Source: Coptis chinensis | Taxonomy: Eukaryota > Streptophyta > Magnoliopsida > Ranunculales > Ranunculaceae | DNA length: 64,000 nucleotides | Assembly (NCBI GenBank): GCA_015680905.1 | Contig: CM027384.1 | Coordinates: forward strand, 77,967,501 to 78,031,500 | Direction: 5' to 3' | In this document: in pieces, positions 1 to 64,000 of the stretch | Layout of the letters: each line of letters starts with the position of its first letter | Numbering within the stretch: position 1 is the first letter of the stretch | Program-made: the position numbers and the translations under genes | Notes under the pieces: model-generated | Told to the model about the DNA's origin: nothing | Databases searched by the model: none | What the model saw: only the letters and a program-made list of their open reading frames with translations

Positions 1-74
1 GGAGTTGAATTGTTTTCATAAATAAGTTATCTGTGTAGTGAGGGAATCGATTGGTATTGGTATAATCCCCAACA
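1..74 (+). repeat. 3' end of a Copia-B-type LTR cut by the window edge
   Basis: The stretch matches the last ~70 bases of the two LTRs at 29976-30637 and 37912-38527, including the shared ATCTGTGTAGTG block and the terminal CCCCAACA. It is not followed by a tRNA primer-binding site, so it is the right end of an element or solo LTR lying mostly outside the window. It sits just downstream of the rhamnogalacturonate lyase pseudogene. Confidence 0.8.
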
Positions 75-1193
75 AAACGATGATGTAAGATATTACAGCC
101 CATCACACAAGTACTGATAGAATGTAAACACTAAAATGTACTCAGATTAGTTTTTAGGTTTTATGAATTTTTTTTTTGTTTTATATTGAATTAAATAAAT
201 TTAGGAATACTCCTATTATTTGTTTCGTATTCCAAATTAAAATTGAATCATATCTGGATTACGATTAGATGTTTCATCTTTCTGTTGACCACTCAGACCT
301 CTTAGAGGTTTTTGGGGCTTCGAGCTTTAAAGTTGAAGGGGCTTCAAGCCTTATGTAATCATAGAGAATTCCACAAAGAGGATCTCCTTCCCTAGCTTGT
401 GTGAGGTATAGGATGTTGTCTCCCTTTATAAGAGCATCATCAACGCGTTTTTTAATTTGGTTGTGACACATCATCATTTTTAGCAATCAAAAATTTCTAA
501 AACGAATGGTTGAAACAACGCGGATTGGTTAAATTTTGTTAAAAAAATTTGAACGGGTCAAGTTGTCCCGTCCCACTCCAATTTTTTTTTGAATCGGGAG
601 TAGTTGTCCCGTGCACTCTATTAGCCATTTTATTTGAAAAACGAACAATGTTCCAAAGAACATTTGCCCCGCAAGAACTCACCAACATCTCAAAATCCAA
701 ACCTTCAATCACCCAATAAAAATTCGATTTTCAACCAAATTTGTTTCTGTTTTTTGCAATGGATCAACGTCGCCGAGCTGGGACGTAAGAAGACTATTAT
801 GCGTGGCTCGGGAGTTCAAATCCTCCGAAAATGAGAGTGAACTCGCATCGGAAAATGATTTCAATTTTCCACGAGATTGAGTATTCTTGATCATCCGACA
901 TTGGCTCTCGATCCGGACATGCATGTTTCAGGTTTATATAACACCGACGGAGTAAGTATGAGTTTATGAACGTTGTTCAATTGATTTTGATTTAAAATCG
1001 TGTTTAAAATTTAACGATATACTAACTGTTTGATTAAATGCCTCAATGTATAGAAAATGAGTTCGACGAGATGGAGATGCTAATGCCGAAGTATTAAAGA
1101 CTTCCTCGAGTCATCTAGTGGAAAGAGGGGAGGAAATGGAGCACGAAGAGCTCGAATTTTGGGAACACCTTTTGGTCCATTGATATCGCGGTA

Positions 1194-3055
1194 ATGTCGA
1201 GCATTGAACCGATTGTCCAATCGATATTTGCATTGGCGGAACGATGGTGGCACACCACGCACACTTTTCACCTTCCATGTGGTGAGATTGGTATCACACC
1301 ACTTGACTTTACAATGCTAACGGGTTTAAGTGTGGGCGGTGAAGAAGCCGCTTTTGTTTGATTCAAGTATCGAAGATGATTTTGAAAGGTTGAAGACTCT
1401 AACGCCGTTGTTTGATGTTGAAGGTAGACTTGTTTCAGAGAATATGGATGGCAGATACATTTTGAACCTGTACATCAGAGAAAAATTCATGCACCGATTG
1501 AGTATTGAATATTGTTTAGAACATGAAGTTGACGCCCTATATTTGGACCCAAACTCTGCGGAGGAGGATGAGTTTATCGGGATATTTTGTTATATTTTTG
1601 GGCCAAGTTGGTTTTACAACAGGAAAATCTGGGGTTCGGGCTGGTTGGTTAGCATCTTTGGTAGACCTTGATAGCTTGGAAGATTTTGATTGGGGAGGTG
1701 CTTTCATGGCACATTTATATACAGGGCTTGATTTGTTTGTACAAACAAATCAAATGGGGAAGCAATGCAACGGAATTACTTGGATACTACAGGTAATTCA
1801 ATAGGATTTAACTTTTAAGATATAAGTTTTTATTTTGTTAGTTAAATATTATATAATTTAAATTAATTAGATACACTTTCATTTGATTATTTCAGTACTG
1901 GTGGTATGAGTATTTGGCTTGCTTAAACCCTATACTGAAAGAGGATTGGGTTAAGGACTTATGGCCTCGCCCTCAGGGATGGGCTGTTTTTGGTCATGCT
2001 AGATTAAAAGATGAGGTCCATAATGATCTTCAAGCTGCTAGGATCCAAATAGAGACGAAAAGTATGAAATCTATTGTTTGGAGTCCGTGGCAAGGTTCTC
2101 AATTTGAGAATATGCATATCTGTCAGCATAGTACTCTAATGTCATTAAAAAGATTCATATTGCAAGCCCCTGATATACGTGCTTGGTTCCTTGGAGATAG
2201 GGTGACTATGCAAACCATTGGATATACATATATTCCTGCTCCCCCACCCACAGATATGCGTGCCATGGATGTTTCAGAGAATTTGATTGAACGGTATCGT
2301 TGAGAGTGCGCGGGCGTGTTTTTACGTGATTATGTTGATGTGAACTCCAGTCTTGATTATGAGACTTATTGGCGGAAAGTTTCTAGGGAAGCCTATCTCA
2401 AGGGTCCATCAGATAGAGGTGCAAACATGGATGTGTCGAACTAGTCGAGTTTTAGGCTAGACGCCGTCAATTCAGAACCCGCAAGTTCCACAAGAACATC
2501 CGAGTATATCATGGTTATACACCCCCACCTAGTGATCCATATGACCCATGGTCATACCGCGTTGTTAGTTCTCAGGGAATGGAGACCACATTTCACTTGG
2601 AGCGTCCGGTGCTTGTACCTGATCTACAACAGTTTAATGAGGTATATTTATATTTCATTATGTTAATTTAAACACACTATGTATATTTAACTTATATACA
2701 ATATTGACACAATGCAGGAAACAGATGAAAGGCAAATCAACCAGGGGCTTCGAGCTAGTTTAATTGAGCACACTCAACAGTATTATGGCTATTTAGACTA
2801 AGAACGAAAAGCAAAAGAAAACGCCGAAATTAGGATACCATTTGAGATGACAAACGAATTGGAAGCCTTGGTAATTTTATTATATGTTTTACATTTTCAT
2901 TTTTTTTTAATATATATTCAATTTTATATTTTAATTGCATTGTGTTGATGTTTCAGAGAATTGCTACTGATATCATGCAACAAAACAGTGCTCCTAATAA
3001 GAGAGGGCTTAAAACGGAGAGGGAGTTTGAAAGCGTGATAAAAAGTGCTCCATAG
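1194..3055 (+). pseudogene. Plant mobile domain (MAIN-like) gene inside the Harbinger-like element
   Basis: The translated segments match the plant mobile domain found in MAIN-like proteins and in 'serine/threonine phosphatase 7 long form homologue' proteins. The core around 1215-1340 reads ALAERWWHTTHTFHLPCG and then LTGLSVGGEEA. Later segments include LVDLDSLEDFDWGGAFMAHLY (split for length: LVDLDSLEDF, DWGGAFMAHLY) and, after an intron at 1793-1895, YWWYEYLACLNP and WPRPQGWAVFGHARL. Further exons appear at 2718-2870 and 2957-3055, the last ending at a TAG stop. At least two frame changes occur between 1350 and 1650, so it is probably dead. This domain is often carried by plant transposons. 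An upstream exon may start near 1050. Confidence 0.7.
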
Positions 3056-3571
3056 TGTTATATTGCACTATTTTGTAATAATTTAGTTATGTCATTGTTT
3101 TTGTTGTTGGTTGTTGGTTGTTGTTATTTTTTAGGGTTTGAAATGTGTTTTGAGAATCTTAACAAAGTTTAGGTATATGAATTATGTTGATTAAACAAAG
3201 GAGGCTATGTCCAATTTTTTTTATGCATTAAATTAATTATTACATTACGTTAATTTAAATTCAAGACATTACGTTAATTATTACTTAGAATCTATACATG
3301 CTTTTTATTATGTAGACAAAGAAATTCTCATGTGAACAATCAAGCCCATGTGAACGTGACTAATAAGCCCATGGGCCTCAATTTATTATTCTTCCAATCA
3401 ATTTATATCCGTTGGCATTATTCCCAAAGGGGATCAATTTATATCCAGATTTATTTCCCAACGGATATATTTCTATCCGTTGGGCCTTTGCATATATATT
3501 CAAAGTCATTTTCATTCCTCACTTCAGCTTCTCATTTTCATTCTCTAATCTTTCTCAACTTCAACTACCAA

Positions 3572-3900
3572 TATGGGCGGATCAAATATTGTCCACATTT
3601 CTACACTTGAGATTTGTCAAGTGGTGTAAGGAAGTTGGTCATTACGCTACTTCATGTCCATACATTAACATCAAATGCCCAAACCCTGAATGCAACGGCA
3701 TGATGATAGTGGTCATAACTATCAATGATGATGGAACATTGGAAGACAAACTTCTAAAGTGTGATGTTGATGATTGTCCCTCAAATATCAACATCTATCA
3801 TTCAAAAAAGGTTGACATACCTGTATGTCATTTTTGCAAGAAAGCAGTAGATTTCTGCCCTAGGTGTGGCTTGTGCGATCAATGCAATCCTTCAATGTAA
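3572..3900 (+). pseudogene. Small multi-CxxC zinc-ribbon gene inside the Harbinger-like element
   Basis: An ATG at 3572 follows a TATA-like box near 3490 and a pyrimidine-rich leader. One frame shift lies soon after the start. The main frame then encodes about 95 residues with repeated cysteine pairs: a CCHC-like CKEVGHYATSC, CPNPECNGMM (resembling a GRF-type zinc finger), CDVDDC, CHFCKK, and a C-terminal CPRCGLCDQC. The spacing suggests two or three zinc ribbons. I do not recognise a named family. It shares its element with the plant mobile domain gene and is probably cargo rather than a transposase. Confidence 0.5.
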
Positions 3901-5454
3901 TATTTGTATTTTGTTTAATTCCCTAGTGTATTGTCTTTAATTGTTTTGCATGTGTTTTTAAGTCCGTAGAATTTTATAAGATGTTTTGTATTTTATTTCA
4001 AATTAAGTTGTAATGTTTTTCATTTCTAGTTGAGTTGATTTGTTTTTAATTTCAACTTATAAACAAACACATTTTTTCAAGAAAATATACTTTCATTAAA
4101 ACAAAATACAATTTTATTTAAAGAAAAACATACACGTAAACAATAAAAATAGATTACAACATAAAATTTAAATAAATTAGTACGCTAAAACATAATCTAA
4201 TACCACCCAAATACATGTTCAAAGCCCAACGGGGTACAAAAGTTTTATTACGGTACAATTTTTGCAAATCTTCTCAAATCGTTTCAGCCCAACCCAACGT
4301 ACAAAAGCCCAACAAGATAATTTTTGTAAATCTTCTAAAATCGTTCGGGCCCAATGTTGAAAAAAGCCCAATGTTAATAAAGCCCAAAGGTACAAAAATC
4401 GAATCTGTTTGAATTTTTTAATAAAAAAACAAAAAAAAATTTGACGGTTAAAGTAGTCCCGCCCCACTCTTGGGACGGGTCAAGTTTTCCCGCACACCAT
4501 TTCTATTTTCTTAACCAATTTGACTCCAGTTTTGACAATTCTTATTATAGAAACGATAATTTGACAACGCGTTGGTGATTAAAATTGCTATAAACATTGT
4601 CAACTGTCACATTGAAAATAAAAAATAGCAACGCGTTGATGATGCTCTAAGGAATGATGAGGATATATCGATGTTGAAGAGTCGGTATAATCCATGAATC
4701 CCATGACGAACAACAGCATTATCCATGCCTAAATTTAGCACTTGAAATACAAGGTGGCCATCTAGACTATTTATGTGGACCTGTGGTTAGAATAAGTGTT
4801 AAAGAGAAGTCAAGAAGATTGGTAACAGTTTGGAAAACAAAGATGCATTAATTACCTGGAGGTTGGAGCGGTTAGCTGATGCCATGGCAATTCGAAGCTT
4901 GTAAGTTCCATTGGTTACTGAATCTAGATTGAACTTTACTTGCCATACTGATGGAACATAATTTTCAGCTCCCTTCCTGAAAATATTGTTTGAACCATTT
5001 TTGTCAGCTTGCAATAGAACTTTTAGAAGTTAAAAAAAGTTGGGATACAAAATAGAAGAATGTCTTAAAACTTTTGATAAATTATAAATTTGTGTGTGTA
5101 TTTTTCCAAACTTAACCAAAGTTTCTGCTTCTATGTAACAGACTTGTCATCCTTCCACAAAATAATGTTATTTGACTAATAAGAGTTTTAAATCACTGAC
5201 AAGGAGTCAAGGATGAACAAAACTTTTGAACAAGGAAATAGAACTAGAAACACCTATAGGCTATAGATAGGTGAACTTGGTTATGTTATATGGGATTAGA
5301 GTCCGTTTACTGTTGTATTTCTGTGACCGATGTGAAGCTCAAAGTCGAGACTCGTCTAGTATACATGTGAACTTATAATTTTTCAGACATCAGAGTAGCC
5401 ATTATTTGCTTATGCGCAATTTAAAACATTTAATGAATGGTCATGCTAGGCATG

Positions 5455-5935
5455 GCAGGTGTCAACTAGCAAAGCTGGTAAAATTTTTGGGTGATGATAC
5501 TAGAGGTCTGGGGATCAAACCCGCTAGTTTGAGGTGTGTATAAAACCGGCCGGTCGGTTTCAGGTCGGTTATGTTTATTAGTTGGTTTGATTCGGTTAAG
5601 TATATGTGAAAACTGATAGGGTCAGTTCGGTTGTCGGTTTAGTCTTAAACCCGACTTGAACCGACCGCTATATATAATATATACTAAAATATATATATTT
5701 AATTGATTTAATTTAAAAATATGTAAAACCGATTCGGTTAATATCGGGTTAAACCAGAACCCAGTTGGTTCGGTTCGGATATTGGTTCTGTTGGAAATTA
5801 GTTTGGTTTGGTTCGGTTCGGTTCGGTTAATATAACCCAGCCGATTCGGTTTGGTTCTAGAAAAGCATAAACCGATAGGGTCAGTTTAGTCCCAAACCCG
5901 ACCCGTGCACACCCCTACCGCCAACATCACTGAGT
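5455..5935 (+). mobile_element. tRNA-derived SINE copy, split by a MITE
   Basis: An A-box-like segment (CTAGCAAAGCTGGTAAA) and a B-box-like segment (GGGGATCAAACCC) about 45 bases apart resemble a tRNA-derived RNA polymerase III promoter. Related copies lie at 19958-20036 and 20819-20890 in the other orientation. The copy runs to 5528, is interrupted by the hAT-like MITE, and resumes at 5918 with CCGCCAACATCA, which matches the 3' part of the other copies. Confidence 0.6.
5529..5917. mobile_element. hAT-like MITE rich in CGGTT repeats
   Basis: The left end TTGAGGTGTGTA and the complement of the right end TAGGGGTGTGCA form imperfect inverted repeats of a type common in plant hAT MITEs. Probable 8-bp target copies are CCGCTAGT (5521-5528) and CCGCCAAC (5918-5925), only 5 of 8 matching. 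The interior is a CGGTT/GGTTCGG-rich repeat. It lies in intron 13 of the lyase pseudogene, inside a SINE. Confidence 0.6.
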
Positions 5936-6123
5936 TATTGATCTCATTTAAAACAGGTTGCGAATCAAAAAAGAAAAGAAAAGAAAATGCTTAGCACATT
6001 ATATTGGTTAAGAAGCATTTCTTCCTTGATAATGATAAATTTTGTGGCAGACTAAAATACTGTGGAAATGATCACATAAAGACTACGACAAATAGGTTGG
6101 ACTTAAAACTTTCACCTGTCTAC

Positions 6124-6791
6124 TGTTGGAATCTTCATGTGTATTTCAAATACTTGTGTGTTGTTTAGTCCCACATTGGTGAACCACCACTAGGTAGTGA
6201 GGTATATGAGGTGAACCTCTAACATAAGGGCGTGCCCTTAGGGTACAAAGGCTTTTGTGTTAGGAGGGAGGACTCACCCAAAGCCACACATCGCCTGCCC
6301 GCCCCAACCGAAGTCGAAGTCGCGGTCGCGGTCGCTGGCTGGGCAATCGAGGAGTCATTCTCATGTTTGGATTCCTACGAGTAAACCTCTATATAAACAC
6401 GCTAGCAGTGTGTGTCTATAGGGATGAACCGACATGAGAGTAAAGAGTAAGAAGTTGAAGTCGCGGTCTTCTGCCTCCACACCAAATAAAACGTAACTCG
6501 TGGATACTCCCCTACACGAAAACGGATAAGTCTTTTATTGCTTCAATCTTCTTCTTTTTTCTTCTTCCACCCGTAGAGAGAGTTATATTGTCGTTTCTAG
6601 AGGGTAGTTTGTTCTAGTGCAAAAGTCGATCGCTGTTAACCATTGAATCCTCGTGAGGAAGACGTCATTGTTGCCTTTTCGCACCATTGGAAGCGGGCTT
6701 AAATCTTTCCTTAAGGACTGACTAATCCGCGCCTTGGTTATTATTGCTATTCGTCCTTGTCTTCTATTGTTTCTTTTATCCGCATACAACA
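6124..6791 (+). repeat. 5' LTR of Copia A
   Basis: This 668-bp LTR begins TGTTGG and ends GCATACAACA. It shares most of its length with the 3' LTR, which holds roughly 80 extra bases near its middle. A family relative in reverse orientation lies at 29843-39705. Confidence 0.9.
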
Positions 6792-9700
6792 ATCTTAAGG
6801 AAAGATCAAGATGTCTACACTGTTGACACCCGCCCGATCAAAGAAACTAATTCTCGAGTCATGGAAATAACTTCGTCTATGAGAGATCTTTGCACCTCTT
6901 GAATGCTCGAAATTTACCCAATGTGTCAAAGATTGAATCCTTCACCGGGTTCACACTTCGCGATCGAGAGAAAGGGTGTTCACAGCCCTAGATGTACTCA
7001 ACTATGCAAAGTATCTCACCGATACAAAGACCTATGGAGGGTTCTAATGATTTCAAAGAAATCAAGCCGCTTTGGCTCAATGGGAATAAGGTATGTCGTC
7101 ATGCTATTTTCGAGTACCTTGTCCAATGAGATTTTTGATATTTATTGTTCAAATAAGAATGCACATGATATATGGGAGAGTTTGAACAAGAAATACATAA
7201 TAGAGGATGCTAGTAATTTAAATATGCTATCGGGAATTTTCTAAGGTTCCATATGAGAGAGGATAGAGATGTAACGCCTCAAATCCATGATTTTCATGCG
7301 GTCGATTAATGATTTGAAAACCGAGGGTATTAATTTACCCGAATCCTTTGTTTGGATGTTTGATTGAGAAACTCCCCGAAGTCTTGGAAACACTATAAAA
7401 ATAGTATGAAGCATAAGCGTAGTTAGTGATGACTCTTGAGGATGTGATCATTCACATTCACATAGAGGAAAAGAACAAGACTTCGGGATGAGGTGTTGTC
7501 TAAGGAATTTCATTCTAAAGCCAATATCGTTGAAGGTAATCCCAAAGAAATCTAACAAAACCTCTAAGAAGCGAAGTCCAACAAAAATAATAATTTCAAG
7601 GTCAAAGGCACTTCTTTTAAAAGGAGTGGTAATACCGCAATGGAAATTGTTATGTTTGTGGTAAACCCGGACATAGGGCTTTTCGCAAGCATAATAAGAA
7701 AGACACCGATGATCCTCCCAATGCTAATCTAGTTGAGGGAGATGATATTGTTCTTCGCCGGCGTGTCCACAGTGTTCATAGCCACCGGGAAGAGGAACTG
7801 GGTACTAGATTCGGTGCCACCCGCCACATCCTGTGGTGATGTTGAAAGCCTTCTCGGACTACATACTAGTGAAAGATGAAAAGGTCTATATGGGTGACTC
7901 TAGGTCCGTTCTGTTGAAAGGAACATGCAAGGTTCTTCCGGGTTAACCGGGGAAAACCCTTTCACTTAGTAATGTTCTTCATGTTCCCGAGATTCGCCGG
8001 GACCGATTTCGTGGTCCCTACGGGAAAAGTCAAGGCCAAGGTGACTTTTGAGAGTGACAAGTTTGTTCCGACAAAGAATGAGGGTTTTTTGTTGGTAAAG
8101 GTTATTGTAATAACAGTGGTCTTTTCATGTTGAATGTACTTTGACAACATTATTATTAATAAGAATGAATCGCTTCGCTTATTTGCTTGACTCTTTGATA
8201 TATGGCATGGTAGACTAGGACATGTGAATGTTCAAGATATGAAAAGGATGAAAGCATGTGGTTTATTGTCTAATATTTCTGATTTTCTAATGATAAATGT
8301 GAGATATGTGGCCGAGACTAAAGCCACGAAGAACCCCCCGCAGAACGTGTGTCTAGAGATAAACCGGATTACTAACTCTTATTCATAACGGTTTGGGTGA
8401 ATTCGGAAGTACCATGTCAGAGGGGGAAGTTTTATTATATTACATTCATAGATGACTTCTCTAGGTACACCATGGTATATTTACTTAGACACAAGCATGA
8501 GGGCGGTGAGATGTTTTCTCAAGTACAAAGTGGAAGTTGAAAACCGGCTTAATCTGAAGATTAAGAGACTTTGGCCCCGATAGGGGTGGAGAATATGAGT
8601 CTAAACCCTTCCGGGACTTTTGTGACAAGAGTGGCATTATTCATGAGACTACTCCACCATACTCTCCCGAGTCTAATGGAGTAGCCGAACGGAAAAAACA
8701 TAACACTAAAAGAGATGATGAATGCTATGCTTGTAAGTTCCGGAGCTTCCCGAACTTGTGGGGAAGCAATCCTATCCGCTTGCCATATACTGAGAATAGG
8801 ATACCCAACAAGAAAACAAGGGAATAAGACACCATATGAAGTTATGGAAAGGTCATGTACCTAACCCGACATACTTAAAAATGTGGGGGGTCTTTGCTAA
8901 GGTTCTTGTGAACGAACCTAAAAAGAGAAAAATGGGACCTAGACTGTTGATTGTATGTTCATTGGTTATGCTCATAATAGTCTTTGATATAGATTTTTAG
9001 TAGTAAAATCGATAATAACCTTGTCGATGCTAACACTATTATAGAGAGTAAAAATGCTTGATTTCTTTGAGAATTTGTTTCCTCCGAAAATTGGCATTGA
9101 GAGGTTGGTAGCTCCTAGTGAACAACAATCAATGAGATCTTGAAATTCTCGAACAAGAAATTCGGAAGAGTAAAAGAGAGACGTAAAAATCCACCAATTT
9201 TGGTGATGACTTTTACACTTTTCTTCTTGATGATGATCCTGTGGACGATAATGAGGCAATCGGTTCTCGAAAGTGCACCTTTCGGAAGGATGCTATACAC
9301 TCGAGCTAGATTCGATTATAGCTAATCACACATGGGAGATAGTGGATCTACCTCCCGGGCTTAAACCTATCGTTACAAGTGGATCTTCAAAAAGAAATTG
9401 AAACTAGATGGTTCCATTGAGAAATACAAGGCTAGACTTGTAGTCAAGGGGTTCTCCGGAAAAAAGGCATTGACTATTTTGATACTTATGCTCCGTAACT
9501 AGGATTTCTTCTATAAGAGTTCTAATGGCTCTAGCTGCTATTCATAATTTATTTATTCATCAAATGGATGTAAAAACTGCATTTTGAATGGTGATCTTGA
9601 TGAAAGAAATATATATGATGCGACTCGGTGGTACGATAGTAATCGGGGAATGAGCATAAAGTATGCAAGTTAGTTAAGTCTTTATATGGGTTGAAACAAA

Positions 9701-11412
9701 GCCAAAACAATGGCATGAAAAGTTTGACGGTGTCATGATGTCTAATGGATATCACATAAATGATGCCGATAAATGTATTTACTTCAAATCTTTTGATGTG
9801 AATTCATATGTGATTATCCGCCTATATGTGGATGACATGTTAATCATGAGTCCTAGCCTTGATGTTATGAGAAACACCAAGATGTTTTATCCTCCCAATT
9901 TGAAATGAAGGATTTGGGAGAAGTCGATGTGATTCTTGGAATCAAAATCATCGTAAAACGATGATGGCTATACGCTTTCACAAGAGCATTATGTTGAGAA
10001 GTTTTTTGAAGAAGTTTAACTTTTATGATAGTAAGCCCTGTGTCGACACCTTATGAGGCAAATAGTGAACTTAGGAAAAATGCTCAACATGGTGTACTTC
10101 GATCTAGATATGCCCAAATTATTGGTAGTCTCATGTACTTGATGAATTGCACTAGACTGACATTGCTTATACGGTTAGCGGTGCTAGCGGATACACTCAT
10201 TGTCCTAGTCGGGGAACATTGGAGTGCGCTTAGAGAGATTAGCCAAGTACTTGAGAGGAACAATGAATTACGGCGATAAGGTTTAGACAAACTCCACGTG
10301 ATAGGGGTTATTGTGATGCAACCGGATATCCGATTCTCATGATATCAAGTCCACTAGTGGTTATATTTTCACACTAGGTGGAGGTGCGCCGCTTGGAAAT
10401 CTTCTAAGCAGACCTTGATAGCTCGCTCAACCATGGAGTTCGAGCTTATTGCTTTAGATAAAGCAAGTCGCCGAAGTCGAGTGGCTTAGAAACCTCTTGG
10501 CAGATCTTCCTATTGGTACAAAACCGCCTCAACCGCATGCATATGCATTGGATCGGCCGCAATAGCAAAGGCAAAGAGCAAATTGTATAATGGGAAAAGG
10601 GGCATATTAAATGCGAGCCTACAGTCTATAAAATTCTTTGGAATCCGGAGTTGTGGCTCTAGATTATGTGAGGTCGAGTTAAATTTGGCCGATCCTCCGA
10701 CAAAGCCACTTAACAGAGACAAGTGGTGGTCGATAATCGAGGGGGATGGGACTTTTGCCTTAGATAGAGGGCTTATTAATCGACGGCAACCCCACCTATG
10801 TGATTAGAGATCCCATGAAGTAGGTTCAAAGGGAAAAACAAGTCACCTCGTCGCTCGCGGTATGATATTGTCTTTATTTGAGACGTCCCACCCTATGACT
10901 AGATAGCATTATTGTATACTTTGTATAACTTGAATAGCAATGAGAAAAATGATGAGTTATTTTACTCTTAATGGAATCCATAGTCCATTATTTTTATGAG
11001 ATAGTGTATTTTAACTGCTATGTACACTTGATGGATATCCACCTACGTGAATGTAGAACTGGGTCGGTTCTTATGAGTATTCAGGCAAATACTCTAGAGC
11101 ATTCACATAACACAGGAAGCGCACGTAAGGGCCAAAAAGCGCGTGCAACACCGCAGAACAGGCATATAATGAAGGAGCAATGTGGGTGCATGTCCTCTAT
11201 TTTACTACAAGGGAATGTTGGTTCAAAGATTTTTTAATCCACCACTTTCACGTATTATAAGACATGTTACCCTATGACTGGTTCAAGCCCGAAAAGCACC
11301 AAGATCTTATGCATTGTTTTTCGATTTCTCTCGGCATTTCGTTAACCCATTTCTTTTGTAATATCCTATTCCAAAATAGTGGGGACTATAAGTATTTTGA
11401 AATAGTGGGGAT

Positions 11413-12189
11413 TGTTGGAATCTTCATGTGTATTTCAAATACTTGTGTGTGTTGTTTAGTCCCACATTGGTGAACCACCACTAGGTAGTGAGGTATATGA
11501 GGTGAACCTCTAACATAAGGGCGTGCCCTTAGGGTACAAAGGCTTTTGTGTTAGGAGGGAAGACTCACCCAAAAGCCACACGCCGCCATGAACCGTGTCG
11601 TGGGCTAACCGGTTGTCTAGTGGGTAGTGGATTACCAATTGCCTAAACTTGTTTTTCTTTTTTGAACAAGTTTTGGCTGGAGTCGCAGTGCGAGTTGGAC
11701 TCTGTCTCATAACTGTTTTGGGAGACCGAATTGAGGAGTCATTCTCATGTTTGGATTCCTACAGAAACCTCTATATAAAACACGATTAGTGTGTGTCTAT
11801 AGGGATGAACCGATTCTGAGAGAGTAAGAGAGAACGGTTGAAGTCGTCGCTGCTGCCTCCACACCAAATAAAATGTAACTCGTGGATACTCCCTTCTCTC
11901 CACCCTACACGAAATAGATAAGTCTTTTATTGCTTCAATCTTCTTCTCTTCTCTTCTTCCTGTCACCACCAGAGAGAGTTATATTGCCTCTAGAGGGTAG
12001 TCCGTTCTAGTGCAAAGTCGATCATTGTTAACCATTGAATCCTCGTGGAGGAAGACGTCATTGTTGCCTTTCGCACCATTGAAGGGGCTTTAAATCTTTC
12101 CTTAAGGACGACAAAATAATCCGCCTTGGTTATTAACCTGCTATTCTCGTCCTTGTCTTCTATTGTTTTCTTTTTATCTGCATACAACA
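11413..12189 (+). repeat. 3' LTR of Copia A
   Basis: This 777-bp LTR is preceded by the purine tract and followed by the TCTAC target duplication. It is longer than its 5' partner, mainly through an extra segment around 11585-11700. Confidence 0.9.
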
Positions 12190-13298
12190 TCTACTTGTTC
12201 GGAAAACCAATCCTTCTTTGAGTCATTAGCTCCTATTGTGAAAACCTGATCAGAGGTAGGGTGTATATCTGTGTATCTGTCCCATAGACCATACTGTCTG
12301 AACCTGCATTGCTGAACTTTTTGATGGGATGAAATTTGCTTTCTTGTGGGGTAAACGTTTTGAAGGTCAATATGATAGGAAACATTGCTTACTTCTCAGG
12401 ACTATTAATGAACAATTTGTTTATATACATTGGGTTCACATCAGGGACATAAAAACCAGTAGCTGTACGATCTGGAAAACCAATCTCCCATACAGTTGGG
12501 CCATCTCTAGTTGGAAGATAGATCACATTTCCCAGTTCTGTTTCTGATCCTGTAAAATAGAATACTCATTATTACTGCAGGCCCGTGAACATCAAAGAAA
12601 CTGATCTTTCTAGAGACAACAGGGGCAATAGAGTATATATAGACGAAATGAAACTCAAGAAATGTACCTGCAGAAATGTTAACAAGCTTCTTATCCAGGT
12701 AGTTTCCCACAAAACCAGGAACCCATCCATGAAGACCATAAATACCTGGGATAACATTGTTGATGCTGAAAGCTCCAGTTGAGTCTGTTTGAACCCAGAA
12801 CTGATAACCCTGTACACTCAGGAATAGATGAAGAAGAGGCTCAATTAGTATCTGATATATTGATCCGTGCCTACAGATTTTTAGGAGGTCATTGATGGGT
12901 TTTATGTCATGGTTGGTATACAAGACAAGTTATGAAAATCATTCAGTGTGTTAATTATATGTAGCCAGTTCTATTCTTACCTTGCTTTCTACTTCCCAAC
13001 CTCCTTCAGTCCTTGCTACTGATAAACCAACATAAGCCGATTTAGCAGGAATAAGAGCTCCAGAAACAAATCTGTGATTCACAGTAATTTGAAATATCAG
13101 TGTACAGCTCAAGTAGATGTGTTTTGGAAGTTTTTAATGCACTCATAAAATATTACTTATCCTGAACGAGCAATCTTCCTGAAGCTGATCCACGTTCTTT
13201 TGCCGCAAGAAAGTAGGGTGAGGATACAAAACTATACGGTCATGTTGACACTTCTAGCAGCCTCTAGGATGAGCCATAGACCATGAAAACAAACCCAG

Positions 13299-13331
13299 GA
13301 GCAAAGTCGGCATGTAACTGTTTAATTTCAT
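13299..13331. repeat. 33-bp block shared with the 5' flank of the COG4 pseudogene
   Basis: In lyase intron 8, the block beginning GAGCAAAGTCGGCATGTAAC recurs at 50096-50128 in the same orientation with one mismatch. A few more bases match upstream. No larger shared element was identified. Confidence 0.7.
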
Positions 13332-13435
13332 GGTAATTGCATATAACAACACTTCAAGTGGAACAATTTGTAGAGCTGTCGGTATATACCTGTTTTTTTG
13401 CATCTATCCATAAATTGTGTGCATCAGATGTATCT

Positions 13436-13475
13436 GGCTCACGAACGCAGGGCCTAAGTCCTGCGTTCGTGAGCC
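13436..13475. repeat. Perfect 16-bp inverted repeat at the retroposon's 5' junction
   Basis: GGCTCACGAACGCAGG (13436-13451, lyase exon) and its exact complement (13460-13475, first bases of the insertion) are separated by 8 bases. The inserted copy looks like flank DNA copied in reverse when the retroposon's 5' end was joined. Confidence 0.85.
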
Positions 13476-14378
13476 TGTTCTCTCTCTTTCTAATGGCTGC
13501 CGCTCTCGATCTCTCTCAATAGTGAGAGTAGAGAAACCCTCTCCTACGGGGAAAAGCAGTATCTCTCCTTATCAAATCTCCTTCTCTTCTCACCTTCCTT
13601 GGTAGCTTCTCTCTCTTCCCACCCCAGCTGCAATGAAGAAGAAGAAAAAAAAAAAATCACTCCTTTAAGTGTTCTTGCAACACATAGGATGATCGACATC
13701 ACAGGTCATACGCTTTATTGGATCTGGCTATGGGGGTTTTGGTTTTCTCCTTTAGAGAAGTCTTCTTTCCCAATTTTGCAAATTGTTTCTTCTTTGAAGA
13801 CCTTAAATAAGTTAGATCTAGGTTTCTGGTTATATTTTTCGGTGTTTATTGCTTTGCCGGTTCTTTGGATCTAGTAGCTCAATATCAGTGGCAAAGCCAT
13901 GGGTTCAGCCCTCTCTGTCTGTTTCTCTGGTTTGGCTCAATATTTTACTTGGCTGAGACCAAGGCTCTCTCCCATTATCTATTCCCTCTCTGGATTGCTG
14001 GTTTGGGTAGTAATTTGGTCAGGCCACCGCCCGCCCTTCGAGGGCTCTTGGTGGGGCATTCTTTTATGGGATTGCTAATCTGCCGCTTGTGTCGTGGAGT
14101 GTAATACTACGCGATTTGAAGGCTCTTGAGTCTTTGCATTGGGAGATCCAACATGGTTTTTGGTTGAGTACGGTTGTAGCTGATTTGGAGAAAGTGGTGG
14201 TGGGGTTTCCAATGTGGAGTTGCTGCCGGTGTTGGGTGTTCGGTTCAGGTGGAGTTCGGTTCAAGATTTTATGGATGTTCAGTACTTGTTGTGGTTCTCT
14301 TGTATTGTTTTCATCTATTTTTTCTTGTGTTGTTGTATGTAATCGATCTTTTGATTAATATAATCAGTTTGTTCATCG

Positions 14379-14415
<37 letters not shown>
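13458..14415 (+). mobile_element. LINE-type poly(A) retroposon, about 0.96 kb
   Basis: The insertion ends in ~30 A residues (14379-14408) after TTTGTTCATCG, a 3' end resembling plant L1 elements. It is flanked by the 9-bp duplication AGGGCCTAA (13449-13457 and 14416-14424). No reverse transcriptase is seen, so it is a 5'-truncated or internally deleted LINE derivative or another retroposed transcript. It starts with a CT-rich leader after an 18-base inverted piece. It splits exon 8 of the lyase gene. Confidence 0.75.
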
Positions 14416-15798
14416 AGGGCCTAATACCTTCCTCCATGCCTCTCCTTCACTAAAATGTGCAATTATATCATTGCCAATATAGTGACATCCATGAAACATC
14501 TGCAGCAGACAACCAAATGATCAATATATCTGTCATGCGGCCATGTGGGTCTTAAATATAAATATGGCTGCCCAATTATATTTGTTTATTTTAGATGCTC
14601 TCTTGTATGTATTGCAAAATGATTTTGTCACAACATGTTATATTCTTAAATGTAACTGAATCACTATATTTTGCCTTCACAAATGCAATCCTGATAGAGG
14701 ACTAAAATGAAGAGAGGGAGAGTTACAGTGAGGCATGTTGGACCAGTATGGCATGTAAGATTTTGCTTCGTAGGTCCACCATTTCTGTACTCATTAGTAG
14801 GGATTACAACCCAAAATCCGATGGTCGGACTGCCAGAGCTTATCCACCCATGTAATCCGCCGTCCTTGTTGTCCATTGAGTACTGGTATTTGTCATCAAC
14901 CTTAATACATCAACAGACACTATAGTCAGACACTCAGACACCTTCAACTCCGTTGCTCTTTGGTTTCAGTTACACTACAAAGAAAGATTGTTCCACAAAC
15001 CTCCCCTTTAAGATCAGGATTTATTGGATTCGTAAGCAAGACAGCTTCAGGTACAATAAGCTCTTGACATCTATTAGGAAGTCTATCCTCTGGCATTGGC
15101 ATTATTCTTTGCTTTTCATCTGTAATCGCCATGTAATGAAACCTATACCATTCAATGATAAACAACTTAAACATGCATGGCTAAACTACGGTTATAGTGC
15201 GTCTGGTTTAATACTAGTTTATGTCATGCATTTACGCTGGTGGTTATTGCGTTATGTTTATTTAGCACATCTCCTATTGTGGTATAAGTATAACTATCAA
15301 GATCAACCACCATGTACATTGTAGTTAGATGTCAGATTATTCATAAGCAACATCTTCAGAGGACCTAAAGTTAGGTTTATTACTTGTCTCTTCTTAATAT
15401 AAACACCATTCTTGTCTGCACTAGATCAAAAGCAGGCGAGGCAGTGGAGCGCTCATATATGGTGGCATAACAATAGAACCCTGAAACCCCGCTCCTCATA
15501 ATGATTCTGACAATTAAAAAAAAAAAAGGACATTAAAGCCGATAATTATATTACATCATTCTAGTCTAGGAAACATGTCTCCAAAAATAAAAGGAAAAAT
15601 GAAACAACCTCTTGTCTATGCTTATTGGTAAGTTGCTTCTGAATGAAAGTTCTATACAGTCTTTACTTGAATTAACGACACTATACTCCGTCGCTCTAAG
15701 TCTGGAAAGATAATGTTGTATTGTCAGAACCCAGAGCTTGGTAAGTTTTTGAAGTAAGTTCTCTACCTTGATACCAACCAGCCGAAATATATATAATA

Positions 15799-17375
15799 GG
15801 GTTATTTAGGGATTGGTCCTACTTATTTAGGGGTATTTAGAGATAGGTCCTAAAATTATCGATTATTAGGCTTTAGTCCTACTTCTATCGATTGACCTTA
15901 AGTCAACTCAGTTGACCGTGGTCAACCCATTTTATAATAATATAATTTTCATATTTTATCAAAATGGCCAAACTACCCTTCAGCGTGCTTCGTATGTGAC
16001 TTTAGAGAGTCGTTGAAAATGGCCAACAATCAACACGTGTCAAAAATCAAGCATAATTAAACTCGATAAACCAATTAAGTTCAAAAAAGTTAGAGGGATG
16101 ATTGCGGCAAGCCTCTATGAAATCGCCGAGAAGAAGAGAAAGATGGATGGTGAGAAAGGCGGAGGAAATGTCCGATTTTGAAGGTGAGCCCTTTGTGGTG
16201 TTCGCAAATCAAACACCAAATCTCATCTCAAGCGTCGTTGCTCGGACTTGAGAGAAGCCCCGATTTGAAGGTGAGTGAGTCTTTGTCCTCCCTTCTACAT
16301 CATTTGCTCTAAGTCCTAATGACTCTGAACAGCGCAGCGAAGAAACTATTTTTCCGTTTCTCTATTATTCGTGATAGTGTTTATTGGTCTTTGGCTTTCG
16401 ATCCTAGCAAGTGTATCAACAACGCTCAAACTCTTTTGGCTCCTATTTGCATAATTCCTTACCCAAATCGCAAGCAAGTGTAGTGGTTATGTCGCTCTTG
16501 GGTCCAAGATCTTTATGATGGGTGGTATTATCGGTGAACCTTCAAAAAAGAGAAACTTGAAGGTTCTACGGATATATTCTCCTTTGATACCAAAACCAAA
16601 AATCAATTTTCAATGGCAAAATTAAAATGAAAAAGGAGTCCGCTCACTTGCTTGCCAAGAGGTCTAATCCAAATAGTTTAATTAGAAAATCTATGTGTTT
16701 GGAAACAAATTTTTGAACCAACACCGGTTTGAAGTTTTCGACCCATATATAATTAAACTTATCCGCCCTCTTCCTAACCCTCCACATCGGGTCACTTGTA
16801 AATGTTTTGAATAATTTCTTAGAACTCTTGTTGCAAATGGGGATAAGATTCTTTTGGTTTTGAATAATATTGTATCCTATTTCGATGTGAAAAATGAGTC
16901 GATTGACTCAAATCCCAATTCCTATTGGCAAACCATATCTTTGGTCCGATCAACCAATTAAGTTAAAAAAATTAGAATTTGATACAACATAGAATTAGTC
17001 TTTTAAGAGTTAACCCCTCCTGTATTTGAGTTAATTAGGTTTTGGTCCTACTTTTATGTCATTAAAGAGTTTGAATTTAAGTTCATGAAATACCTTTGGT
17101 GAATTTAAGTTGATGAAATATCTTTGGTCGATTTTGACACGTGCCCATTGTTTGGCCATTTTCAACGACTCTAAAGTCACATCACAAACTTTGAAGGGTA
17201 GTTTGGCCATTTTGATAAAAATTGAAAAATATATTATTATAAAATGAGTTGACCACAGTCAACTAAGTTGACTTAAGGTCAATCGATAGAAGTAGGACTA
17301 AAGCCTAATAATCGATAATTTTAAGACCTATTCCTAAATACCCCTAAATAAGTAGGACCAATCCCTAAATAACCC
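15799..17375. mobile_element. Mutator-like element (Pack-MULE) with long TIRs
   Basis: Terminal inverted repeats of about 255 bp (15799-~16055 and ~17120-17375) begin GGGTTATTTAGGGATTGG. A perfect 9-bp duplication TATATAATA flanks the element (15790-15798 and 17376-17384). Both features are diagnostic of Mutator-like elements. No transposase is present. The interior carries F-box/kelch-like coding fragments. It lies in intron 3 of the lyase gene. Confidence 0.93.
16290..16960 (+). pseudogene. Captured F-box/kelch-type gene fragment
   Basis: Plus-strand reading gives SVYWSLAFDPSKC, then GYVALGSKIFMMGGIIGEPS, which fits a kelch strand (GSKI..MGG), then STDIFSFDTKTK and FEVFDPYIIKLIRPLPNPP. These are typical of plant F-box/kelch-repeat proteins. 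The pieces lie in more than one frame and contain stops, so this is a captured, non-functional fragment inside the Mutator-like element. The exact parent gene is unknown. Confidence 0.55.
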
Positions 17376-18736
17376 TATATAATAAATAGAAAAATAATGC
17401 ACTTTCGATCTGTTAAGCACTCACAATTGGTATCTATCCCCGCCTCCTGGTAAGTTCCAGTTGATGTCCCAATACCTGCACAGTTTCTAAGATGTTACTT
17501 CATAGTTTATTGCAGTTGCTCTGACTTTTTGTTACTTAAGAGAAACTTGTGTGTTTATATACCCTCTACTAGATGATTTTGATTGTACATCCAAAAGGTT
17601 GTCCATTCCTCCATAACTAATTCCTGTCAAAGATCCATCAGGTCTCGATATTGTAAGCTTTGCTAGGCCATTGTCCAATGTGACCTGCACAAATTTGAAA
17701 TAAAACACACACTTCTATTAGACTGTTTATTACTATATTATATTTCTGTGCAAGAGAGGTAGAGTAAACTTGCATAGGAGGGTTGGGTAGTTAAGAACTT
17801 AAGATCACACTCTTCATAGCCATAAGAGAAAAACCCTTAATGCTGAAAAAACCTTAATGTTTTTGTTTAGAGAAGTAAACAGAGTTTCGATACTTGCTCA
17901 ATGGTTGATGATGTTTAAATCGTTGCTTACAATGATTTAAATGAACTATGAAGCAAATATACGATGGTCTTTTTTCTAGGTATGTCTCTATGCATGATTC
18001 ATTCTCTTGTTAATATCAACTTGGTCATTTACTATGTATATACGTACTAAGATCAAACATAAGGTACGTTAAACTTTGATTAAAGACAAAGATGTTTAAA
18101 GATCACTAGTTGTTTTGTGACTTTGTCAGCATATACGGTATGCAAACAATGTTGTTCGTGGAATTTATAGCTGTCATATGCGACTAGACATAGTTCAGTT
18201 AACGACAGTAATGAAAAATTAATGAAAAAGTATATACCGAGATAACGTCAGCATACACACAGTAATGAAAAATTAGGCAATTTGTTCAACAACTTTAAAT
18301 CAAAGAGATAAATTAAAAAATGTATTAATAACAAAAGAAAAGGGTTAATTAGTTGGAAAAGACAAAAAAGAATCAAATCATAAGGATATTTGTGGCCTAA
18401 GTGATTTTTTTAGGCTCCAGCTATCCCAAGGATATCCTTATAGGAATGAGGGTTTGCATAACCAAATTATGCAGATATGATAATATTAATAACATCATAA
18501 TCATCACTATTTAGATTATTAGAAATCCTATAGATCGAGTTATTACTTTAGACAATTGAATCGAGCTTTAATTTTCCCGAGTGCAAACACGGAAATATGT
18601 AGACTCACGCTTCTTGTTGTTGCGTATGGGGGGAATGGCAAGCCACTTAGTTGTTGTAGCACCATGAGATCACGACCATCATACATTCAATTGCTCAAAT
18701 AAACAGAAGGTTTCCACTTAAAAAGGTAATACATTA

Positions 18737-19162
18737 GAGCAAGTCCAATGGAGAGCTGCTAAAAATGTCACTTGTTGCCACATGCTTTTTAGCTTGCAAG
18801 TTGTAAATTTGGCTTCCCAAAAAATAAAAAACCAATCCAATCGAAGGTTTCGTTTTGAAGTGCTAAATAATATGGATGGTATAGCTGCCGCCATTCGCTT
18901 ATTATTTTTGAAATTTTTGGATGGACGATAAAATGATATGGGTCCGTCGTCGTCGAGTCGAAAACACACCGGACGGTAAATTATGTCGTCCGTCTTTCGA
19001 ACTTATTATAGCAGCTGCTAGCGAAGGTTTTAATTTTGGCTGGGTTTTTTTACTCCTTTCAAATTTAAAACATTTTTAACAGTCTCATTAGAATGACATT
19101 TTTGTAGTTGGAGTGTTATATTTGTCTTTAGCCGTCTATATAGCCCTCCATTAGACTAGCTC
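18737..19162. mobile_element. Tourist/Harbinger-type MITE
   Basis: Inverted ends GAGCAAGTCCAATGGAG and CTCCATTAGACTAGCTC are flanked by TTA on both sides (18734-18736, 19163-19165). A 3-bp TTA duplication and GAGC...GCTC ends fit a Harbinger MITE. At 426 bp it lies just upstream of the lyase first exon. Confidence 0.8.
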
Positions 19163-19165
19163 TTA

Positions 19166-19957
19166 GCCCCCACAAAATTTATGATGTGAAGTTGTGAACG
19201 ATAGACGAGAATCCCACAAGTCAAAAACTCCAAAGATTCTATTTTTTTTTTTTCCAGAAAACCGAAATTTTCAATGACGACGAAATTGATGTCGATCTAT
19301 GCCGCCATGGTGTGAACGAACAGATGTGTTGCACTTTGAGGTTACTTACGTGCTCGTCATTATTCTATTTACTTGTATAACAAACTAAGATATAGAACTG
19401 TAGAAGTCGACTTGGGCCTAAACCGAAGCCAATAATTTGTTATCGTACCAAAACTTTAATACTTGTTTCTATGTGGCCTGCCTCTTAAAATCTACATCAG
19501 GAAACACTTTTCCGTGTACGTTGGCAAATTCGTAATGAGTCTGGATTCACTGAGGGTATCCGCAAACCCAGATTTAAAGGGACGCACAATCCACCATAAT
19601 GAGTGATTCACAAATTCTCTCCCTTCTGAGTTCAAATTCTTACGTATAAGGGTAAAGATGAAATTGAAAAACATAAAATTTGAGGAAGAGGGAAAATCGT
19701 CTTCTTCCTTGTTGCTGGTTGCATCATTATCCCCCCCTCTAAAACCTTTTCTGGTTCAACATTAATTGACTAATCAGAAATATAAAGACAAAAATTAAGG
19801 TATCTAACAAAACATCCTCTGCATATCAACTCTATTACGTCATCGCAAGTATGAACAAATGGAAATCAACACCCATCCAGATTCAGTAAATAAAATTGGG
19901 TAGGAAGCTGAAAACATAACTTTAATCAACACTTTGAGTTAGCCTCTTATTTATGTT
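19166..19957. other. Intergenic, nothing recognised
   Basis: This AT-rich spacer lies between the lyase 5' end and the first cysteine protease. Short open frames such as 19492-19674 (minus) have no recognisable motifs. Confidence 0.6.
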
Positions 19958-20036
19958 TGATGCTGGCAGGATTCAAGCTCTAGACTTTTGGTATTATCGC
20001 CCAAAAGTTTTATTGACTTTACTAGTCGGCACTATA
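19958..20036 (-). mobile_element. tRNA-derived SINE-like copy
   Basis: The minus strand carries GACTAGTAAAGTC, then TTTTGGGCGATAATACC, then a degenerate B box (GAGCTTGAATCCTGCC). This is the same order as the copies at 5455 and 20819. Confidence 0.5.
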
Positions 20037-20818
20037 TGTACTTTTTTTCTTTTAATTTTGATTAAATCCAATTAAAAGATAATTTAGAGACAAAGGAAGT
20101 AAAATGTTCATGTCAATGACATGAGAAGGTTGTTTAGATTTGATGATTACTTTGGAGCACATTTTCATATTATCAATTAACATCTATTAACAAACCCACA
20201 CCCTTGTTTGCTTTTGAAATCAACTGAGTGAGATATGTGATCTCTAAAAATAGGAGAGTGGGCAATCAATTGCATGTATATCCATTATTATGTATGGAGT
20301 AAAGTGTTGTTATAACTTGCTAGATTAAAAGTGGTGCAACTCTATCGTGAAAGAAGCAAGTAAACAGGGAAGAAGAGGTACTTGTCTTTATTTGTATTCC
20401 CAATTATACCCTCACACGTATCTTCATCATTTGAAGTTAGAAGAGAATAATTTTCTCAAGATTTGAACCCTCAATCTTATGGTGATTTGTGCGTCCCCTT
20501 TCCCCTTTAAATCTAGTGTGCGGTTACCCACTCTGAATCCAGAAGAATGAAAACGTTAATTCGTACAAATATATGTAGTGTAATTGTACATCATGACAAA
20601 GTTATTTTAAGCATATATCAATTTCAAAATTTACAAATATATTTGTAAAGTCTTGTTATTTCTTACAATACTACAAATATTTACAACTTAAAAAATAAAA
20701 AATAAAAATAAATGTATAGAAAGCTATCTATTATTATAAAAATTAGTAAACATGTTTTTAAGCGAGGCTTTTACTTTTTTTTTTTGGCAAACTTGTTTTT
20801 AAATGAGATCAGTAACTT

Positions 20819-20890
20819 GTTGATGCGGCGGGTTCGAACCCTAGACATATGATATCATCACCCAAATATTTTAACTGTCTATTCGTTTAA
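20819..20890 (-). mobile_element. tRNA-derived SINE-like copy
   Basis: The minus strand reads ATATTTGGGTGATGATATC and then a good B box, GGGTTCGAACCCGCC, followed by GCATCAAC. It is the third copy of the family and the A-box side is worn. Confidence 0.55.
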
Positions 20891-21040
20891 AAATTTAGTA
20901 CGTAACCAGTCAATACTAAAACCTTTTACGTATTTGGTCTACATCACTCTACCTCCAATCCATGACGTACACTAGCAAGTAGTAACATAGATGAATCTGT
21001 TGTGCGGCTAGAGCAATAGAATCTTAAGCATGCAAATGCG

Positions 21041-21050
21041 TCTATATAAG
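21041..21050 (+). promoter_or_regulatory. TATA box of cysteine protease 1
   Basis: TCTATATAAG lies 80-90 bases upstream of the ATG at 21130. The paralogues at 25305 and 40847 have an equivalent box at a similar distance. Confidence 0.7.
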
Positions 21051-21129
21051 CTCCAACAAGGCAACATACTTCATCGAAAACAAAACATTCACTAAGAAAA
21101 CTTGTTTTAGTTGAATTGGTAGCAATAGT

Positions 21130-22472
21130 ATGGCTGCAACATGGCAATCAATCAACTTTGTTAGTGTAGGCCTAATTATTTTGAGCCTTTGGGTATGTCA
21201 AGTGATTTGTAGGACTCTACCTGATACTTCCATGGTAGAGAGACATGAGCAGTGGATGGCTCTACATGGTCGTATATACACTGAAGCAACTGAGAAGGAT
21301 ATGCGTTTTAAAAAATTCCAAGAGAACGTTGCGTATATTGAGTCTGTTAATAATGCTGGAAATCGACCCTACAAGCTGAGTGTTAACAAATTCGCAGACC
21401 TAACAAATGAAGAGTTTAAGGCTGTTCGAAACGGGTACAAAAGAACTTCTTCACTAGAAAAATCATCGGACGGGTTGTTGTCCTTCAGACACGCAAATGT
21501 CAGTGTGGTACCATCTAGTATGGACTGGAGGAAGAAAGGTGCTGTAACCCCTGTCAAGGACCAAGGCGAGTGTGGTAAGTGTTTATTTACGTAGTAAATA
21601 ACCTTTACCAATAGGTAATTAATAATTAATTCATAGGTAATTAATAATTAATTCATTTATCACTCTAGCTTGATGCCGCTTGAAAAAATAAGAAGAAAAG
21701 AAATCATACTTCAGTCATCAATCTGTTGAATTGGTAGCATCAACAATATAATTTACACGTACTGCACCAGCTACACCTATAGATAGTACGTAGGGCCGCA
21801 TGATATCAAATTGTTGAAATTCATTTCTAATACTTCAGCAACATGTTATCGAAAAACACAGGAAGTTGTTGGGCATTTTCAGCAGTTGCAGCCACAGAAG
21901 GAATTAACCAACTCAAAAGAGGTAAGTTGATCTCATTGTCAGTACAAGAACTAGTGGACTGTGATGTTAAAGGCGAGGATCATGGTTGCCAGGGTGGTTT
22001 CATGGGTGATGCATTTCAATTCATCCAACAAAATAAAGGTCTTGCAGCAGAAGCTACCTATCCATATAAGGGTGTTCATAGCACTTGTAATAAAGCAGCC
22101 TCTCATGCAGCCAAGAAAGCAGCCTCTCATGCAGCTCAAATCAAAGGTTATGAAAATGTTCCAGTTAACAGCGAGAAAGCACTTTTGAAAGCTGTAGCAA
22201 GCCAACCAGTATCTGTAGCTATTGATGCAGGTGGCTTTGATTTCCAGTTTTACTCGAGCGGTGTTTTTACTGGTGAGTGTGGAACAGACCTAAACCATGC
22301 TGTAACTGCTGTTGGTTATGGAGTGAGTGTCGATGGAACGAAGTATTGGCTTGTGAAGAACTCATGGGGCAGTGGATGGGGTGAGAATGGATACATAAGA
22401 ATGCAGAGGGATGTCAGTGCCATGGAAGGTCTATGTGGTATCGCCATGAATGCTTCCTACCCTACTCTGTGA
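21130..22472 (+). CDS. SAG39: SAG39-like papain-family cysteine protease 1
   Basis: Exons 21130-21574 and 21862-22472 encode 351 residues (GT-AG intron of 287 bp; the codon for Gly149 spans it). A signal peptide (residues ~1-28, [10 protein letters not shown] core) is followed by an I29 inhibitor propeptide with an ERFNIN-type helix and then the peptidase C1A domain starting near [10 protein letters not shown]. Catalytic residues are Cys151 (SCWAFS), His294 ([11 protein letters not shown]) and Asn315 (KNSWGSGWG). The GCQGG motif is present. There is no KDEL tail or granulin domain, which fits SAG12/SAG39-type vacuolar or secreted proteases. An 8-residue tandem duplication lies near residue 227. 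The first of three tandem paralogues, it appears intact. Confidence 0.92.
22092..22139 (+). repeat. 24-bp in-frame tandem duplication in protease 1
   Basis: Two adjacent 24-base units (22092-22115 and 22116-22139) encode KAASHAAK and KAASHAAQ. The paralogues have a single EASHAAE at this place, so the second unit is an added surface-loop insertion. Confidence 0.85.
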
Positions 22473-23690
22473 GGAAGAACTTTATGTTAAAAAAAAATCC
22501 CTCCCATCCCTATATTATTTGCATAATATTATAATGGAATATATGGATTGTTGTAAATGGATGTATATATGGATTGTTGTAAATGAATGTATATATGGAT
22601 TGGATTGTGACAAGTTATGTGACTCTTATATGTAATTATGTATACAAAATTTGAAATAAGAAAATGAATTTTTTTTGTATATTTGTAATATTAGTTTTGG
22701 TCACTGAATTCAGTTAAGAACTAAGCAGTTACAGGACTAATCGTTTGAGAAGCGATATGCGATTAACCGGTAAATCGGCGAGTAATTGAATTGGTGATTT
22801 AATCAAATATATCAGATGTATATATCTCCCCATTTCAAAATATATAATAGTATAATCATACAAAATATTTTAAAATCGTTATTCGAGACGATATGCAACA
22901 AAAAAAATATCAAATTCTCATAATCACATCCAACCAACTCAATCTTGGAGTACTACAGATATATATCAAACACAAAAAATTGTGCACGTTAAATATTTAA
23001 AAGAATAAGGAGATTATATATATATATATATACAAAATTTTGTATATTTAATATTGGTTAAGGAGGAGAAATAAGTAAACTCTTAATTAACTTTGTGTGT
23101 TGTTTAGATATTTTATTATCAATCTGGTTTAAAAATCCAATTTGATAAAATACATATATTTTTTAGGGGAACCGATATTTTCCGTGATTTTTTTTTTTCT
23201 CAATTTAGTGATAAATTGATCAATTTGCTGATTAAATCTCCAGTGGAAAATAAAAATAAAATAAAAAATAAAATAGTCCAAAAATTAATCGGTCTACAAG
23301 CGATATAGCGATTAATAGCCGATATTGATAGCATAGGTTAAGAAGCTTAAATATGCATGGAAACCCAAGAACAAATATTCACAAACTTTCAGAAATTTGA
23401 ATTTGAATACTGACGAAATAAAAATCGAATGAGCGGGGGCGAGTACATAAAAGTACTTGGTCTAGTTGTCTGTCCGCCCAAAAGTCTGTCTTACAAAAAA
23501 TAATCAGAAACCCATCTTCTCCGACCAGATCTCTCTCTCATCTCCATAATCCAATTTTCGGAATAAGTTGCTAGTTTTTATATCTCTGTTGCATCTCCTT
23601 CCTCTTTAGATCGGTGCACGACACCTTCGAAACCTTCCTCACAACTTTTCTTCCTAATTGCTTCTCCTTATGTTGTGACTATTTCGATAT
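22473..23690. other. Intergenic, AT-rich
   Basis: After the protease 3' end come short TATGGATTGTTGTAAATG-like repeats (22540-22610). Two similar stretches, CGATATGCGATTAA near 22755 and CGATATAGCGATTAA near 23301, may mark an old repeat, but no clear ends were found. Confidence 0.45.
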
Positions 23691-23805
23691 ATATGAACTA
23701 GTTTTACTGAATTACCATAAAATATAACGGATAAAGAAATATATGAACTAGTTTTACTGAATTACCATGTTGATCATCACCATAAAATATAACGAATAAA
23801 GAAAT
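23691..23805 (+). repeat. Direct tandem duplication of about 50 bp
   Basis: The unit starting ATATGAACTAGTTTTACTGA occurs at 23691-23740 and again at 23741-23805. The second copy holds an extra 15 bases. Confidence 0.85.
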
Positions 23806-24085
23806 CAAATAATCACCTAATCCTTGGCTGAGAAGAAGGAACAAATAAATCAGACATCCTGTTTCCATCAATCTCCAAACTGGGGAAAGAGTAGACCAAA
23901 TAAGAGAAAAAGTTGTACTCACTAATTAACTATTAAAGTAACCTCAGTAGAAATAAATAACCTTTTTATTGAAGACTAGTTTTGGATGACATCACTCACC
24001 GTTATATTTTGCCATTGTGGTAACTGGCAACTTGAAAATACAAGTAAGGCAACAAGCAACAAGCAGACCTCTCTCGCCATCATGA

Positions 24086-24752
24086 TTAGCAATTCGGGAT
24101 ACGGCAAAAATTCGATACGGGAATAATTTGAGTTATTTTGATAATTCAAAAAAACAGTACGGTCAAATATTCAGTAAAAAATTCGCAATACGGTAATTAT
24201 GCGGTGTTTAATTAATATGCGTTTTAAACGTTTGGTTGCAAAAATTTGTGATATTATGTTAGTAAATATTAATAATAGTTGTCATTCTTTACAACATAAC
24301 AAACATATCTGAACAATTTAACTATAAAAATATTGAAACCAATTGAATGGTCCACATAGGTACCTTCGTTTATTTGTTCTTAGATTGAAATTAACGTTCA
24401 AATTTCAAAATACACACACACACCATGAGATATGAGATGACAATTTAAATATTGCCCTAAAAGTATAAAAACAAAGCTTTTGAATTAATTTATCACTAAT
24501 AATGTAAGAGTGAGGGACTTAAAATAAGAGTGAGGACATAAAGTACATAAAAAATAACAAAAACACAACCGAATTTTTATTTATTTATTATTAGTTTTTT
24601 TTTAGCCGAATTTTTGAAAATTTGGCAAAATCCGTATTATTTGTTTCAAGGCAAAAAATCGCGAATTGTTACGAATCTTTCAAACATTCGGGAAAGTATT
24701 ATACGTTTTGCCCTTCAAAAATTCAATTACCGAATTATTCGCGAATTGCTAA
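24086..24752. mobile_element. Possible TIR element, AT-rich
   Basis: TTAGCAATTCG at the left and its complement CGAATTGCTAA at the right face each other across 667 bp, with further weak symmetry (GGATACGG / CCGTATTA). No convincing target duplication was found, so the class is uncertain. Confidence 0.4.
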
Positions 24753-25204
24753 CAAGGGACAAAATGCCATACAATAATACAATTCATCTTTTCAAGCTTA
24801 TATTTTATATTAAAAGATTTCAACAACTAATCAACTCTATGGGAGTTAAGTAGATGCTTGTAAAAAGAATTTGTCCACAATGTACTAAATAAGCCCAGAA
24901 CATCCAATTTGTTTGTCCTTAAAACATTTTGATTTATCAACTAATCAATCTGGTACGAAGTTGTTATACAATCCAACATAGAAGTCGATCTGGACTGAAA
25001 CAAAACCAATAATTTTATGATCAGATCAATAGCTCTGTTCCTAAATCTTGGTGCCGGCCAAGCAAGTCTAAATGACTAAATCAATATACTTTTTCGTGCA
25101 GGTTGGAGAGTTGGTCTATATCAATCTTCCTACATCGCACTAGCAACGTACGTAATTAAGTTCTTGTAGGTAAAAGAAATATCGAGGTATTGTGCGAAAC
25201 TGCC
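24753..25204. other. Intergenic upstream of protease 2
   Basis: No gene or repeat was recognised. The sequence near 25010-25140 resembles the upstream region of protease 3 (40560-40690), as expected for tandem paralogues. Confidence 0.5.
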
Positions 25205-25212
25205 TATATAAG
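25205..25212 (+). promoter_or_regulatory. TATA box of the protease 2 pseudogene
   Basis: TATATAAG lies about 100 bases before the ATG at 25305, at the same relative place as in the paralogues. Confidence 0.6.
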
Positions 25213-25304
25213 CTTAAGACGACCTTAAGTTCAAGTGTGCCTACACAATCTTCCATAAGATCATAAGAAGCGTCTAGTTAAGAATCTCAGTTTAGCTCCT
25301 AGCA

Positions 25305-26555
25305 ATGATTTCAACATGGAAATCCATCCACTTTCTTAACATATGCCTAATCATTTTAGGCCTCTGGGCTTGTCAAGCCCCTTCTCGCGCTATGCATGAG
25401 GTTTCCATGTTGGAGAAATATGAACAATGGATGATTCGTTATGGTCGTGTGTATAATGATGCAACAGAGCAGGAGACGCGTTTTCAGATATACAAAGAAA
25501 ATGTTGAAAGGATTGAAGCCTTGAATAGGGCGGGGAACAGATCCTACACTTTAAGTGTTAACGCATTTGCTGACCAAACCAATGAAGAGTTCAAGGCAGC
25601 CCGAAATGGATAAAGGTTTTTGCTCACCTGCAAAATCTTTCCAGACTACTCCTTTCAAATACGAAAATGTCAATGCAGTTCCCTCAAGTATGGACTGGAG
25701 GAAGAAAGGCGCAGTAACCCCTGTCAAGGACCAAGGCCAATGTGGTAATCTTCTTTACTTGGAGATCTTGACTAGCTTTCATAATGTAGAAAACATAACT
25801 AGCTAGCTTTATCCTCTATACTGCTAACCATACATGTCTTTAGTTCTCTGACTTTTATCCTATAGATAAACCCAAGTTTTTCTATTAAACATGTTTCTAG
25901 TTGCCCCTTGCTCAGGAAGAGCAAAGTACACTGTACATTACTAACTTGTGAAATTTCAGGATCCTGCTAGGCATTCTCAGTAGTAGCAGCTATGGAAGGA
26001 GCTACTCATCTAAAAACAGGGAAGTTGATCTCCTTATCCAAACAGGAATTGGTGGACTGCGACACTAAAGGCGTTGACCAAGGGTGTGAGGGCGGTGAAA
26101 TGGATGATGCATTTCTATTTGTCCAACGTAACAAAGGCATTGCCTCAGAAACTACCTATCCTTACACTGCTGCAGACAATACTTGCAATACTAAGGAGGA
26201 AGCCTCTCATGCAGCTGAAATCAGTGGTCATGAAGATGTCCCAAGAAACAGTGAGGTGGCCTTGCTGAAGGTCGTGGCCAACCAACCAATAGCTATAGCG
26301 ATTGATGCTGGAGGCCCTGATTTCCAATTCTATTCAAGTGGTGTATTCACTGGTCAGTGTGGTACAGATTTAGACCACGGTGTGACTGCAGTTGGTTACG
26401 ATGTGAGCGACGATGGGACTAAGTATTGGCTTGTGAAGAACTCATGGGACAGCGCATGGGGTGAGAATGGATACATAAGAATGCAAAGGGACGTTAGTAC
26501 CAAGGGAGGTCTCTGCGGTATCGCCATGGATGCTTCTTACCCTGTTGCTGCTTAA
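25305..26555 (+). pseudogene. SAG39-like cysteine protease 2, pseudogene
   Basis: Exons correspond to 25305-25744 and 25960-26555, with the intron where the paralogues have it. The signal peptide, I29 propeptide and C1A domain are recognisable. Two lesions are visible against protease 3. A net 2-base loss just after AARNG (about 25612) shifts frame in exon 1. The Trp after the catalytic Cys is a TAG stop (GSC-stop-AFS, near 25968). Asn and His catalytic motifs persist downstream. Exon 2 is about 95% identical to exon 2 of protease 3 by eye, clearly more than exon 1. Confidence 0.9.
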
Positions 26556-27383
26556 GGACACAAAGAAAGTGATGTTCCTACTTCCTAGTCCGGAAATCCT
26601 GTTCCTACTTCCTAGCCTGTATTAAGTTCGAATCCCCTTTCACATGTATATAAGGCATGTCACGAAATTAAAGGAGGAATGTATGTATTATATATCTCAA
26701 GCTCTGTGTATAATTTTCAGTAAGAATGAACATCTTTGGTTATAATGGTTTTGCCTAGCTTTTAAAAAGAAAAATATCTATCTAATAAGATAGTTTTTTT
26801 TTTTTTTTTTTCCGCTACAGGACAAAACTATAATAAAAGACGGCCCAGATCATTTCTAGCAAAATCTAACGGCTACTATACTTTGATAATTTTAATTGTT
26901 GAATCGGGACACTGATGGAACAGCTCCGATTTGGTTTTTATGGGCTTTGTTTCCATAAGGTCGCAGGTTCCAACCATGGAAACTTAAGGGTTTTTTGTAT
27001 GAATTTATTAAAATTAATTCACTCTTCCAAATCTTTGTGTCGCTACTTTCGGCAAATCAAGTTTTTGGATTCCATCTTGCTGCTGTAAAAGTGAATCATC
27101 GTGTCTTCTTGATTGATTGAGTAGCCATTAAAGAAGGAACAACAGCTATAATTGAAGAAGCAGATCAAGGCTGTTCTCATTTCTATTCTTACTTGAACAA
27201 TACCAAAAAAGAGTAATGGAGTTATGGCTTCCAAGTCCTGAACTCAAGCGAAGGTGACCTTACTTGCACATATTGTTTTTTACAAGTCACAACCATTTTC
27301 TCTTATTTCAAGTGTACATGATCAGAATTCATAAGCTTTCCATTTACCCTTATATGATTAATTATGATGTTGTTATTTTTTAA
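26556..27383. other. Intergenic, with one SINE-like B box
   Basis: A poly(T) run lies near 26795. GGTCGCAGGTTCCAACC near 26961 resembles a tRNA-type B box of plant SINEs, but no full element could be bounded. Confidence 0.4.
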
Positions 27384-27805
27384 GTATAGATGAACCTGAG
27401 TATGATAATGCTATTAAGTTTTATTATGAACGTATGGTTAGGAAAGGGGTTGGGCATAACTGTTATACTTTTTCCCATGCTAGGATTGTGAAGAGAGGGT
27501 TTGCAATAGATTTGTTTGGGCAGAATTCTCTAATTTACATGTATTATTCGATTAGGAGAATTTGGGATGCGAGGAAGGTGTTTGATGAGAGGTGTGAGTT
27601 GGATTTGGTGTCATGGAATTCGATATATGATTGCTGGGTATGTGAAGAATGGGGAAGCTGGTATTGCAAAGGAGTGTTTTGATGTGATGCCTAAAAGAGA
27701 TATTTGGAGCTGAAATTTGATGATTGCGTGGTATGTTGGAGTCGGCGATATGGTGGTTGCTCAAGAGCTTTTTGAGGGGATGGTGGTTAGAGATGTTATC
27801 AATGT
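27384..27805 (+). pseudogene. PPR gene fragment
   Basis: The segment reads KAYSF-like text with FYYERMVRKGV, HARIVKRGFAIDLFGQNSLI, ARKVFDERCELDLVSWNS, then in another frame VFDVMPKRDIWS and GDMVVAQELFEGMVVRD. These are PLS-class pentatricopeptide repeats of an organellar RNA-binding protein. At least one frame change and a stop occur within ~420 bases, and both ends of the usual gene are missing, so it is a decayed fragment. Confidence 0.75.
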
Positions 27806-29553
27806 GCTGATGTTTTGTGTTTACCTATCGTTTGTGACATATTGCAAGTTTGTTAGGTATTTGTCATTATGCGTCAATGTATTGATATTATGTGTGTGTT
27901 GTACTACGATACTATTTTGTGTTTTGCTTTGGACTGCTTTATATTGGTGTTGTTTTCGTTAGAATTTATCAAACCTAAATAGAAAAAAGAAAAACATAGA
28001 TTTGGCAAACTGTTTTACTTCATGTTATTAGTCAACACCATTTTTTTAGGCAGTATTTGAATTTTATTTTTTACTTCCAAGTGAGAGGATTTGAGTCAAT
28101 AGCTTACAATAAGGACTATAGTGGTGTGGTTTTGTTGACAATCATTCATCTGATGAAATTAAAATCCCATTTTTTGTTAAGAAGAATATTTATGAGCTTC
28201 TCGAGTTTCACAGAAGTTAGTTAGAGCTCCCATAAACCAATATTCCAGGTATAATATTTCACCCACTTTTGTTCTTAGAACTCTCCTTATTAAACCATCA
28301 TTTCAGTTATGATACCATTTAACTTTATTCATAAATGGTATGCAAAGTCTTCTTTAATGTTTAATGAGTTGTCTTTTAGTTTTAGAAGTAATTTGTGTTA
28401 TGTATAAATATGAAGTTATATATTTTGATATGGTTGATCTATAAGAATTGTATTGTTTGATTTTAAGGTTATGACAGGATTTAGGTTTTTAAAATGTTGA
28501 AAATACAAAGGAGACTCTGCTGGATTTTTTTTATTTAAAATAAAATAAAAATGATGATGTTCTTAATTGAAGACTCACTCCCCTTATTTTCCTTATTCTC
28601 ATTCTGATATGTGTTGAATTAATGAATGTGTAATGGTATGTGTAATGAGTTGGTTTGTGAGAAATAAAATGCATAGAATTGCAATCATTAAGTTCATTTG
28701 AATATGCGTATGAAATGATTATGAAGTATAAAACTGTTGGAAATGGTTATATTATCGATCCAATGCTACTATAGAGATGGTCTCTTGGGGTGTTGTTCAA
28801 AAGCAATGTGTCTAGAGTGCCGACTGGCACGGGCATTTACTAGTAATGAATAACCAATGAGGCAATGCCGAAAGAAAACATATAACATATAGGATTTATT
28901 CAGAATGATACTTTGCGTTGTTACCTTTTTCTTGAATATAAATTTATGTGTAGTAAAAAATAAAACAATTTTAATTCTATAGAAGTCCCTACCTTCTTTC
29001 CTGTATATATACTCAGTAAATTGAGCATGGGAGCAGAGAACATAACAGGGATAAATTATGCTTTCTTGTCTTGAAACTAAATTCGTGGCATCTAATATTT
29101 CTAGGAATTATAAGCATTCTAACAAAGATCATAGAAAGCATTTCAACGTTACAATTATCACAGTCACATTTCCACGACAAATCTTACCGCTTTGTAAAAT
29201 CTACAGAAGTAATTACAAAAAAAATATGTAAGTGGAGTATGGTATACTGATATATGTCGCAAGCAACACTAAAACACATCCTAAGTAATTTAGGCAAACG
29301 CAATGATTGCCTTATCCAACCATTTGAGTTTCTAAGGCCAACAGGACTTTGTCAAATTGAAATCGCGAAGAACATATTATTACTGTTATATTTTTGAGTT
29401 CATCAGCTTGCTTTTGTGATCACTGCTTAGAAGTAGAATCTTACAAGGAATGGTCTGTATGAGTCTGTCCTTTTCATGCCTAGAACAGAATAGATTACAG
29501 TGTAAAACTTAAACAATTAGTAAAGAATATTAATCAACAATTAGTAAAGAATA
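27806..29553. other. Intergenic, one LTR-like relic
   Basis: No gene recognised. The stretch 28384-28530 (GGTTATGACAGG, then AAATACAAAGGA) resembles 36040-36190 inside the large LTR-like insertion and may be a scrap of the same family. Confidence 0.45.
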
Positions 29554-29762
29554 GGGTTAGATAGACTTACCCCATTTTCAAAAATATTAGTGATACCCCA
29601 TTTGTAAGATCCAACTTGATTTCTTCATCTGAAAAAAAAATCATCTCGTAGCCGTTGGATCTTGCAATTGGGGGGGTATCACTAATATTTTTGAAAATTG
29701 GGGTGGGGGGGGGGGGGTAACACTAATTGCAACTATTAATGGGGGGTAAGTCTAACTAACCC
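29554..29762. mobile_element. Mutator-type MITE, 209 bp
   Basis: Inverted ends GGGTTAGATAGACTTACCCC and GGGGTAAGTCTAACTAACCC are flanked by a perfect 9-bp TAAAGAATA (29545-29553, 29763-29771). The interior is nearly palindromic, with TTGTAAGATCCAAC opposite GTTGGATCTTGCAA, and includes a run of ~13 G. Its 9-bp duplication points to the Mutator class. Confidence 0.85.
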
Positions 29763-29975
29763 TAAAGAATATTAATCAACTTCTGATAGTACTATATTTA
29801 AAGGTGCTCTAACACTTGAGTTTTAGAGTTAGCATAGTTTGGTGTTGGATGTGAATAAAGAAAACAATAAATAGACAAAGATAGAATTAACAGGTAACAA
29901 CCAAGACGCGGATTAGACTGTCTTTAAGGAAAGATTTCGCTCCTTCCAGTGGTACAGAAAAGCAGTAGTGGCGTC

Positions 29976-30637
29976 TGTTGGCGTTATCCCTCACATGAGG
30001 AGAGAAAACGAAGTTCATTTTGCGTGGAAATGTTTGAGCGCGACCCGCGCTCAGATTGGCCTTGACCAAGGCGTGACCCGCGCCCATGCTGTGGAAGACT
30101 TTCAATACCTTCAGCACGACCTGCGCTCGACTTGGTCTTGCCCAAGGCGCGACCCGCACCCAAGTCTATTTTCAGAAGAAATTGTGGACCGCGAGTTTGC
30201 AATAAGAGTAGAGTTTTTGGCAAAACCAAACACCCAGAAAACACACGAGAGGCAGCACAAAAGTCAGAGAAAACCCAATCTTGAAAGCTATCAAGATTGA
30301 GAGATAACTTTACAGAGAGACAACCCTATAAAGAGATAAGAGTGATCTAGTAAGGTGAGAGACTGAAAAGAGAGATTGTAATCTTTCTTCCCACTTTATA
30401 AAGAACTAGCTATTGTGGAAGTAGGCACCATTGGCCGAACCACAGTATATCTTTGTGTTGTGGTATGCGTTTAATTCTGTTTTACATTATTATCTGTTGT
30501 TAATAGTTGTTTAGCGAGTTGGGCATGTTAGCATAGGTTATAGTTGATATTTAGAATTTGTCTAGAGTTGAATTATGTTCAAATACAAGTTATCTGTGTA
30601 GTGGGGGAATCAATTGGTAATGGTATAAACCCCAACA
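29976..30637 (+). repeat. 5' LTR of Copia B
   Basis: This 662-bp LTR is followed two bases later by the tRNA-Met-type primer-binding site. It holds a segment near 30030-30090 that the 3' LTR lacks. Confidence 0.92.
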
Positions 30638-33600
30638 AGTGGTATCAGAGCCAGGTTAGATTAGCCTAGAGTGTTATCCAAATCTTGGTTGGAAGGTGTT
30701 TGACAAAACTCCTGAGAGAAGATTTAAGTTTAAATAACTTGTAGAAATGGACCATTCCATGAACACTCGTATGACGAGTCTTAATAGAACTACACCATTT
30801 TGAAAGCCAAGATGGAAGACTTGCTTTATTGCAAGGACTTGACACAACCCATTGAGAATGAAGGAGAAAAATCGGAAGCGGTTGCTGCGGCTGAGTGGAG
30901 CAAGCTTGACAGAAAAGCAATTGGATACATTCGACAGTGGATTGACGACAGTGTCTTTCACCATGTATCCCAAGAGACTACAGTTTTTGGCTTATGGAAG
31001 AAACTCGAAGACCTTTATGAGAGGAAGTGAGGCGTAAACAAAGTCTTTGGTCGTTAAGAGTTTTGCCGACCACGACGGTACCAAAAGGTTCTTCAATGTC
31101 CGAGCATCTTAACGAAATACGAATATCATCAATCGATGCATTTGATGAAGATTAATTTGGGAGATGAAGTTGAGGCTTTGTTTCTATTAGGCTCTCTACC
31201 CGAAAGTTGGGAGACATTAGCAGTCTCTTTACACGGAGCAGCCAAGGATGGAATTGTTACCATGGAGATGGCTACCACGTATTTGTTGAATGAGGAGACT
31301 AGAAGGAGTTCAAAAGGCAGCTTCTCTCGCTCAGAGATCCTTGTCACAGAGAAACGGGGAAAGGTAGATACAGAAAACCATCTCGTTCTAGAAGTGATGG
31401 CAAAAGTAAATCTAGGGGTAAAGGTAGAACTCCTAAGGCAGAGAGACAATCTTACTATTGTGCCACCAAGGGCCACTTCGGATATAAGTGCAGAACACTG
31501 AAGAGGGATGAGAAAAATAATTGTGTACATGAAGACATGGTGTAGAGGAACGGAAACACAGGCAGAGATACTACCGCACTAGTCAACGACCTAGTGGAAA
31601 TTGTGTCAGATTGTGGTGTGTGCTGTCTTAGTACCTCATCTCAGGATACAGAGTGGGTGATAGATACAGGAGCATCCTATCACGCCACATCCAAGACAAA
31701 GGAATTCTTCACTACCTACAGTGGTGGTGAATATGGTGAAGTAAAGATGGGTAACAGTGGCGTCTCGAAGATTATAGGCATTGGTGATGTTCATATAGAA
31801 ACCAATGTCGGCTACACCTTGACACTCAAGGATGTAAGACATGTCCCTGACATTCGGCTAAGCCTAATTTCAGCTGGAAAGTTAGATGACGATAACTTTG
31901 TAAACTCGTTTGGTAACGGGGTATGGAAACTGAGCAGAGGTTCCATTGTAGCAGCCAGAGGGAAGAAAACTTGCTCTCTTTACAAAACACAGGCTAGTTT
32001 GTGTAAAGCAGAAGTGAATACGGCAGAAGAAGAAGCTTCCTCCGAACTGTGTCATATGGGCATAAAAGGGATGGAAGTCCTTGCTAAGCAAAAGGCCTTT
32101 CCAGACATCAAATGTACACATTTAAATACATGTACTCACTGTTGGGTAGAAAAGCAACACAGGGTGTCTTTCCAAAGATTCTCGTCTCACAGAATGGACA
32201 ATGTCCTTGAACTAGTACACACAGACTTATGTGGTCCTATAAAAGTGAAGTCCCACGGGGGAACTTCATACTTCGTGACCTTCATTGATGATGCGTCAAG
32301 AAAGATATGGGCCTATAGTCTGAAGACCAAGGATGAAGTATTTGGCGTGTTTGAGAAATTCCACAGCATGGTGGAAAGAGAGACTAGGAAGTTATTGAAG
32401 TATATTTGCTCAGATAATGGGGATGAGTACATTGGGCCGTTTGAAGGGTATTGCCAGAGTCATGGGATTCATCATGAGCAGACTGTTCCCAAGACACCGC
32501 AACAGAATAGAATAGCAGAGAGAATGAACCGTACCATTGTAGAGAGGATGAAATGCATGCTATCTCACTCTAAGCTACCTATAACCTATGGGGTATAAGC
32601 AATGCGTACAGCCGTGCATGTGATCAATCTATCGTCGTCCAAGCCTCTGAATAGTAATTATCCAGAGAGAATATGGTCAGGCAGAGATGTTGATTATGGA
32701 TACTTGAGGGTATTTGGGTGCAAGGCATTTGTGCATATTCCGAAGGATGAGAGATCCAAGCTTAATGACAAAGTCAAGCAGTGCATTTTTCTGGGTTATG
32801 GAGATGAAAAGTTTGGTTACAAACTCTATGATCCGATTAACAAGAAGGTAATCCGAAGTCGAGATGTTGTGTTCCTGGAAGACTAAACCATAGCAGACTT
32901 TGAGGATGGTGAGAAGCTACAGGCTTTCACCAATGATCTTGTTGATTCAGAACCAGAAGTTCCTATTGTGGAACGTGTAAAAGCCATTGAGAATGCAGAA
33001 AACCATGAGTTTGAAGCTCATGATGAGAATCCTATTGCTTATGATGGGATAGAACCTATCGATATAGAAGATGCAGATGAGATGCATGAACCACCACCAA
33101 AGCAAGCAGAAGTGCATCCTCTTGAGGCACCAGCAGATAGGGCAAGGAGGTCAAACAGAGAGAGACTAGCTTCAACCAGGTATCCACCACATACGTACGT
33201 GCTACTATCGGATGGTGGAGAACCTATATTGTAATAATACGGAACTTTCTCAAGGACATTTCGGTAATATCGCCATGGCAGTTAATTTATATGGTATAAT
33301 TATTAATATTTACTTGTTTAATTTATTTGGTTAGTTACACAAATACTTTAAGCTATATTACTATTTGGATTATGTACCGTTTGTTACGTTAGTGGGCCTA
33401 TTCAATTGTATTGGGCTCGTTCTTTATTTCAGGCTTGCTATATTGTTTTGGGCCTTGTCTATTGTTTTGGTTTTTAGGCCTGGACACTTAAAGAAAAGAG
33501 GTCGGCAGGAGAGAAAAAAGAGGGAGAAAGAAAAAAAAAAAGAAAAGAGGTCGGCAGAGAGAAGGGACTGAGGCACACCTCCTGTGGGCTTGTACTCCTC

Positions 33601-33639
33601 GCAGTTAACGCAATAAAGACCCTCATATTCTGCACGGGT

Positions 33640-34343
<704 letters not shown>

Positions 34344-34469
34344 CTATTGACGTTCAAACTGCAAAACAAAGCTGCTTTCGAACAAGGAAAAAGGTTTTGA
34401 GGATGAGGAAAGAATCTTGTGTTTGTACAAGTGACTAGTGAAGAATTGAGGAGTAATCTCACTGTCATG

Positions 34470-34737
34470 TCAATGAGTATCATCAAGAGACTTTGACTAT
34501 TTTGAAGCTGGCTATTAAGGGTACTCAGAAGCTATGTGATGTTATGCTTGATACAGTCGGCCCAGAGTTGCAAGTTGTCAATAAAATTGAGCAGTCTATT
34601 TCTCTTGAGACTGATGCTTTTGTCGTTCTAACCCCAAACCAAGATCAAGAAGCCACTTCAAAGCTATTGCCGATCAATTTCCATGGGATGCCAAAGCAGT
34701 TAATGAACGGAGAAAAAGTTAAAGTGCGGGTCATTTA
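34470..34737 (+). pseudogene. Cytosolic pyruvate kinase fragment
   Basis: The plus strand reads YHQETLTILKLAIKGTQKLC, then VMLDTVGPELQVVNK, ISLETDAFVVLTPNQDQEAT and LLPINF. These match the N-terminal half of plant cytosolic pyruvate kinase around the conserved DTxGPE motif (here DTVGPE). It is about 90 codons out of ~500. It lies divergent to the synthetase fragment. Confidence 0.85.
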
Positions 34738-37700
34738 AATACAACAAATATGGTAGCTAGGAAGCTAGCTGAACATTGGAAGTTCTTCCTGAATCTTTGG
34801 TGGTTTAAAAGGCGTCAAGTAAAACTTTAATATTGTATATTGTATACATTAAATTGCATGTACATTAAATTGCATGTATACCTTTAATTACAGTTTTTAT
34901 TCTTGATTTAATGCGATTTATTTATATACAATTAATTAGTTATGTACAATTAAATTGATTAAATGTTTTCATTTCTGTACAGTGGGTTGTTATGATAGTG
35001 TTAATTAATTTTATATTAATAACGTATAACGTACGGTGTTGTTTCTAAGTTAGCATTAAACCCGGCTATTTGGTACAATTGTAACGTTTTTATAAGAAAA
35101 CGTTATTGACATGTTCATTTTATGTTATGACGCAGAAACCGTAGATAGTTATAGCGGTTTCAATTTGTGATTTGGTTACGGTAGAACCGTGGATTGTTGT
35201 CAGCGGAGAAGCATGAATAAAACAAAGGGTAGAGAACCGATGTCGCTTTCCTTATCGGAATGACTTAATCCATTCCTATAAATCTTTACATCTCAATATA
35301 GCGGAGAACTACGATTGGCTTGATCCCTAAACGGGTATGTAGGCAGCCACCCGGCTCAGCCGCTTCCATAGGAAAACCCCTACCCCTTTGAAGAACCGGA
35401 TGCTTTTATATTCTTTTACCGTTGTTTAGTTTGGACATGAAAAGTATATAAGTGTGCGTGTTATGCATAGAAAGATTGATTTATCTTGAAGGCTAATGCT
35501 TTTCTTGAGTTTATGTTACTCGATGCACTTACGATGATTTAATAAGCAAACAGTAAGTTTTTGTAAGCAGCTAAATAAAGGTACGTGTCAACCTTATCTT
35601 TTGTATTCAATTTCATTTCAAGTTGATTATTATATATTGACTTCGTATCTAATGTTGATCGTCGGAGTGTAAATGGACAGGGACGAACAGGTCCCTCCAT
35701 ATCGAGATCTACAAGGCGAATACATACTAAGGAATCAAGGCGAAACCTTAAAATGAGCGTCTTGGAATCATATGGGTTGTTCAGTGACCTTAATATCGGT
35801 TACAAGTTGTGGCTTCCTATTTCTGTATATTATATTGATTCCTTTTTGGTTGTACATAAATAATTGCAGCTTGTATTGCATGACTTTAATTTATATATGA
35901 TGTCATGGAGGGTTGTGCATATATGTGAAATACTGATCTAGAGTAAGGGATCGGTTAGCGGACGTTACCGAATATATTTTGGAAGGTGTTGTGTATATGT
36001 TTTAATGGAGTTGTATATATTTGGTTCGCGTTGTATATAGATAGGTTTTGGTTTTCAAACTATGTAAAGTTATATATAACTTGACAGGGTTGATATATGA
36101 ATATTAGGTTATTCTGCTTTTCAGGTTATGACAGGTTTTAGGTATATGAAATGTTGAGAATACAAAGGAAACTCTGTCGGATTTTTTGTAGAAAAAAAAC
36201 ATATATATATGATGGTTTATCGTTAATTTTATATTATTAATATTGAACGTAGTCTTATTAACGCCTCGTAATCTTTATTGAAGTTTTTGGGGCGTGACAT
36301 ATGTACTATCAAGAGGCACTTAAAGGTACAGACAAAGAGAAGTGGTTGAAGGCCATGTATGACGAGATGGATTCTTTGCATAAGAATCACACTTATGAGT
36401 TAGTTGAGAAATAGCAAGGACAAAAAATTCTCAAAAATAAGTGGATATACAAAGTCAAGCATGAGGAGAACAATCCTCACCCAAGGCACAAAGTTTGCCT
36501 TGTTGTGAAGGGATTCGGTCAAAGAAAAGGGATTGACTTTGATGAGATTTTCTCTCTTGTAGTGAAGATGACTTCTATCTAGGTGGCATTGGGTATGACA
36601 GCAAGTATGAACCTAGAAGTTGAGCAGCTAGATGTTAAGACAACTTTTCTTCATGGAGACCTTGAAGAAGATATCTACATGGACCAGCCAGAGGGGTTTG
36701 AGGTCAAAGGCAAGGAGCACCTAGTATGCAAGCTGATAAAGAGCTTGTATGGGTTGAACCAGGCACCGAAACAGTGGTACATAAAGTTTGATTCTTTTAT
36801 GGCAAAGCAAGGATATAATAAGTTTGCTTCCGATCATTGTGTGTTTGTTCAGAGATTTCCAGATGGGGATTTCATAGTGTTATTGCTGTATGTGGATGAT
36901 ATGTTGATAGTTGGCCCAAACATCAACAAGATATCCAAGCTGAAGAAAGACTTGAGTAAGTCCTTTGAGATGAAGGATTTGGGTCAAGCAAAGCAGATAC
37001 TTGGGATGCGGATCACTCGTGACAGAAAGAGTGGGAAGTTGTGGTTTTTCAAGAAAGCTACATTGAGAAGGTGCTAAAGAGATTCAACATGGATCAAGTG
37101 AAGCCACAGTTGTCCGCTTGGTGGCTAGTTCTGCATGACCAAAGAGATGTGTCCAAGGGTGAGCATGAGCAGGGTCCGATAGAAAAGATTCCTTATGCAT
37201 CCACAGTGGGCAGCTTGATATATGCAATGATGTGTACAAGACCGGATATTGCTTTCGCCGTTGGTGTTGTAAGCCGATTTCTGTCAAATCCGAGTAAGAA
37301 ATATTAGGAAGGTGTTAAGTGGATATTGAGATATCTCAAGAGCACTTCCAAATCGTGTTTGTGCTTTGGTGGAAGTAAGCCCTTACTTGAAGGCTACACT
37401 GATGCTGACATGGCAGGTGATGTTGACTCGATGAAGTCCACCTCCGGTTATCTGGTTACTTTTACAGGGGGAGCAGTTTCTTGGCAATTAAAGATGCAAA
37501 AGTGTGTTGCCCTCTCCACTACAGAAGCTGAGTATGTTGCAACCACTGAGTGTTGCAAAGAGTTGCTATGGATGAAGAAGTTCTTCGACGAACTAAGGCT
37601 AAAGCAGAAACAATTTGTAGTTCTATGTGGGACAGTCAGAGCGCCATCCATTTGAGCAAGAATCTGAGTTTCCATTCTAGATCAAAGCACATACACGTGC

Positions 37701-37911
37701 GTTATCATTGGATTAGACAAGTACTCGAAGACAAGCATTTGTGTATCGAGAAGATCCATACCAACAAGAATGGGTCGGATATGATGACCAAAGTCTTACT
37801 GAAAGATAAGTTTGATGTTTGTTGTGTTATTGCTGGAATGGTAGCACACTCCTCCTGTTGATTTGGAAATTGCTTGGAGGAAGCCCCCCTCACTGTTCGG
37901 GAGGGGAAGAT

Positions 37912-38527
37912 TGTTGGCGATATCCCTTACATGAGGAGAGAAAACGAAGTTCATTATGCGTGGAAATGTTCGCCTATGCCGTGGAAGACTTCCAGTACCT
38001 TCAGTGCGACCTGCGCTCGACTTGGTCTTGCCCGAGGCGCGACCTGCACCCAAGTCTATTTTCAGAAGAAGTTGTGGACCGCGAGTTTGCAATAAGAGTA
38101 GAGTTTTTGGCAAAACCTAACACCTAGAAAACACACGAGAGGCAGCACAAAAGTCAGAGAAAACCCAATCTTGAAAGCTATCAAGATTGAGAGATAACAT
38201 TTACAGAGAGACAACCCAGTAAAGAGATAAGAGTGATCTAGTAAGGTGAGAGACTAAAAGGAGAGATTGTAATCTTCCTTCCCACTTTATAAAGAACTAG
38301 CTCTTGTGGAAGTAGGCACCATTAGCCAAACCACAGTATATCTTTGTGTTGTGGTATGCGTTTAATTCTGCTTTATATTATTATCTGTTGTTAATAGTTG
38401 TTTAGCGAGTTGGGCATATTAGCATAGGTTGTAGTTGATATTTAGAATTTGTCTGAGTTGAATTGTGTTCAAATACAAGTTATCTGTGTAGTGGAGGAAT
38501 CGATTGGTATTGATATAAACCCCAACA
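37912..38527 (+). repeat. 3' LTR of Copia B
   Basis: This 616-bp LTR is preceded by the purine tract GAGGGGAAGA and followed by ACGTC of the host LTR. It is shorter than the 5' LTR through one internal deletion. Confidence 0.92.
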
Positions 38528-38720
38528 ACGTCTTCCTCACAAGATTCAATGGTTAACAACAGTCTGACTTTGCACTAGAACATACTACCCTCTAGAACAG
38601 CAATATAACTCTCTCTGGCGGCTACAGGAAGAAGAGAAGAAGAATAGGGCAGGTTATGGTTTATGTTTCTCTGAGATGGGTGTCTTATGAATTGTACCTT
38701 CTATGGACGCACAACCCCTG

Positions 38721-39062
38721 TATTTATAGAGGTAGGTCGGTCACAGCAGTCCAACTCGCACAAGGACATGGTCGATCAAGAGACCAACTCACACTAGGAC
38801 ACTAAAACCGTATTTATAGAGGTAGGTCGGTCACATCAGTCCAACTCGCACAAGGGCATGATCGATCAAGAGACCAACTCACACTAGGACACTGAAACTG
38901 AAACTTACAGCAAAAGAACATGGTCGGTCAAGAGACCAACTCACACTAGGACATTGAAACCGTATTTATAGAGGTAGGTCGGTCACAACAGTCCAACTTG
39001 CACAAGGACATGGTCGGTCAAGAGACCAACTCACACTAGGACACTGAAATCGAAACTTACAG
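38721..39062 (-). repeat. Tandem repeats inside the Copia-A-type LTR, ~90-bp unit
   Basis: Units starting TATTTATAGAGGTAGGTCGG occur at 38721, 38811 and 38963. Partial copies of GGTCGATCAAGAGACCAACT lie between them. Confidence 0.85.
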
Positions 39063-39300
39063 CAAAAGAAAAAACAAGTTTAGGCTTTTGGTTAGCCACT
39101 ACCCACTAGACAGTAAGCCCAAGCCCAACATGACGCGACTCGGTGCGGGCGCGTGCGTGTGGCTTTGGGTGAGTCCTCTCTCCTAACACAAAAATATTTG
39201 TACCTTAAGGGCACGCCCTTATGGTAGAGGAATGTCTCTTATACTTCACATGCTAGTGGTGGTTAACCAATGTGGGACTATCTACAATGCACTAAAGTGG

Positions 39301-39478
39301 AGAGAACACACTTTGTTTTGTTCATCTCCTCCACTTTGCACAAAACAATAAAGAGATAAGGACAGAATTAACAGGTAACAACTACCTAGAGAGAACACAC
39401 TTTGTTTTGTTCATCTCCTCCACTTTGCACAAAACAATAAAGAGACAAGGACAGAATTAACAGGTAACAACTACCTAG
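39301..39478 (-). repeat. 89-bp tandem duplication in the same LTR
   Basis: Two near-identical units (39301-39389 and 39390-39478) begin AGAGAACACACTTTG. Each joins LTR-start sequence to LTR-end sequence (ACAGAATTAACAGGTAACAA), as expected from unequal exchange between neighbouring LTRs. Confidence 0.8.
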
Positions 39479-39710
39479 AGGCAGAAAGGCAGCAGCAGTC
39501 TGACTTTGCACTAAAACAGACTACCCTTTAGAACAGCAATATAACTCTCGCTGGTTAAGGAATGTCTCTTATACTTCACATGCTAGTGATGGTTAACCAA
39601 TGTGGGACTATCTGCAATGCACGAAAGTGGAGAGAACACACTTTGTTCATCTCTTCCACTTTGCACACACACTAGTATTTAGAAATACTTATAGAGATTC
39701 CAACATTTGG

Positions 39711-40755
39711 CAGGTAGTTTTATCCTGTTGTCTCTTGTCTCACTTTATAGCTGAAGAATGACAACGCATTCAATCTTCTACCTTCTTACAAATATTCTAT
39801 ATTGTTGTCTTTTATTGTGAATTTAATTTTCTTTTGAATGGTGGATTAATGATTATTCGTGTTTTTTGTAAACTCCCTTAACCAAATTGATATAGTCAAA
39901 GATGCTAGAACAAGCCGATTTTCTCCAAAGATGATCTACATGGTTTGAAAACCATCCTCATAAAAATTCATGTCCAGCGTTTTTACTGTTTCATTTGCTT
40001 AAGAAAAAGAAAATCCATTAATTAACAGATGATCTCGTATTCTTCTTTTTTAAAAGTACTAGCTGAATTGAAAATTTTCACAGACGACTTATTATTATTA
40101 TTTTTTAATAAATAAAAAAAATGGCACTGAAAAACAAAAACATATCTTCTGTAAAAATCTATTTCATTTTCTACACTTTCTATTTCCCTTTATATTTTCT
40201 TTGACGCGTCTGTAAGTATGTCCTAAGAGGCAAAAGAAGTTTTGAGGAACCATTTGATCCATTAAAGAAGTTGCTTAAAAGTTAAAACTGGCGTACTGTT
40301 TGAAAATCTAAAACTACTTTAGGGAACCATTAGAAAAAGTTTTGCGTATGCGCAGTTTTATAAGCACTCCTTGATGCGAACTAAGTTGCACTACGTGTAA
40401 GGGTGTAATCACATATGGTGGTGACATTATCAGTGTTAACAAAATCAAATTCATTATGCAACATAAACAGTAATTTTTGTACGTACACTTCAATTATCAG
40501 TAATTAAGTTGTTACACAGTCCAACGGAGTTGTCTAAATGGCCAAAAAAAACCCATAGTTTGTCATTATCTTAACCACATCTCTGCTGCTAACGCTAAGG
40601 TGCCGGCACTTTGAAGTCTAAATCAATAAAGCCTACCGTAGCCGTTGGAGAGTTGGTCTCAATCATTCTATCTTCATCAAAGTTAAATAACAACAGAATT
40701 GAATCTCTGATATCTTTAATATAGAATGTTTAGAATCTTTATGAAGTTAGTTGTC
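39711..40755. other. Intergenic upstream of protease 3
   Basis: AT-rich spacer without a recognised gene or repeat. Confidence 0.5.
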
Positions 40756-40762
40756 TATATAA
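40756..40762 (+). promoter_or_regulatory. TATA box of cysteine protease 3
   Basis: TATATAA lies 85-91 bases upstream of the ATG at 40847. Confidence 0.7.
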
Positions 40763-40846
40763 ACTCAAGGATAACTCGACTTCAAGTGTACCTACAAAGA
40801 CATCCATAACAAACATTAATTCCGAGTCTTGGTTTCAGTTGCTCGA

Positions 40847-42004
40847 ATGGCTTCAGTCGGGAAATCAATCCATGTTTTTAATATAGTCCTAGTCATTTTA
40901 AGTCTATGGGCTTGTCAAGCTGCTTCTCGAACTCTCAATGAGGCTTCTATGTTGGAGAGATATGAACACTGGATGGTTCAGTATGGTCGTGTATACAATG
41001 ATGCAACGGAGAAGGACAGGCGTTTTGAAATATTCAAAGAAAATGTTGTACGTATTGAGTCCTTGAACAGGGCTGGGAACAGAACCTACATATTAAGTGT
41101 TAACGGGTTTGCAGACCAAACCAATGAAGAATTTAAGGCAGCTCGAAATGGATTCAGAGGACTTTGCTCACCAGCAAAACCTTTCCAGGCCACTCCTTTC
41201 AGATATGAAAATGTCACTGCAGTTCCCTCTAGTATGGACTGGAGGAAGAAAGGCGCAGTAACCCCAGTCAAGGACCAAGGCCAATGTGGTAATTATAGTA
41301 CAAAGAGATCATGACTAATTTTTCGTACTGAAGAAGAAACAACTAAGCCTTTTCCTTTACCTTGCAGGGAAGTGATCTTCACTAACTTCATATAATAATG
41401 TGAAATTTCAGGATCTTGTTGGGCATTCTCAGCTGTGGCAGCTATGGAAGGGGCTACTCAGCTAAAAACAGGGAAGTTGATCTCCTTATCTGAACAGGAA
41501 TTGGTGGACTGCGATACTAAGGGCGTGGACCAAGGGTGTGAGGGCGGTGAAATGGATGATGCATTTCTATTTGTCCAACGCAACAAAGGCATTGCCTCAG
41601 AAACTACCTATCCTTACACTGCTGCAGACAATACTTGCAATACTAAGGAGGAAGCCTCTCATGCAGCTGAAATCAGCGGCCACGAAGATGTCCCAAGAAA
41701 CAGCGAGGTGGCCTTGCTGAAGGCCGTGGCCAACCAACCAATAGCTGTAGCGATTGATGCTGGAGGCCCTGATTTCCAATTCTATTCAAGTGGTGTATTC
41801 ACTGGTCAGTGTGGTACAGATCTAGACCACGGTGTGACTGCAGTTGGTTACGATGTGAGCGACGATGGGACTAAGTATTGGCTTGTGAAGAACTCATGGG
41901 GCAGTGCATGGGGTGAGAATGGATACATAAGAATGCAAAGGGATGTCAGTGCCAAGGGAGGTATTTGCGGTATCGCCATGGATGCTTCTTACCCTATTGC
42001 TTGA
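40847..42004 (+). CDS. SAG39: SAG39-like papain-family cysteine protease 3
   Basis: Exons 40847-41288 and 41412-42004 encode 344 residues. The ATG at 40847 ([12 protein letters not shown]) aligns with the starts of paralogues 1 and 2; no in-frame ATG lies just upstream. A signal peptide (~1-29), I29 propeptide with ERFNIN-type helix and C1A peptidase domain follow in order. Catalytic residues are Cys150, His287 and Asn308. The intron interrupts the codon of Gly148, as in the paralogues. The usual VGYG after the catalytic His is VGYD here and in pseudogene 2. No retention signal is present. It is likely a vacuolar or secreted senescence-type protease and it looks functional. Confidence 0.92.
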
Positions 42005-42827
42005 GGAGGCAAAGAAAGTTCTATTCCTGGTCTGCTCTAATTTCTATATGAATATATACTAAGCTCCCTTTTAGCTGTATATATGGCTTGTCATGAAAGG
42101 ATGAATGTACTTGTAAATAAAAGCCTTTGGGTATAAGTTTCAAGTGAAATGGGAACTTCTTTAGTTTTAATGACATTTTGTCATTCCAAGCAGGAATGAC
42201 TGTGATTCCTTGTTTTAAACTTAAATTATTGTTAAAAAAAATAAAGAAAAGAAACACCAATCAACAACTCATCCCTATTCAAGTTCAAAACCATCCCTTG
42301 TTCTAGCCCAAAATTACATCCAATATTTTACATGTAAACAAGCACAGCCTTCATAATCCTGAATGCTGAAATTAGTAAACACCAAAAACAGAGTCATATA
42401 AACAAGATACAGATCATTATAGCACACAGTTCTCTCTTTCACGGCATCATTCAGAGATTGTATAACACGAAACACTAGAAAAAAAAATTAACAAAAAGAT
42501 CATACAGCTTCGCAAGATGCCAATCAATATGAAGTGGAACAATCACATCCTACGTGAACAACTGCATGTTAATAACCATAACTATATCAATTCCACCATA
42601 CATCAACATGCTCTCTTATCATCTTATGTCCTTTTTGTCCAAAATTATCTATACAAGTTGCTAAAAGACAAACTAAATTATATGATACACATACCTAAAG
42701 ACAAACTAAATTATATGCTACGAATACCTAAGACTCCATGATTAGTTGTTGATGCTTCCCAATTTGGTCTCATCTTGTCCAGCTATCAAGCAATACGAAT
42801 AGCACTACTCATATATGGCATTCGTCT
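42005..42827. other. 3' flank of protease 3 and spacer
   Basis: A short direct repeat (GACAAACTAAATTATATG near 42667 and 42703) is the only structure noticed. Confidence 0.5.
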
Positions 42828-43453
42828 ATTCGGTTCTTATGTAGCTGAAAAGCCCAATAATAAGGCCCCCAGGTGCTTAAGTGCCGGGGTTTATCTGGAT
42901 TCACATATAGAGAAATTAGAATAGCAACCAACCCATTTTTGAACATAAACAACAGGTTATTTTCCCTTTTAAGAATTTGCTTGGGCCCCCACAATCTCGT
43001 GAGCCGCCCTGCCCAGTTCTTATTAAAGGAACCATGAAGCCAATTGCATTGCCTTGCAACCTAGCAAGCACTGAAGCTTCTCTTCCACTGTACCTTCTTC
43101 CACTGCAGCACAGAACAACAAAGGTTAACAATTTACAAATTAAGTTAACAAGTATAAAAATATAAATAGGCTGGGTTAAAATATAACCTGCTTGCATCCA
43201 CTTCATGGGCTCAACAAATATAGAGGAGCACTCAGGCGGTTCCTTCTCCGTGTCCCACGAATCACTTCTCTTCTTCCATTTAAAACATCTCTCCCCCTCT
43301 CCTCGCTTGTGGTCAACCACATTCTCCTGAGATGCAACGATTCCCCGGCACTTCTTACAACGGTATATTAATTGCGTTTGCAAGTCTGTTCCAACATCAG
43401 ACTTTTTTTCTTCTTCCATTATGGTATTAGTATCCGATATATCCTTATATCCT
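42828..43453 (-). pseudogene. Fragment of a YVH1/DSP12-like dual-specificity phosphatase (zinc-binding end)
   Basis: The minus-strand segment 43453-43189 reads YRCKKCRGIVASQENVVDH, GEGERCFKWKKRSDSWD and CSSIFVEPMKWMQ, ending at a GT donor. A second segment (43107-42990) reads VEEGTVEEKLQC..GCKA, and a last scrap near 42860-42830 reads AFQLHKNRIDEC. Together these match the C-terminal zinc-binding domain of plant dual-specificity phosphatase 12 (YVH1-like), which in yeast acts in ribosome assembly. The catalytic HCxxGxxR half is absent and the later segments contain stops, so it is a partial pseudogene. Confidence 0.75.
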
Positions 43454-44039
43454 GTCACAATTAATAACAAATAAAAACCATAAAAACAAGATGCCACTTC
43501 ATTTTGTAGTAGAAATAGAACTTCTTTAAAGTGAATGTGGGCCTGGGCTGGTAATGCAGCCCATAGCCTGTAGATCGGCCTGGTCCAGTCTTCCCTCACT
43601 AAATAAACTCTTTCTCACCAAAAACCTTTTTTTTTTTTTTTTAATCCTCTCAATCTGTTAAATTCTTTTTTGTAGGTGAATAATGTTATTATTCTTTATA
43701 ATATATATGCAATTTCACATTGGAATATTGGATGCATCATTTGGGAACACCAATCTTTCTTTATTTTTTTTTGTTATAAAGTTAATAGTTCCACTAGCTA
43801 GGACCATCTCTTCACGTAATTTTTAATTTCAATTTCATGATAATCGCATTTTTTGGTGTGTGGTGGCCAATGCGGGTTGTGTAGTTATTATTAACCCCAT
43901 ATTTCAGAGGCAACTATAGTGAAATGGAGGTTTATCTCGTTGTGATTGTTTCGATCTATTTTGTTTTTTGTTTTTTTTAAGAAAAAAAAAATCTGTTTGA
44001 GCACATTTTACACGGACCTACTTTTTAGACTGATAAACA
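43454..44039. other. Spacer, nothing recognised
   Basis: Poly(T) at 43627 and AT-rich sequence. The minus-strand text 43480-43600 (PIYRLWAALPAQ) could be an upstream phosphatase scrap but is too weak to assign. Confidence 0.4.
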
Positions 44040-47000
44040 CTCAAAATTGTAATACTAAACCCCGTATGGGTAACACCATACATCTCTTTTACGAGCCTAC
44101 AGTTGCTATGACTTTGGATCTTCCCTATCACGAGCCCACCCCCACCATTCAATACATCGTACATAACTCTTTTAATCACTACTTTTGGGAAGATTTCACC
44201 GGCCTCTATGGCGATGGCCTCACCCGAGTCATTAAACGTGAGGAAGCTGGCCGATGGCTGGACAAAACAATTCCCCTAGCAAGTATGACAATGAATGTCG
44301 GGACTACCATGTTATTTATCCTTCTGAACAGGATTGGCATTTTTCCACTTCCACCGAATCAGCTTGCAAGACTTTTCATGCTCTTACTCAGCAACATACC
44401 TTCTTCGACATCACGAAGCTCGATCGTAATTGAGAACCTGAAAAGGGCTCGTCATTTTTGACACCATTATATCACCTTGCCCGTTACCGCATGCCGGATA
44501 ATAAGGGCATTCTTCCCACAGTTTTCAGCCACTTTTCATGATTGGGTACGAGTAGATTCTATGTGTCCGGCGAACATGATAATTCGTTCTTTGAGATTTC
44601 AGGTCTGGCGTCGGCGCTCTTCAAGGTACCTGAAGTACGTTTGTTGCTTCCCCAAAGACAAAGACATGATAGTTCATTTGGACACTTCTAAAAAGAGAAA
44701 GTGGAGCGAAGTTGGGCAAACCATGATAAACTGGAGTGATGCCAAAGAATGGCACTTCAATAGAGATAAAGCTAGAATGGACATACCCCTAATTCGTAAT
44801 TAGGGCAGTGTAAGTTGATGTACATATTTGTTGTTTTACTTTTTGATGTGCCCTTTCCCTTTTGTTTTGTATATTATATGTGGTGTTCGCATAATCTTCT
44901 GTTGCAAATATCAGCTCTATTTTTGCTCAAGCATCTCTGGTATATTCTTTCTTCCTCTTGACACTTTGAGGACACAGCGTTTTACTGTTTGGGGGTGGTT
45001 AAAACCTTTCGCAAAAATTAAGCATTTATAGGTTGTATATAACTTTATTTTATGTCTAAATAAGTGTATTTAGTGATAAAGTCTCGTTTTCTTTTCTATG
45101 ATGAAAAATATTTAGAAATCTCACCTTAACGTTAGAATTAGGATTTGTTATTAGAAACTTAAGTTAATACGTATGTAATAGTTTTTATATCTTTTCATGA
45201 GCATTTATGCACTGACTGTCATTGAATTTACATAGCAGTAAGTTTCTGGGACCTATGGTCAGACAACTTAATTTCCATATCCTGTGAGAATCTAACCAAA
45301 AAGCCTAAAAATGTGTGATTTATGAGTAATGACACAGAGGAGTAGTTTTTCCGAATTGAGAAGTTCACGCGCCTACTTACTTGATCACTACCCGAATCCT
45401 AGGCGAGAATTTAGGCTTTCTTTGGATCGATATAGCCAAAAATTCGTACCTGTTAAATTTTTACTGCTAGTCGCCCCACTGAACCTTTCATTAACCCTTT
45501 CTATTTCACCAAAAAAATTCTTACCAATTTATTAACCACAAATAAATAAGCCCACCTAGATGATAAGTATGAGAAATAGGATGAAGTGTGGAAAAATAAA
45601 AAAAAAAAACTTGTCACAAATCAAAATCAGTTACCTGCTTCAGAAAGAAAAGAAAAAGAAAAATAGAAATATGTTTTCAAAAATCAAAAGAAAAATCAAA
45701 GTTAGAACTTCCTCCAAAATCAAATCAAAAGGGAATACAAAAGCTTAAAAAAGCTAAGTATGGAAAGTCATGTTAGAAGCAGGAAAGAAAATAAGGATTT
45801 TTCTAGTGTAAATATCTCGAAGACCTTATTCTCTCATACATATTATTTTTGAATTTTCCATTTTATTTTCTTCTACACTACCACCTAAGCCCCAAAACAC
45901 CTAATAAAGACTTTTAGCTCAATTAAGAGTAGGATGGTGTGATAATAAGTAGTAGATGTGAATTCTCGACCTCGACTCCTCTGACTGTCATTGAGTATGT
46001 GAGAAAACGTATGCTCACTGCATACTGAAGTTAGCAAAACTTGAGTGGAAAAACATGAGAGAATTTGTGTTTCGACATATACATGTGAGAACCTACTTAA
46101 GGACGCTATCCAAAGGATCCAGAAACGACCTTGCTCGTACATTTCATTGTAAAGATCACTGCATGCATGTTCATATGTAGATGTTTTGATTATTGTATGT
46201 ATATTAACTTGAATTTCAAAAGACTTAATCCTTATTCTCCCCTCCCTCTTAGTGAGATGTATAGATATCTGAGATTAATTAAGGGAACAAGCCTTTGTTA
46301 CTAAGTTGTTATAGTATAGATGAAGTTGTGAGTATCTTATCTGGAAAACTCTCACGAGGCTATAACTCGTCCACTAGGGAATTCCAAGTGGTTTAAGGCC
46401 TTGTTGCATATGGTCAATGCAACCGCACTATGCAAAATTAGACTTAGTTTATGATAATACATTTTTGGCCACTTATCGTTTTAATGTTTCTTCTTTGTTT
46501 GAGGACAAGCAAAGTGTTGTTTGGGTGTGTAATCACCCAAAACTGTAATACTAAACCCCGTAGAGAAATAGCATTTTGGTTAATTATGTGTTTAATAATC
46601 ATGAAATAATTATATTTTCGTATTTTTGCAGGTTTTCGCAGTTAACATGAATATAATGATAAAACATGCATCAAAGTACGGGAATACTGTGCATACTTGA
46701 AGTATTCCCACTCAGCCCAGTGAAGCCCAACAAAGCCTGACTAAAGTCGAAGATTCCAAAGGGACAAAACCAGTGCAGAACGGGACCACGTGTAAAGAAG
46801 CAGCAAACTTCCGAAGCTCACATCTTTCAAACTTGGACGCCGATTTCGGCAAATGAACTGCCAGAACGACGAGCTATACGCAAAGACATAAAGTTGTAAA
46901 AACGCCAAAATCCGGGCCAACACTAGACACAGCACGTGGACCCACTCTGCGAGCCTACAAGAAATAATGAGTCATCATGCATAGACAAGTGGTAAGTGAT

Positions 47001-48300
47001 GGACACTTTTGTGACACCTTGCAAGAAAAGACAAGACAAGACAAGAAATTAAATACATGATTAGATTGTTGATTAGAAAAGGGTGAAAAAAGTTTGGATG
47101 TTTTGAAAAGAAAAAGACAAACTTTGTGAAAAAAAGTTTGGATGTTTTGAAAAAGGAAAAAGACAAACTTATAAATGTGGGAAGGTTTCACGTGAGATTC
47201 TCATAGGATATATATTTTGAATGTTGGAGAAAGGAGGGGGCTGTTCTTGCATTTCATTTTGGTTTTTACATTTTCATGCTTAATATTTTCTCATTTTGAA
47301 GCTTTTGTATTAGGTTGGTACAGGAAGATTTTATCTTATAATAAAATCTATTTTCTTCAAGTTCAAATTCCAGTTCTTCCTTCGGTTGCAAGACATAAAA
47401 TCAATCCAAGGACCATGAGCTAAAACCCTCCCAATGGGTTAATGATGCTCATGTGAGGATCAGGCTGCAATTTAGTAGTCCAAAATCACTACTTAGGGAA
47501 TAGGGTTTGATTATACATTCGGTCCCAAAATAACTGAGTCTGACCAAGTTTGGAGTGTTGATACTCCATATTAGTCTCGTACGAGACCCAGTTAACACTA
47601 GGTCAAGTCTCATGCGAGACCCTATGGTGGCCGTTAACCCTCTGGTTTGTCCAGCTGGTGTATACTTAAACAAGGAGTTGAAGTGATATTCCAAAGATGG
47701 AATGTTAATTCAACTCCTCATGCTAGTGAGATTAACTCAGAGATGAGTGCGTCTTACTAGGGATTGATACTCGACGCCGTTTCGGGTTTGTCTATAAACT
47801 CGAGACGGATTAGAGCTGTAGTGATAAGATACTCTAAAAAATTGTAATTGACCTTGCATGATTACGATTAACCTTCTTCTTGTATCTCTCTCTCTCTCTC
47901 TTTCTAGTTTATTAAGTAATCAATCTTTGTAATTCTAAGTTAACTTGCATTCCAAGTCTTAATTGAGCAACATAAGAAATAACAAAGTAAATCCTACTCA
48001 CTAAATCCCTTGAAGCTGTAATTTCAGTTGTGAAATTTGCCTAGTCCTAAGGTTTGGACAATCCCTTACTCGATCTATGCTACCAACCCACGTGAGTAAG
48101 GTAACTTGACTAGTCGGACGATTTACGGACTTTGGACTCAAAAGAACAAACCTTAAATTACTGATTATCATAGACTTACTACTGTGACTCACTATTTGGA
48201 TAACGTTGGTTTGCATTGCAATATATACAGACACATATCTCTATGTAAATCAATAGTTACCATTAGTAGGTCGATTAAGTAGGCCAAATTAGTAGGTTTG
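44040..48300 (+). mobile_element. Degraded Gypsy-type region (possibly Athila-like)
   Basis: Two polypurine-like contexts typical of plant Gypsy elements occur: TTTGAGGACACAGC followed by GTTTGGGGGTGG near 44965-44998, and TTTGAGGACAAGCAAAG followed by TTTGGGTG near 46498-46527. The 19-bp TGTAATACTAAACCCCGTA is repeated at 44048 and 46544, and the second copy may mark an LTR start. Sequence from 47400 to 48240 resembles the non-coding LTR or leader of Gypsy elements. No clear polymerase domains remain. Family and borders are tentative. Confidence 0.45.
44077..44803 (+). other. Two unrecognised open frames within the Gypsy-like region
   Basis: Open frames at ~44077-44461 (with YHEPTPTIQYIVHNSFNHYF) and 44477-44803 (with KKRKWSEVGQTMINW) show no motif I know. 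They are probably remnants of the surrounding retroelement. Confidence 0.35.
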
Positions 48301-48612
48301 TGTATCATTACTACATTATTTTTTGCATTTTATTATTTTATTCGCATTTTACCTACTAATATATGAAGCAAAAGTATAAATGGCGGTCATAAGAAAACAT
48401 CAAGAAAGAGATAAATAGTGGATGATTTGCATTAATTCATTTATATGCCTATTCAAATAACTAAAACAAAAACAAGTAATTCCCATTGCTTCAACTGGCG
48501 ACTGATTATTTATTTATTTTGGCCTTTCAACTAACGCGCGTGTAGGCTCTCCCCAAAAACATATGCAACCAGTGTTTGCGGTAAATTGCTTGCAGCCTTG
48601 CACCATCTAAAG

Positions 48613-48919
48613 TAGGGCTGGAAATGGTACGGGTTTCAACCGAATCCGACCATATCCGAATCTATTTTACCGTATATGGTTTCTATGTTTGTGACTAGAA
48701 TCCAACTCGAACCCGAACCATTTTAACAAGATTCATATTTTGATGCCTAAAAATTAATTTATATCTTACATTTATATATGAAAATCATTAAAATAATATA
48801 TTTTTTGGTGTTTTTTAATGGATGGATATCTGAAATTCGACTCAAATCCGGATGGATCCTAATATGGTAAAGAGTTATGAGTGAGAATCCGATCCGAACC
48901 CGCTCCATTTCCAGCCCTA
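48613..48919. mobile_element. hAT-type MITE, 307 bp
   Basis: Perfect 15-bp inverted ends TAGGGCTGGAAATGG are flanked by 8-bp copies ATCTAAAG (48605-48612) and ATCTAGAG (48920-48927), 7 of 8 matching. The length, the 8-bp duplication and the TAGGG ends fit hAT MITEs. Confidence 0.9.
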
Positions 48920-48927
48920 ATCTAGAG

Positions 48928-50095
48928 GCTAGAGATGCTCTTATAACACCATTAGCTTGTGATTTGGGCCTAATTGGTGAAAAAAAACCCAAAATGCCTT
49001 ATTAACAAAATGTTAATGGAGACTTTCTCTCAAAAGTCAAAACACCATTTTCATCTTTTTCAATCCTCAAAACACAAGAGTGACTCTCAAGGACAAAACG
49101 GACGCAAAAATCACTCCCAAACCCAAGCTTTTTAAATAATCAGCCACAAAGACCGGGTTAGGGTAAGTTCAATTTTACCCCAAATTTCCAGACAATATTT
49201 AAAACAATGATATTCAATCATCTGGAAACACGGGGTGAAACAGAACCCAATACCCTGTTATCAAACATGATATATATAAAAAAAAATTGAAATCAAAATA
49301 AAACTAAAAGGAACAACTCTTCATCACATTATTAAACTACAAAGAAACTAACCAACTTTATTACATCCATGCTCAAAAAACAAAACCGTACACGAGGAAA
49401 AACTTAAACCATAAGACTCCAAGAGCAACTCCAAATCACGTGTCCTCATCCACTGCACTCTACTATCTATGTTTCCAAGAACACACCCACGTTGCAAAAC
49501 AAAACAAACATGGGTCAGCAAATTGAATTTGCTGGTATGAGTAAGACTAAATATAAAATAACAATACGTTCATATTTTTCGAATAAAGAAATATACAATT
49601 CAATCATTTCAACTTGGAAGACAAGTTAGTTCCGTATTTTCAAAATGTCATGTAGTTTCTTCGCAAGTAAAATTTTAACCCCCAATGTACATTTCCAAGA
49701 AATCTCAGATAACAGTATTCATCATGCTCACTTTCCAAAATAACTCACAATATAATTTTCACTTATATTCAACTTATTACATACACATATGATAACTTAT
49801 TTAAATATGAGTTTGATATACTTTTTACCTTTAAGCCAACACGTTGTCTTAGGGTAGGACAATGTGCCTGCATAAAAAGTTAATAAGTCGTACTCTCTTG
49901 CAAAACAAAGTTAGATTTCCCAAACGTAATCATTTATAGTATACATCTATTTCACTCTCACTGCAACCATCATGGGTATATATAATATGACATAATATAT
50001 AGCCAATATTAACTAACATTCATATCACACCACTATATCCATCATATCACACTAAACCAGATTCACAAAACTATACGCCCAGCAGCCGAACCCAT
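48928..50095. other. Intergenic upstream of the COG4 pseudogene
   Basis: AT-rich, no gene recognised. The 49190-50080 stretch has the composition of an old LTR, but no ends or partner were found. Confidence 0.4.
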
Positions 50096-50128
50096 GAGCA
50101 AAGTCGGCATGTAACTGTTTAATCTCAT
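50096..50128. repeat. 33-bp block shared with lyase intron 8
   Basis: Same orientation as 13299-13331 with one mismatch, lying just before the COG4 start codon region. Confidence 0.7.
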
Positions 50129-50138
50129 CTTAAAAAAA

Positions 50139-53100
50139 ATGGCTTCACCTCGTATCTCAAACTGAACAAGTGGAAGAAACAAATAATAACATTTCATCAT
50201 TAAACTTTGGAACAACAGAAGCATTATCTCAAATACGTAACTTAACAGACGTTGGTGCAATGACACGTCATCTCCATGAATGTATAGCTTATCAAAGAGG
50301 TATAGATCTTCAACTCCAAACTTTACTTTCATCAAAAACAGATGTTGAAAAGAAACTTAACAATTTATCCAAATCAGCCCAAGTATTAGAACTAGTTAAA
50401 ATGGACTCAGACTCAATGTTAAGCAATGTGAAAACTACTTACAATTTAGCTGATCAAGTTAGTAGTAAAGTTAGAGAACTGGATTTAGCTCAATCTAGAG
50501 TTTCTACTACATTGTCTAGGATTGATGCTATTGTCGAACGGGGAAATTGCGTCGGGGTGAAAAAGGCCTTGGGTGCCGAGGATTTTGAGAATGCCGCGAG
50601 GTTTGTTAAGACATTTTTGGAGATTGATTCTAAGTATAAGGATTAGGGGTTGGTTGAACGAGAAGAGCTATTGAATTCGAAGAGAGTGTTAGAAGGAATT
50701 GTAAGGAAGAGATTAGGGGCTGCGGTGGATCAACGGGACCATTCGAGCATATTGAGGTTTGTTAAGTTGTTTTTGCCACTTGGGTTGGAGGAAGAAGGTT
50801 TGCAAGTTTATGTAGCTTATTTGAAGAAAGTTATTGCGATGAGATCTAGATTGGAGTATGAACATTTAGTTGAGGTTATGGAACAAGGGGGTCGTGGGAG
50901 TGAGGTGAATTTCATTGGGTGTTTGACGAATTTGTTTAGAGATATTGTTTTGGCTGTGGAAGAGAATGATGAGATTTTGAGAAGTCTTTGCGGTGAAGAT
51001 GCTATTGCTTATGCGATTATTGAGCTTCAAGAGGAATGTGATTCGAGGGGTTCTCTTATTTTGAAGAAGTATATGGAGTACAGGAAATTGTCTAGATTGG
51101 CGTCCCATATTAATTCTTATAGTAAGAATTTGCTTTCCGTTGCAGTAGTGGAAGGACCAGATCCAAAAGAAATTGAGCGGTATCTTGATGAGATATTGTC
51201 GTTATGCACTTAATTGGGAGATGATTATACTGAATTCATGGTGTCCAAAAGTAGGGGATTGAGTTCTGTTGATCCAGAACTAGGACCATGAGCCACGAAA
51301 ACTTTTAAAAGTGGTACTTTTAGCAGAGTGGTTCAGGATATTACTGGGTTTTATGTGATTCTGGAGGAATTCTTTATGGTGGAGAATGTGAGGAAGGCAA
51401 TAAAGATCGATGAACATGTACCTGATAGCCTCACGACTTCTATGGTTGATGATGTGTTTTATGTACTTCAGAAATGCTGCAGAAGGGCCATCTCAACTTC
51501 AAATTCCAACTCAGTGCTTGCAGTGCTTAGTGGTGCAATGAATTTGTTGAGCAATGAGTATCAGGAGGCATTGCAACAGAAAATGACCGATGGAGCCAAG
51601 TAAGTTGTTCTTAGGTGGGGCAGGTGTCCAAAAGACTGGAATAGAGATTGCAACGGCTCTAAACAATATGGATGTCAGTGGCGAGTATGTTCTTAAGTTA
51701 CGACATGAGATTGAGGAGCAGTGCGTAGAGGTATGTGCCTGATTCAATTTACATTATCCTTTCATTTTCATTTATGTATACACAAATTGTGTTATGCTAC
51801 TGACTGAATTTAGTGAAGAATGCATGCGCTTAACTGATGATTTTGTTGAACATCCTTTCTTGTTTATCCTTAAGTGTGTTCTGCTAAGAAGGAATCAGCA
51901 TATGGTATTTATGCCATTATATTGCAAAATGACAAATAAAACACAATTGCTTAATGTCTGTTTTTATGTAATTTATTGTAGTTTCATCATGTTATCCTGT
52001 TCCATTGTGAATAAATGATCTTATCATATTGATTTACGCCAATTTTATAAGTAATTGTCGTCAACTAGTGGCATTCTATCACCAATCAAATTATGCATCG
52101 TAAATGGTCTAGTAATGCTGTAGCATGTGATACTAGATATTAGTTTGGCCTGCATCTTTAGAGAATGGCCTCTTTGCTGATGAGAGAATTTAGACGCCTG
52201 ATCCCGTCATGTGTGTTGCTATTAGTAAAAACTTATAATACTGTCTCCCTGTCTCCTAGATATAAGAGACTTTTGGGCGGCTTGCTGAAGTGAGTAAAAT
52301 AGAATGTCATTGCTTGATTCTGCATAATGGCAGATGACAGTGAAAACCCACCCTGATCATAACCCACTTTGGTTCAAAATTGCTTGATAATAAACTATGC
52401 TATATAACTATATAAGCAATGGTAAGGGGGAAATGAAAATAAAGTAAATGTTCAAATGAGCTGATTTTTGCAAGGATGATCTCCATGGCAGGGAGATCAT
52501 CTCCTCAAATAAGTAGCCCCTGATTCATGATCTACTTCCCTTTTGGGGTGGAGTGGTTCTACCCCTCCCATATATATGTTGCGAGATTTGGTTGAAGCAT
52601 GTTTTGCGCAGGAGATTGAAATATTGTACTTAGAAACTGAAAATTTTGTATTTGTTATTTGTCTTTATACTCATTCCATGGTTTCACTAATTGGCGTCTT
52701 AAGATTGTTACTTATCCCCTATGTTGAACAGCATCAGTGATGGTTTTAGTAAAAGTTTATCATTTTTAATGGAGAAAGAAGTCTGGAGAGAAAAGAGAGG
52801 ATACATAATAGATATTTGATCTGGGTTTTACATAATAGTATAACACATACCCAGTCCTTAAATTCCCTCAGGTGATGTCCTTTTAGAACTCAACCAATTT
52901 TGGATGCTTGATCTGCATTTCTCTGAATTGATTCTCAACTTCCTCGCTAATATTACATTTAGTAAAGAGCTTTTTGGCACTTCTACATAGCTTCCTAAAT
53001 CCTATAAAAGTTGAAAGATTAATATAATAAATAATGGGAAATAATTAACTGACTGAAAAAATATAATTGAGGGTGTACTTATTGCAATGTTTGTGTGTTC

Positions 53101-56100
53101 TTCATTTTGCGTTGTTATTGAATGATTTTACATTCATTATACTATATTGGCCCTTAATGGTTTGGGAAATGATCGCGGGGAACATGCAATATTGCAATGT
53201 GTTATGTGCTATATGTTACATATTAATGTCTAGTTATGTGTTTGCTAGAGGGCCCCAACTTGCAACGTCTCTAAACAATATGGATGTCAGTGGCGAGTGT
53301 GTCCTTAAGTTACAACATGAGATTGAGGAGCAGTGTGTAGAGGTATGTGCCCGATTCGTTTTATATCATCCTTTCATTTTCATTTATGTATACACAAATT
53401 GTGTGATGCTACTGACTGAATTTGGTGAAGAATGCATGCGCTTTACTGATGAATTTCTTTAACATACTTTCTTATTTATTCTTAAATGTGTTCTTCTAAG
53501 AGGAAGCAGCATGTGGTATTTAGGCCAGTATATTGCAAAATGACAAGTGAATTTTTTTTGCTTAATGTCTGTCTTTTAATGAAAAGAAACAGAACTCAGA
53601 CAGATGGTGGCTTTTACATCTGTGATATGTTCTTCTTTGTAGTTTCATCATGTTATCTAATCCACGCCGTTTTTATTTGTAGGTATGTAATGGTCGTCAA
53701 CTAGTGGCATTTTATCACCAATCAAATAATATGTAATAAGTGGTCCAGTAACGTTGTCGCATGTGTTACTAGATATTGGTTAGGCCTGCATCTTTAGAAG
53801 ATGTCCTCTTTGCTGGCTGATGAGAAAATTTAGATGCCCGAGCCCTTTATGTGTGTTGCTAGTAGTAAAAACCTATAATACTGTCTCCCAGATATAAGAG
53901 ACCTTTGGTGGCTTGCTGAAGTGAGTAGACTAGATGTCATTGCTTGACTCTGCTTAATGGCAGATGCCAGTGAAGGCCCACTCCTGATCGTAAGCCACAT
54001 TGGTTTAAAGTTGTTTGATGATAAACTATGCTATATCACTATATTAGCAATGGCTAAGGGGAAAATGAAAATAAAGGAAATATTCAAATGACCTGATTTT
54101 GCAAGGATGATCTCCATGGAAGGGAGACCATCTCCTCAAATAATTATCCCCTGATTCATGATCAAGTCCACTTTTGGGGTGGAGTGGCTCTACCCTACCC
54201 ATATATGTTGCAAGAGTTGGTTGAAGCATGTTTTGGGAAGGAGATTGGAGTTATTATACTCTGAAAATAAAAACTTTGTATTTGTTGTTTGTCTTCATAC
54301 TCACTTCAAGGTTTCACTAATTGGCGTATTCAGGTTACTTATCCCTGATGTTGAACAGCGTCAATAGTAATTTTGATGCTTGATCTGAATTATCTGAAAC
54401 AATTCTCAACTTTCTCACCACCTTATTATATATTGCATGTAGGAAAGAGCTTTTTGGCACTTACTACACAACTTCCTAAAATCTGCAAAGGTTGAGAGAT
54501 TAATATAATAAATAAGTAGCTGCATGAAAATTATAATTGAGGGTTTACTTACTGCCATGTTTGTGTGCTCATCGTTTTGCAACGTGATTGAAGGATTTTA
54601 CATTCATTATAGGTCCTTAATAGTTTACGAAAGGACCGCGGAGACCATGCTATGTTTTACATATTAATGTCTAGTTATGTCTTGCTAAAGGGATTCAACT
54701 TGTAACTATGGAATGTCAAAGTCAAAGTACGTTCATAATCTGAAGACACCAACTCACTGCAAAATTTGATGGGATTCAACATCCATTTTGTTTTTATCTG
54801 ATTGTGCGGGTATTCTAGCAATAGTGCCAAATAATGACGTTGCCAGTGAAAACCCACTCCTAATTGTAAGCCAGATTAGTGAGTAGACTAGAATGTCGGA
54901 CCCTGCATAATGGCATTGCCAGTGAAAATTCACTCCTGGTTGTAAACCACATTAGCTTATAGTTGCTTGATAATAAACTCTCCTATATAAGTAATGATTT
55001 AGGGGGAAATGAAGCTTAGTATCGCCGATGTTGACCAGCCTTCACTGCTTCAATAAATAATTTTGAAGCTTGAACTGCATTTCTCTGCTTGATCATGGCA
55101 TAATAGCTCTATGCACTTGTAGAATTCTAAATCCTTTTATTTTTTTGCTCGATAGTTCTAATTCATAATCAGAGGTGCTGCATGTTCTCTTTTGTTGGTT
55201 CCACTTGAAGAATATATTTTTAAGTCATAAGGTCTGGGAATGTTGTTGCCCACGAGTTAGAATGGAACATCTGCATTACATTTGGTCGTTTTAGTCTGTG
55301 ATCAGCGATGACCTTGTTCTTGTTTTGATGTTATCGATACACTTGTGCTTGATTTATTAGTTTGTTGAACATACTTTGTCTTTCATCCTTAATTGTATTC
55401 TGCTGAGAAGGAAGAAAAATTTGGTATTTATTCTAGTAAGATTGCAAAATGACAAGTATTAAGAATTGTTTAATGCCTGTCTTTATGTTGCCTTTTACAG
55501 ATTTACATCTTTGAGTATAACATTTTTTGGTGGTTCATTATAATATTTGATTTACACCATATATACTTGTAATGATTGTCAACTAGTGGCATCTTATCAC
55601 CTATCAAAAATATACAACTAGCAGTTCCTTCTCAACTGTTACAAGAGATTTGATGATAAATTTTAAACGCCTGACTGCCTGAGTGCCTGACCACTTCATG
55701 TGTTGCAAGTTATGAAAATCTAATACTGCCAGTTTGCCACTCAGATACATTGAAAAGAAGACCTCTGGGCAATTGGGCGGCTTGCTTAAGTGAGTATACT
55801 AGAATGTCATTGCTCCGCTTTGCAGAATGACATTTCCAGTGAAAACTGACTTATTGGTTCATACTTGCTTGATCATAACCAATGATTAACGGGGAAATGA
55901 AAAAGGAAATTTTCTAATGAGCTGATTTTTGGCAAGGATGATCTTTACGGTAGGGAGATCATCTCCACAGATAGATAGCATTGCTTCATGATGTAGTTCC
56001 ACTTTCGGAGTGAAGTGGCTGTAACCCTCCCATATATATATGTTGCAAGATTTTTATGTTTTCAGAAGGAGATTTAAGTTAGTAGTCTACTTAAAATACT

Positions 56101-57070
56101 TTTAGGTTAATATTCCACAAAGTTTGTATTTGTTGTTTGTGGCTCTTTGAGATAGTCACTACCGCCAAGGTTGAACATTCTTCAATGTTTCAATAGTACT
56201 TTTAATGCTTGAACCATAGTTCTCTCAAACGGTTCTCAACTTCCTCACCACTTTGGTAATATCATTTAAAGTAAAGAGCCTCTGAGGCACTTTTAGTGTT
56301 CCACGCCTAACTTCCCATATTCTGCTAACACCAAAAAATTGTAATCAGAGGTGTACTTATTGTAATCTTTGTGTGTTCATCATTTTGCATCGTATTGAGG
56401 TCCTTAGTGGTTCAGTGGTTTATGTTTTGTATAATCCTGTTTTCGTTTTGATATAATAGATTTTTTTTTTTTTGGTAAAATATAATAGAAAATTTTATTG
56501 ATATCCTGCTTTACTTTCGTTCTTAATCAGTTCTGCACTATTATCCTTAGGCATTCCCAGCACCGGCTGGCGGAGAGATGGTTAAATCTTGTTTATCGGG
56601 GTGACATGAACAACAGTTTCAAGCAACTCTTGAATGCTGGGATGGAGCTTGTGACCGCTGTGACACCCCGCATCCGTCCGGTGTTGGACAGCGTAGGAAT
56701 TATCAGCTATGAGTTGTCTGAAGCTGAATATGCAGAGAATGAAGTGAACGATCCATGGGTTCAGAAGCTCCTCCATGCAGTTGAGGCAAATGCATCATGG
56801 CTCCAACCTATTATGACAACCAACCACTTCGATTCATTTGTTCACGTTGTTATCGACTTCATCATAAAAAGACTAGAAGTTATCATGATTCAGAAGAAGT
56901 TCAGTCAAACTTGGTGGCTTGCAACTCAACAGAGATGTACGTGCACTGGTCAGCCATTTCTCCAGTATGACCCAAAGGACTGTCAGAGACAAGTTCACTG
57001 CCTCACTCAAATGGCAACTGTCCTTAACTTGGACATGAGTTCGATAACTTCCAACCTCATTTCAACATCT
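50139..57070 (+). pseudogene. COG4: COG4 (conserved oligomeric Golgi complex subunit 4), pseudogene
   Basis: COG4 is a subunit of the COG tether, which guides vesicles within the Golgi. One uninterrupted coding stretch (50139-51730) and a downstream exon (56551-57070) are recognisable: TDVGAMTRHLHECIAYQRG, SAQVLELVKMDSDSMLSNV, VRELDLAQSRV, GLEEEGLQVYVAYLKKVIA, DEHVPDSLTTSMVDDVFYVL, NNMDVSGEYVLKLRHEIEEQ, then RIRPVLDSVGIISYELSEAE and NEVNDPWVQKLLHAVEANAS. Lesions include an early frame change after the ATG, a stop after SKYKD (50644), stops near 51211 and 51289, a frame change near 51600 and others after 56560. The usual C-terminus is missing. The intron (51731-56550) holds tandem duplications that copied an exon. 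Confidence 0.88.
51649..56500 (+). repeat. Tandem segmental duplications in and around the COG4 intron
   Basis: A unit beginning with an 82-bp exon (51649-51730) recurs 1612 bases later (exon copy 53261-53342, including the GTATGTG donor). Intron landmarks repeat too: AAGTGAGTA followed by TAGAATGTCATTGCTT near 52289, 53918, 54868 and 55789, and GGCAAGGATGATCT-like text near 52470, 54100 and 55931. This gives about three to four diverged units of roughly 0.9-1.6 kb. The third and fourth lack the exon. Confidence 0.8.
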
Positions 57071-57228
57071 CAGAAAGACCACAAGGAACATTCATACGTG
57101 TCGGTTCGTCATCACACAACGGTGATTTTAATTACATAGTAACTAAACTTTACTATTCCAAGTTAAAAATACAAGAGATTAGTAAATGGCTAAATTTTAC
57201 ACCTACACGTACAAACAAAGTTAAGCGT

Positions 57229-57760
57229 ATGAGTGAAGAGATTACAGAAGGGGAGTTTGGGAGTGGGAATTGGTTTAATAATGTACTTGTGGGGGCTTGT
57301 TGTTATGTTATAATACTTGTGGGGGCTTCTTGTTATGTTATAATGAGGAAGGATAAGTTGTCTTTATCAATGGTGGAAGTCGCGGTCGTTATTGGGTGTG
57401 CATTACACAAGCTAGGTAGCATGGTTGTTAGAGTTACTCGGTATTTGGAACTAGAGTTACCTGAGTATTCTATTGTTTCGTCGTTTGAATGTTGCGGTTG
57501 AGAATATAGTGAAGAATGCACCTGGTATTATTCAGAGAGAAAATGTTGCTAATATTGATTGGGAAGATTTTATTATTGAAACTCTCCTCCTCCATCATGT
57601 GAAGGAGGAAATAGAACAAGGTCATTATAAGAGGATGCTAGACCTGTATGTCTTTGATTCCGAGAGAACTTGTAAGCTATTTGGCAGAAAGAAGATGAAC
57701 AATATCGGTGATCAGAAGAAAAGGAACAAGATGAGTATAGTCTCAAATAGCAGTCTCATG
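57229..57760 (+). pseudogene. Fragment of a plant TFIIB-related factor (PTF2-like)
   Basis: The first part reads LVGACCYVIMRKDKLSLSM, VAVVIGCALHKLGSMV and LELELPEYSIVSSFE, matching the cyclin-like repeat of plant TFIIB-related protein PTF2 (YVVMRKDN..PLPMAEVA, GCDIHDLGRMI, LELPEFDI). After a frame change near 57490 comes NIVKNAPGIIQ, which in the family lies well over 100 residues further on, so the second cyclin fold is deleted. A 30-bp duplication also interrupts the first part. No start-region zinc ribbon is present. Confidence 0.65.
57284..57343 (+). repeat. 30-bp in-frame tandem duplication in the PTF2-like fragment
   Basis: Units 57284-57313 and 57314-57343 (TACTTGTGGGGGCTTGTTGT and its copy, one base different) encode LVGACCYVII and LVGASCYVIM. 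Confidence 0.9.
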
Positions 57761-58386
57761 TTGAAGGTATGTCGTTTTGCAGATTTTACATTGAAGCTTA
57801 GGAATCAAGTAATATTTTTTAACACTTTTTTGTTTGTACAATGTTAAAAGGTTCTGATATACAATGTAAAATTTTGAGCTCATGAAATTCATCTTCATTT
57901 TCATGTTTTGAGTGAGTTTATGCAATTTTGTTTTGGCTTATTCGTGTTTCATACTGCCCATTTTACTTTTTAGTAGTTTTTGTTAAATTAATATCCCGTC
58001 TCAAGTGCTATGCACGTGCACAAGTAGTTATTGCTCGATGTTTGGTGATGGGCTTTTTTGTGACTTTAGGACCAGGGCATTATCCAACCAAAAAAAAAAA
58101 CAAATTAAAACTTTAGGACCACAATTCTTCTTCTTCTTTGATGTGTACGGTTTTCAATTGGGTTATGGCTTATGGGTGAGTTCACTTAAGAGTGACATTG
58201 GTTTAGCACGTGTTTGTTTTGAAACTTTTGCGATATTATTATTTGAGGGTTCATTGAGATTATTGAGATTTGGGTTTATGTGAAAATTTTCATTCAAAAA
58301 AATCAACCCTTGGTTTGAGGGGTGTGGATTTGGTGCACATTAAGTGCAGTTGACTTTTGGTACATTAAAGAAAAGAGTTCGTCTAC
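57761..58386. other. Spacer, nothing recognised
   Basis: AT-rich, with A-rich runs near 58090. No gene seen. Confidence 0.5.
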
Positions 58387-58540
58387 CCGAGGATATCCTC
58401 ATAGGGATGCCAGCCGAGCGGTCCGAAAATCAAAAACAAATCTATATTCTCTCTCTACTTTTTTGTTTTTGATTTTCGGATCATTGGATCTCAGATCCAA
58501 CGGTCTCAGAACACTCATCTATATAGAGATATCCTCGTGG
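58387..58540. mobile_element. Foldback/MITE-like inverted repeat
   Basis: Nested inverted repeats: CGAGGATATC (58389) opposite GATATCCTCG (58527), and TCCGAAAATCAAAAACAAA opposite TTTGTTTTTGATTTTCGGA around 58420-58480. No clear target duplication. A related phrase (AAGGATATCCTTATAGG) lies near 18429. Confidence 0.6.
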
Positions 58541-58849
58541 TAGCCCAGATCTAAAGAAAATGCCTATTTGGATTTTGGAATACGTGGATTGGATTTAGAA
58601 GAATTGGTTAATTGGATTTGACGAGGAAAATGAAATGACTGATGATGAGGTCCAGCAAATCCAAATTATATGGACCTCGATATACTAGGATCCAGGCCCA
58701 TTTTACTAGGATGTACCAACAAATTAAACAATTTAGGACGGCTCTTCATTTATTCCTTTGGTGCGTTGACATCTTCATTTGTTTCAACAACAATTGATCG
58801 CAAAAGCGTATGGCAGCAGCAACTTAATTTGTATATTACATATACCATA

Positions 58850-59704
58850 ATGGAAAAGGGTGTCCAAAGATGGATAGTAGATATATCAGTGTGGAATCCA
58901 TCTCGTGAAGAGTTCTCTTTCATATTATCAATACTACCTCAGCATGAGCACTCTTCTATAACCAGGTTTGTTCATTTGAATGATAGGAAAAGAGCACTTG
59001 TTAGTAGATGGCTTCAGTATAGTTTAGTGCATGAAGTTATGAACATTCCTTTCGACAAAATAGTAATCAAGAGAACACTTGAAGGAAAGCCTTATTTAGA
59101 TCAAACCAATATAGGTAATGTAGAATATGCGAATTTTAACTTTAATGTATCACATGATGGGGACTACGTCGGAATAGTTTCTGAACCATTTTACATTGTG
59201 GGATTGGATATTGTTTCTCTTGTAGTGCCTAGGCAAGAAAGCGCGCTCGAGTTTGTTAAAAACTTTTCAGCACATTTTACGAGTAATGAATGGGAGAACA
59301 CTGTTAGTGCTGGGACTTGTGAAGACATTTTGTCGCAGTTCTGTAAGTATTGGTGTTTAAAGGAGGCGTTTATTAAGGCTATAGGAGCTGGATTAGGGTA
59401 TAAATTAGACAGATTGGAGTTTGGACATGATGATTGGACTAATGTATCCTGTCATATTGATGGCATGGAATTGAAAGAATGGGAGTTTTCGATTTCTGAG
59501 ATGGGAAAAGGTCATTGGGTTTCCATTGCAAGGGGTCATCCAAAAGACGCTGTGGAGAGCTATAAGACAACTCTATCCGCGCCCGATTTTGAAGAAACGA
59601 GTAGTGCTTCTTCAAGTGTTCAGTTTACGACATGTTTTGAGCTGCGTACAGTGCAGCAACTAGTTCCAGTTCCGTTCAGAGAAAGCCATAGCAAGTATCA
59701 CTGA
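58850..59704 (+). CDS. 4'-phosphopantetheinyl transferase (Sfp/AASDHPPT type)
   Basis: This 284-residue protein transfers the phosphopantetheine arm of CoA to a serine of acyl or peptidyl carrier proteins. Family marks are FNVSHDGDYVG (97-108), the Mg-binding GLD (118-120, in IVGLDIVS) and WCLKEAFIKAIGAGL (168-182) with the catalytic Lys-Glu-Ala. The start MEKGVQRWIVDIS at 58850 fits the family. The frame is open upstream to 58670 but that part resembles nothing. It is intronless, and plant homologues may have introns, so a retrocopy is possible though no poly(A) tail was seen. The last ~45 codons are duplicated just downstream of the stop. All key residues are present. Confidence 0.88.
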   Translation: MEKGVQRWIVDISVWNPSREEFSFILSILPQHEHSSITRFVHLNDRKRALVSRWLQYSLVHEVMNIPFDKIVIKRTLEGKPYLDQTNIGNVEYANFNFNVSHDGDYVGIVSEPFYIVGLDIVSLVVPRQESALEFVKNFSAHFTSNEWENTVSAGTCEDILSQFCKYWCLKEAFIKAIGAGLGYKLDRLEFGHDDWTNVSCHIDGMELKEWEFSISEMGKGHWVSIARGHPKDAVESYKTTLSAPDFEETSSASSSVQFTTCFELRTVQQLVPVPFRESHSKYH

Positions 59705-59823
59705 CAAACTATCCGCACCTGATTTTGAAGAAACGAATTAGTGTTCACATGTTTTGAGCTGCGTACAGTGCAGCAACTAGTTCCAGTTCCGTTCAGAGAA
59801 AGCCATAACAATTATCACTGACA
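59568..59823 (+). repeat. Tandem duplication of the transferase gene's 3' end
   Basis: Copy 1 (59568-59704) includes the end of the CDS and its TGA. Copy 2 (59705-59823) repeats it with ~18 bases deleted, sharing TTTTGAGCTGCGTACAGTGC and AGTTCCAGTTCCGTTCAGAG. Confidence 0.9.
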
Positions 59824-60760
59824 AAGTTACAATAGAGATCTCACAAATAAGTGAGCATCATATCTGAAGCTTGCTAGAGAAAGACTTGACTTGATTTGGC
59901 AACAATGTTAATTATAGGAACCTGGCATGGCATGGAAGATTTCATTTCTAATGAAGTGAGCTCTGTACTAGGAATATCATACTTTGTAATAAAGAGAAAA
60001 ACTAATGGATTTGTACTAAAACTGCTCCCTTTGGAGGCCTATGAAATATTATAAAGCCATGCTTACAATACAACTGTACATTACATTACGAAATTCAGCA
60101 GTACATTAAGCGTTTTTCTCCACCAAGAAGCATTGCAGATCCCTTCATGATGTAACAATCCATTTTGCGTCATAGCAAGTTGCTGTCTTGCTTTTACATT
60201 TCAATTGTCAGTCAGTCAGTCAGTCAGTCAAACCCTTGCGAAGAGTGTGGAGGGAAGTTTTGTTAGATTTGTGAAGACTGAAGAGTGCAGGCTGGCACAA
60301 AACAAATGTGTTTCGTCAACTCTTGATTACAAGCTCTGTAGAAATCATTCATCTATTTTGAGCCAATGCATGCTAGTCACTATTGTGTTCTGCAACATCT
60401 TGCATTCACTTTTGATGAACTGATGCATCTTTCACCTCTGTGCATTAAAAATGAAGCTTACCTACTGGGGGGATTTTTTTTTAAGGAAATGTGCAGAATA
60501 ACAGCATTGAAAGGTCTATTAGCAAGGCTATAAACAAAACATTAAGGAGTGAAGACTTTCGACCAAAAGAATTGCACAGATGGTACACTTGAAACAGCTT
60601 GAAGATCCACAATTTCATAACTGATTATCAAGATTGTATATTCTTATAAGCTAGTTATCACATGTTTACAGTTAAAACTTGGATAATAGAGCATCACATG
60701 TGATTAATACCAAACACATATCACGAGGCAGACACAAAATTGTTGGTCTGATGCTCGCAC
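59824..60760. other. Spacer between convergent genes
   Basis: This holds the 3' flanks of the transferase (plus) and LpxK (minus). A (GTCA)6 microsatellite lies at 60207-60230. No other gene seen. Confidence 0.55.
60207..60230. repeat. (GTCA)6 microsatellite
   Basis: Six perfect GTCA units. Confidence 0.95.
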
Positions 60761-63700
60761 TTACACACCATTTGTATAAACGTACCTTGTAGAAACTTTA
60801 CTCTCTAAAAGCTTCTTCAAGAACTTCCTAAATCTCGCCTCTGTACATGCCATGAAAGGCATGATCTCCAAATAGGAAGAGAGAACTAGAACTTCATAAG
60901 GACACAAATCTTTCAGAATTATGGGGTCGCGATCATAATCCTGCTTATTTAAATTATATCAGTAGTATGAAAGGAAAAATACAGCTGCGAGTCAAATTTG
61001 ATACTTGAGGAAAGACATAAATGAAAGAAAGGGTATGGAAACTCTTTCTCAAAATGAAAAATAAAGTAGGTCAACAAAGACTTCTTATTTTCATAAAGCT
61101 ACTTAGGTGTTCCAGGGTCTACTCACCTTCTCTGTCACCACAACAACAGGCTTGAGACCAAACTCATCATGAAGCTTTCCTAGTCTTTCTGTGATAATCT
61201 CAACGTCCTACAAAGATCACAAAGAAACTGAAGCTTGAGATAATATTAGATTCATGTAATGAGAAGGCCTACAGCTCCTTTGATGCATCATCAGTGTGTA
61301 ATATGAAAGTTTCCACAAAAACTAATCGGAAATCATTGGTCATAAAACCATGAAAGTGTGTCCCTGCCACAGATACAGACATCAAATACAAAAGACAGAA
61401 TGACTCACCTTGGCTTGAAAAAAATGATGGTCACTGAAGTCCAATCGATCAACATACAATGGTCCTAACTGCAGCAAGTAACTTTAAGGTCAGCATCTCT
61501 CTGATATTGCTAAGTATGAAAGAACAAAAGAATATCCTCAACGAAAAAGAAAGGGGAGAATTTCCGAGGAAGAGAAGAAGTACCTCTCCCTCCCCACCTA
61601 CACTCCCCCAAGCACAGAGTCCCCTGGACTCTGGGGCTTACTGTGCGAGTGTGTGGTGCATAAACAAAGACAGAAAACCTAGTCCCCCAAGAATCTCACA
61701 CTCCTCCAAGGAAACAGTGGCAGGTGATATTGTGGCAGTCACAATCATAGAAGTACTGCCAAGCTACACTTTTTAAGGTCATTCCAAATGATTGTGCCAT
61801 TATTGTTTATGAATCAAGGAAAATAGGCACCAAAACCATTATTTTGTTGATGAACCAAAGCTTAGTAAAGTAAGTGATCTGTACAGTGAGTATTTTGCAG
61901 CCCAAATTTAACAAAATGACTGCTATATCTAGGATATTCCCATATATCAATCTAAGGTAACTCCTAAAAAGCAAATACAGTACTGGCCATTGCATCTCAA
62001 CCACATCACTGATTCAAAACTCATCGAATTAAAAACTATCAGACAAGATATTGACTAATTATATATAAGCGCCATGATATATTTATATATATATTTTTTT
62101 TAAAAATGGTGAAAGAAGAAGAGACACCTTTTCAATCCGCCGAATAAATGCATCTGCGGAACCAATGGCAGAAACACATAATGCAATCTTATTATGTACC
62201 ACATTTAAAGGCAATTTGGAATAACAGTTGTCGACTACAAAGAAGCATGAAGGAGACAAGGTAGTGAAGAAAATGGGAAGTCCTTCATTCACTTCATGTA
62301 TCATAAACTCAATAAGCTTCAGCTCCTTATCCGATATCTACATGAAATAAAGCAAAAAAACTAAGAACAAAAGAAAACATAGAACCAAAGGAAAGAATAC
62401 AGCAGCGTTCAATTTAGACAAATTTTTGCTATTTCAACACCTTTAAAAAATGCAAAATGCACAAAAGAGAAAAACAAAAATAAAAATAATTTAGGATCGG
62501 AGCTCATGTTACATAAACATATTTCATTGTGGTATTCAGCAGATATTAATGCTGCATTATTCTTCTTACCAAAAATCTAAACCAAAAGTCCACCACAATT
62601 TACCAAGAAAGAATGTAAGCCTATACAACTGACCATGTGATTGAAATGTCAAACTTTATTTACAAGCACAGAATCACCAAAAGTTGAATTATTTAATCTT
62701 AGCAGGAATATGGAGTTACTGTACAAAGATGAGAGCACACAAAGAAACAAGCTTCAAGGATCCAATTATACATACCATATCTGCGTGATGGATTACTGCA
62801 ACATCTGCTCGATCAAGTGCAGCCAACGGTTCTCGTAGAGGTCCAAGTGGAAGCAATTGATTGTTCCCCCATGGCTTCATCCCATTTACCATCACAATTT
62901 CCACGTCACGATACAAACTCCAGTGCTGTCTTGTTCATAACCACAAAGTAGTACAAGAAGTCAATAACCCCTAGATGAACAAGAATACCATGTATCCTGA
63001 TTCAAGTATTCAATAGCTAAAGAAAAGAGCAGATAACCTGCATTCCATCATCAAGAATTATAGCACCAATATTTTCTGAATACGAACTACTTTCCAGTTC
63101 CTGGTTTGTGCAAAGCTTCTCGATCCATTTACAATTACGTGGATCCAGATAACCATATTGTTCAAAAAAGCAAGCAGCAGTAGCAGATCGATTAGCACCC
63201 ACACCAATCTTTGCAGATGTTGCGGAAAGACGCCTTTGAAGCATTTTAGCTTCATCCCCACCGGCATAACCCTGCAAGAGAAAGAAACCTTCAGCACCAG
63301 CCCATCCACATTCTTCCCAGGCAAATAAGCTTATCCAAAAACCAGAATAGTAATTATGGAAACTGATTGATATTAACTAAAAAGCCAGCACTTTGGGAAA
63401 TTTTCATATAAGTTAATGTGAAAAACAGACTTTCAGTCCTTAACTCCAAATAGGCATAGACCTGCTCTTGGAAGTACCTAACTCTTTTGAGGGTATCCAA
63501 ATTCCATGGGAGCCATTTTTGGCTCTAAGGGAACACGGTCTGAAGGCAGATTGACCATGGAGTAATTATACTCCCCTAGGCGCCACTAGCAAGTTTTGAT
63601 CTCACAAACACCTACATGTAGTAGGGCTGCACAAACACTGAGACACAGGTTCATATTCTAAAGCCTTCTAATCCCACAAATCAAGAAAGGGAACAAAAAT

Positions 63701-64000
63701 TTATCCCTCTAGCCCAAAAAATCAAACACATACTCAAATTCAAACCAACAAAAGCTTCAATCTAACTTGTCACAAACTTCCCCAACACATTAATAGGCAA
63801 ACAAACATATCTAAACACATAGTAATTATCTAAAAACATTAAATTGAACAACCCCAGTGCATTACATTCAAGAAAAAACTCACTCTAGTAAGAATGAGAG
63901 GAGAAACTCCAGCTTGATGAAACAAAAGAGCCAAAAACTCAACCATAGGTGTCTTTCCATTTCCACCCCAAGTCAAATTACCAACACTTATAACTGGAAC
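60761..64000 (-). CDS. LPXK: Tetraacyldisaccharide 4'-kinase (LpxK), 3' part
   Basis: LpxK phosphorylates the 4' position of the lipid A disaccharide. In plants this pathway is mitochondrial. Seven minus-strand exons with GT-AG borders are open and in phase: 63884 to beyond 64000, 63038-63271, 62776-62925, 62128-62337, 61409-61468, 61127-61207 and 60761-60940 (stop TAA at 60761-60763). Motifs in order are [19 protein letters not shown] (the P-loop GGNGKTP), [95 protein letters not shown]. The N-terminus and any targeting peptide lie beyond the window. No lesions were seen. Confidence 0.93.

Follow-up and report, generated by a model that had tools for sequence, protein, structure and literature searches.

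A rhamnogalacturonate lyase (PL4) gene of Coptis chinensis was very probably killed by transposons on C8 after its duplication, while its twin on C9 was spared. Judged by its sequence, the C8 copy is no longer able to encode the enzyme. The case is one of ordinary duplicate-gene death, unusually well documented. Positions given below refer to the window, the whole 64,000-nucleotide stretch of C8 that was analysed; the genome matches the published assembly of the species (PMC8172641), as checked through the CYP719 cluster coordinates given there.

The C8 lyase gene and its C9 twin

The C8 gene lies on the minus strand and could be traced from approximately 17684 to a stop codon at 274, with 14 homology-supported exons (E2-E15) in order. 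By comparison with C9, these are exons 2 (17563-17684), 3 (17425-17475), 4 (15609-15701), 5 (15384-15506), 6 (15001-15142), 7 (14727-14900), 8 (5' piece 14406-14499, 3' piece 13390-13437), 9 (13157-13263), 10 (12981-13071), 11 (12668-12809), 12 (12393-12549), 13 (5' piece 12195-12303, 3' piece 6116-6123), 14 (4856-4976) and 15 (5' part 4651-4780, 3' part with the stop codon 274-431). They are similar, exon by exon, to paralogues on C4, C5, C9 and C101, and match piecewise the profiles PF06045, PF14686 and PF14683, the same models as the C9 product. Exon pieces from different paralogues were ruled out, as all 14 exons align to one C9 copy. The first-pass annotation had described one gene of 15 exons over 18.4 kb; 14 of the exons stand, while a candidate exon 1 of 19 codons (18609-18665, minus strand), which derives only from the end coordinate of that annotation, has no paralogue support. 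Between it and exon 2 lies a non-coding remnant (18387-18451), shortened and rearranged, of an element of about 366 bp that is longer in C9 (L021:8783-9148). An Rfam scan of the window returned no matches.

The duplicate lies at C9:74719419-74724084, with 14 mismatches at 1876 aligned exon sites (exons 99.3% identical). Its E2-E15 give 643 codons in 14 exons with no stop and with GT-AG introns between them. The product matches PF06045 (E = 2.5e-69), PF14686 (7.5e-21) and PF14683 (2.3e-42) in that order, at residues 1-186, 341-414 and 427-612; a single-sequence phmmer search for a PDB relative gave none at E 0.001. The three-domain architecture and the exon-by-exon similarity to paralogues are those of plant PL4 proteins, unlike which the C8 copy is split by insertions and in neither copy was an N-terminal exon recognised. 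The C9 copy probably carries the lyase function, with expression and activity predicted from the sequence, because its sites stayed empty and its frame is continuous over the 14 exons.

Compared with C9, the host sequence of the C8 gene has a stop in place of a tryptophan codon in exon 9 (TGG to TGA, base 13240) and three exon indels, all in frame: a 27 bp deletion at 15631 in exon 4, a 3 bp gain in exon 5 and the loss of one 24 bp tandem unit in exon 15. No splice dinucleotide of the 14 exons is changed. These four changes, with a 14-base loss at the retroposon site, differ from the earlier account, in which only two other host lesions were noticed.

Insertions on C8 and damage to the neighbouring protease

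C9 is empty at all four intragenic insertion sites of C8, and also lacks the LTR-bounded element on the 3' side of the gene. Exon 15 is split by a PIF/Harbinger-like element with plant mobile domain (PMD) coding sequence (429-4650; element 432-4647), which has the terminal inverted repeat (TIR) GAGCATCATCAACGCG in inverted orientation and the target site duplication (TSD) TAA at 429-431 and 4648-4650. Exon 13 is split by a Copia LTR retrotransposon (6124-12189, plus strand) with TG..CA ends, a 3' LTR from 11413 and the TSD TCTAC at 6119-6123 and 12190-12194. Its domains are, in order, gag_pre-integrs (1.6e-6, just under the cutoff), rve (3e-4, below the cutoff) and RVT_2 (6.3e-8, over the cutoff); the integrase thus precedes the reverse transcriptase, as expected of the Copia class, and a fourth Copia stretch in the domain scan had no match. 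At both sites the natural empty C9 copy has a continuous frame, which bears out the earlier proposal that removing the two elements restores the frame.

Exon 8 is split by a poly(A) retroposon (about 13438-14405, plus strand) whose 5' end carries an inverted repeat of 16 bases; against the empty C9 site no TSD was seen, and 14 target bases are lost. Intron 3 contains a Mutator-like element (MULE; 15799-17375) with TIRs of about 245 bp and the TSD TATATAATA at 15790-15798 and 17376-17384. Each of the four copies of this family that were examined has identical 9-bp TSDs on its two sides, and long TIRs with a 9-bp TSD fit a Mutator-like assignment. The earlier Pack-MULE label is at most putative: one frame of another copy of this MULE, L041, showed sub-threshold Kelch-like similarity only (E 0.025-0.07). 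The placement of three insertions in exons, as first described, was thus confirmed, the MULE being intronic.

The hAT-like MITE inside a SINE-like element in intron 13 (about 5455-5935) is also in C9, and thus predates the C8/C9 split and is not a disruption. Its TIR, which we take to be the hAT-type TAGGGGTGTGCA, was found in C9 as well; read by eye, the 8-mers on its two sides share 6 of 8 positions. As a disrupting insertion this element was rejected, being intronic and common to the open C9 copy; of the five transposons of five classes first named as interrupting the gene, the other four are absent from C9. Outside the gene, the right end of an LTR-bounded element present only on C8 occupies 1-74 (L024:909 to window 74, 9166 bp) and stops 200 bp 3' of the PL4 stop codon.

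In the adjacent gene the damage is the other way round. A cysteine protease gene of two exons (21130-22472, plus strand) has a 351-codon open frame on C8 and is broken on C9, where a Copia of the same family as that in exon 13 interrupts it at codon 37 with the TSD GAGAG.

Timing of the loss and alternative explanations

Between C8 and C9 the PL4 coding sequences show 9 synonymous and 4 nonsynonymous changes besides the single nonsense change, giving pS 0.022, pN 0.0028 (nonsense codon excluded) and pN/pS of about 0.13. All three exon indels are in frame, compared with 3 of 16 non-coding gaps; the count excludes the 14 bases missing at the retroposon site and a 1-base gap that the aligner placed at the edge of the Copia. 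A test of constraint on C8 after the split was modest (P = 0.03, or 0.14 with rough transition weighting). The loss on C8 was probably recent relative to the duplication, as first suggested, because there is one nonsense change, the small exon indels are in frame and pN/pS is low.

The LTR pairs call for caution. The two Copia LTRs differ at 24 of 644 sites (3.7%) and those of the LTR-bounded element left of PL4 at 34 of 679 (5.0%), both more than the introns around the insertions (29 mismatches at 3115 sites outside the old transposon, 0.93%), which a single clock would forbid. LTR dating here yields ages exceeding that of the duplication, even though the insertions must have come after it; rapid divergence of repeats, errors in base calling or a combination of the two would account for this. 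In the transposon bodies, small gaps are about as frequent as mismatches.

In the course of events that we favor, a segment with the PL4 gene and neighbouring cysteine protease genes would have been duplicated between C8 and C9, and selection would for a while have preserved the protein of both PL4 copies, on C8 presumably until the first insertion. Copia, the PIF/Harbinger-like element and the poly(A) retroposon would then have entered exons 13, 15 and 8 of the C8 copy, in an order that we infer. C8 also received the MULE in intron 3, the LTR-bounded element just 3' of the gene and the stop codon. On C9 the sites remained empty and the 14-exon frame continuous, leaving that copy as the probable carrier of function, and at the protease the loss went to C9 instead.

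It is unlikely, though credible, that the gene had already lost a working 5' end when it was duplicated, so that both PL4 copies were dead from the outset and the insertions on C8 fell into a pseudogene without causing any loss. In the C4 and C5 paralogues the first exon ends in a GVxLQxQD-like motif (by eye, among the matches listed), and no first exon resembling it was recognised near exon 2 in C8 or C9; a motif scan upstream of exon 2 gave one match in C9 and none in C8, and was unconvincing. The PF06045 match in the C9 product begins at model position 25, with the first 24 positions unmatched, and adding the candidate exon 1 moves this start to 21 and raises the score only from 237.6 to 240.9 bits (+3.3). 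The candidate is open in C8, and its C9 version has one extra C and no GT donor; with no paralogue-like first exon either, the C9 gene may itself be without a working 5' end. Against an earlier death stand the 643 open codons and GT-AG introns of C9, the low pN/pS between the copies and the in-frame exon indels.

A quite improbable account is that the duplication is older than it appears and that, once the insertions were in place, the genic parts of C8 and C9 were kept similar by gene conversion. In the hAT/SINE common to both copies, 35-36 of 473 sites differ, compared with the 29 of 3115 in the remaining non-coding gene region, and the excess divergence of both LTR pairs points the same way; faster divergence of methylated repeats and base-call errors would also explain this pattern. 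Conversion is further opposed by the protease block, which is as alike (8/1419) as the PL4 block at 12190-13437 (12/1248), while the spacer between them (19100-21120) differs by 2.7% and single 500-site windows by as much as 6.4%. About as improbable is the idea that the C9 stretch is a misplaced other haplotype of the C8 locus and the insertions heterozygous alleles of one gene. The intron divergence of 0.93% is counted in its favor, and bases 1-760 of L024 recur on C8 with 100% identity 18.47 kb leftward, which could mark an assembly problem. Nevertheless, the 2 kb C9 left flank (L021:1001-3000) has matches, apart from itself, only in relatives on C9 and C1 and none on C8, the COG4-like fragment at the C8 left edge joins the PL4 3' flank with no N between, the protease region has several diverged copies on C9 and C5, and the synonymous divergence of 2.2% clearly exceeds a mean heterozygosity of 0.47%.

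A PMD-bearing Harbinger-like family and the setting of the locus

Transposon-inactivated duplicate genes are an ordinary form of non-functionalisation after segmental duplication. The lyase pair resembles them in that one copy is open while the other gathers insertions and a stop; it differs in that four insertions of four classes lie in one gene, that their empty sites can be read within one genome and that the adjacent protease gene is damaged reciprocally. No report of a transposon-disrupted rhamnogalacturonan lyase pseudogene in plants was found, a weak negative given a search that covered subscription journals only in small part, and in a search of like coverage no Coptis chinensis paper on transposable elements or pseudogenes dealt with this locus by title.

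The least ordinary part of the locus is the Harbinger-like family bearing a PMD gene. Sixteen other copies of this 4.2 kb family were matched end to end. An identical TSD (TAA, TTA, TGA or TCA) flanks 12 of the 13 copies examined, one of the 12 being read by eye since its TIR is mutated, and the exception has TGA and TCA. A 3-bp TNA TSD with terminal inverted repeats fits PIF/Harbinger. In seven translated stretches (two from the window, four from L044 and one from L045) a transposase was not found; they showed the PMD and a sub-threshold zinc knuckle. The PMD gene of L044 differs from that of L043 by 3 synonymous and 9 nonsynonymous changes and from that of L045 by 3 and 6, which gives no sign of constraint, with the little power of two copy pairs.

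Pack-TYPE elements, including Pack-PIF and Pack-MULE (PMC8903248), are likewise described, in the part of that source available, as TIR elements with internal gene-like sequence and 3-bp TNA or 9-bp TSDs; here, in contrast, the PMD sequence belongs to a multi-copy 4.2 kb family, with no parental host gene identified. PMD genes occur in Ty3/gypsy and MULE elements according to Ikeda et al. 2017 (PMC5418596), whose transposons also bear the domain, whereas the TIR and TSD of the carrier here are of PIF/Harbinger type. Neither the text of PMC5418596 nor that of PMC7156037 contains the word Harbinger, and no placement of a PMD inside a Harbinger element appeared in the passages searched, which drew on few subscription journals. 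We tentatively suggest that this family, with a PMD gene and no transposase found in the stretches scanned, could be a third kind of transposon with a PMD, possibly a counter-silencing device. Alongside it, one Copia family has damaged the two chromosome copies reciprocally, at the lyase on C8 and the protease on C9.

For every intragenic insertion in the C8 lyase gene, the genome itself offers an empty paralogous site for comparison, and at this locus two neighbouring duplicated genes have been damaged in reciprocal fashion. The PMD-carrying Harbinger-like family offers a lead for studying how transposons escape from silencing.

The PL4 gene and its C9 twin

We searched the genome itself with three Pfam models of PL4 (rhamnogalacturonate lyase), and the stretches holding the C9 copy and other paralogues were then aligned to the window. 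Corresponding sets of exon matches were found in the window (C8:77967501-78031500) and at C9:74.719-74.724 Mb. Fourteen exons (E2-E15) were placed by paralogue homology and by GT-AG sites in C9, where they give 643 codons without a stop and a product matching PF06045 (from position 25 to the model end), PF14686 and PF14683; their window counterparts run from 17684 down to 274. The single PL4 gene that the first-pass annotation followed over 274-18665 thus holds for E2-E15, while for exon 1 there is a candidate (18609-18665; 19 codons with GT at the end). This candidate raised the PF06045 score by only 3.3 bits, was unlike the first exons of the paralogues listed, and in C9 has one extra C, and CT where the window has GT; the mismatch may point to a wrong candidate or to damage in C9 at that place. 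Upstream of exon 2 lies an old element, about 366 bp long in C9 (L021:8783-9148, on the stretch with the twin) versus a rearranged 65 bp remnant in C8 (18387-18451), with a related copy at window 58364-58543.

The C9 copy aligns as host pieces 74-432, 4648-6131, 12190-13437, 14406-15798, 17376-18386 and onward, and the gaps between them hold every element annotated earlier but the hAT/SINE. Junctions read against C9 place a Harbinger-like element (432-4647; target site duplication TAA) in exon 15, a Copia (6124-12189; TCTAC) in exon 13, a retroposon (about 13438-14405), with no visible target site duplication and 14 target bases replaced, in exon 8, and a MULE (15799-17375; TATATAATA) in intron 3. 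Since neither LTR elements nor retroposons can excise tracelessly, the C9 state is taken as the one before insertion. The hAT-like MITE within a SINE (about 5455-5935) is also present in the C9 intron; it therefore predates the split and was ruled out as a disrupting insertion. Five transposons had been said to cut the gene, and four of them, absent from C9, remain, with three exons hit as originally proposed. The expected restoration of the frame at the Harbinger-like and Copia sites was read directly in C9, where both empty sites are continuous. The insertion anatomy is confirmed. At the 5' start of the retroposon (13436-13475) there is a perfect 16-base inverted repeat able to fold back, the outermost G of which may be host; this repeat, and the replacement rather than duplication of 14 bp of target, suggest an unusual joining of the 5' end.

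The duplicated block and the adjoining protease

The left edge of the duplicated block on C8 is at L024:773-781, on the stretch adjoining the window's left end, where a COG4-like exon fragment is joined to the PL4 3' flank; on C9 it is at L021:3088, the start of a low-copy flank for which no C8 match was found. The block extends rightward past window 29084, to at least about 31.8 kb, and may reach 42 kb; for the stretch out to that point, two other C9 places fit better (97% and 96%) than the collinear place (94%). Just 3' of the PL4 gene lies the end of an LTR-bounded element present only on C8 (L024:909 to window 74). Counting this one with the four in the gene, the C8 side has five insertions within or next to about 6.15 kb of PL4 host DNA, and no C8-only gaps of ≥100 bp were found in the remainder of the block as aligned up to 29084; the post hoc figure for this clustering is 0.009.

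The cysteine protease adjoining PL4 is open on C8 (21130-22472, 351 codons). Its C9 counterpart (L023:1838 to L034:2159) is broken at codon 37 by a Copia (target site duplication GAGAG) that belongs to one family with the Copia in the C8 PL4 gene and itself holds about 14.6 kb of other sequence. With PL4 hit on C8 and the protease on C9, the damage of the two chromosomes is therefore complementary.

COG4-like gene fragments (window 50134-51210, L024:469-781), one of them bounding the PL4 block on its left, recur on C5, C6, C7, C8 and C9, mostly at 87-99%, and the cluster appears to contain many segmental duplications. Immediately to the left of the window, 760 bases recur at 100% identity 18.47 kb apart (L024:1-760 and C8:77939031-77939791), either a very recent tandem duplication or an unmerged assembly overlap. 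The published Coptis chinensis genome places its CYP719 cluster on chromosome 3 from 581,926; in the assembly used here a P450 reading frame starts exactly at base 581,926 of contig C3, which fits that genome. Coclaurine N-methyltransferase-like genes are also present in tandem in the assembly.

Lesions, constraint and divergence

Compared with C9, exon 9 of the window copy carries a nonsense codon (base 13240) at a tryptophan kept in all four paralogues aligned there. Exon 4 has lost 27 bp in frame, exon 5 has gained 3 bp, and exon 15 differs by a 24 bp tandem unit; the splice dinucleotides of all 14 exons are unchanged. Between the copies, codons show 9 synonymous, 4 nonsynonymous and 1 nonsense change, for 410.3 synonymous and 1443.7 nonsynonymous sites (pS 0.022; pN 0.0028 leaving out the nonsense codon; Fisher P 0.0008 when that codon is included among the nonsynonymous changes). 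With C8 neutral from the split onward and C9 under full constraint, the probability of five or fewer nonsynonymous changes among 14 would be 0.03, or 0.14 under rough transition weighting, and this scarcity gives modest support to a loss that was probably late on the C8 branch. The recent loss that was the main inference of the first-pass annotation is strengthened by the comparison with the empty C9 twin.

The two copies differ at 14/1876 exon sites and at 29/3115 non-coding sites of the gene region once the old transposable element is set aside. At 1e-8 per site per year, the rate that the assembly paper applied to LTRs (PMC8172641), these counts date the duplication to about 0.5 million years and synonymous sites to 1.1 million, both uncorrected, and the LTR pairs of the Copia (24/644) and the left LTR element (34/679) to 1.9 and 2.5 million years. 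Both LTR ages exceed that of the duplication, though the duplication must precede those insertions. The hAT/SINE common to both copies differs at 35-36/473 sites, with transitions making up 25 of 35 changes; set against 29/3115 in introns, repeats therefore diverge about eight times faster here, for which we infer deamination of methylated C and base-call errors as likely causes. In most comparisons of element bodies (window 6124-12189, 432-4647, 15799-17375 and copies) small gaps are about as many as mismatches, unlike in genic DNA: two Harbinger-like copies, L044 and L045, differ by 44 mismatches and 64 gaps, 61 of these ≤3 bp (L040 vs L042 by fewer, 20 and 8), and the PL4 block 12190-13437 by 12 mismatches and 0 gaps. 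The published assembly was built from Nanopore R9.4 reads with Illumina polishing (PMC8172641). The 1-3 bp indels in methylated repeats are likely base-call errors, which would inflate the LTR ages, and frameshifts inside elements are therefore not to be taken as decay.

Element families at the locus

Copy counts are lower bounds, each search having scored part of its candidates. For the retroposon, at least 11 further copies span bases 38-891 or more of the 893 and another spans 15-826, at 89-96%, followed by more diverged ones (40/131 candidates scored). At least nine other MULE copies cover bases 3-1577 or more of the 1577, at 88-92% (40/795 scored), and all four copies examined, the window's included, have identical 9-bp target site duplications. 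The 4.2 kb PIF/Harbinger-like family (window 432-4647, L043-L045 and flanks L055-L074) has at least 16 further copies spanning bases 1-4216, of which 13 are at 91-96% and three at 85-87%, plus another spanning 1-4211 (35/661 scored), with identical 3-bp TNA duplications in 12 of the 13 copies examined, the window's included. A plant mobile domain (PMD, PF10536) lies in one reading frame of L044 (E 1.8e-14, over the cutoff) and scores below the cutoff in the window copy (E 7.4e-6); no transposase was found in seven scanned stretches of the family, which are parts of the element. PMD has been described in Ty3/gypsy and MULE elements, in an account without mention of Harbinger (Ikeda et al. 2017, PMC5418596), whereas its carrier here is Harbinger-like. 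Pack-PIF elements in general are already known (PMC8903248).

As a case of transposons killing a duplicate gene, the locus is ordinary. It rises slightly above that through its set of empty sites, through reciprocal damage at the neighbouring gene and through the PMD-carrying Harbinger-like family.
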